Shown here: positions 1-25,709 of the stretch, in pieces
How positions within the stretch are numbered: position 1 is the stretch's first letter
Layout: every line of letters starts with the position of its first letter
Source of the DNA: a virus
Virus record (IMG/VR): IMGVR_UViG_3300008117_000488
Location: 1-25,709 of that record
Length of the DNA: 25,709 nucleotides
Reading direction: 5' to 3' (one strand)
Translations under genes and position numbers: made by a program
The notes under the pieces: generated by a model
What the model was told of the DNA's origin: nothing
The model's input: the letters and a program-made list of their open reading frames with translations, nothing else
Database searches by the model: none

Positions 1-3000
1 GGGAACACAGGCTGAATGTACGCTTCCACTTCGGCGGTGGTGGGATCGTCGGCGGAGACGTTGGCGGAGACGCCGGTGTAGGCGGCGAGGATCTGGGCGT
101 CGACGAGGCCGCGGAGGGTGGCGGTGAGTTGGCCCTCGATCTGGGACAGGATGCCGGGGAGGAACTTGGTGCCGATGTACCGTTCGAGGGTGGTGCGGGA
201 CTGGCGCTGGGTCTCGTCGACGATCTGGATGATGGTGGGGAGCTTGGTCAGGATGGTGGACATGTCCGTGGTGAGTCCCTGGCGGACGCGGAGGACGGGG
301 GTGCGGTCCTCGATGACGGTGATGCCCCTGACGGCGACCTGGTTCTGTTCGACGGCGTCCAGGGTGCGGGCGAGGCGGGTGGCGCCGACGAGGCGCTTGC
401 CGGTCCAGGGGGTGGCGACGTCGGTGTTCGGGGACACGACGGACCCGGCGAGCATGGCGGCCATGTACGTCCCGTCGACGACCGTCTGCTCGTCGGGGGC
501 ACCGCCGGGCTGCGGGATGGGGACGATCATCACGTCGGGGTACACGAGGCGGAACCGGGTGCGGCCGATGGCCGAGGCCCAGTTGCCCGCCGTGGTGAGG
601 GTCGTGCCGGACCCGAACCCGCACAGGGCGGTGCGCTCGGCGCGGTGGCGGATGTCCGACTGGATGTCGCAGTGGCGGGACAGGTACTGGAACAGGTCGA
701 GGTTGTCGCCCTTGAGCGGGACGAGGATGTCGGGCAGCGTGCCGCCGGGCAGCGGACCCTCGAGGTCGTCGATGGCGTTGCGGTACGCGGTGGCGGACGC
801 GCGGGTGCCGTTGTCCTCGTCCTTCTGGACCTGCTTGATGCCGACGAGGACCGCGCCGTTGAGGATGGCGAGGTACGCCGCCAGGGTCACGGGGTTGTCG
901 GTCGAGAGCGGGCCGTAGGTCGCCTCGATGGCGGAGAACTTCGTGAACAACTGCGTCTGGTAGTCCTGCTTCCGGTACTGGTACGAGACGTAGTACAGGT
1001 CGCCGACGGCGGGTTCCTCGCCGGACCGGGCCATGGTGTCGACGGTGGCCGAGTCGCCGACCGTCACGTTGATGGTGTTGGTCACCAGCAGTTCGACGCC
1101 GGGGATGGCGTTGGTCGGGAGGTTGGAGTCGGTGACGGCGGCCTGGCGGACGCGGATGGTGAAGTACTCCGTCGCCGGGTACAGGCTGCCGCCCGTGCGG
1201 GGGAGCACGGTGAACGTGAGGCCCGTGACGAGGTCGCGGTACGTCTGCCCGACCACGCCGTCCTGGCCCGTGCCGCCGTTGAACACCGAGGTGTTCGCGG
1301 AGCCGGAGCCGTTCGGGTCGGTCGAGGTGACGTAGAACCCGGACACGCCCGCCTCGCCCACGGCACCGTCGCCCGACGCGGCACCGAGGCCCGTGCCCTG
1401 GCGCAGGGCGTCGTTGGACGTGGCGGTGCGGAGTGCGACGGACGACGTGGTGCCGAGGCCCGCGTTGGCCTGGGACTGGACGGTCAGGTACTTCGCGCCG
1501 CCGGCGTCCGTCGTGACGTAGGCGAGGGCCTCCGCCGCGAGGTAGGTCGCCGACGGGCTGTCCCAGGACAGGATGGACGTGGCGACCGTGGCGGCCACGT
1601 GGCCCATGAGGGCGGACGCGAGGTTCTGCGCCGACGGGAGGACGCGGGCGGCGACGTCGCCCGCGGAGAACCCGAGGACCCCGTTCGCGCTGCCGTCGCC
1701 GATGGACACCGCCGAGGACGCCGTGTCGAGGAGGCTGACGATGCGGAACGCGGCGCCCTCCTGGACGCAGCGGCTCGACGCGGAGCCGAGGCCCGCGGCG
1801 GTCATGGCGGCGCGGATCTGCCCGATGACGGAGTTCGCGCCGCTGCCGGGGCCGACCGGGACGTCGGCGGACCCGCCCGACGGGATGGCCGTGCCCGTGT
1901 CGTCCGTGAAGACCACGGTGACGGGGACGCCGTCGACCGTGAACTTGAACACGTTGTTCTGGTCGCTGGTGCCGCCCGCCGCGTAGAAGGTGACGATCGG
2001 CTGGCCGTCGGCGTTCGCCACCACACCGGCGGAGTACTGCCCGCCGGCCCACCCGACGTACCCGGCGATGGACGCGGGGAGGACCGACGCGCGCTGCGCG
2101 GCGGGGACGGTGGTGTTCGGGGTCAGGCCGACGTTGGTCGACCCGTTGCCGCCCAGGAACGTGATGCCGAGGCCCGTGCCCAGGGACAGCGGGTGGACGG
2201 TGCCGAATCCGGGGACGACGCGGTTGCGGAGGATGATGCGGTCGTGGGTCAGCGCACCCGTGTTGTCGCCCGCGATGGAGTACCGGCGGGCGATGGGGGC
2301 GTCGAGGACCTTCGTCTGGGACGCACCGACGATGCCCGTGTCGATGCCCGCCACGACCGCGAAGTCGCGGGCGGGGGATGCGTTCGTGACGAACTCGAGG
2401 TACCCGGCGTTGTCGCCGACGGCCTTCGTGAGCGCGAACACCATGCGACCGCTCGAGTCGGCGGTCACGGCGACCGTGAGGCCCGCGAACGCGCCACCGA
2501 GGGTGCCGATCTGGGCGGCGACCTGGCCGTCGACCTCGGCGGCGAGGGCGGCGGCGTTGGCGTAGGTGCCGGGGGTCAGGGTCGCCGTGAGCGTGCCGGA
2601 CGCACCGGCGACGTCGCCCGTGTAGTGGAACGACAGGCGGTCGTACTCGCCACCGGCGACGGTGAACGCACCCAGGAACCGACCCGCGGCGGCGAACCGG
2701 GCGGGGGCGGAGGCGGCGGACGTGTTGATGGCGTTGACGTAGTCGTCGAGGGTCGAACCCGCACCCGACGCCGCCGTCGCCGCGAGAACCACGCCGTCCA
2801 CCGTGAAGTTCAGGGTGTCGTTCGTGGCGTCGATGTCGTAGGTCGTCCCGCCCGACGAGGCGAGGTACGCGACCTCGGACCCGACCATCGCCGCCGTGAA
2901 CCCCAGGTTCGGGGCCGCGGCGTCGGGGCACGGGGTCGTCAGGTCGATGCCCGCCGCACCGTTGGCCAGGGCCGCGCCGTCCACCAGGAGGCGGAGCTTG

Positions 3001-4931
3001 TCGGACGCGGCGTTGACCGTCGCGTAGTCGCCCGCGAGCGGGAACGTGTAGACGGCGGGGGTGGAGTCGGTCGCCGCGAAGGTGACCGTCACGTCCTCCT
3101 CGACGGGGGCCTCGTAGAGGGCCGTGGAGAACGGCGTCTCGAACCGGGCGTCGGGCTTGCGCTCCGACCCGGAGGGGAAGTTGACCGTGACCGTGGCGAG
3201 GCCCGAGGACTTCAGCCCGAAGGTCGGGGTCAGCAGGTACGTGCCGCCCTCGTTCTGGACGGTGTACGCACCCGTGCCCGACTGGCCCGCCGTCGTGACG
3301 ACGAGCGAGTAGACCTGGTCCTGGATGGTGTTGTAGTAGAACGTCGCGTAGACCGTCGCCCCGGCGGGGACGGGGTCCTTCAGCGTGACGGTGTTCGTCG
3401 CGCTGTCCACCTTCAGGACGGTGACGCGGCCCCGGTCGATCGCGTCCTGCGGGCCGTAGCCCCAGTACGCGAACACCAGGTCGGGGCGGTCCGTCGGCAG
3501 GTCGATGCGCCCGTTGCTGACCGTCTGGAACAGGGAGGACCCGAGCGGGCTGCCGCGACCGTTGCCCGTCGTCGGGGTGAGCGGCAGGACGAACTTCGTG
3601 CGGGACTCGACCGCCGGGTTCACGGTCGTGTCGACGAATGCGGCGCACGGCTCGAGGTAGGTGCGGGTGTCGACCAGCGTCGCCGTCACCTGGGACGAGT
3701 TCAGGTACTCCGACCCGGTGGTGTGCGTGCCCGACGCGACGATGGCCGCCGTGCCCCACACGATCTTGTCGTCCTGAAGGGTGAAGTCCACCCCGTCGGT
3801 GTAGTCGAACCGACCGGGGGCGATGCCGCACTGGGTGATGTCCAGCACGTCCACGTGGGCCAGGTAGTCGAACGTGTCCTGCCAGGTGTTGAAGTAGTAC
3901 TGGACCGTGACCGTGGACCCGTCCGCCGGGGCGAACGCCAGGGTGACCGCGCGGCTGGCGCCGTCGACGGACACGGGGATGACCTGGACGCCGTCGACCT
4001 TCACGGTGACGCTCGCCGGGTCGGTCGTCGTGACGCCGCCGTTCGACCCGTCCACGATGGGACCGTTGAAGGTGTAGAACGTGCGGGTGCGCGCCGTGTC
4101 GGTGCCCGCGACGAACCCGAGGGTCGAGTTCGCGTTGCCGTTGCCGACGACGATGTCCCGGTCGGCGACGAGCTTGACGCCCGTGCCGCCGTAGTTGTTG
4201 ACGAAGGTCGACGCGACCAGGGACGTGGTCCCGGCGGCGGCGTTCACGAACGCGGCGACCTGGGCGGCCGTCCACGGCGTCGCGCCCGAGTCGGGGATGG
4301 TGACCGTCACCGCCGTCCCGTCCACCGTCAGGGACAGCGTGTCGTTGTCGCCCGTCGAGATCTCGAAGGTCTCGCTGCCGAGGCCGTACACCGTCGCGGC
4401 GTCGGCGGTGACCTGTGCGGACAGGTCGTCGGTGACGAGGGTGTCCGTGCGCTTGAAGAAGTAGGTGATGCGGACGTTGTCGTCCGCGTTCGGGCCGAAC
4501 GCCAGTTCGACGATGCCGTTCGCACCGTCGAGGTAGGTGACGACCACGGGCTCCCCGTTCACCGTGACCGACACGCTCGAAGCCTTCGTCGCCGTGGTCC
4601 CCGTCCCGTTGCCGTTGACGATCGGGTAGTGCCGGACCTGGACGCGGCGGCGCTCGCCGTCGAACGCACCCAGGGTCACCGCGCCGGACTGACTGACCGA
4701 CACGACCGCGCGGTTCGCCAGGTCCTCCTGGACGATGCGCTGGTCCACCGTGGACGAGGAACCGCGCACGACCTCGAGGTCGCCCTGGAAGAGGATCTCG
4801 GAACCGGTGCCGATGAAGGTGGGGATGCGGAGCCCGGCCAGGACCCCCTGGACGGGGCTCTCGAACAGGGTGCGCGTGTAGACACCCGGCGGGGCATAGA
4901 TGCTTCCAGGAAACGACACGGTGAACCCCAT
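1..4931 (-). CDS. Contractile tail sheath protein, very large, 3' end outside the window
   Basis: At least 1,643 residues; the frame is open to the window edge. The N-terminus carries the sheath-like PPGVYTR (residues 14-20). The last 300 or so residues match the conserved sheath C-terminal core: a YGPLSTDNPVTLAAYLAILNGA-like stretch near residue 1350, then KRLVGATRLARTL, AVRGITVIED, VRQGLTTD and TLERYIGTKF. Known sheaths are usually about 400-700 residues. The extra length, roughly residues 40-1300, is a chain of beta-rich repeats. One type, VDG...VTLAF...VTVQYYFNT, lies near 115-165, 305-353 and 497-540. Another ends in ANSTLGF or ANGVLGF, near 185-280 and 985-1090. The start is fixed by an in-frame TGA six bases upstream of ATG 4931, yet no clear Shine-Dalgarno precedes it. 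The sheath polymerises around the tail tube and contracts on infection. The sheath call is firm; the role of the inserts is inference. Confidence 0.9.
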   Translation of the reverse strand, partial: MGFTVSFPGSIYAPPGVYTRTLFESPVQGVLAGLRIPTFIGTGSEILFQGDLEVVRGSSSTVDQRIVQEDLANRAVVSVSQSGAVTLGAFDGERRRVQVRHYPIVNGNGTGTTATKASSVSVTVNGEPVVVTYLDGANGIVELAFGPNADDNVRITYFFKRTDTLVTDDLSAQVTADAATVYGLGSETFEISTGDNDTLSLTVDGTAVTVTIPDSGATPWTAAQVAAFVNAAAGTTSLVASTFVNNYGGTGVKLVADRDIVVGNGNANSTLGFVAGTDTARTRTFYTFNGPIVDGSNGGVTTTDPASVTVKVDGVQVIPVSVDGASRAVTLAFAPADGSTVTVQYYFNTWQDTFDYLAHVDVLDITQCGIAPGRFDYTDGVDFTLQDDKIVWGTAAIVASGTHTTGSEYLNSSQVTATLVDTRTYLEPCAAFVDTTVNPAVESRTKFVLPLTPTTGNGRGSPLGSSLFQTVSNGRIDLPTDRPDLVFAYWGYGPQDAIDRGRVTVLKVDSATNTVTLKDPVPAGATVYATFYYNTIQDQVYSLVVTTAGQSGTGAYTVQNEGGTYLLTPTFGLKSSGLATVTVNFPSGSERKPDARFETPFSTALYEAPVEEDVTVTFAATDSTPAVYTFPLAGDYATVNAASDKLRLLVDGAALANGAAGIDLTTPCPDAAAPNLGFTAAMVGSEVAYLASSGGTTYDIDATNDTLNFTVDGVVLAATAASGAGSTLDDYVNAINTSAASAPARFAAAGRFLGAFTVAGGEYDRLSFHYTGDVAGASGTLTATLTPGTYANAAALAAEVDGQVAAQIGTLGGAFAGLTVAVTADSSGRMVFALTKAVGDNAGYLEFVTNASPARDFAVVAGIDTGIVGASQTKVLDAPIARRYSIAGDNTGALTHDRIILRNRVVPGFGTVHPLSLGTGLGITFLGGNGSTNVGLTPNTTVPAAQRASVLPASIAGYVGWAGGQYSAGVVANADGQPIVTFYAAGGTSDQNNVFKFTVDGVPVTVVFTDDTGTAIPSGGSADVPVGPGSGANSVIGQIRAAMTAAGLGSASSRCVQEGAAFRIVSLLDTASSAVSIGDGSANGVLGFSAGDVAARVLPSAQNLASALMGHVAATVATSILSWDSPSATYLAAEALAYVTTDAGGAKYLTVQSQANAGLGTTSSVALRTATSNDALRQGTGLGAASGDGAVGEAGVSGFYVTSTDPNGSGSANTSVFNGGTGQDGVVGQTYRDLVTGLTFTVLPRTGGSLYPATEYFTIRVRQAAVTDSNLPTNAIPGVELLVTNTINVTVGDSATVDTMARSGEEPAVGDLYYVSYQYRKQDYQTQLFTKFSAIEATYGPLSTDNPVTLAAYLAILNGAVLVGIKQVQKDEDNGTRASATAYRNAIDDLEGPLPGGTLPDILVPLKGDNLDLFQYLSRHCDIQSDIRHRAERTALCGFGSGTTLTTAGNWASAIGRTRFRLVYPDVMIVPIPQPGGAPDEQTVVDGTYMAAMLAGSVVSPNTDVATPWTGKRLVGATRLARTLDAVEQNQVAVRGITVIEDRTPVLRVRQGLTTDMSTILTKLPTIIQIVDETQRQSRTTLERYIGTKFLPGILSQIEGQLTATLRGLVDAQILAAYTGVSANVSADDPTTAEVEAYIQPVF

Positions 4932-4939
4932 TGTTCAGA

Positions 4940-4967
4940 GGAAAGCCCGCTTGAAGCGAGCATTGTA
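4940..4967 (-). promoter_or_regulatory. Possible promoter -10 and short leader hairpin of the sheath gene
   Basis: On the minus strand a TACAAT box (4967-4962) lies 31 bases before the sheath ATG. It is followed by GCTCGC-TTCAA-GCGGGC, which can form a six-pair hairpin with one G-U pair at 4957-4941. No good -35 was seen. The hairpin would sit where a ribosome site is expected, so it may control translation. This is a weak call from sequence pattern alone. Confidence 0.3.
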
Positions 4968-5073
4968 GCAGGGCGAGATGCGGAGACGGGTGGTACGGTG
5001 GATGTGACCCTACCACCCCGTCAAGGTATAGGCCGCCTAACGCGCGGTGCTGTGCTTATAGAAGCCGGGGGGC

Positions 5074-6096
5074 ATGGACACCTACATCATCTACAAGGCG
5101 ACTGCCCCCAACGGGAAAGTCTACATCGGCCTCACCAAGCACACCCTCGAAATGCGCAGGAAGCAGCACGAGTGGGTCATGTTCAGAGAGAAACGGCATT
5201 TCTACAACGCCCTCCGGAAGTACGGGGCGGACATGCTGTGGGAGGTCCTCGAAACAGGGGAGGGGCGCGAATGGGCCGTCGGCAGGGAAGAGCACTACAT
5301 CGCACACTACAACAGCCTCAACCCGAACCACGGGTACAACCTGACCAAGGGTGGGGACGGCACACTGGAACTTCGGGCGAGCACCCGTGCCCTGATGTCC
5401 CTTTCGGCTAAAAACCGAAGGGTGACCTACAATCAACTGGCGAATCTGAAGTACGGGCGTGTTTCCCGCCCACACTCTGAAGCGACGAAACAACGACTGC
5501 GCGCATTGGGGACGGGCCGTCAGGCTTCCGAAGAAACCCGCGCCGCCATGTCCCGTGCGAAGAAGGGCGTACCTCATGGCCACACACACAAGCTGAGGAT
5601 GCAAATGGCCCAAGCACACCCCGTCCTACGCGATGACGGCCGTCCTTTTTCGTCGGCGCGACGGGCGGCAGTGCTGATGGGGGCGGCAAACGACGATGCC
5701 GTGGCCAAGGCTCTGCGCCGTGGCGGCACGTGTGGAGGTTTCACCTTCAGGGCCATTCCGCAGGAGGAGTACGAGGTCGCCCTCATCGCTTGGGATAAGA
5801 AAGTCGCCGAAGGACACACGGAACGGGAGCCCGTGTGGACACGCTCACGCGCGGGACACAGGCACAACCCCACAGTTCGGGCGAACATGTCGAGGGCAAA
5901 GAAAGGCAAGGTTCACACACCCGAACACCACAAGAACCGTATCGCGGCGATCAGCAAACGGGTTCTTCGATCAGACGGTCGAACCTTCGATTCCATCCTG
6001 AAGGCGGCTCAGGACATGGGGTTGACGCCTGGACAGATCACGTACTCCATCAGGACGGGGTGTTCCCGTGACGGGATGACTTTTTCCTGGGCCTGA
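5074..6096 (+). CDS. GIY-YIG homing endonuclease with NUMOD DNA-binding modules
   Basis: 340 residues. The N-terminal nuclease domain (about 1-95) has YIIY at 4-7, VYIG at 16-19, the catalytic arginine at R28 or R29, and a REEHYIAHYN segment (71-80) holding the catalytic glutamate. Two NUMOD3-like segments follow (about 134-165 and 270-290; SEATKQRLRALGTG, SRAKKG). Two NUMOD1-like segments lie near 183-224 and 297-338, each with a DGR.F start and a G.TF end. This layout is typical of free-standing phage homing endonucleases that cut intron-less or marker DNA and spread by repair. It points away from the sheath gene, and the two starts are 142 bases apart. No intron splice structure was recognised. 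Upstream at 5025-5031 is a GGTATAG box that could be a -10. No strong ribosome site is visible. Confidence 0.88.
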   Translation: MDTYIIYKATAPNGKVYIGLTKHTLEMRRKQHEWVMFREKRHFYNALRKYGADMLWEVLETGEGREWAVGREEHYIAHYNSLNPNHGYNLTKGGDGTLELRASTRALMSLSAKNRRVTYNQLANLKYGRVSRPHSEATKQRLRALGTGRQASEETRAAMSRAKKGVPHGHTHKLRMQMAQAHPVLRDDGRPFSSARRAAVLMGAANDDAVAKALRRGGTCGGFTFRAIPQEEYEVALIAWDKKVAEGHTEREPVWTRSRAGHRHNPTVRANMSRAKKGKVHTPEHHKNRIAAISKRVLRSDGRTFDSILKAAQDMGLTPGQITYSIRTGCSRDGMTFSWA

Positions 6097-6113
6097 ACGA
6101 GCGGAGACTACGG

Positions 6114-6560
6114 CTATCCACCCTTCTTTTCTGCCTGGATGGCCTTCTGGACCTCCGCGCCGATGGCACGGCCCGCCTCGGACGCGGCGCGTTCGGCGGG
6201 TTGCATCACGCGGTACGACCCGTCGGGGTTGCGCGACAGGTCGTACCCGGTCGACCCGGGGTTGTCCGCGATGACCCTGCGCTTGCGGTCCATCCGATGG
6301 CCGATGTGCTCCCACCGCTTCGCCGCGTCGCGCCCGATGGTCTTGTCGTAGTTCCAGTCGTCCGACGTCCCGGTGTTCGACGGGGCCGTCCCCCGCGTCT
6401 GACTCGCGGGGTGGTTGAACGTGAACGCCGCCGCCGTGACCATCCGTCGCGTGGACGCGCCGCAGTCGAGGCAGTCCTGGGGGGCGTCGATCTCCGACAT
6501 CCTGCGCAACCGGTCGAACCGCAACCCGCAGGCATCACACTGGTACTCGTACACGGGCAA
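6114..6560 (-). CDS. FmdB-type zinc-ribbon protein with basic C-terminal region
   Basis: 148 residues from a TTG start, chosen because the mature frame begins PVYEYQCDACG, as FmdB-family proteins do, and because GAGGGGG sits about eight bases upstream. An ATG at 6680 would add 40 unlikely residues. Zinc ligands are C8, C11, C30 and C33 (two CxxC knuckles). The FmdB family is named for a putative regulator next to formamidase; its molecular role is poorly known. After the ribbon, residues 50-148 are polar and basic with a WNYDKTIGRDAAKRWEHIGHRM segment. This segment is not typical of FmdB and may be the functional part in phage. It ends 18 bases from the endonuclease stop (tail to tail). A second, shorter FmdB-like gene is at 17213. 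Confidence 0.72.
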   Translation of the reverse strand: MPVYEYQCDACGLRFDRLRRMSEIDAPQDCLDCGASTRRMVTAAAFTFNHPASQTRGTAPSNTGTSDDWNYDKTIGRDAAKRWEHIGHRMDRKRRVIADNPGSTGYDLSRNPDGSYRVMQPAERAASEAGRAIGAEVQKAIQAEKKGG

Positions 6561-6594
6561 GGCGAAGTCCCCCTCGGTCGATTGTACCGCGACC

Positions 6595-6622
6595 GGTCCG
6601 ACCCGCCCCCGGCCGGTGTACC
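6595..6622 (+). promoter_or_regulatory. Conserved promoter-like element, copy 1
   Basis: GGTCCGA at 6595-6601, then GTGTACC at 6616-6622, with 14 bases between. The gene it would serve starts at 6664 with a good ribosome site (GGAGG, 6654-6658). It lies just inside the 5' flank of the opposing zinc-ribbon gene. The same pair of boxes recurs at 13508, 17623, 20252 and 20934, each time 45-69 bases upstream of a plus-strand start. Confidence 0.6.
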
Positions 6623-6663
6623 CGTGGTGTGCGATGAACCCACCCACCACCACGGAGGACACC

Positions 6664-6858
6664 ATGGACACCATGGACATCTACACCGCAACCGGGATCG
6701 CCGAGGGCTGGATCGATACTGACTCCGAGGAGGAGGTCGTCGAGGCGTGGCAGCGCCTCATCGACACGGGCCTCGCCTGGCGGCTCCAGGGATGGTTCGG
6801 GCGCACGGCCCAGAGCCTCATCGCGGCGGGGGTCTGCACCCCGGCGGGTGCCCGGTGA
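6664..6858 (+). CDS. Small acidic protein, unknown function
   Basis: 64 residues beginning MDTMDIYTATGIAEGW. ATG 6664 is preferred over the in-frame ATG 6673 because GGAGG ends five bases upstream. The first half is acidic (DTDSEEEVVEAW); the second looks helical (LIDTGLAWRLQG, then TAQSLIAAGV). The pattern IAEGWID...EEVVEAWQRLIDTG..W.LQG.FGR.A..LI..G is seen in short phage early-type proteins, but no function is recognised. First gene of a two-gene plus-strand island under promoter copy 1. Its TGA overlaps the next gene's GTG (GTGA). Confidence 0.7.
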   Translation: MDTMDIYTATGIAEGWIDTDSEEEVVEAWQRLIDTGLAWRLQGWFGRTAQSLIAAGVCTPAGAR

Positions 6859-7403
6859 TCGTCGGGTTCATGGGGCCCGTCGAGGTCGGCGAGGTCGTCG
6901 CCGTGGGCCCCGGCAGCGTCCTGCTGGGCCGCGACGGGAAGTTGTGGGCGGAGGACCCGGCCGCCCTGAAGTTCGGGCTGTACGAACTGCCCGACGGGAT
7001 CACCTTCGCGGAGTGGTTGCGCCGCCCGAACCACTACCGGGTCCTGTCGGCGGGGAACACGGACGCATCGCTCCCGGCGTCCGCGTGGATCGACCTCGTG
7101 AACGCGGAGGACGACCTCCTTCGGCTGTGGGTCCTGGGGCGGCTGGCGTCCTACCAGGGCCAGAGCAAGTTCTGGGTCAGCCTGCGGGACCAGGTCCGGA
7201 ACTGGCTGACGGAGCCGAACAGGATCCGGTGGGACAGCCCGCTGTCGAAGAAGCAGTGGGACGCCGCCATGAAGGTGCCGGCATCCCAGGAGAACGGGCG
7301 GCGGGCGATCGACGTGGTGGTGAACGGGTCGGACCTGCGCACCCTGTCGGAGGCAACCCGGGACCCGATGGGCGCCGTGCTCGCTCAGGCGATGCCCTCG
7401 TAG
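6855..7403 (+). CDS. Hypothetical protein, second gene of a plus-strand island
   Basis: 182 residues from GTG 6855, coupled by a GTGA overlap to the preceding gene; ATG 6870 is an alternative start. The first 30 residues look like a small beta domain (VGEVVAVGPGSVLLGRDGKLWA). The rest is mixed, with an aromatic-rich helical stretch (LLRLWVLGRLASYQGQSKFWVSLRDQVRNWL). No known domain is recognised. Its last 19 bases overlap the 3' end of the opposing virion gene, so the two transcripts converge. Third-position G+C is as high as in the neighbours, which supports coding. Confidence 0.65.
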   Translation: MIVGFMGPVEVGEVVAVGPGSVLLGRDGKLWAEDPAALKFGLYELPDGITFAEWLRRPNHYRVLSAGNTDASLPASAWIDLVNAEDDLLRLWVLGRLASYQGQSKFWVSLRDQVRNWLTEPNRIRWDSPLSKKQWDAAMKVPASQENGRRAIDVVVNGSDLRTLSEATRDPMGAVLAQAMPS

Positions 7404-8614
7404 GTCCCACCCGGACCGACGAAGAACGGGTCCTCGACGGCGCGCAGGCCGAGGTCCGCGAGGGCGCGGATGGACGTCGCCGCGTTGCCCATCGCGGCCA
7501 GTTCGTCGTCCGACATCGCGGCCGTGGCCCGGATCTGCGCGTCGGTCTGCGGCAGCGCACGGCGGACGGTCGCGGCGAGGGGGACGTGGATGGACCAGTC
7601 CGCCTGGAGTTGGACGCTGACGGACGCGTTGTAGTAGTAGTCGTCGCCGTTCTCGTCGTACGCCTCCTCGGACTCGCCCCCCATGCTGACGGTGGAGATC
7701 TCGATGCCCTCCATCGACAGGCGGCTGCGGGCGATGCCCCACAGGTACATGACCGTCAGGTCGACGATCTCCTGCTGCGCGTACACGTCGCGGGCCACCA
7801 CGTCGAAGTCGAGGCTGAGTTCCCACCGGCCGCCGTACTCCAGGGCCGTGGACTCGCGCCGCGCGGTGACGACGACGGCCATCCTGTCCCCCGCCTGCAC
7901 CCGACGGCCGAACGCGAGGACGGCACCGGGGATGGCCGTGTGGTTCGCCTGCATCTGGACGATGGGGTGCGGACCCGTCGTCGGGGCGACGTACCGGTAG
8001 TCGGCGGACAGCGACCCGTTGCGCGGCAGCGGCTCCGCCAGCGTCACGGTGCCGTTGTCCGCGTCGAGGGTGTAGTTGGTGCCCTCGAGGAGTTGGATGG
8101 CCCCCGGCATCTCGTACAGTCGCATCGACCCCGCGAGGACGGGGTTCTGCGTCTGGTAGGTCAGGTCGTCCACCTTCACGAGCGTCTCGTCGTTCACGTC
8201 GATGAGGGGGTCGACGTAGAACTGGAAGGAGTCCTCCTTGCTGTACGGGGGGACGGGCGACTCGGCCCGCACGACCTCGATGTAGTAGACGCCGGGCTGG
8301 GTGGGGAACGAACCCCCGTTGCGCTGGATGGCGAGTTCGTCCTCGCGCACCCACTCGACGGACAGGCCGGGCGAGTCGCCGACGCGGGCCAGCATGACGT
8401 GGGACTGGACCGTGCCGACGAAGTTGTCCGCGGACAGGGCCACCTGGTTCGCCGACGACGTCTTCAGGATGATGGCGTACTGGGGACGCTCCCGGAACGA
8501 GTACTTGCCCTGGATGTGGTCCACCAGGTCGCGGTACTGGGGCTGCGCGGACCAGAAGTCCCGCAGGACCTGGATCATCCGCCGCTTCACCTGCTCCGTC
8601 ATTCGGTAGTACAT
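7385..8614 (-). CDS. Probable virion structural protein (neck or tail-terminator-like), unconfirmed
   Basis: 409 residues; ATG 8614 has GAGG seven bases upstream and follows the previous stop by two bases. The N-terminus is helical (MTEQVKRRMIQVLRDFWSAQ). The middle holds a beta module, YTLDADNGTVTLAEPLPRNG, like the beta repeats in the sheath. Residues about 255-365 read as a compact mixed domain (WELSLDFDVVARD, EIVDLTVMYLWGIARSRL, DYYYNASVSVQLQADWSIHVPL). The C-terminus is a helical tail. It is the last gene of the seven-gene operon starting at 13499, which suggests a neck, terminator or baseplate-periphery role. No family was recognised with certainty; the structural assignment rests on context and the shared beta module. 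Confidence 0.6.
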   Translation of the reverse strand: MYYRMTEQVKRRMIQVLRDFWSAQPQYRDLVDHIQGKYSFRERPQYAIILKTSSANQVALSADNFVGTVQSHVMLARVGDSPGLSVEWVREDELAIQRNGGSFPTQPGVYYIEVVRAESPVPPYSKEDSFQFYVDPLIDVNDETLVKVDDLTYQTQNPVLAGSMRLYEMPGAIQLLEGTNYTLDADNGTVTLAEPLPRNGSLSADYRYVAPTTGPHPIVQMQANHTAIPGAVLAFGRRVQAGDRMAVVVTARRESTALEYGGRWELSLDFDVVARDVYAQQEIVDLTVMYLWGIARSRLSMEGIEISTVSMGGESEEAYDENGDDYYYNASVSVQLQADWSIHVPLAATVRRALPQTDAQIRATAAMSDDELAAMGNAATSIRALADLGLRAVEDPFFVGPGGTYEGIA

Positions 8615-8616
8615 GG

Positions 8617-8895
8617 TCAGGCCTCGGGCATCGCGGACCGGGAGACCTTCTCGTCGATCGCCTGGTCGATGATCTGCCGCAGTCCGACGAGGTCGTCCAG
8701 GGACGCCGTCCCGAGGCGGTCGACCATGTGGTGCTCCGTGATGATGATGGAGCAGTCCACGGGCATCGCCGACACGACGGCGTCGCGGATCCCGTCGACC
8801 GAGTCGACGTCGGCCTCGGGGCCGAGGCGGACCCACAGCACGTCGCCGGACCGCATCCGGACGACCTGGGCCATGACGGTGTCGTACAGGCTCAC
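8617..8895 (-). CDS. Small protein coupled to the actin-like gene, unknown
   Basis: 92 residues from GTG 8895, which overlaps the TGA of the actin-like gene (GTGA). AGGAG sits about six bases upstream of this start, inside the end of that gene. It reads as a small alpha/beta protein: MAQVVRMRSGDVLWVRLGPEA, DSVDGIRDAVVSAMP, SIIITEHHMVDRL, then a helical end. The coupling suggests it is made in fixed ratio with the actin-like ATPase and may be its partner, but nothing in the sequence names its role. Confidence 0.7.
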   Translation of the reverse strand: MSLYDTVMAQVVRMRSGDVLWVRLGPEADVDSVDGIRDAVVSAMPVDCSIIITEHHMVDRLGTASLDDLVGLRQIIDQAIDEKVSRSAMPEA

Positions 8896-9905
8896 TCGTA
8901 CTCCTGGATGGCCTGGAGCAGCAGGCCCTGGGCGATGGCGCCGAGGGGGTCCTTTGCGTGGCGGACCTCGGACACCTCGAACGGCAGCTTCTTGCGGCGG
9001 GTCTCGAGGACCTGCTGGAAGAACTCCGTGAACCCACCCGCCATGCTCGTGCCGCCCGCGATGACGATGGGGATGGGGCGGGGCACGGCGAACTGGCCGC
9101 GGACGCGGGCGAACTGCGCCGTGATGTTGTCCAGGGTGTACTCGATCAGGCTCTTGTAGTAGACGGCGAGGGCCTCCTGCTCGCGCCCGGTGGGCCGCGT
9201 GAGGTCGATGCCGCCCTCCTTCAGGGCGCACATGCGGGCCTGGGTCGACCCGACGGCCTTCGCGGCACCCGCGTCGATCCAGTCGCCGCCGCGGGCGACG
9301 GAGAACGACATCCCCTCGATGGTGTTCACCGCCAGGGCGACGTTCGACATGCCGGACCCGAACGAGATGCCGACGCCGCTGAAGCCGTCCTTGGCCGTCT
9401 CGTTGAACACGACCGCCATCGCCTCGTTCGACGGGACGGCGCGGTACCCGCACTCCGTCACGATGCGGCCGAGGACGCCCTGGTGGTAGATGATGTCGCG
9501 GTCGGGCGCGTCCACGGGGGCGGCGGGAACCGAGTAGTAGCACGCCTCGTTCGGCTCGGCGGGGTCGCCGAGCACCTGGCGGATGAGAAGGCCGAGCACC
9601 TCGAGGGCGTCCAGTTCGCCGGCGGCCAGCAGACCCTGCGACAGGGGGCGGCGGGCCTCCTTGCCGAACACGTTGGCGATCTCCAGGGCCTTGTCGCCGA
9701 CGATGAGGAGTTCGCCGCCGCGCTCGAAGAAGTCCACGCCCGACAGCTTCAGCATCCGCTTCGCGGACGGGTCCAGGTCCAGGAACGCGTCGCGGACGCG
9801 GCGCGTCTCGACGCCCTTCTCTGTGCGCCGGGCGGACACGATGTTCATGGTCCCGATGTCGACGGACACGCCGCGGAACGGCGTGGTGGGGGCGGTCTTG
9901 CTCAT
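8892..9905 (-). CDS. Actin-like ATPase (MreB/ParM/Hsp70 fold superfamily)
   Basis: 337 residues; ATG 9905 has GGAG eight bases upstream. The three nucleotide-binding signatures of the actin/Hsp70/hexokinase fold are in order. Phosphate-1 loop VSVDIGTMNI has D16. Phosphate-2 loop GVGISFGSGMSN lies at 178-189, with serine where the usual aspartate would be. Adenosine motif VIAGGTSMAGGF lies at 281-292. ARGGDWIDA (204-212) and PSNEAMAVV (158-166) also fit bacterial actins. Length is right for ParM/MreB/Alp proteins. Such proteins bind ATP and usually polymerise to position or segregate DNA or other cargo. Here it lies inside an operon of virion-type genes, coupled to a small downstream gene and 18 bases after a Pro/Ala-rich one. 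It might instead be a non-polymerising member. Fold assignment is strong; function is open. Confidence 0.85.
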   Translation of the reverse strand: MSKTAPTTPFRGVSVDIGTMNIVSARRTEKGVETRRVRDAFLDLDPSAKRMLKLSGVDFFERGGELLIVGDKALEIANVFGKEARRPLSQGLLAAGELDALEVLGLLIRQVLGDPAEPNEACYYSVPAAPVDAPDRDIIYHQGVLGRIVTECGYRAVPSNEAMAVVFNETAKDGFSGVGISFGSGMSNVALAVNTIEGMSFSVARGGDWIDAGAAKAVGSTQARMCALKEGGIDLTRPTGREQEALAVYYKSLIEYTLDNITAQFARVRGQFAVPRPIPIVIAGGTSMAGGFTEFFQQVLETRRKKLPFEVSEVRHAKDPLGAIAQGLLLQAIQEYE

Positions 9906-9923
9906 GGGGGTGCTCCGTGGAGA

Positions 9924-10544
9924 TCAGTTCGAGGACTTGCGCCTGCGGGTGGCCTTCAGCGCGGCGGCGGCCTCGTCGAGGTCGGCACCACCCGACGACG
10001 TCTGCGCGACCGTGATGGTCGCCGCGTCGCCGGTGGGGACGATGTTGCTGGGGATGTAGACCGGGGCGTCGCCCGCGACGGTGGGGGCGGGTCCGGCCAC
10101 GGGACCCGACGGTCGACCGCCGGGTACCAGCGCCCCCGACTTGATCAGACCCTCGATGGCCCTCGACACCCCCCGGGCGATGGCGTCCTCGATGGCGCCC
10201 GCATCGACGGCGGGTGCGGCGGGTGCGGCGGGTGCGGACGGTGCCGCGGGTTCCGGCGGCACGGGGGCCTGCACCACCCACGGGATCGCCCGCCCGGACC
10301 GCTGGGCGCGGTTCATGCGGACGTTCGGCGGGGACGGGGATCGGCTCACGAGGCACCTCCGGGCGTACAATACCGACACCGCCCCGGAGCGGACGGCCAG
10401 CAGCAGTTCCACGGAAGACCGGGCGGACTCCGCGGACACCCACACCGATTCCCCCCGACGGAGGATGAGGCCCATGTCGGCGATCCGGTACTCGGGGCAC
10501 ATGCACTCGATGCGGGCTTCCCACTCGATGGATGCGTTCTTCAC
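9924..10544 (-). CDS. Pro/Ala-rich modular protein, probable virion or assembly factor
   Basis: 206 residues from GTG 10544, which overlaps the previous stop (GTGA). Residues 1-65 form a compact domain containing IECMCPEYRIADMGLILRRG, then helix and strand. Residues about 70-110 are a low-complexity Pro/Ala linker (APSAPAAPAAPAV). Next comes a helix (DAGAIEDAIARGVSRAIEGLI), a second linker, and a basic C-terminus (ATRRRKSSN). The layout of small domain, flexible linker and basic tail suggests a tether between two assembly components. It stands directly upstream of the actin-like gene, which may be relevant. No family was named. Confidence 0.65.
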   Translation of the reverse strand: MKNASIEWEARIECMCPEYRIADMGLILRRGESVWVSAESARSSVELLLAVRSGAVSVLYARRCLVSRSPSPPNVRMNRAQRSGRAIPWVVQAPVPPEPAAPSAPAAPAAPAVDAGAIEDAIARGVSRAIEGLIKSGALVPGGRPSGPVAGPAPTVAGDAPVYIPSNIVPTGDAATITVAQTSSGGADLDEAAAALKATRRRKSSN

Positions 10545-11107
10545 TTCTTCACCAGGTTCGTGAACTGGTTGAGGGCGGCATCCCCCAGGGCCTCGGCTGC
10601 GACGTCCGCGACGCGTTCCCGCGCCCGCCTGAGCGCCACGTCGAGGAACCGGTGTCGCAGGAACCCCGGGTGGACCCACGGCCGGTCCCCCGGACCGGGG
10701 GTGGCGCGCAGGACCACCGTACCGTCCGCCCGCTCGACCGGGACGACGGGGACGCCGGCAGCGCGGGTCAGCCACGGCATCGGGTACGGGGACCGGCCCT
10801 CGACGAGGGACCGGATGAACGGGTAGGTGCAGACCACCTCGACCGTGCGCTGGCCCCGGACGCGTGCATGGAAGGAGTCGAAGAACGAGTCCGTGTTGGG
10901 GAGGGTCAGCGGCTGGCCGTTGCCCCGGGTCCGGGGGGTGGCCTCCTCGCGGGCGGCACGCCGCACCTCCTCCTGGAGGATGGTCGACATCCGCGACACC
11001 AGGTCCGCCGTGGCCTCCGCGCCCACGGACCGCGCCCACGCGCCCATGTACGCCCCACGGACGCGGAACTGGACGACCTGGTCGGGCTTGGTGGGCTTGA
11101 ACCTCAC
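10541..11107 (-). CDS. Tail-completion-like protein, weak resemblance to HK97 gp10 type
   Basis: 188 residues from GTG 11107 (GTGA overlap with the 706-residue gene). The N-terminal half is helical and charged (TADLVSRMSTILQEEVRRAAREE). A central TDSFFDSFHARVRGQ...VEVVCTYPFIRSLVEGR resembles the pattern in gp10-type head-tail or tail-completion proteins. The C-terminus WVHPGFLRHRFLDVALRRARERV matches the 'HPGFLR, then long helix' ending seen in that group. The fit is by pattern only. Its place after a large structural protein in the same operon supports a role at the neck or tail end. Confidence 0.6.
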   Translation of the reverse strand: MRFKPTKPDQVVQFRVRGAYMGAWARSVGAEATADLVSRMSTILQEEVRRAAREEATPRTRGNGQPLTLPNTDSFFDSFHARVRGQRTVEVVCTYPFIRSLVEGRSPYPMPWLTRAAGVPVVPVERADGTVVLRATPGPGDRPWVHPGFLRHRFLDVALRRARERVADVAAEALGDAALNQFTNLVKK

Positions 11108-13224
11108 GTGCCACCGCCCTTGCCGCCGTACGTCGTGTTCGCCCACACCGGGGTACGGCCGCGGATCTCACGCCCGTCGGGGATCCGCGGGACCTCGGAC
11201 CCCATCGGGGTCGCCTGGTAGTCGAACCCGGTGGGGTACGGGTCCGCCTCGACGCAGGCGGACTTCTCCGGGTTCGTGTACCGCGTCTCGGGCCAGGGCA
11301 GTTCGTCCGTGCCGGTCACGGGGACGCGGTACCGGATGTCCTGCTCGTCGAGGTACTGGATGTTGAAGTGCTGCTGGAGGGGCAGCCCGCGCACCGACGG
11401 GCGGCGGACGGGGCCGACGCTGTACCGCTCCCCCGTCTGCTTCACGATGAAGTCGCGCTGGGTGATGGACGGGTTCTCCGTCGTCCACACCTCGTACTGG
11501 TGCTCCAGTCGGCGGCCGTTCGGCGTCTGCGTCACCCGCCGGTCGGCCTCGTCGGGGGCGATGATGATGTCCGTCGGGCCGTCGTACCCGCCGACGTACC
11601 CCGTGCCGAAGCACGTCACGCACCGCGCGGACGGCTGCTGGCCGTACTCGCGGGTCACGGGGTCCAGGTAGCACGGACACGGGAGGCCGGACACCTTCTT
11701 CTTGAACAGCTTGACCCGCTCCCCGCCCTGCTCGAGGATCCACAGGTTGCGCCGCTTCGCCTCGCGCCAGATCCAGTCGACCGTCTCGACCTCGGCCAGG
11801 CCGACGGGCGGGCAGTACCCCAGCGGGGTCTCGACCAGGCCCGACGGGGACGTCCCCGTCGGGTCGATGGCGACCGTCGTCACGCGGTAGAACACCTGGT
11901 TCGTGCGGTCCAGGTCGGTGGGGATGAGGTTCGCGTTGTACCGGTAGGTCAGCGTGACGGTGGACTGTGGCGTCGGGAGGACGGGGGGCACCCACCGCTC
12001 GCGGGACAGGTCCCACGTCCGCTGGTTGATGAGCGTCACGTCCCCCGTCGGGCCGAACACCGCCTGCACCGGGACGACGACGCCGTCGATCTTCAACGTG
12101 ACGTCGGACGGGGCGTTCGCCGCCACGGCCTGGCCGTCCGCCTTGACGACGGGGGTGAACTTGGCGCGGAAGATCCAGTCCGCGTTGTTCGGGTCCGTGG
12201 CCTTCGACAGCCAGTCCCCGTCCCACCGGACGACCTCCTCCTCGATGAGGGTGTTGTCCACCTGGTCCCGGTACGCCAGCGACCCGATGGGGACGCGGTT
12301 CACCCGGACGTACGGGCCGCGCTGCCCGTTGTCCGACCGGTAGATGTTCACCCCGACGATGGTCCACGCCGTGTTGTTCACCGGGGGGCACGACGCGTCC
12401 CCGACACCGTTCGACAGCGACGGCCCCGACAGCGCCAGGTGCGCGGAGTCCGTGGACATCGTGACGGCGTTGCCGTCCGTACCGGCGACGGCCGCGACCA
12501 GTTGCACGATGTCGGCGGACACGGTTGCGACGACGACACCGGTGAGGTGGTTGACTGGGTCGTTGATGGCGTCGGCGATGGACGCCGCCGTGTCGAAGTT
12601 CGTGGGCCCGACCCGGAACGTCCCCGGGCCGCGGGGGTCGACCGTCGCGGACAGCGTGACCAGGCCGATCGACAGGGTGTCGGCATCCGCACCCCCCGTC
12701 AACGTGACACCCGACGGGACGACGAGCGGCGTGTCCGTGGACAGCGTGACCCCGTTCCCATCGACGCCGTCGGCCACGGAGACCAGGGCCACCGTGTTGC
12801 TCGCCGCGACCGCTGTGGCGACCCCCCACCCGGACACGGACCCGCCGTTGATGGCCGCAGCGATGCCAGCCGCGACCGCCGTGGCGGACGGGCCGGACCC
12901 GTCGAACGTGTCGTCCCCGGGGACGGGTGCCGCCGCCACCGACGTCAGCACCACACCGCCGATGGTGACCGTGGCCCCGACGGGGACCGGCACGGACACG
13001 ACCGTCAGCGACCCGGATGCGCGCTGGAGCGTGTCCGGCACACCCGTCACCGTGACGGTCCCGCCCGCACGGGTCGGGACGATGGACCCACCCCCCACCA
13101 TGATGGTCGACGGGTCGTCCCACCGCAGGTCGACGTACCCCACGCGGAACGCGGAGAACACCTGGAGGTTCCGGGGCGGCCACGGGAACGACCCGGGCAG
13201 CGTCGTCCACCCGGCGACGCTCAC
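11104..13224 (-). CDS. Large modular beta-rich virion protein with a cysteine cluster
   Basis: 706 residues from GTG 13224, overlapping the TGA of the upstream gene (GTGA). Residues about 45-290 hold two copies of a beta repeat with a TAxxIAxAIN helix and a DGNxVTxSTD end. About 300-350 reads like a fibronectin-type strand pattern (VNIYRSDNGQRGPYVRVN, then SLAYRD). About 375-445 carries the VDG...VTL...TYRYN beta module also found in the sheath. Near residues 512-545 lies a cysteine cluster, PCPCYLDP...CVTCFGTGYVGGY, with two close cysteine pairs; the second resembles DnaJ-type CxxCxGxG and probably binds zinc. The C-terminal 170 residues look like a folded beta domain. A tail, neck or baseplate part is likely; the exact role is unknown. 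Confidence 0.7.
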   Translation of the reverse strand: MSVAGWTTLPGSFPWPPRNLQVFSAFRVGYVDLRWDDPSTIMVGGGSIVPTRAGGTVTVTGVPDTLQRASGSLTVVSVPVPVGATVTIGGVVLTSVAAAPVPGDDTFDGSGPSATAVAAGIAAAINGGSVSGWGVATAVAASNTVALVSVADGVDGNGVTLSTDTPLVVPSGVTLTGGADADTLSIGLVTLSATVDPRGPGTFRVGPTNFDTAASIADAINDPVNHLTGVVVATVSADIVQLVAAVAGTDGNAVTMSTDSAHLALSGPSLSNGVGDASCPPVNNTAWTIVGVNIYRSDNGQRGPYVRVNRVPIGSLAYRDQVDNTLIEEEVVRWDGDWLSKATDPNNADWIFRAKFTPVVKADGQAVAANAPSDVTLKIDGVVVPVQAVFGPTGDVTLINQRTWDLSRERWVPPVLPTPQSTVTLTYRYNANLIPTDLDRTNQVFYRVTTVAIDPTGTSPSGLVETPLGYCPPVGLAEVETVDWIWREAKRRNLWILEQGGERVKLFKKKVSGLPCPCYLDPVTREYGQQPSARCVTCFGTGYVGGYDGPTDIIIAPDEADRRVTQTPNGRRLEHQYEVWTTENPSITQRDFIVKQTGERYSVGPVRRPSVRGLPLQQHFNIQYLDEQDIRYRVPVTGTDELPWPETRYTNPEKSACVEADPYPTGFDYQATPMGSEVPRIPDGREIRGRTPVWANTTYGGKGGGT

Positions 13225-13499
13225 GGGTCCACCGTGCGGACGGACCCGTCGCGGCCCACGGCCCACCCGGTCCCGGCGGGGATCCCGAGGCGCGCGGCGA
13301 TGGACTCGAGGACCCGGGTCGACTCGACCTCGATGGCGCCCACGGACGCCACCAGGCGGTGCCGCTCGACCTCCAACTCCCCGATGCGGCGCAGGGTGGC
13401 GTCCATGCGGGCCTGGACGTCCTCGAGCGCCCGCACCTCGGACACGGTCAGATCCCCGATGGTGTGCGCGTCGGCCAAGACATCCCCCGCGTCAGCCAC
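13221..13499 (-). CDS. Small coiled-coil protein, first gene of the seven-gene operon
   Basis: 92 residues if GTG 13499 is used; a TTG seven codons in has a better ribosome site (GGGGG about six bases upstream), so the start is uncertain. Residues 18-70 form a heptad-like helix (VSEVRALEDVQARMDATL, IGELEVERHRLVASV). The last 20 residues, from LGIPAGTGW, look like a small turn-rich end. It leads the GTGA-coupled series 13499-7385. Upstream on the minus strand is CCTATCGG (13508-13501), similar to the CTATCG boxes before the tagged genes further right. Unknown function; a scaffold or tail-assembly helper is possible. Confidence 0.65.
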   Translation of the reverse strand: MADAGDVLADAHTIGDLTVSEVRALEDVQARMDATLRRIGELEVERHRLVASVGAIEVESTRVLESIAARLGIPAGTGWAVGRDGSVRTVDP

Positions 13500-13507
13500 G
13501 CCCGATA

Positions 13508-13542
13508 GGTCCGAAACCGCGTGGCACCGTGTATCGTACCGC
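13508..13542 (+). promoter_or_regulatory. Conserved promoter-like element, copy 2
   Basis: GGTCCGA (13508-13514) and GTGTATC (13529-13535), 14 bases apart. The small gene at 13553 starts 45 bases from the first box, with GGAGG at 13543-13547. The element fills the 53 bases between two divergent genes, so any regulator here could affect both. Confidence 0.6.
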
Positions 13543-13552
13543 GGAGGTGTGC

Positions 13553-13783
13553 ATGGCCGTGACGGAAGCGGAGTCGGACTTCATCGAGGAGCGCGCCCGG
13601 GAACTGCTCGTGGGGTGGGCGGACCACCAGGTGCGGTTCGGGTCGCTGGAGACGCGCCCCGCCACGCTCGTCGACCCGTACCTGACGGCGGCGGTCGGGA
13701 AGGGGTGGCTGTCCGTGAAGGGCGACCACCCGAAGGTGCTGGCCAAGGGGTTCGCGGCGGCGGCGGCCTACCTGCGCCGCTGA
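13553..13783 (+). CDS. Small protein, unknown function, single-gene island
   Basis: 76 residues starting MAVTEAESDFIEERARELL; ATG with GGAGG about five bases upstream. Helix, short strand (TLVDPYLTAAVG), GWLSVKGDHPKVLAKGF, then an alanine-rich helix ending LRR. The pattern looks like a compact DNA- or protein-binding domain, but no family is recognised. It is alone under promoter copy 2, and its last 16 bases overlap the 3' end of the opposing membrane protein gene. Confidence 0.7.
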   Translation: MAVTEAESDFIEERARELLVGWADHQVRFGSLETRPATLVDPYLTAAVGKGWLSVKGDHPKVLAKGFAAAAAYLRR

Positions 13784-14121
13784 ACCTTGCCGGACTTCAC
13801 GTCGCGCAGCAGTTCGTCGATCTGTTCGTTCAGTTCGTCCACGTCCCCCTCCCTGAGGAGGATGGGTTCGCACAGCGAACCCTCGGGCGCCGGGTCGGCA
13901 CCGACCGGCACCGACGCGTGCGCGGCCGACCCGGTGTCCCCGTCGGACCCCACCCCCGAGTGGGCCGCGCTGTCGCCAGCATGGAATGACTCGAACGGGA
14001 CCCCGCCCCGCTCGATGTAGGCGTGGCCGCTGAACAGCGCCGTGGCGGTGGCCACCAGTGCGGCAACACCCCCAGCGACGATGCCGAGGACGCTATCGTC
14101 CAAGGAGTGAACGAATCTCAT
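13768..14121 (-). CDS. Single-pass membrane protein with a long polar tail
   Basis: 117 residues; ATG 14121 has GGAGG five bases upstream. Residues about 10-32 (SVLGIVAGGVAALVATATALF) form one membrane helix close to the N-terminus. Next come about 50 residues of low-complexity Ser/Gly/Ala/Asp, and then a charged helix (DVDELNEQIDELLRDV). Starts 29 bases inside the preceding gene, so the two are probably co-translated. A holin, antiholin or spanin-like function is conceivable from size and topology, but no motif supports one choice. Confidence 0.65.
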   Translation of the reverse strand: MRFVHSLDDSVLGIVAGGVAALVATATALFSGHAYIERGGVPFESFHAGDSAAHSGVGSDGDTGSAAHASVPVGADPAPEGSLCEPILLREGDVDELNEQIDELLRDVKSGKVQRRR

Positions 14122-14401
14122 CGAGCCTCCCGTTCGCCATGTCGATCTTGCCTTCCAGCCGGGCCATGTGCACGGCGGCCTCCTGGACGTCCTTCTTGAC
14201 CGCGTCGAGTTCCTTCGACTGCTCGCGAAGTTCGTCGATGTGCATCTGCATCTGGATGATGCGCTCGTCCTGGAGCGCGTTGTTCACCTGGAGGTTGATG
14301 GCCCACCCCAGCAGGGGCAGCACGGCAAGGGACAGCAGGTCCTTCACCAGGGGCCAGAAACGGAACCCGTCGGGCGGCGTGTTGGAAGGTGCGGATGCCA
14401 C
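14093..14401 (-). CDS. Membrane-anchored coiled-coil protein, inner-spanin-like by layout
   Basis: 102 residues from GTG 14401 with GGAGG about five bases upstream and only one base after the previous stop. One hydrophobic segment (about 17-38, LVKDLLSLAVLPLLGWAI) is followed by a continuous amphipathic helix to the end (ERIIQMQMHIDELREQ, KKDVQEAAVHMARLEG). A short N-terminus, one membrane helix and a coiled coil is the layout of Rz-type inner spanins and also of some holin accessory proteins. The endolysin is about 5 kb upstream in the same direction, and a tiny lipoprotein is at 17467. Function is inferred from shape only. Confidence 0.65.
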   Translation of the reverse strand: MASAPSNTPPDGFRFWPLVKDLLSLAVLPLLGWAINLQVNNALQDERIIQMQMHIDELREQSKELDAVKKDVQEAAVHMARLEGKIDMANGRLDEIRSLLGR

Positions 14402-14402
14402 A

Positions 14403-15275
14403 TCAGCCTCCCTGGTACTTCAGGTAGCCGTGAAGATCGCGCACGGTGCCGGCGGCCTGTGCCGCCTTCGCCTCGAACCAGTCGGGAAGCGGCCGACCGG
14501 CGGGAACGGCGTCGGCGAGTTCCCTGGCCTGGTCGGCGATCTGGCGGAGGTACTGCGCGGTCATGTAGTAGCCATCGGACCCGGCCACCGCGTCGCCCTC
14601 GGAGGCCTTCCTGCCACCCCCCAGGGAATCCGCCAGGTGGGAGAGACCCACAACCTCGGTCCCCAGCGATGCGACCGCCCGTCCGACATCGCGCACGAAC
14701 GACGGGCCGCTGATGGACCGGGCCTTGTCGTCCTTACCCTTGTTGTCGGACCACAACTCCCGGGCCTTGTCCACTGCCTTCGACAGGGTTGCCTTGTCCT
14801 TGTCCGAGATCAACCCCTGCTCCGCGGCGCGGCCGACGATCGCATCCACCTCGGCGGCGTGCTCGATCGCCCGCTCCAGGACCTCCTGTGCCTTGCGATG
14901 CGCGTCGGTGGACTTCTTCGGGTCGCCCTTGTACGACAGGGCCTTTTCGGCTTGCTTCTCCAGACGTTCCAGGGCGGACTCCGCCGGGGCGAAGAACTTG
15001 GTGGCGGACTGGATGGACTTGGCGTCCTTCGGGCTGTGGGCCGGGGTTTTCTTCTTCGACCCAGAGTCAGAGTCCGAAGCACCCCCGTGGACCCGCTTCT
15101 CCCAGTCCTCCTTGGGCAGGGGCTTCTCACCCTCCTTCTTCTTCCGATCGACATATTCCTGGTACGACGCGGCGATCCGGGTCGAATCCACGGCGAGGAT
15201 CGGCAGCAAGTGTGGGCGCAGGTCGGGGCGACTGTGCGCCAGGCGGATGATGCGGGTGCGAAGTGCGCTGGACAT
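14403..15275 (-). CDS. Tagged protein (N-terminal IRLA tag), helical, unknown function
   Basis: 290 residues; ATG 15275 with GAGG 9-10 bases upstream. Residues 5-27 are the shared tag (RTRIIRLAHSRPDLRPHLL). Directly after comes YQEYVDRKKKEG.KPLPKEDWEKRV (about 38-65), a polar helix plus tryptophan motif. The rest is mostly long charged helices (about 95-190) and a more compact C-terminal helical part (YYMTAQYLRQIADQARELADAV). No catalytic motif was seen. It starts a four-gene-like set with the two membrane proteins downstream. A TTATACC box at 15307-15301 on this strand could be its -10. Confidence 0.72.
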   Translation of the reverse strand: MSSALRTRIIRLAHSRPDLRPHLLPILAVDSTRIAASYQEYVDRKKKEGEKPLPKEDWEKRVHGGASDSDSGSKKKTPAHSPKDAKSIQSATKFFAPAESALERLEKQAEKALSYKGDPKKSTDAHRKAQEVLERAIEHAAEVDAIVGRAAEQGLISDKDKATLSKAVDKARELWSDNKGKDDKARSISGPSFVRDVGRAVASLGTEVVGLSHLADSLGGGRKASEGDAVAGSDGYYMTAQYLRQIADQARELADAVPAGRPLPDWFEAKAAQAAGTVRDLHGYLKYQGG

Positions 15276-15296
15276 GTGGGGGAACCTCACCCCGTC

Positions 15297-15308
15297 GGGG
15301 GTATAACC
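15297..15308. promoter_or_regulatory. TATA-like box between divergent genes
   Basis: GGGTATAACC read on plus, GGTTATACCC on minus, in the 66 bases between the tagged gene at 15275 (minus) and the nuclease gene at 15342 (plus). It is nearly symmetrical and could act as a -10 in either direction. No firm -35 seen on either side. Confidence 0.35.
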
Positions 15309-15341
15309 GTCGCACCGACGGACGATGGGTAGGGGTAGGGC

Positions 15342-15656
15342 ATGGCTGGCAAGCACCTGTACGTCATCCAGTCGAAGGTCACCGGTGCCGTGAAGATCGG
15401 CAGGTCGGACGACCCGGAACGTCGGCTGCGGCAACTCCAGACCGGGTGCCCGTACGTGCTGCGCATCATCCTCGTGATGGCGGACGGGGGTGAGCGCGAG
15501 ACGACGGTCCACCAGATCATGCGCCGACACCGGACGCGCCACACCGTCGGCGGGGAGTGGTTCGCCGAGTCCGGGATCGGCGAGATCCCCGTCGACGTGT
15601 GGGAGAACGCCGCACCCTGGTACATGGAGGACCCGGACTGGTGGAAGCGGAAGTAG
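15342..15656 (+). CDS. T5orf172-type GIY-YIG-related protein
   Basis: 104 residues, a single small domain. HLYVIQSKVTGAVKIGRSDD gives the strand-turn-strand of the GIY-YIG fold, with R17-type arginines after KIG (PERRLRQLQTG). GEWF near residue 70 is the usual end motif of the T5orf172/MUG113 group. Family members are widespread in phages; a nuclease activity is assumed for some but rarely shown. It occupies a gap in the minus-strand virion genes and stops six bases before the opposing gene's stop. Ribosome site is a plain AGGGG about seven bases upstream. Confidence 0.82.
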   Translation: MAGKHLYVIQSKVTGAVKIGRSDDPERRLRQLQTGCPYVLRIILVMADGGERETTVHQIMRRHRTRHTVGGEWFAESGIGEIPVDVWENAAPWYMEDPDWWKRK

Positions 15657-15662
15657 CCGAGG

Positions 15663-16814
15663 TCAGACGAGCGCGGCCAGCAGGTGCGGCCGCAGGTCCG
15701 GGCGACTGTGGGCAAGGCGGATGACCCGACGGCGGAGGGCCGCGTCCTTGTCGGACTTGCCCCCCTTGTCGGACTTGCCATCCTTGCCGGCCTTGGCACC
15801 CTTCTCCTGGAGCTTGTCGATGGCGGGGATGTCGGCGTCGTCGTACCGGTCGTCGTCCTCGCCCTCGAGCATGGCCTTCACGGCGGCGTCGTCCATGCCG
15901 TCCTCGAGCGCCTTGGACACGGCGACGACGACGGCGCTGAACATGTCGGTGTAGCCGGCATCGTCGTCCTTCCCACCGTCCTTCTCTGCGGCGAAGCGGG
16001 ACATGACCTCCCACGCGGCCTTTCCGACGTGGGATGCCCCGTGGGCGGCGTGCGATGCCTCCAGCCCCCACTCGTAGTGGACGAAGAACGAGTCCGCCAG
16101 ATGGCTGATCGCCTTGATGCCGACGTGGGTCGCAAACGACTTGCCGAGCGCACCCGCCGCCATCAGCGCCCCGCCGCCGGCCGCCGTGACGGCCGCACCC
16201 GCCGCGTACGCCCCCAGCGCGTACATGGCCTTCTTCTGCTTCTTGTCGAGGGGCTTGCTGCCGGGCGTCAGCACCTGCTTCAGGGCCTTCGCACCGTGCA
16301 TCACCTCGTGGACCTCGGACTTGGCCGCGTGCGCGATGCGTGCGCCGATCGCCTTCGCCCCGTCCTTGATGGACTTCCCGAGGTCCCGCATCTTCTCCCG
16401 GCGGTACTTCCGGTTCGAGAAGAACGTCTTGGTCGCCGTGCCCGACGACTTCAGCCCGCCCACGATGTCCTGGCGGTTCGCCTTCGGCTTGACGGACGAC
16501 ACGATGTCGTTGTACGCCTTCTTGGACTCGGACCAGGCATCCTTGAAGTCGTCGAACAGGATGGCGCGGACGTTCTCGCGCAGCCGCGACCCCAGGGACG
16601 ACTCCCCGTCGGACTTGCCCTTGCCGCCGTCGTCCTTCTTGACGGTGTGCTTCGACTTGTCCGCGCCGGGGTGGTCCTTCAGGTACTTCTCGAGGGCCTC
16701 CTGCGAGTCGAACTCCATCGCGACGCGGTCCGTCACGAGCAGTTCGACGAGGTAGGGTCGCACCGCCGGGTTCGTGTACGCGAGGCGGATGGTGCGGGAG
16801 CGCAGATCGGACAT
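15663..16814 (-). CDS. Doubly tagged protein (tag at both ends) with Gly/Ala hydrophobic segment
   Basis: 383 residues; ATG 16814 with GAGG six bases upstream. The tag is at residues 4-26 (RSRTIRLAYTNPAVRPYL) and again as the last 24 residues (RRRVIRLAHSRPDLRPHLL). The C-terminal copy is closer to the tag of the 15275 gene than to its own N-terminal copy. Between them: a basic helical region (about 90-165), a strongly hydrophobic Gly/Ala stretch (about 188-220, LGAYAAGAAVTAAGGGALM) that could cross a membrane or pack as a helical hairpin, a helical part, and a Lys/Asp/Gly-rich linker before the last tag. Unknown function; possibly injected or virion-internal, as inference. Confidence 0.75.
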   Translation of the reverse strand: MSDLRSRTIRLAYTNPAVRPYLVELLVTDRVAMEFDSQEALEKYLKDHPGADKSKHTVKKDDGGKGKSDGESSLGSRLRENVRAILFDDFKDAWSESKKAYNDIVSSVKPKANRQDIVGGLKSSGTATKTFFSNRKYRREKMRDLGKSIKDGAKAIGARIAHAAKSEVHEVMHGAKALKQVLTPGSKPLDKKQKKAMYALGAYAAGAAVTAAGGGALMAAGALGKSFATHVGIKAISHLADSFFVHYEWGLEASHAAHGASHVGKAAWEVMSRFAAEKDGGKDDDAGYTDMFSAVVVAVSKALEDGMDDAAVKAMLEGEDDDRYDDADIPAIDKLQEKGAKAGKDGKSDKGGKSDKDAALRRRVIRLAHSRPDLRPHLLAALV

Positions 16815-16854
16815 GGGTGACCTCGACCCCGCAACCCCTAACGGACGAATACCG

Positions 16855-17190
16855 ATGCGGGACGGTGACGGCGGGCCTATACGGGGGACGAGCAACCCCA
16901 TCGTCGTCCCCGACGCGAACATCGAGGTGTTCGCGTTCGACAGTTCCAGCGCCAAGGTGACCCTGGTCGCCGTCGGTGCCCCGATGACCCCCGTCGTGGG
17001 GGATGTGGGCCGGTACGTGTACGCGTTCAACATCCAGGACCCGTGGACCTACCAGCCCACCCTGTACGGGGTGATGCGCGGCACCGACCCGACGACCGGC
17101 CTGGACGTCGTGGTCGAGATGGAGGTCAACGTCACGATCCCGTCGGGCGGGGGGCGGGGTCTCATCGCCCAGTTCGTGCGCGGCGGGTAG
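16855..17190 (+). CDS. Small beta-rich protein, unknown; start uncertain
   Basis: About 111 residues from ATG 16855; no clear ribosome site, and the frame is open further upstream, so the start may differ. From IVVPDANIEVFAFDSSSAKVTLV onward it reads as a run of beta strands like an immunoglobulin-type or carbohydrate-type sandwich (YVYAFNIQDPW, LYGVMRGTD, DVVVEMEVNVTIP). It ends GLIAQFVRGG. It is followed at 22 bases by the zinc-ribbon gene. A CCTATACGG box at 16876-16884 lies just inside it and may be a divergent control site for the gene at 16814. Confidence 0.6.
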   Translation: MRDGDGGPIRGTSNPIVVPDANIEVFAFDSSSAKVTLVAVGAPMTPVVGDVGRYVYAFNIQDPWTYQPTLYGVMRGTDPTTGLDVVVEMEVNVTIPSGGGRGLIAQFVRGG

Positions 17191-17212
17191 CGTCCCGCCA
17201 GCGAGGTGACCC

Positions 17213-17401
17213 GTGCCCATCTACGAATTCAGGTGCCCGTCCTGCGGCAGGCAGTTCGAGGAACTCCGCAAGGTCGACGACCGGGACCGCCCGGCGCGGT
17301 GCCCGTCCGAGTCGTGCGCCCGCGAGGCCGTGCGGCTGGTGTCCCGCACGTCGTTCGACCTGAAGGGCGGGGGATGGGCCAAGGACGGCTACTCCGGGTG
17401 A
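17213..17401 (+). CDS. Small FmdB-type zinc-ribbon protein
   Basis: 62 residues from GTG 17213 with GAGGTG about five bases upstream. Starts MPIYEFRCPSCG, the FmdB signature. Ligands are C8, C11, C30 and C35; the second pair is spaced Cx4C rather than the common CxxC. It ends with a Lys-Gly-Gly-Gly-Trp...Tyr motif (LKGGGWAKDGY), also usual in this family. Function of the family is poorly defined; a regulatory or nucleic-acid-binding role is assumed. The minus-strand gene at 6560 carries a related ribbon, so the genome keeps at least two. Confidence 0.82.
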   Translation: MPIYEFRCPSCGRQFEELRKVDDRDRPARCPSESCAREAVRLVSRTSFDLKGGGWAKDGYSG

Positions 17402-17466
17402 TCGTTCGATAGGGCGCCCCGTGGGCGTCGGCCGCCACGGTCGGCACACCTCGGAGGAGACACACC

Positions 17467-17565
17467 ATGAAGTACATCCTGATCGCCGTCCTGTTCGCCT
17501 GCACCCTCACCGCCTGCCCCGGCAAGTCCGAGGACACCGGCGCGTCCGACACCGCCGCCGAGTGA
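17467..17565 (+). CDS. Tiny lipoprotein with lipobox
   Basis: 32 residues; ATG with GGAGGAG about nine bases upstream. MKYILIAVLFACTLTAC is a textbook lipoprotein signal: Lys, hydrophobic core, and LTAC lipobox with C17 as the lipid-carrying residue. Only 16 residues remain after cleavage, acidic and Ser/Thr/Asp-rich. It is too short for most known outer spanins but has their targeting. Other possibilities are a superinfection-exclusion lipoprotein or a moron-type envelope protein. A terminator follows directly. Confidence 0.78.
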   Translation: MKYILIAVLFACTLTACPGKSEDTGASDTAAE

Positions 17566-17578
17566 GGTGACGGTGTGG

Positions 17579-17621
17579 CGGGGGGTCGACCTTCCAGGGT
17601 TCGGCCCCCCGTCCTCTTTTT
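17579..17621 (+). terminator. Rho-independent terminator after the lipoprotein gene
   Basis: CGGGGGGTCG (17579-17588) pairs with CGGCCCCCCG (17602-17611) over ten pairs including one G-U, loop of 13 bases, then TCCTCTTTTT (17612-17621). It ends 14 bases after the lipoprotein stop begins to be left behind and two bases before promoter copy 3, so it insulates two transcription units. It is the clearest terminator in the window. Confidence 0.8.
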
Positions 17622-17622
17622 G

Positions 17623-17651
17623 GGTCCGACGCGGCGGTCGGCCGGTGTACC
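17623..17651 (+). promoter_or_regulatory. Conserved promoter-like element, copy 3
   Basis: GGTCCGA (17623-17629) and GTGTACC-type box (GTGTACC, 17645-17651), 15 bases apart. It sits directly after the terminator and 47 bases before the ATG of the next gene, which is the arrangement expected of a true promoter. Confidence 0.68.
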
Positions 17652-17669
17652 TCGACCCTGGAGGTACCC

Positions 17670-17975
17670 ATGGCGACCGCGACGAACCCACACGCCCTCG
17701 AGAAGTTCGTGGGGATGACCCTCATGAACATCGCAGCGGCGGTCGACCAGATCCGCTCCGGGGCGCACCCGGAGTACGACGGCAACTGCCGTCGGGACAT
17801 CGGGGACAGCCTGGCCCTACTCGCGTCCACCCGCATGGAGCAACTGGGCCTGGACCCGGACTACCCCGTGGGGCTGCCCATCCAGGTCGCCGGCCTCCGG
17901 GAGGAGCACCTCCCCGCCGACATGCCACTGGGCACCTTGCGCCGCGTGCGGCGGTTCGTCGTCCTACCCCAGTAG
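17670..17975 (+). CDS. Small protein, unknown function
   Basis: 101 residues; ATG with GGAGG about six bases upstream. N-terminal half helical (LEKFVGMTLMNIAAAVDQIRSG and GDSLALLASTRMEQLG), with a Cys-Arg-Arg-Asp turn. C-terminal half has a strand-like end (LPIQVAGL, RRFVVLPQ). No family is recognised. A single-gene unit between terminator plus promoter and a convergent neighbour, whose 3' end it overlaps by 12 bases. Confidence 0.7.
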   Translation: MATATNPHALEKFVGMTLMNIAAAVDQIRSGAHPEYDGNCRRDIGDSLALLASTRMEQLGLDPDYPVGLPIQVAGLREEHLPADMPLGTLRRVRRFVVLPQ

Positions 17976-18785
17976 GGGAAGGACCGCCGACCGCACCTCG
18001 GGGTGCCGGTACGCGATGCGGATGAGGTGGGGGCGCAACGTCACGAACAGAGGGTCCGCATTGAACGACGGGACGTACGAGGCGACGCGGCGTCGCATGA
18101 ACGACGCGATGCGCCCTCCCGCACCCATCTCCGCACGGGTGACCTTGATCTGCTCGAGGTACCAGTCGATCTCGGTGTCGGGCATCACGACGGGTCCGTT
18201 GGCCCACAACTTCCAGTCCCGCATCACGACCTCGGCCGCACCCGTCACCGGGACGTCGCGGTTGATGCAGAAGAACAGCGAACGCCACTCGGGGAACGCC
18301 ATCGGGTTGTACGTGATGGCCGCACTGCCGGTGTCGGGGACCACGCCGAAGCTGCCGTCGGGGATCTCCGCCGCCGTCAGGTTGCCGACCGCACCCGCGT
18401 AGGGGGTCTTCGACCCGCCCAGCTTGGCGGTCGCGATGCTGCCCGAGATGCCGACGTAGAACTCGACGCGGGACAGTAGTAGGGCGCGGAGGTGGCCCAG
18501 GGTCTGGAACTCGAAGTCCGAACGACCGCCTGGCTTGCGCGGCTTCTTCACGTTGAAGAACGGGGGCTTGTTGCGGTTGAGGTGTACCCCCACGCGGGCA
18601 CCCTCGGGGACGAGCAGGAACCCGTCCTCGTTCTCCCGGCGCAGACGCTTCCGTTCCTCCTCGTCCCACACCAACTTCTCTGCGACGATGACTCGGGACA
18701 GTTCGGCCTTCCCTGCGGATCGGGGGAGGGCCTGTGCTACGCGGACGGCGTCGGAGAAGGTGGGCCCGTCGAACATGTGCCTCAT
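17964..18785 (-). CDS. Protein with C-terminal IRLA tag, unknown function
   Basis: 273 residues; ATG 18785 overlaps the previous TGA (ATGA), and ATG 18776 is an alternative start. The body is mixed alpha/beta with a basic early helix (VWDEEERKRLRREN), a KKPRKPGGRSDFEFQTLGHL segment, strands around 120-190, and SLFFCINRDVPVTGA. The last 25 residues are the shared tag in C-terminal position (RPHLIRIAYRHPEVRSAVL, ending PLLG). No catalytic motif was recognised. Translation is coupled to the ParB-fold-like gene upstream, itself eight bases after the endolysin, so the three form one operon. Confidence 0.72.
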   Translation of the reverse strand: MRHMFDGPTFSDAVRVAQALPRSAGKAELSRVIVAEKLVWDEEERKRLRRENEDGFLLVPEGARVGVHLNRNKPPFFNVKKPRKPGGRSDFEFQTLGHLRALLLSRVEFYVGISGSIATAKLGGSKTPYAGAVGNLTAAEIPDGSFGVVPDTGSAAITYNPMAFPEWRSLFFCINRDVPVTGAAEVVMRDWKLWANGPVVMPDTEIDWYLEQIKVTRAEMGAGGRIASFMRRRVASYVPSFNADPLFVTLRPHLIRIAYRHPEVRSAVLPLLG

Positions 18786-19438
18786 TCCACGATGAAGGTG
18801 ACGACCAGGCGTCCCTGCGGGTCGCGGTACGGGTTGTTCTTGCGGCGGGCCTGGCTGCCGTGCACGCCCGCACGGCGGGCCTCGATCAGCGCCCGTGTGT
18901 GCGCCCCACGGGACAGCAGCGACTCGGGCGTGCCGGACAGGACCACCTCGGCCCCCACGACCTCACGGGGGTCGTGGGGGCGACCCCGCGACAGGTTCCG
19001 CATCATCGGCCCCGTGCTGAACCCGGCACGCTGCACGTCCACCCGGACGAGGTCGATGTCGTCGTCCGCGGACGCCGTGTGCGCCGTGCCGACGTCCTCG
19101 ACGATCTCGGCGCGGATGGACGGCCACCGGGACGCGACCGCGTTGGCGTACGTGCTGTTCCCGTCCAGGACCTCGAACCGACCCCCGCCCGTGGGGCGGA
19201 TGCTGATCGGCTCCCGCCGCGCGAATTCACCGTTGTACGACCGCCACATGAACACGCGGGCGTTGTGGATGCCCTTCTCCCGCGCACGGGTCGCGTCGAG
19301 CAGGCGGAGGGGCACGTCCTCCCCGCCGACGAAGTACCGGTCCGGGGCGAACGGGAGTTTCTCGGGCACGCCGGTGTCGTCGAGGAACTCGGAGACGGCC
19401 TCGAGGTGGCGGGATGCGACGCGGGACGCGATGGTCAT
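18782..19438 (-). CDS. ParB/sulfiredoxin-fold-like protein
   Basis: 218 residues from ATG 19438, seven bases after the endolysin stop. Residues 76-113 (EPISIRPTGGGRFEVLDGNSTYANAV..., then IRAEIVED) match the ParB-like pattern of strand, 'DGxxRxxAA' helix and 'IxAxVV' strand, with N-S-T-Y where many members have H-R. ParB-fold domains bind or cut DNA or hydrolyse CTP. The usual GxxRxxAA arginine is replaced by threonine or tyrosine here, so activity may differ. About 30-65 (RYFVGGEDVPLRLLDAT...ARVFMWRSYNG) and the basic C-terminus (RRAGVHGSQARRKNNPYRD) are not assigned. Confidence 0.62.
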   Translation of the reverse strand: MTIASRVASRHLEAVSEFLDDTGVPEKLPFAPDRYFVGGEDVPLRLLDATRAREKGIHNARVFMWRSYNGEFARREPISIRPTGGGRFEVLDGNSTYANAVASRWPSIRAEIVEDVGTAHTASADDDIDLVRVDVQRAGFSTGPMMRNLSRGRPHDPREVVGAEVVLSGTPESLLSRGAHTRALIEARRAGVHGSQARRKNNPYRDPQGRLVVTFIVE

Positions 19439-19445
19439 CAGGGGC

Positions 19446-20189
19446 TCACTTGGCGGGGAGGGCGAGGAGCTTCGCGTAGACGGACTCGTCCTTCGCGGAG
19501 ACGATCTTGATGGCACCGTCGATCTTCCCGATGTCGAACCCGGCACGCTGCAGCAGCGCCTGGACCGTGTGGGCGAACGTCTGGCAGTCCCCGCTGTGCC
19601 CGACGAGGATGGCCCCGCACTTGGCGGCCTCCTCGTACCCGAGGCGGCGGAGGACGCCGGCGATCTCCCCGTAGAAGTCGAAGTGCCACGCCTCCGACGC
19701 ACCCTCGGAGGCGGACTTGATCACGGGGCTCCACCCCAGGGGCTTCGCGATGTCCCACAGCCGGTCCAGTTGCCGGTCCGCCGGGACGCCGGGGAACCGA
19801 AGGACCCCGATGTGGACGTCGATGGCGCGGCCCGCGTTGTGGAACGACCGGCCCGGCATCGCGACGAACGCGGCCTTCATGGTCTTGGGGTTGAACGCCG
19901 GGGAGGACGCGGCGGGCTTGCCCGCGCGCACCCACGCGTCGTACCGATCCCGGGCCTGCTGCTGGACCTTCACGTCGCGGTGCAGTTCCGTCACGCGGAA
20001 GTCCCCGCCCGCCGCAGCGACGGCGTTCGACAGGGCGAGGAGGGCCTGCGCGACCTCGGGGACCGCGATGCCCGCCCGCCCCAGGTTGACCAGCGGGATC
20101 AGCCCGGAACGGGGTCCGCCCGTCTTGCCGGCACGGTCGGACGACGAGGCGATGGACGGATCGACGGGGACGAGCGGGACGACGGACAT
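19446..20189 (-). CDS. Endolysin: M15 (VanY-like) peptidase with peptidoglycan-binding domain
   Basis: 247 residues; ATG 20189 with GAGG seven bases upstream. The M15 zinc site is complete: SFHNAGRAIDV gives H117 and D124, and EAWHFD gives catalytic E166 and H169. VTELHRDVKVQQQARDRYDAW (67-86) is the usual upstream helix. The C-terminus (about 200-235, HTVQALLQRAGFDIGKIDG) is a PG_binding_1-type repeat. Such enzymes cut the L-Ala-D-Glu or D-Ala-D-Ala bond of the peptidoglycan stem peptide. There is no signal peptide, so release would need a holin. First gene of a three-gene operon; its upstream region shares the divergent gap with promoter copy 4. Confidence 0.88.
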   Translation of the reverse strand: MSVVPLVPVDPSIASSSDRAGKTGGPRSGLIPLVNLGRAGIAVPEVAQALLALSNAVAAAGGDFRVTELHRDVKVQQQARDRYDAWVRAGKPAASSPAFNPKTMKAAFVAMPGRSFHNAGRAIDVHIGVLRFPGVPADRQLDRLWDIAKPLGWSPVIKSASEGASEAWHFDFYGEIAGVLRRLGYEEAAKCGAILVGHSGDCQTFAHTVQALLQRAGFDIGKIDGAIKIVSAKDESVYAKLLALPAK

Positions 20190-20251
20190 GGACCCACCTC
20201 GGGATGGCGTGTACGCCCCCGCCGGGCACTATCAACCGTCCACCGATGGCA

Positions 20252-20281
20252 GGTCCGACCCGCCCCCCACCGGGGTATACC
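20252..20281 (+). promoter_or_regulatory. Conserved promoter-like element, copy 4
   Basis: GGTCCGA (20252-20258) and GGGTATACC (20273-20281). The second box is shifted by two bases towards a TATACC form, giving a -10 close to the standard bacterial one. The gene at 20307 follows with GGAGG at 20296-20300. On the other side lies the endolysin start (20189). Confidence 0.65.
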
Positions 20282-20306
20282 GATCCACCCACGAAGGAGG
20301 TCACCG

Positions 20307-20483
20307 ATGAAGGCCGTCAACCGCTCCCGCCAGAAGGCGGCCCGCCTCGCCCAGGACGCCCGCGAGCACCGCTGGCAGGGCGGCGCGGGGCGGGATTCCG
20401 CCAAGCGCGCCAAGCGGGTCGCCCGTCGCGCCGCCCGCCGCGCAGAGAAGTCCGAAGCCGCCTGGGCCAAGGACCAGGCCTGA
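20307..20483 (+). CDS. Very basic small protein, probable nucleic-acid binder
   Basis: 58 residues, almost a quarter Arg or Lys plus many Ala (RSRQKAARLAQDAREH, then AKRAKRVARRAARRAEKSEAAWAK). The ATG has an AAGGAGG ribosome site six bases upstream. Reads as one long positively charged helix; such proteins usually bind DNA or RNA or coat the inside of a head. First gene of a run of small plus-strand genes under promoter copy 4. No family was assigned. Confidence 0.72.
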   Translation: MKAVNRSRQKAARLAQDAREHRWQGGAGRDSAKRAKRVARRAARRAEKSEAAWAKDQA

Positions 20484-20493
20484 GAGGAGACCG

Positions 20494-20775
20494 ATGTTCA
20501 CCATCACCGTCCCCGAACACGCCCCCCGCCACGGGGGCGAGACCCTGGCGGTCCGCACGGACCGCCCCGCGTGGATCGTGCGGGACCGCACGGAGGGGTG
20601 GCTGCGATGCTCGATCCCCGTCACGGGGGCCGACGGTCCGGGCCGCGTCCACGTCCCCCTCCGGGAGGGGATCGACGTCGCCGTCGCCGCCGGCATGGCC
20701 ATCGAGGTCATCCCCGAGTCCGACGACCGCACGGGACACCCCATCCCCGTGCGGCCCGCCACGGGTGCCCCGTGA
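20494..20775 (+). CDS. Small protein with beta-sandwich-like pattern, unknown
   Basis: 93 residues; ATG with AGAGGAG about six bases upstream, ten bases after the basic protein gene. Strand-rich: MFTITVPEHAPRHGGETLAV, WIVRDRTEGWLRCSIPV, RVHVPLREGIDVAVAAGMAIEVIPES. It looks like a small beta barrel. Function unknown. Its TGA overlaps a GTG (GTGA) that starts a very short reading frame. Confidence 0.7.
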   Translation: MFTITVPEHAPRHGGETLAVRTDRPAWIVRDRTEGWLRCSIPVTGADGPGRVHVPLREGIDVAVAAGMAIEVIPESDDRTGHPIPVRPATGAP

Positions 20776-20828
20776 ACCGCGGCGACGTCCTGCACCTGAT
20801 GTTCATGTCGGGTCCACCGTCGGGATGA
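20772..20828 (+). CDS. Possible 18-residue coupled peptide
   Basis: GTG 20772 overlaps the preceding stop (GTGA) and opens MNRGDVLHLMFMSGPPSG. It ends at a TGA that overlaps the next ATG (ATGA). No independent ribosome site. The double overlap is what makes it notable; it may be only a spacer that lets ribosomes re-initiate. Low confidence. Confidence 0.3.
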   Translation: MNRGDVLHLMFMSGPPSG

Positions 20829-20887
20829 ACGTCCCCGGACTGGCCCGACTCGTCACCGACTGGTGGGGCCGGACGGACCCCCGGTAG
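20825..20887 (+). CDS. Possible 20-residue coupled peptide
   Basis: ATG 20825 overlaps the preceding TGA (ATGA) and opens MNVPGLARLVTDWWGRTDPR, a short amphipathic, tryptophan-containing peptide. It ends 47 bases before promoter copy 5. Real expression cannot be judged from sequence. Low confidence. Confidence 0.3.
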   Translation: MNVPGLARLVTDWWGRTDPR

Positions 20888-20933
20888 GTCGATGGGCGTG
20901 GCTGTCCGGGGGGACGCAGCCCCCGCGTGTGTA

Positions 20934-20962
20934 GGTCCGACCCGCCCCACCACCGGTGTACC
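20934..20962 (+). promoter_or_regulatory. Conserved promoter-like element, copy 5
   Basis: GGTCCGA (20934-20940) and GTGTACC (20956-20962), 15 bases apart, 54 bases before ATG 20988. The 15 bases from GGTCCGA onward (through CCCGCCCC) are the same as in copies 1 and 4, so the spacer is partly conserved too. Confidence 0.65.
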
Positions 20963-20987
20963 CCCACCGAACCCACGGAGGGATGTG

Positions 20988-21290
20988 ATGCTCAAGATCG
21001 GTGACAGCATCCGCGTCCGCGGACCCGGGGACCGCCAGGGGTCCCCCATCCCGGCGGCCACCTGGGTCGTCGTGGCGCTCGACCGCATCGACGGGTCGAG
21101 CATGTACGCCTGCATCGCCCGGGGCTACCGCCCCGGCGCGGACCCCGTGTGGATCGCGGGGCAGGTGGACGCCGTCGGCCGCCCCGGGTACCCGCCGCCC
21201 CCCATGCGGGGGGACGAGGCCATGATGTGGCGACTCGAGGGGGTGGCCCGCGAGGACCACGCCGAACGGGTGGCCGGAGAAGTCAACTGA
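20988..21290 (+). CDS. Small protein with SH3-like beta pattern, unknown
   Basis: 100 residues; ATG 20988 with GGAGG about six bases upstream. MLKIGDSIRVRGPGDRQG, TWVVVALDRIDGSSMYAC, DPVWIAGQVDAV gives a strand order like a small SH3 or KOW-type barrel. C-terminal part is proline-rich then helical. No family was named. Its TGA overlaps an upstream in-frame ATG of the next gene (TGATG), so the two are likely co-translated. Confidence 0.7.
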   Translation: MLKIGDSIRVRGPGDRQGSPIPAATWVVVALDRIDGSSMYACIARGYRPGADPVWIAGQVDAVGRPGYPPPPMRGDEAMMWRLEGVAREDHAERVAGEVN

Positions 21291-21340
21291 TGGACCGACG
21301 CCCCACACCACACCACCACCCGAAGGAGAAGGAGACGACC

Positions 21341-21859
21341 ATGTACGACAAGGCCATGGCAGAGGACCAGATCGACATCGCCATCCACGCGTTCGCCCGA
21401 CGGAACGCACAGGCGACCCTGTCGGCGTTCGGACCCGACGAACTCGCCATCCTCAAGGACGACCGCGACCCGGACCCCGAGACCACCGTCATGCGCCGCG
21501 CGCTGAACCGCGCCGCCACCGCACGGCAGTCCCTGGCGCACCCGCCCGTCGAGCGGCTGCGCATCGGCCTGGAGACGTGGATCTCCGACATGGAGGCCGT
21601 CCTGGCAGACCCGCCGCCGCCCTTCCCCGACGAGACCCCCGACGAACGGCGGATGTCCCAGGAGGTCGACGCGATGGTCCTGGCACGCATCCGCGAGATC
21701 AAGGCCGTGCTCGACACCGGGGACGTCGACGCCGCGTTCGACGCGCTGCGGAAGGCGTCGCAGAACCGGGACACCGACCCCTACCCGATCGAACACTTCC
21801 TGCCGGACGTGTTCGACGTGAACAGCGCACACTGGCTGGACCTGGTCGAGGTCAACTGA
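21341..21859 (+). CDS. Helical acidic protein, unknown function
   Basis: 172 residues from ATG 21341, chosen for its strong AAGGAGAAGGAG ribosome site; ATG 21290, overlapping the previous stop, would add 17 residues. Mostly helical (AEDQIDIAIHAFARRN; TTVMRRALNRAATARQ; SQEVDAMVLARIREIK; DVDAAFDALRKAS), with a Pro-rich link near 88-100 (DPPPPFPDETPDE). It ends SAHWLDLVEVN. Unknown function. Last gene of the 20307-21859 island. The first 31-bp direct repeat begins seven bases after its stop. Confidence 0.7.
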   Translation: MYDKAMAEDQIDIAIHAFARRNAQATLSAFGPDELAILKDDRDPDPETTVMRRALNRAATARQSLAHPPVERLRIGLETWISDMEAVLADPPPPFPDETPDERRMSQEVDAMVLARIREIKAVLDTGDVDAAFDALRKASQNRDTDPYPIEHFLPDVFDVNSAHWLDLVEVN

Positions 21860-21865
21860 CCAGGC

Positions 21866-21896
21866 CCGGGTCAGAGCGGACCGTCCTCGGAAGGGT
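21866..21896. repeat. 31-bp direct repeat, left copy
   Basis: Identical over 31 bases to 22840-22870, same orientation. The right copy contains the last codons and stop of the 22845-23510 gene; this left copy has the same bases with no reading frame attached. Between them lies one tagged gene of lower G+C. Confidence 0.9.
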
Positions 21897-21924
21897 ACTC
21901 AGGAATTCAGTTAGAAACCGCCCC

Positions 21925-22734
21925 TTAGTCCCGGAACCCGCGATCCGCATTAGGGACGTATTCGAATTCGAGAAAATCACTGAGGCCCTGCACGACGTCA
22001 CCCACGACCTCGAACTGCGCCCAGACCTCGAACTGCTTGGAATCGTAGTCCAGAACTTGCAGTTCAAACTTAGCGAACCGCATCCCACCTGCTTCCCCCA
22101 GCACAACCTCGAAGGGTTCCGAGGGTCCCTCGACATTATATGCGTCTAACTCATAGGACTTGTTTACCCTTTCCTCCAACTCCAAGAACCCCCTCCCGTC
22201 GATAGGGGGTGACTCCTCGATACCGGCAATCAGATCGTAGAGGTCGATCCTCTGAGAAACCTCTCTCGAAAGACCCTCGATCAGTTTCAGAATCGGACCG
22301 GAGTCGAAGTCGTCCGCCTCCGAATCGTAGGGGGGAAGAAGATCAGAGGGGATCGAGAAGGTGACCTCACCGCTGTAGCTGTGCGGTAAGTCCACCCTAT
22401 ACTCGATGTCTTCGTAGTCGTAGGAATCGCTGTCCTTGACCCTCTGCTTGTAGCGTTCGGTCTCGAAATCTCCGAACTTCGTCTTCACCTCAGAGACCTT
22501 CAGGCCTTTCGAGGTGCGCATCAGAGTCTGAGCGATGGCGTCCGCAAGCCTCCCCCTTGAGAACTGGGCAACCCTGCCAGAGGAAGAAGCCTTAGACCGG
22601 TTGACCGGGTCGGGGGTGAAGGAGGTCTGAGCCAACCCAGCCAGGATAGCCTTCCGCTGGGGCGAACCAACAGGAAGGGTGGAAGCCAGCCGGATCAACC
22701 GGGAACGATCGGATGAGGTCAGAGTACGAGGCAT
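21925..22734 (-). CDS. Tagged protein of lower G+C between direct repeats, unknown function
   Basis: 269 residues; ATG 22734 with GGGAG nine bases upstream. The tag is at residues 7-34 (DRSRLIRLASTLPVGSPQRK, then AILAGL). A basic Ser-rich segment follows, then a helix (RGRLADAIAQTLMRTSKG). The rest is acidic mixed alpha/beta (SYDYEDIEYRVDLPHSYSG; GPILKLIEGLSREVSQRIDL; WAQFEVVGDVVQGLSDFLEF). Codons are plainly less G+C-rich than in all neighbours (many third-position A and T, AGA and TCA codons), which suggests recent transfer. The tag-coding DNA still matches the neighbour at 23510 closely. A CTATAAC box at 22803-22797 may be its -10. Confidence 0.75.
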   Translation of the reverse strand: MPRTLTSSDRSRLIRLASTLPVGSPQRKAILAGLAQTSFTPDPVNRSKASSSGRVAQFSRGRLADAIAQTLMRTSKGLKVSEVKTKFGDFETERYKQRVKDSDSYDYEDIEYRVDLPHSYSGEVTFSIPSDLLPPYDSEADDFDSGPILKLIEGLSREVSQRIDLYDLIAGIEESPPIDGRGFLELEERVNKSYELDAYNVEGPSEPFEVVLGEAGGMRFAKFELQVLDYDSKQFEVWAQFEVVGDVVQGLSDFLEFEYVPNADRGFRD

Positions 22735-22839
22735 ACCGTAACACTCCCACAGAGGGTCGGTCCGCTTAGGGGCTGAACCGTATTGGAGGTCCAAAGTTAT
22801 AGCGGATCCACCGAACCGGATACGACACTGGTCGTACAG

Positions 22840-22870
22840 CCGGGTCAGAGCGGACCGTCCTCGGAAGGGT
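22840..22870. repeat. 31-bp direct repeat, right copy
   Basis: Same 31 bases as 21866-21896. It covers the stop and last eight or so codons (ending EDGPL) of the 22845-23510 gene, so insertion of the neighbouring gene left that gene's reading frame whole. Confidence 0.9.
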
Positions 22871-23510
22871 CGTAGGGCCGCAGGGGGACCTGGATGTAGG
22901 CAGTGCCCTGCTTCACCCGGACGACGGGGTCGCTGGCGATGTCCACGGAGAAGTCGCTACCCTGCAGGGCCTCACCGATCTGGTCGACGACGGTGGGGTA
23001 GTCGTACGTGGCCTTGACCTCGAGGTCGCGCGAGGTCCCGGTCCACCCCTCGATCACGATCGTGACCGCACGATCCGTCACGCGGACGTCGGGCGGGATC
23101 GACATGCGGAGAACCCGCCGGGTGAAGTCCGCCACCACGCGGACGACCTGGTCCTGAAACTCCCGTGGGACGCCCGAGGCGGTGCGACCCAACGCGTCCC
23201 GCTCAGCGGACTCCTCGCGGATCTTCTTCTCCCACGCGTCGACCGCCGTGTTGAGGAAGAAGATCATGTTGCCCAGGTTCTGCGGGAGGCTCCGGAACCG
23301 CAGCCCCGTCTCACGCTCCGCCGCGAAGATGGGCCACTTCCAGAACCCGTCCGCACCATCCACACGGTTGTAGTCCTCCGACCGGGGAGGGAACCGTGCC
23401 TCCTTCCCGAGTCCCGCCAGGATCGCCTTCCGCTGGGGCGAACCGACGGGGAGGGTCGAGGCCAGCCGGATCAGGGCGGAACGGTCGGCGGCGGTCAGGC
23501 GACGGGACAT
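22845..23510 (-). CDS. Tagged protein, unknown function
   Basis: 221 residues from ATG 23510. An in-frame ATG 15 bases upstream has no ribosome site, while GGAG inside that stretch is well placed for 23510. Tag at residues 9-34 (DRSALIRLASTLPVGSPQRK, then AILAGL). Then an aromatic segment (DGFWKWPIFAAERETGLRF), a helical part (NMIFFLNTAVDAWEKKIREE; EFQDQVVRVVADFTRRVLRM) and strands (VRVTDRAVTIVIEGW, LEVKATYDYP, AYIQVPLRPYD). The order strand, helix, strand in the second half recurs loosely in the sister genes. Unknown function. Confidence 0.73.
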   Translation of the reverse strand: MSRRLTAADRSALIRLASTLPVGSPQRKAILAGLGKEARFPPRSEDYNRVDGADGFWKWPIFAAERETGLRFRSLPQNLGNMIFFLNTAVDAWEKKIREESAERDALGRTASGVPREFQDQVVRVVADFTRRVLRMSIPPDVRVTDRAVTIVIEGWTGTSRDLEVKATYDYPTVVDQIGEALQGSDFSVDIASDPVVRVKQGTAYIQVPLRPYDPSEDGPL

Positions 23511-23549
23511 CGGGGATGACTCCATGAGTGGGGCGGGGTGGACGTACCT

Positions 23550-24272
23550 TCAGTAGCCGTAGTCGGGCTCGGGGATGAACCGCTCGGGATCATCCACCTC
23601 GATGTCGTAGGTGCAGTCGAACGACGCATTGAACTTGAACCCCAGGACGACCAGGCCCCCGCCCACCAGCATCCGGCCCACGGGCTCGGGCTTGGACATG
23701 CGGCCGTTCACCAGACCCACATCCATGAACGACACCCCGGGGTTCTTATCGTTGAGCATCTCCGCGAGACCATCGGTGCCGTGCATCGCCGTCAAGAGGA
23801 AGCCGTCGGGCCTCATCCGGTTGACGACGCGGTTCATGACGTCGACCATGAACTCCTCACGCTGCGCCTGGGAGACCTGCGCCAACATGCGCGCGGGGAG
23901 GATGAGGTGCGTGAAGAACGTGACATCGGAGGGGACTTCGAGGTCGATGGTCACGGACGCGGTGTCGATGTCGGGGGGGTGGTCCCACGTCCCGGCACGG
24001 CTCTCGTAACCGTACTCGAAATCCCGCTCATCCGAGATGTAGGACACCTTGGTGCGGTCGAAGTCCGTCTCGATGGACCCCGCCGGATCGCGCAGCACGT
24101 ACTGCGCGGCCGCAGCGGCGAGGTCGAGGTCGATCAGGCCTGCGACGTGGCGGTGGGCCACCCTGACGGCGATGTTGCGGTAGTCGGGCACGGATCCTCC
24201 GAGCGATTCGACTGGGAGGGTGGAAGCAAGCCGGATCAGACGGGAACGGTCGGAGGCCGGGCGACGGGACAT
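23550..24272 (-). CDS. Protein with a shortened tag, unknown function
   Basis: 240 residues from ATG 24272. The tag starts normally (SRRPASDRSRLIRLASTLPV, residues 2-21) but then leaves the pattern; the R-x2-ILAGL end is missing. No ribosome site precedes the ATG: the leader piece that carries GGAG in the sister genes is absent here. The body is mixed alpha/beta (VTIDLEVPSDVTFFTHLILPA; REEFMVDVMNRVVNRMRPDG; VGRMLVGGGLVVLGFKFNAS), ending in an acidic C-terminus. It may be translated by read-through coupling or from a leaderless transcript. No known domain. Confidence 0.68.
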   Translation of the reverse strand: MSRRPASDRSRLIRLASTLPVESLGGSVPDYRNIAVRVAHRHVAGLIDLDLAAAAAQYVLRDPAGSIETDFDRTKVSYISDERDFEYGYESRAGTWDHPPDIDTASVTIDLEVPSDVTFFTHLILPARMLAQVSQAQREEFMVDVMNRVVNRMRPDGFLLTAMHGTDGLAEMLNDKNPGVSFMDVGLVNGRMSKPEPVGRMLVGGGLVVLGFKFNASFDCTYDIEVDDPERFIPEPDYGY

Positions 24273-24339
24273 CGGGGATGCGGGGGCGATAGGCCGACTA
24301 CCGCATCCAGGGCCGGGTCGGGCGGGGGCGACGGATCGG

Positions 24340-24804
24340 CTACCCGATGTCCGAGTGGGGCGTGATGTCCGTGGACTGGCGGTAGTAGGCGAAACGGTTG
24401 TCGTTGGAGAGCGCCATCTGGAACTTGCATCCGAAGAACCTCTCCAGGTGGCCCTTGACCTTCGCCATGTCCTCGACCCGGATGCCCGCATCCGGGTTGA
24501 TGTAACTCCGGACCTCGATGCCACCCCGCCTTTTCACACTGAGGGTCAGGTTCATCGCGACGGTCTTCACGAGGTGCGCGTACGGGGCGTCGGTCGGATC
24601 CGACACGTCCCCGAAACCGTCCTCGATGGACAGGAGGTGCTGGATGGCGGGCCGGATGAAGGGGGAGGCGCCGGCGACCTTGGACGATCCGGAAGCACCC
24701 CCGAGTCCCGCCAGGATCGCCCTCCGCTCGGAGGACCCGACGGGGAGGGTGGAGGCGAGGCGGATGAGGGCCGAACGGTCGGAGGCGGTCAGGCGACGGG
24801 ACAT
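24340..24804 (-). CDS. Tagged protein, unknown function
   Basis: 154 residues from ATG 24804 (the ATG 15 bases upstream lacks a ribosome site; GGAG lies nine or so bases before 24804). Tag at 9-34 (DRSALIRLASTLPVGSSERR, then AILAGL). Then a Gly/Ser link, a helix (FIRPAIQHLLSIEDG), strands (VAMNLTLSVKRRGGIEVRSY), a helix (VEDMAKVKGHLERFFG) and an acidic, aromatic end. The body looks like a small alpha/beta domain; no family was recognised. Confidence 0.73.
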   Translation of the reverse strand: MSRRLTASDRSALIRLASTLPVGSSERRAILAGLGGASGSSKVAGASPFIRPAIQHLLSIEDGFGDVSDPTDAPYAHLVKTVAMNLTLSVKRRGGIEVRSYINPDAGIRVEDMAKVKGHLERFFGCKFQMALSNDNRFAYYRQSTDITPHSDIG

Positions 24805-24872
24805 CGGGGAGGACTCCATGTGCAGGGTTCACGGGGACGGGGGCGATAGGACGCCTACCGACCCATCAGGAC
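24710..24872. repeat. Leader-plus-tag DNA module, copy A
   Basis: About 160 bases covering the tag codons of the 24804 gene, its ribosome site and its leader up to the previous gene's stop. The segment matches 25527-25694 at nearly every position, with a few substitutions and small gaps. Both contain GGCG-TYCTATCG-CCCCC on the minus strand (box at 24849-24844), a likely promoter or processing site. A shorter, rearranged version of the leader, CCTATCG at 24293-24287, precedes the 24272 gene. Confidence 0.75.
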
Positions 24873-25621
24873 CTTGGCCTGGCCGGGACGCCGGGGGCCT
24901 TCCACCGGCCTTCGAGGATCTCACCCTCGGATCCGTCCCACACCCCCCCGAGGATCACGGCCGTTCCGCCGATGCGGGCGTTGCCGGACACCTGGGCACT
25001 GCCTATCACCTTGGCATCGCCGTACACCTCGGCCCCGGCGTACACCTCGGCATCGCCGCCCACCTTGGCTTTGCCGTACACCTTGGCGGAGCCGTACACC
25101 TTGGCGTTGCCGGACACCTTGGCTCTGCCGAACACCTGGGCTTCGCCGGACACCTTGGCGTCGCCTTCCACCTCGGCGTTGCCGTACACCTTGGCATCGC
25201 CGTACACCTGGGCCTGGTAGTGTACCCTGGCGTTGCCGTACAACTTGGCCTGGTCGTACACCTTGGCATCGCCGTACACCTGGGCGACGCCGGACAACTC
25301 GGCGTTGCCGAGCACCTGGGCGTTGTCGGACATCACGGCGTCGCCGTACAACTTGGCCCGGTCGTACACCTTGGCATCGCCGAACACCTTGGCGTCGCCG
25401 TACACCTCGGCCTGATCCAGGATGTGCTTCCCGGGGACGTTGTACTTAGGTTTAGGGTGGTTCTCCCAAGGTGATCCAAACGGATCAGGTCTCTCCAACC
25501 CATAGGGTTCGTCAGGGAACCACGCCGCCAGGATCGCCCTCCGTTCGGAGGACCCGACGGGCAGCGTCGAGGCAAGACGGATCAGACGGGAACGGTCGGC
25601 GGCGGTCAGGCGACGGGACAT
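24866..25621 (-). CDS. Tagged left-handed beta-helix (hexapeptide-repeat) protein
   Basis: 251 residues from ATG 25621 (upstream in-frame ATGs at 25636 and 25651 lack ribosome sites). Tag at 9-32 (DRSRLIRLASTLPVGSSERR, then AILAAW). About 35 residues of Pro-rich link follow. Residues 71-226 form about 26 hexapeptide repeats of the type AKVYGD or AKVYGN, with V, Y or L at the inward position. This is the pattern of a left-handed beta helix, as in YdcK-like and hexapeptide acyltransferase proteins, but with no acyltransferase catalytic histidine insert. Such helices are often trimeric and form rigid rods. A virion fibre or spike is possible; being tagged, it may be anchored through the tag. Function is inference. 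Confidence 0.82.
   Translation of the reverse strand: MSRRLTAADRSRLIRLASTLPVGSSERRAILAAWFPDEPYGLERPDPFGSPWENHPKPKYNVPGKHILDQAEVYGDAKVFGDAKVYDRAKLYGDAVMSDNAQVLGNAELSGVAQVYGDAKVYDQAKLYGNARVHYQAQVYGDAKVYGNAEVEGDAKVSGEAQVFGRAKVSGNAKVYGSAKVYGKAKVGGDAEVYAGAEVYGDAKVIGSAQVSGNARIGGTAVILGGVWDGSEGEILEGRWKAPGVPARPRS
24944..25411 (-). repeat. 18-bp tandem coding repeats of the beta-helix gene
   Basis: About 26 units of 18 bases, each encoding one hexapeptide, with strong conservation of the centre (TTGCCGTACACC or TCGCCGTACACC on the plus strand). High identity between units at DNA level points to recent growth by slippage or unequal exchange, and the repeat number may vary between related phages. Confidence 0.9.
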
Positions 25622-25694
25622 CGGGGAGGACTCCATGAGTGAAGGGTTCACACGGGGACGGGGGCGATAGAACGCCTACTGACCCATCCAGGAC
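25527..25694. repeat. Leader-plus-tag DNA module, copy B
   Basis: Counterpart of 24710-24872, carrying the tag, ribosome site and leader of the beta-helix gene. The CTATCG box is at 25670-25665 on the minus strand, 49 bases from the start; in copy A it is 45 bases from the start. The last 15 bases of the window continue a GC-rich stretch with no frame that can be assigned, probably the end of another gene. Confidence 0.75.
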
Positions 25695-25709
25695 GGGGTC
25701 AGGCGGGGA

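Follow-up and report, generated by a model that had tools for sequence, protein, structure and literature searches.

A volactin-family actin and its candidate upstream partner gene in the virion cassette of huge phages

Introduction

What would an actin-like ATPase do among the virion genes of a phage, and with which protein would it work? To our knowledge, published phage cytoskeletons consist either of tubulins (PhuZ) or of actins that move DNA (ParM, Alp). PhuZ is a tubulin whose filament handles particles in nucleus-forming jumbo phages. The stretch of DNA analysed here, called the window, is a virus record of 25,709 bases for which the annotated phage collection contains no close relative at the DNA level. 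A preliminary description had identified in it an actin-like gene (g08) within a virion operon, and had proposed, as one possibility, that the small gene coupled to it encodes a dedicated regulator.

Results and discussion

The actin-like gene, its family and its fold

The gene g08 lies on the minus strand at 8892..9905, with an ATG at 9905 and a stop at 8892, and encodes 337 residues; its location, frame and length stand as first described. The three actin-fold nucleotide loops reported for it could also be located: phosphate-1 is VDIGTMN (D16-N21), phosphate-2 is ISFGSGMSN (S181-N188) and the adenosine loop is AGGTS (G284-S287). A point absent from the earlier account is the family. By profile comparison, g08 is a member of the family of volactin, the cell-shape actin of archaea (Pfam PF25216), with 253 bits (cut-off 35) and an E-value of 6e-75 over positions 4-321 of 321 in the profile. 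PF25216 was matched by 54/54 representatives of the phage family (E<=0.01), a set from which the truncated locus L008 was excluded. Volactin of Haloferax volcanii (VolA, HVO_2015) has this family in common with g08, far above the cut-off, and the phage actin is 37-40% identical to most haloarchaeal members.

An AF2 model of g08, built from 54 sequences, reached a mean pLDDT of 93.6, and as modelled g08 is a full-length actin-fold protein. Foldseek ranked MreB and MamK first, and VIA-align gave Z 28.5 for the MamK filament (295 residues, 3.0 A), 27.1 for the BeeR filament, about 25.5 for MreB, 25.4 for crenactin, 25.3 for F-actin and 24.6 for DnaK. This structural comparison, proposed beforehand as a check, thus found the closest solved folds in the filaments of MamK (the magnetosome actin), BeeR and MreB, and supports an actin-fold ATPase with filament-type relatives. 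In the structural alignments g08 is 14-20% identical to these three proteins, and it differs from them in having serine for the phosphate-2 aspartate. In a sequence-profile search of the PDB, MamK alone was significant (E 8e-7), and MreB appeared at E 0.3, below chance matches to HisF.

These results bear on an alternative in which g08 does not polymerise and acts as an ATPase switch resembling PilM, FtsA or Hsp70: as a single molecule or in small rings it would power one step in the assembly of the neck or tail, and the upstream protein g09 would be its client or adaptor. The fixed position of the actin among neck and tail genes would suit such a switch, and so would the Z of 24.6 for Hsp70/DnaK and the viral predicted structures of BFVD, where the best matches were distant and the commonest names were Hsp70 homologues. 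However, the closest solved relatives are filaments (MamK, BeeR), and MamK is the sole significant PDB sequence match. The preliminary description had named a closer likeness to a sugar kinase or to PilM as the outcome that would speak against it; both are absent from the best 50 structural matches listed per search (Foldseek, VIA-align) and from the 11 PDB sequence matches, an absence from these lists and not an exclusion.

The missing aspartate is a further point in favour of the switch. The serine noticed earlier at this place is real: S181 of g08 aligns with MamK D161, the phosphate-2 aspartate position (the residue was counted on the printed alignment), and E161 aligns with MamK E143; both of these MamK residues have catalytic roles. 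Serine occupies the position in 85/85 phage rows and in 50/50 cellular sequences, where only the phage count is unbiased because one of the two patterns used in the cellular genome scan required S. The E161 position is Glu in 85/85 phage and 50/50 cellular rows, and D16, G18 and T19 are kept in all ungapped rows (81/85 phage rows). On these alignments the serine is a family trait and not a local oddity. The loss of the aspartate could slow hydrolysis in the phage actin. Serine is nevertheless also present in four Haloferax volactin sequences (L104, L106-L108), in a phosphate-2 loop common to them and the phage actin (SFG[AS]GM.N), and the sections consulted of PMC10869688 describe volactin of H. 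volcanii as forming dynamic filaments in vivo whose tips touch the membrane. Judging by its congeners, H. volcanii HVO_2015 probably carries the serine too, and for this reason the residue is no argument against polymerisation. All in all, we regard a non-polymerising switch as rather unlikely.

Phylogeny and distribution

In the phylogenetic tree, which omits L047 and L075 from the phage set and L143 from the cell set, 55/56 phage rows form one clade with support of 100/99. The haloarchaeal and other archaeal volactins make up a separate clade (99/88), and the sequences from Planctomycetota and from an Acidobacteria contig are placed between these two clades. In this tree the phage actins are not placed inside the haloarchaeal volactin clade; they differ from archaeal volactins in having a well supported clade of their own, in being viral and in residing in a virion cassette. 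A single sequence, L003, stands alone on a very long branch. Two loci from archaeal MAGs group with the phages. One of them, L093, is nested in the phage clade, has a g09-type tail on its upstream gene and is probably a viral contig; the other, L094, on a Thermoplasmatales-MAG contig, is sister to that clade, has a g09-like gene with the FIP segment and looks viral as well.

A protein query of the phage collection retrieved two huge phages, both uncultured, one of 485 kb with 64% identity and one of 595 kb with 32%. In IMG/VR, 7 loci were found with the single-protein query and 108 with an alignment query, of which 80 were kept. The GC content of the actin loci goes from 25 to 69%. Exactly one actin copy is present in each of 16/16 large records (205-595 kb), and tubulin was detected in 0/16 of these possibly incomplete records at E<=0.001; the same tubulin model detects PhuZ in phiKZ (2.6e-8). 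The phage actin may have a role in common with the PhuZ spindle, as a filament of the cytoskeleton that handles the particles of a giant phage, even though PhuZ has a tubulin fold and g08 an actin fold. A gene for a VanY-type peptidase is present in the window as well (19446-20189); it suggests that the host is a bacterium with peptidoglycan.

Volactin-family actins are found in other settings too. In Planctomycetota and related MAGs (L136-L140) the actin belongs to a cellular operon, and the N-terminus of the upstream protein resembles that of phage g09; the operon neighbours are presumably TPR-like proteins, with what we take to be a histidine-kinase-like gene in L138 and L140. In many haloarchaeal genomes another domain of volactin type occurs within open frames of great length (about 770 to 1340 aa; for instance G006:C1:710374-711321), with the appearance of a fusion.

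The actin belongs to a virion-type cassette

Synteny was analysed with a home-made gene caller (trained on GC3 or length; starts approximate) and iterated HMMs in 86 loci, that is, 85 loci and the window; the set was not dereplicated and includes some near-identical loci (e.g. L034-L036; L005 and L009). With gaps, the gene order is g12-g11-g10-g09-ACTIN-(0 to 6 variable genes)-g06-zinc ribbon-sheath-like, and the cassette is seen in contigs of up to 485 kb. All its genes in the window are on the minus strand. The small conserved gene g12 (13221..13499) and the unnamed conserved gene g10 (10541..11107) were each found in 49/86 loci. Between them, g11 (11104..13224; 84/86 loci) encodes a putative virion structural protein (PHROG: head and packaging), with phrog_1004 in 11/21 members of its family (best E 1e-5). 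The next conserved gene downstream of the actin, g06 (7385..8614; 80/86 loci), encodes a virion-type protein of 409 aa whose family has weak PHROG matches to virion structural protein (3/26 members) and tail terminator (1/26). It is followed by g03 (6114..6665; 75/86 loci), for an FmdB-type zinc-ribbon protein (PF09723, E 1.4e-11), and by g01 (3..4931), for a giant tail-sheath-like protein of at least 1643 aa that runs off the window end and has homologues in 84/86 loci. The sheath identity comes from PHROG tail sheath in 2/12 members (best E 4.5e-23) and Pfam Phage_sheath_1C in 1/12; against PDB sequences, the sheath, g06 and g11 families gave nothing convincing. Where apparently complete, the sheath-like proteins measure about 1300-1860 aa, and 7/12 members match DUF2460. 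Within the minus-strand cassette there is a plus-strand gene of 340 aa (5074-6096), with a similar one in L010; its start looks to us GIY-YIG-like, and we assume a probable homing endonuclease.

By these family matches, the cassette of the actin is of virion type. The syntenic loci support the earlier placement of the actin in a virion operon, with the Pro/Ala-rich linker protein g09 (9924-10544) upstream and g06 downstream as had been described, and they favour, as a possibility, the role in particle assembly or positioning that had been suggested. In the 595-kb phage (L003) the actin lies outside the cassette and no g09 was recognised.

In nearly all loci the actin keeps company with virion genes, those for the sheath and neck-type proteins among them, and this might also mean that the actin is built into the particle itself, as a filament or as a collar located in or on its neck or tail. 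No virion proteomics of these uncultured phages is known to us. A passive structural part would not be expected to keep its nucleotide site, as the phage actins do throughout, and we see only a small chance for this possibility.

The same location bears on whether the filaments could instead move viral DNA through an adapter, as in systems of the ParM/AlpC type. Phage actins of this kind exist: in the Corynebacterium prophage CGP3, AlpC is likewise accompanied by an adapter gene, and in the parts of PMC4446434 and PMC5539076 consulted AlpA binds DNA and the AlpC/AlpA system moves viral DNA. The actin studied here, however, is in a virion cassette and not in a replication or partition locus, and g09, unlike AlpA, showed no DNA-binding family, with no match at all in Pfam or PHROG. 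Nor is there an iteron array near the actin, the only repeat being a 9-base codon repeat within g09. We therefore judge a DNA-positioning system improbable. An iteron-type centromere beside the actin operon was sought at 7300-11200 of the window, which is a fragment, and none was found; a partition system was rejected for this lack of iterons.

The 92-residue gene is not the conserved partner

The gene g07 (8617..8895, minus strand) is coupled to g08 as reported: its frame of 92 residues opens with a GTG at 8895, in a four-base overlap (GTGA) with the stop codon of the actin, and ends at 8617. This translational coupling is what favours the proposal that the actin works with the 92-aa downstream protein as a dedicated regulator. 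When the two-gene pair was looked for in other phages, as had been recommended, homologues of g07 occurred at that place in 4/86 loci, and the slot between the actin and g06 held 83 proteins in 41 clusters. A search for the 92-aa protein in two huge phages and one contig gave 0/3, with no positive control. The regulator proposal is largely refuted by the 4/86 count, and we now see it as highly improbable; on the same distribution g07, a lineage-specific gene, was rejected as a conserved partner of the actin. A different gene, conserved and of about 216 aa, stands between g09 and the actin in 22 loci (e.g. L043, L060, L062), with the pattern HHWSTSG...LLFERLYNE...AERI, which to us brings to mind Dps/ferritin-like proteins.

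The conserved neighbour is the upstream gene g09

The conserved neighbour of the phage actin is not g07 but the upstream gene g09, a point that the preliminary description did not make. It is found upstream of the actin in 78/86 loci, at a distance of 1 (45 loci), 2 (20), 3 (10) or 4 (3) genes, so that in 33 loci one to three genes intervene. Of the 8 loci without it, 7 start no more than about 0.5 kb from the actin start at the contig edge (L005, L008, L017, L037, L046, L070, L074), and the other is L003. In the window, g09 (9924..10544, minus strand) encodes 206 aa, laid out as an N-terminal domain, a Pro/Ala linker, a D-P-FIPS segment and a C-terminal helix (residues 189-203). In the AF2 model the N-terminal domain (residues 8-62; 10359..10523, minus strand) has a pLDDT of about 97 and the helix about 82. 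The C-terminal motif ADLDEAAAALKATRRRK (9936..9986, minus strand) is common to the tails of volactin-associated DUF7139 proteins. Foldseek gave no PDB match for the N-terminal domain at E<=0.001; as no known fold matches it, its role as a candidate docking domain is a guess from its position. No hydrophobic segment was found in the window g09 with a hydropathy window, and any such segment occurs in 2/78 g09 proteins.

A motif shared with the archaeal volactin neighbour

The cellular set was obtained by genome scan and comprises 51 loci, mostly haloarchaeal. The gene directly upstream of volactin belongs to one family in 35/42 archaeal loci; in the other 7 the partner is absent at -1, one of them being cut by a contig edge. 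In each of the five archaeal upstream proteins examined there are four or five hydrophobic segments, and the tail is charged; 4/4 of those scanned are Pfam DUF7139. The operons differ: the haloarchaeal upstream protein is a DUF7139 with four hydrophobic segments, whereas the phage g09 is soluble. No DUF7139 membrane protein was found directly upstream of g08, and what the phage and archaeal upstream proteins have in common is the C-terminal motif, for example SGGGVDDQAAALKELREQ against GGADLDEAAAALKATRRR.

A PSSM of this short motif was trained solely on 70 phage g09 C-termini. In the phage loci it scored 10 or more in 75/78 g09 proteins (training set included) and in 3/1231 other proteins. 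Over all proteins of the cell loci, the top 24 were upstream genes, the first of them that of the viral-looking L093, which was kept in the count; the median was 11.3 for upstream proteins and -4.5 for the rest, and, once upstream and actin proteins are set aside, the highest scores among the remaining 497 proteins were 10.8 and 10.1. Of 2000 shuffled tails, 0 or 1 scored as high as the real tail for 7/7 haloarchaeal partners tested, 3 for an Acidobacteria neighbour, 15 to 164 for examples from Methanophagales, Thermoplasmatales and Archaeoglobaceae, groups in which the motif is weak, and 1483 for an example from Planctomycetota, a group in which the motif is not recognisable. It should be noted that the counts in all these motif tests overstate the independent evidence, because the archaeal partners are kin. 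When a 31-position profile made from phage sequences only was run over four whole haloarchaeal genomes in six frames, the volactin-upstream gene was the best match in three (E 0.01, 0.03 and 0.05) and the fourth of four listed matches in the other (E 3.8).

Comparisons of whole profiles pointed to the same genes. With HHalign, the full g09 profile was compared with 510 neighbouring proteins, and the top 26 were all upstream genes (L093 excluded); the haloarchaeal proteins align at the C-terminal motif of g09 and those of Planctomycetota at its N-terminal domain. Alignment against alignment, the P-value was 3.6e-4 for the haloarchaeal upstream proteins at the motif and 2e-5 for the Planctomycetota upstream protein at the N-terminal domain.

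The strongest test is the comparison among DUF7139 copies, since it separates the motif from general family kinship. In 18 copies hand-picked from a longer list, the motif was present in 4/4 that are volactin-associated (3/3 adjacent and one 103 kb from volactin) and in 0/14 without such association (8 copies from genomes with volactin and 6 from genomes without a match over the cut-off). A limited literature search did not find DUF7139 linked to actin. The co-occurrence of volactin and DUF7139 was discarded as uninformative: over the cut-off, DUF7139 is present in 114/116 haloarchaeal genomes and volactin in 69/116, and DUF7139, nearly universal, is also multi-copy.

A possible filament and its tether

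The motif common to g09 and the volactin-adjacent protein suggests that a viral filament is linked to the assembly of particles. In our preferred reading, to which we give an even chance, the actin and g09 are a two-part module of the huge-phage virion cassette, with a polymerising actin, an actin-binding helix and a virion-docking domain. The phage actin, of the volactin family, would most likely polymerise with ATP and would hydrolyse the nucleotide; the positively charged C-terminal helix of g09 would bind this actin, and the N-terminal domain would dock on some part of the virion, be it neck, tail or head. In archaea, the motif on the tail of the DUF7139 membrane protein encoded upstream of volactin would tether the filaments to the membrane, and the Haloferax filament tips do touch the membrane, as would be expected with a membrane-borne motif protein. 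The soluble domain of g09 would in the phage take the place of this anchor. Late in infection, heads or tails could then be positioned, transported or ordered by filaments attached to parts of the particle.

The broader proposal, that huge phages have a complete filament-and-tether actin machine in common with archaea, its membrane anchor swapped for a virion-docking domain, is more tentative, and we place its chance a little below even. If true, it would mean an actin-based handling of virus particles, with an actin connected to virion genes throughout a broad set of huge phages in which no tubulin was detected, and the motif would mark DUF7139 as the membrane tether of archaeal volactin. A limited literature search found no volactin-family actin in phages. 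In the main text of the huge-phage paper PMC7162821 the word "actin" is absent and PhuZ is mentioned, and in the jumbo review PMC13282480 its sole match is within "Actinobacteria".

Other features of the window

Outside the cassette, a plus-strand gene (21341-21859) encodes a 172-aa protein with an internal g09-motif PSSM score of 13.6 (DTGDVDAAFDALRKASQN), the top score of the 1231 non-g09 phage proteins. In addition, several proteins that are otherwise unlike one another begin with a recurring leader about 25 residues long (RxxLIRLAHxxPxLRPHLLPLL, or RLASTLPVGSxxRRAIL). It is borne by the window regions 14403-15275, 15663-16814, 17964-18776, 22845-23510, 24340-24804 and 24866-25621, and is also found in L002, L004, L028, L037 and L038; with a crude pattern it was detected in 11/1309 phage-locus proteins (at least one of them spurious) and in 0/597 cell-locus proteins. 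This leader could be a capsid-targeting or maturation signal. By BLAST, the leader sequence also appears at the C-terminal end of two window proteins, of 383 aa and 270 aa.

Follow-up and report, generated by a model that had tools for sequence, protein, structure and literature searches.

The internal proteins of phage T4 and its protein Alt carry a peptide, the capsid targeting sequence (CTS), that directs their loading into the prohead and is removed by the head maturation protease (PMC5694885). In the giant phages phiKZ and SPN3US the inner-head proteins have N-terminal propeptides that are thought to target the prohead; gp53 and gp54 of SPN3US have an identical N-terminus (PMC5694885). 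Polyvalent proteins of phages and conjugative elements contain effector domains thought to enter the host with the DNA, and an N-terminal header domain has been put forward as an idea for how delivery is coupled; for ADP-ribosyltransferase (ART) domains of the ART-PolyVal type, packaging and injection like that of T4 Alt are predicted (PMC5512222).

The window considered here is the whole analysed stretch of 25,709 nucleotides of the viral record IMGVR_UViG_3300008117_000488, in which a short peptide tag is found on eight otherwise unrelated proteins. The sequence evidence suggests that the tag serves as a signal for loading cargo into the virion head; this cargo would be injected with the DNA, and the tag is probably clipped from it. 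This reading is given a probability of about 0.57. Like the T4 CTS, the tag is a short terminal peptide common to several otherwise different proteins of one phage, and loading into the prohead followed by removal by the maturation protease is proposed for it as well. It is unlike the CTS in its greater length (22−34 residues, roughly 25 being typical, predicted to form a helical hairpin), in being found at either terminus, at both termini or between domains, with up to 23 copies per record, and in its different candidate cleavage motif; furthermore, it has no sequence match to known CTS-bearing proteins in 50,697 phage records, T4-like phages included. As this homology test was negative, the claim is one of working alike and not of membership, and the best reading by analogy is that the tag may work like the T4 CTS without being homologous to it. 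The phiKZ and SPN3US propeptides are similar in being giant-phage N-terminal extensions thought to address the prohead, however they mostly exceed 100 residues and occur on few paralogs, whereas the huge-phage tag is one short module on many unrelated bodies; the capsid protein of the tag carriers also differs, being of the Tunturi_5/phage G type.

The tag and its copies in the window

A first-pass annotation of the DNA had described nine tag copies in eight proteins, and all of these were recovered by a six-frame scan and by profiles made from wider tag sets (Table 1). All tagged genes lie on the minus strand; seven copies are N-terminal and two C-terminal, as had been described, and the profiles for subtypes A and B separate four A from five B copies, upholding the proposed division into two subtypes. 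A six-frame search covering 3.3 Mb recovered the copies of the window at E values of 2e-7 to 8e-16, and the truncated one at 24260 at 3e-6. The bodies behind the tags had been called unrelated, and with the tags masked no two of the eight matched each other at E<1e-3. The only confident family among them is the beta-solenoid (YdcK solenoid), which has homologs in 55 annotated phage records; among the 15 records listed, the alignment begins no earlier than query residue 38 in 13, and beyond residue 61 in 12 of these. These matches mostly start past the tag region, so the solenoid body occurs elsewhere without the tag. A duplicated 5′ DNA cassette, consisting of leader, start codon and tag, makes up part of the B-tag cluster of the window.

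Table 1. Tag copies and tagged genes of the window, in positions of the whole stretch.
Feature	Position	Strand	Profile E value	Remarks
Tag, subtype A, N-terminal	15192..15263	-	8.5e-14	gene 14403-15275; LRTRIIRLAHSRPDLRPHLLPIL
Tagged protein, 290 aa	14403..15275	-		body without Pfam match
Tag, subtype A, N-terminal	16731..16805	-	2.9e-14	gene 15663-16814
Tag, subtype A, C-terminal	15666..15737	-	1.3e-11	gene 15663-16814
Doubly tagged protein, 383 aa	15663..16814	-		homologs in G002 (A-tagged) and G023 (B-tagged, both ends)
Tag, subtype A, C-terminal	17967..18038	-	9.2e-13	gene 17964-18785
Tagged protein, 273 aa	17964..18785	-		body homolog G024_18714 has N-terminal B tag
Tag, subtype B, N-terminal	22624..22731	-	1.1e-22	gene 21925-22734
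Tagged protein, 269 aa	21925..22734	-		
Tag, subtype B, N-terminal	23403..23507	-	5.9e-22	gene 22845-23510
Tagged protein, 221 aa	22845..23510	-		
Tag, subtype B, N-terminal	24210..24260	-	8.5e-9	gene 23550-24272; ends early after PVES
Tagged protein, 240 aa	23550..24272	-		
Tag, subtype B, N-terminal	24700..24801	-	6.6e-22	gene 24340-24804
Tagged protein, 154 aa	24340..24804	-		
Tag, subtype B, N-terminal	25523..25618	-	1.3e-19	gene 24866-25621
Tagged YdcK-like beta-solenoid, 251 aa	24866..25621	-		

The consensus of subtype A is LRSKLIRLAHxNPELRPHLLPLLKEA and that of subtype B is M..LTASDRSALIRLASTLPVGSPERKAILAGL. Core positions of the tag carry 3−4.8 bits and the few residues past it only about 0.2−0.6 bits; the tag is strongly conserved and the sequence directly behind it is not. 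Pairwise pN/pS of the tag is 0.33−0.55, with pS near saturation, which indicates selection on the peptide. An AlphaFold model of the window solenoid, made with five relatives, shows a helix at residues 7−19, a loop and a second helix at residues 25−32 (pLDDT about 57−66); in the same model of the tagged solenoid residues 36−64 are disordered and are followed by a confident solenoid with pLDDT up to 93. With moderate confidence, the tag is predicted to consist of two short helices with a connecting loop, a hairpin that is flexibly tethered to the body. The tag had earlier been taken for a portable terminal helix; it is portable and mostly terminal, but the single helix is replaced in the model by this pair. 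The hairpin shows a hydrophobic pattern. A three-tag protein was modeled with a mean pLDDT of 46, and only its secondary structure was interpreted.

Spread, carriers and subtypes of the tag

In IMG/VR, scans guided by the profiles of the two subtypes found 33 loci on 28 contigs of 5−297 kb. The first-pass annotation had proposed a profile search for further copies, and the census now comprises 165 tags in 146 ORFs of 27 records (10−485 kb) from one huge-phage lineage; it covers most contigs from the IMG/VR scans and LR745208.1, read in pieces, with crude gene calls and contigs that are mostly fragments. By a strict start criterion 117 of the 165 tags are N-terminal and 17 lie within ten residues of the C-terminus; some of the remaining 31 are probably N-terminal tags with a non-ATG or misassigned start. 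Two tags are present in 13 ORFs and three tags in 3, and in some proteins the tag occurs at both ends or between domains. Tagged proteins are mostly of 100−400 aa with one body, long multi-tag chains being few. Profile hits are thus mostly terminal and not internal to one homologous family, and the tag-masked bodies of the 146 proteins, which fall into 110 clusters with 96 singletons, are mostly unrelated; a simple full-length paralogous family is thereby ruled out. Recent copy-paste did happen in the window, however it is rejected as the general cause of the tags because identity within genomes is hardly above that between genomes (slightly higher within for A, not for B).

In tblastn searches of the annotated phage collection (50,697 records) subtype A matches only LR745208.1, an unannotated 485-kb uncultured phage, and the matches of subtype B were all weak (E of at least 1); no tag was found in the cultured phages of the collections searched. 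When subtype A was used to search 84,980 bacterial and archaeal genomes, no confirmed relative came up, and a literature search for the tag sequence strings returned nothing relevant. The relaxed A3 alignment was too diverse for scanning collections.

The tag carriers fall into a single lineage of huge myoviruses, which has Tunturi_5 and Bacillus phage G as relatives, and they have many core genes in common. Among the genes found are those for the large terminase, portal and baseplate wedge, a major head protein (MCP; phrog_2522, 2e-47) and a head maturation protease (phrog_18299, down to E 9e-13); between protease and MCP the carriers encode a long acidic protein, here called scaffold from its position and composition, with no family match behind the name. 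In the members aligned the MCP is 83−93% identical to that of LR745208.1. At least 469 stretches in IMG/VR, on contigs of up to 619 kb, encode a relative of this MCP, and the best 80 of these have 87−94% identity; tags are present in 13 of 20 MCP-bearing contigs examined (73−619 kb). Judged by the MCP, the nearest annotated phages are Tunturiibacter phage Tunturi_5 (48%) and Bacillus phage G (37%), with mycobacteriophages such as Myrna more distant. Tunturi_5 is the closest cultured relative; its head maturation protease is 41% identical over 245 aa and its head proteins are rich in [KR]xA[AS], as in the carriers, but unlike them it has neither an A nor a B tag detectable in a search of its whole 309-kb genome. 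The window itself has no head genes and is placed by other core genes: those at 3−4931, 6114−6680, 7385−8605, 8892−9905 and 11104−13266 have homologs in carrier contigs, most at 40−68% identity, so the window belongs to the carrier lineage.

Subtypes A and B are nearly mutually exclusive per genome; both are present in the window, in G003, G010, G028 and G029, and in the small contig L318. In the protease, portal, MCP, scaffold, helicase and clamp-loader trees one well-supported branch separates the B phages from all others; in the terminase tree one A phage (G009) falls among the B phages. Homologous bodies are found in A and B phages (G010_64925 and G023_48675, 33% over 261 aa; G001_43633 and G015_266923, 46% over 244 aa), and the window protein with A tags at both ends has a short segment behind its N-terminal tag in common with G023_204593, which has B tags at both ends. 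Since homologous bodies bear whichever subtype is local, the tag goes with the phage and not with the body, as would be expected of a label that a lineage-specific partner reads. The replication-gene trees show the same A/B split, so the split alone names no partner and does not single out the head.

A candidate cleavage motif and the tagged cargo

A short motif accompanies many of the tags. [KR]xA[ASGN] follows 62 of 126 N-terminal tags at a distance of up to 12 residues; residue shuffles predict 6.9 such cases, and none of 2000 shuffles gave more than 19. Of the 33 other tags, 18 are preceded by it in a stretch of 14 residues, where shuffling predicts 4.0; at control body positions it occurs in 9 of 332 cases (10.5 expected). 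The strict form [KR]xA[AS] follows 23 of 60 A tags (38%) and 13 of 66 B tags (20%), compared to 27 of 1400 (1.9%) at the same residue offset in untagged conserved genes. The motif lies on the body side of the tag, after N-terminal and before C-terminal tags; this placement at either end fits removal of the tag.

The same motif is concentrated in head proteins, with 17.8 occurrences per 1000 residues in the scaffold (a density partly due to its Lys-Ala-Ser-rich composition), 13.6 in family 55 of the head module and 16.7 in MCP residues 1−60, compared to 0.9 in the rest of the MCP and 2.0 in other proteins. Five of the six motif-densest of 104 conserved families are located at 398−418 kb of LR745208.1, the head and terminase region, and protease N-termini have a similar conserved R-x-A-S-like site. 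Tunturi_5 has the motif in gp332, which is scaffold-like, in the protease, at the N-terminus of its MCP and in gp328, which is annotated as a DNA ejection protein. From this distribution we infer that [KR]xA[AS] is the probable cleavage consensus of the head maturation protease. Two proteases also have a weak tag-like helix (5 bits) at the C-terminus; it is treated as probably convergent, since no degenerate tags were found in conserved core families in three or more genomes.

Few of 127 tagged proteins matched Pfam. The matches include ART-PolyVal (3.9e-12), pentapeptide repeats (1.1e-22), DUF2958, WGR and DUF7007, with RelA_SpoT, DUF5710 and DUF3990 below the cut-off; the tagged body of G011 has collagen repeats. 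As a control, 127 untagged genes of matched length were taken from these contigs; they hit 73 Pfam families, and the 25 of these listed are mostly sigma factors, helix-turn-helix and zinc-ribbon domains, nucleases and metabolic enzymes; with 25 of 73 control families listed, the contrast in cargo is qualitative. None of the conserved core families carries the tag in three or more genomes. The tagged bodies look like effector-like, fast-changing proteins, and the ART-PolyVal and pentapeptide matches are conflict-type effector domains of the kind seen in polyvalent proteins; however, polyvalent proteins join 2−15 disparate domains in one chain, whereas the tagged proteins are many, small and separate, with one common tag and few multi-tag chains.

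Proposed loading into the head and its alternatives

In the proposed mechanism the hairpin, at the N- or C-terminus, at both or between domains, would bind a component of the head core during assembly, and diverse effector-type proteins would in this way be enclosed before DNA packaging; the maturation protease would probably then cut a K/R-x-A site of the [KR]xA[AS] type beside the tag, freeing the cargo, which would leave with the DNA into the host. The annotation had offered an address label on diverse cargo, with packaging, docking to a scaffold and multimerisation as roles; portability, terminal position and unrelated bodies bear out the label, and its function is partly supported. Head packaging appears the best supported of these roles, being favored by the head-type motif beside the tags, the effector-like cargo, the lack of tags on core genes and the single virion lineage. 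Several findings count against it: about half of the tags have no candidate cleavage motif, most tagged bodies are without a known domain, no tag was recognised in 7 of the 20 MCP-bearing contigs, and most tagged genes lie outside the head gene cluster, scattered over the genome. One tagged gene of LR745208.1 (398174−398575) is located between scaffold and MCP.

This scatter would also be expected if the tag docked proteins to a non-head assembly in the infected cell, such as a replication compartment, a membrane site or a host protein, and the proteins were never packaged; many huge phages build intracellular structures. Such docking is considered unlikely, as the tag-flanking motif is concentrated in head proteins and rare elsewhere and the cargo resembles proteins predicted to be injected. 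Still less probable is a homotypic oligomerisation hairpin, by which tagged proteins would form one mixed assembly with no receptor. The hydrophobic pattern of the hairpin and the ORFs with several copies are consistent with it, and lineage-specific subtypes also fit self-recognition; however, it leaves the flanking [KR]xA[AS] unexplained, most proteins have one copy, and the model of the three-tag protein is too poor for judging contacts. Loading onto the tail, baseplate or virion surface is doubted to the same degree: some bodies have weak tail-type matches (the beta-solenoid) or collagen repeats, and the window cluster adjoins conserved genes of probable tail type, but the motif is concentrated in the scaffold, in the N-terminus of the capsid protein and in further genes of the head module. 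A 5′ gene cassette of leader, ribosome site and first codons that spreads because it aids expression, or is carried along by recombination, with no protein-level targeting, would explain the DNA upstream of the start codon that three to four B-tagged window genes have in common, yet it is very improbable given the C-terminal and internal tags, the selection on the protein and a tag divergence within one genome about equal to that between genomes.

Loading into the head thus remains the preferred reading. A more elaborate form of it is tentative and is given slightly less than an even chance: a whole clade of huge phages, with contigs of up to about 0.5 Mb, may have a general modular delivery address by which ten to twenty or more different fast-evolving effectors would be loaded per virion. 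The address would be a small hairpin that comes in two or more codes, A and B among them, is read by a lineage-specific prohead-core receptor, sits at either terminus or between domains, and is clipped by the protease. If head loading is true, the tag is a candidate cargo-loading tag for large phage capsids, and T4-style protein packaging would have been invented again in a different form. One short profile would then list, from sequence alone, the candidate injected proteome of very widespread uncultured huge phages, mostly proteins of unknown function, and the question of what giant phages inject would become directly testable.

Possible modular build of the tagged proteins

A segment behind the tag, EALKKYLKEHPDADxSKHxVKK, is common to four proteins of the window and of two of the huge-phage contigs compared with it (G002 and G023; see table), and because their remaining bodies differ (pentapeptide repeats, a ParB-like region, and others), the carriers are suggested to be mosaics put together out of several small modules. 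Several B-tagged genes of the window have upstream leader DNA that is duplicated along with the tag; since leader and tag are duplicated jointly, it appears that this phage has propagated the tag and translation start as a 5' cassette.

CEKLPxGxMRDNCEKK is another portable short motif, with ten occurrences in huge-phage contigs G005, G010, G015, G016, G018, G023, and G024; eight lie within tagged proteins at variable spacing from the tag, and K-x-A-G precedes the motif in most copies.

Features located in the window and compared contigs
Feature	Sequence	Position	Strand
GIY-YIG-like ORF (judged by sequence only)	window	5074-6096	plus
GIY-YIG-like ORF (judged by sequence only)	window	15342-15656	plus
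Protein with post-tag segment	window	15663-16814	minus
Protein with post-tag segment	G002	6790	
Protein with post-tag segment	G002	7735	
Protein with post-tag segment	G023	204593	
Duplicated leader and tag	window	25490-25709	
Duplicated leader and tag	window	24670-24900	
Duplicated leader and tag	window	24180-24380	

Genomic setting and lineage

Both GIY-YIG-like ORFs are opposite in strand to the tagged genes, and the second lies between those starting at 15275 and 16814. Contig L318 (7.3 kb) is the second clear instance of both subtypes in a single phage, with a B-tagged and an A-tagged gene (at 3633 and 5633, two kilobases apart) near the major head protein gene. The protein at G003:21743-23962 has two A tags and a weak RelA/SpoT-like region (E 6e-4, under the Pfam cut-off); in the head maturation protease at G020:101640-104432, an insertion that resembles an intein and is several hundred residues long begins immediately C-terminal of the LSMGC motif.

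Relatives of the major head protein of one huge phage occur in at least 469 IMG/VR stretches (87-94% identity for the best 80), on contigs reaching 618,736 bases; this lineage, which has Tunturi_5 and Bacillus phage G as distant relatives, is widespread and largely uncultured.
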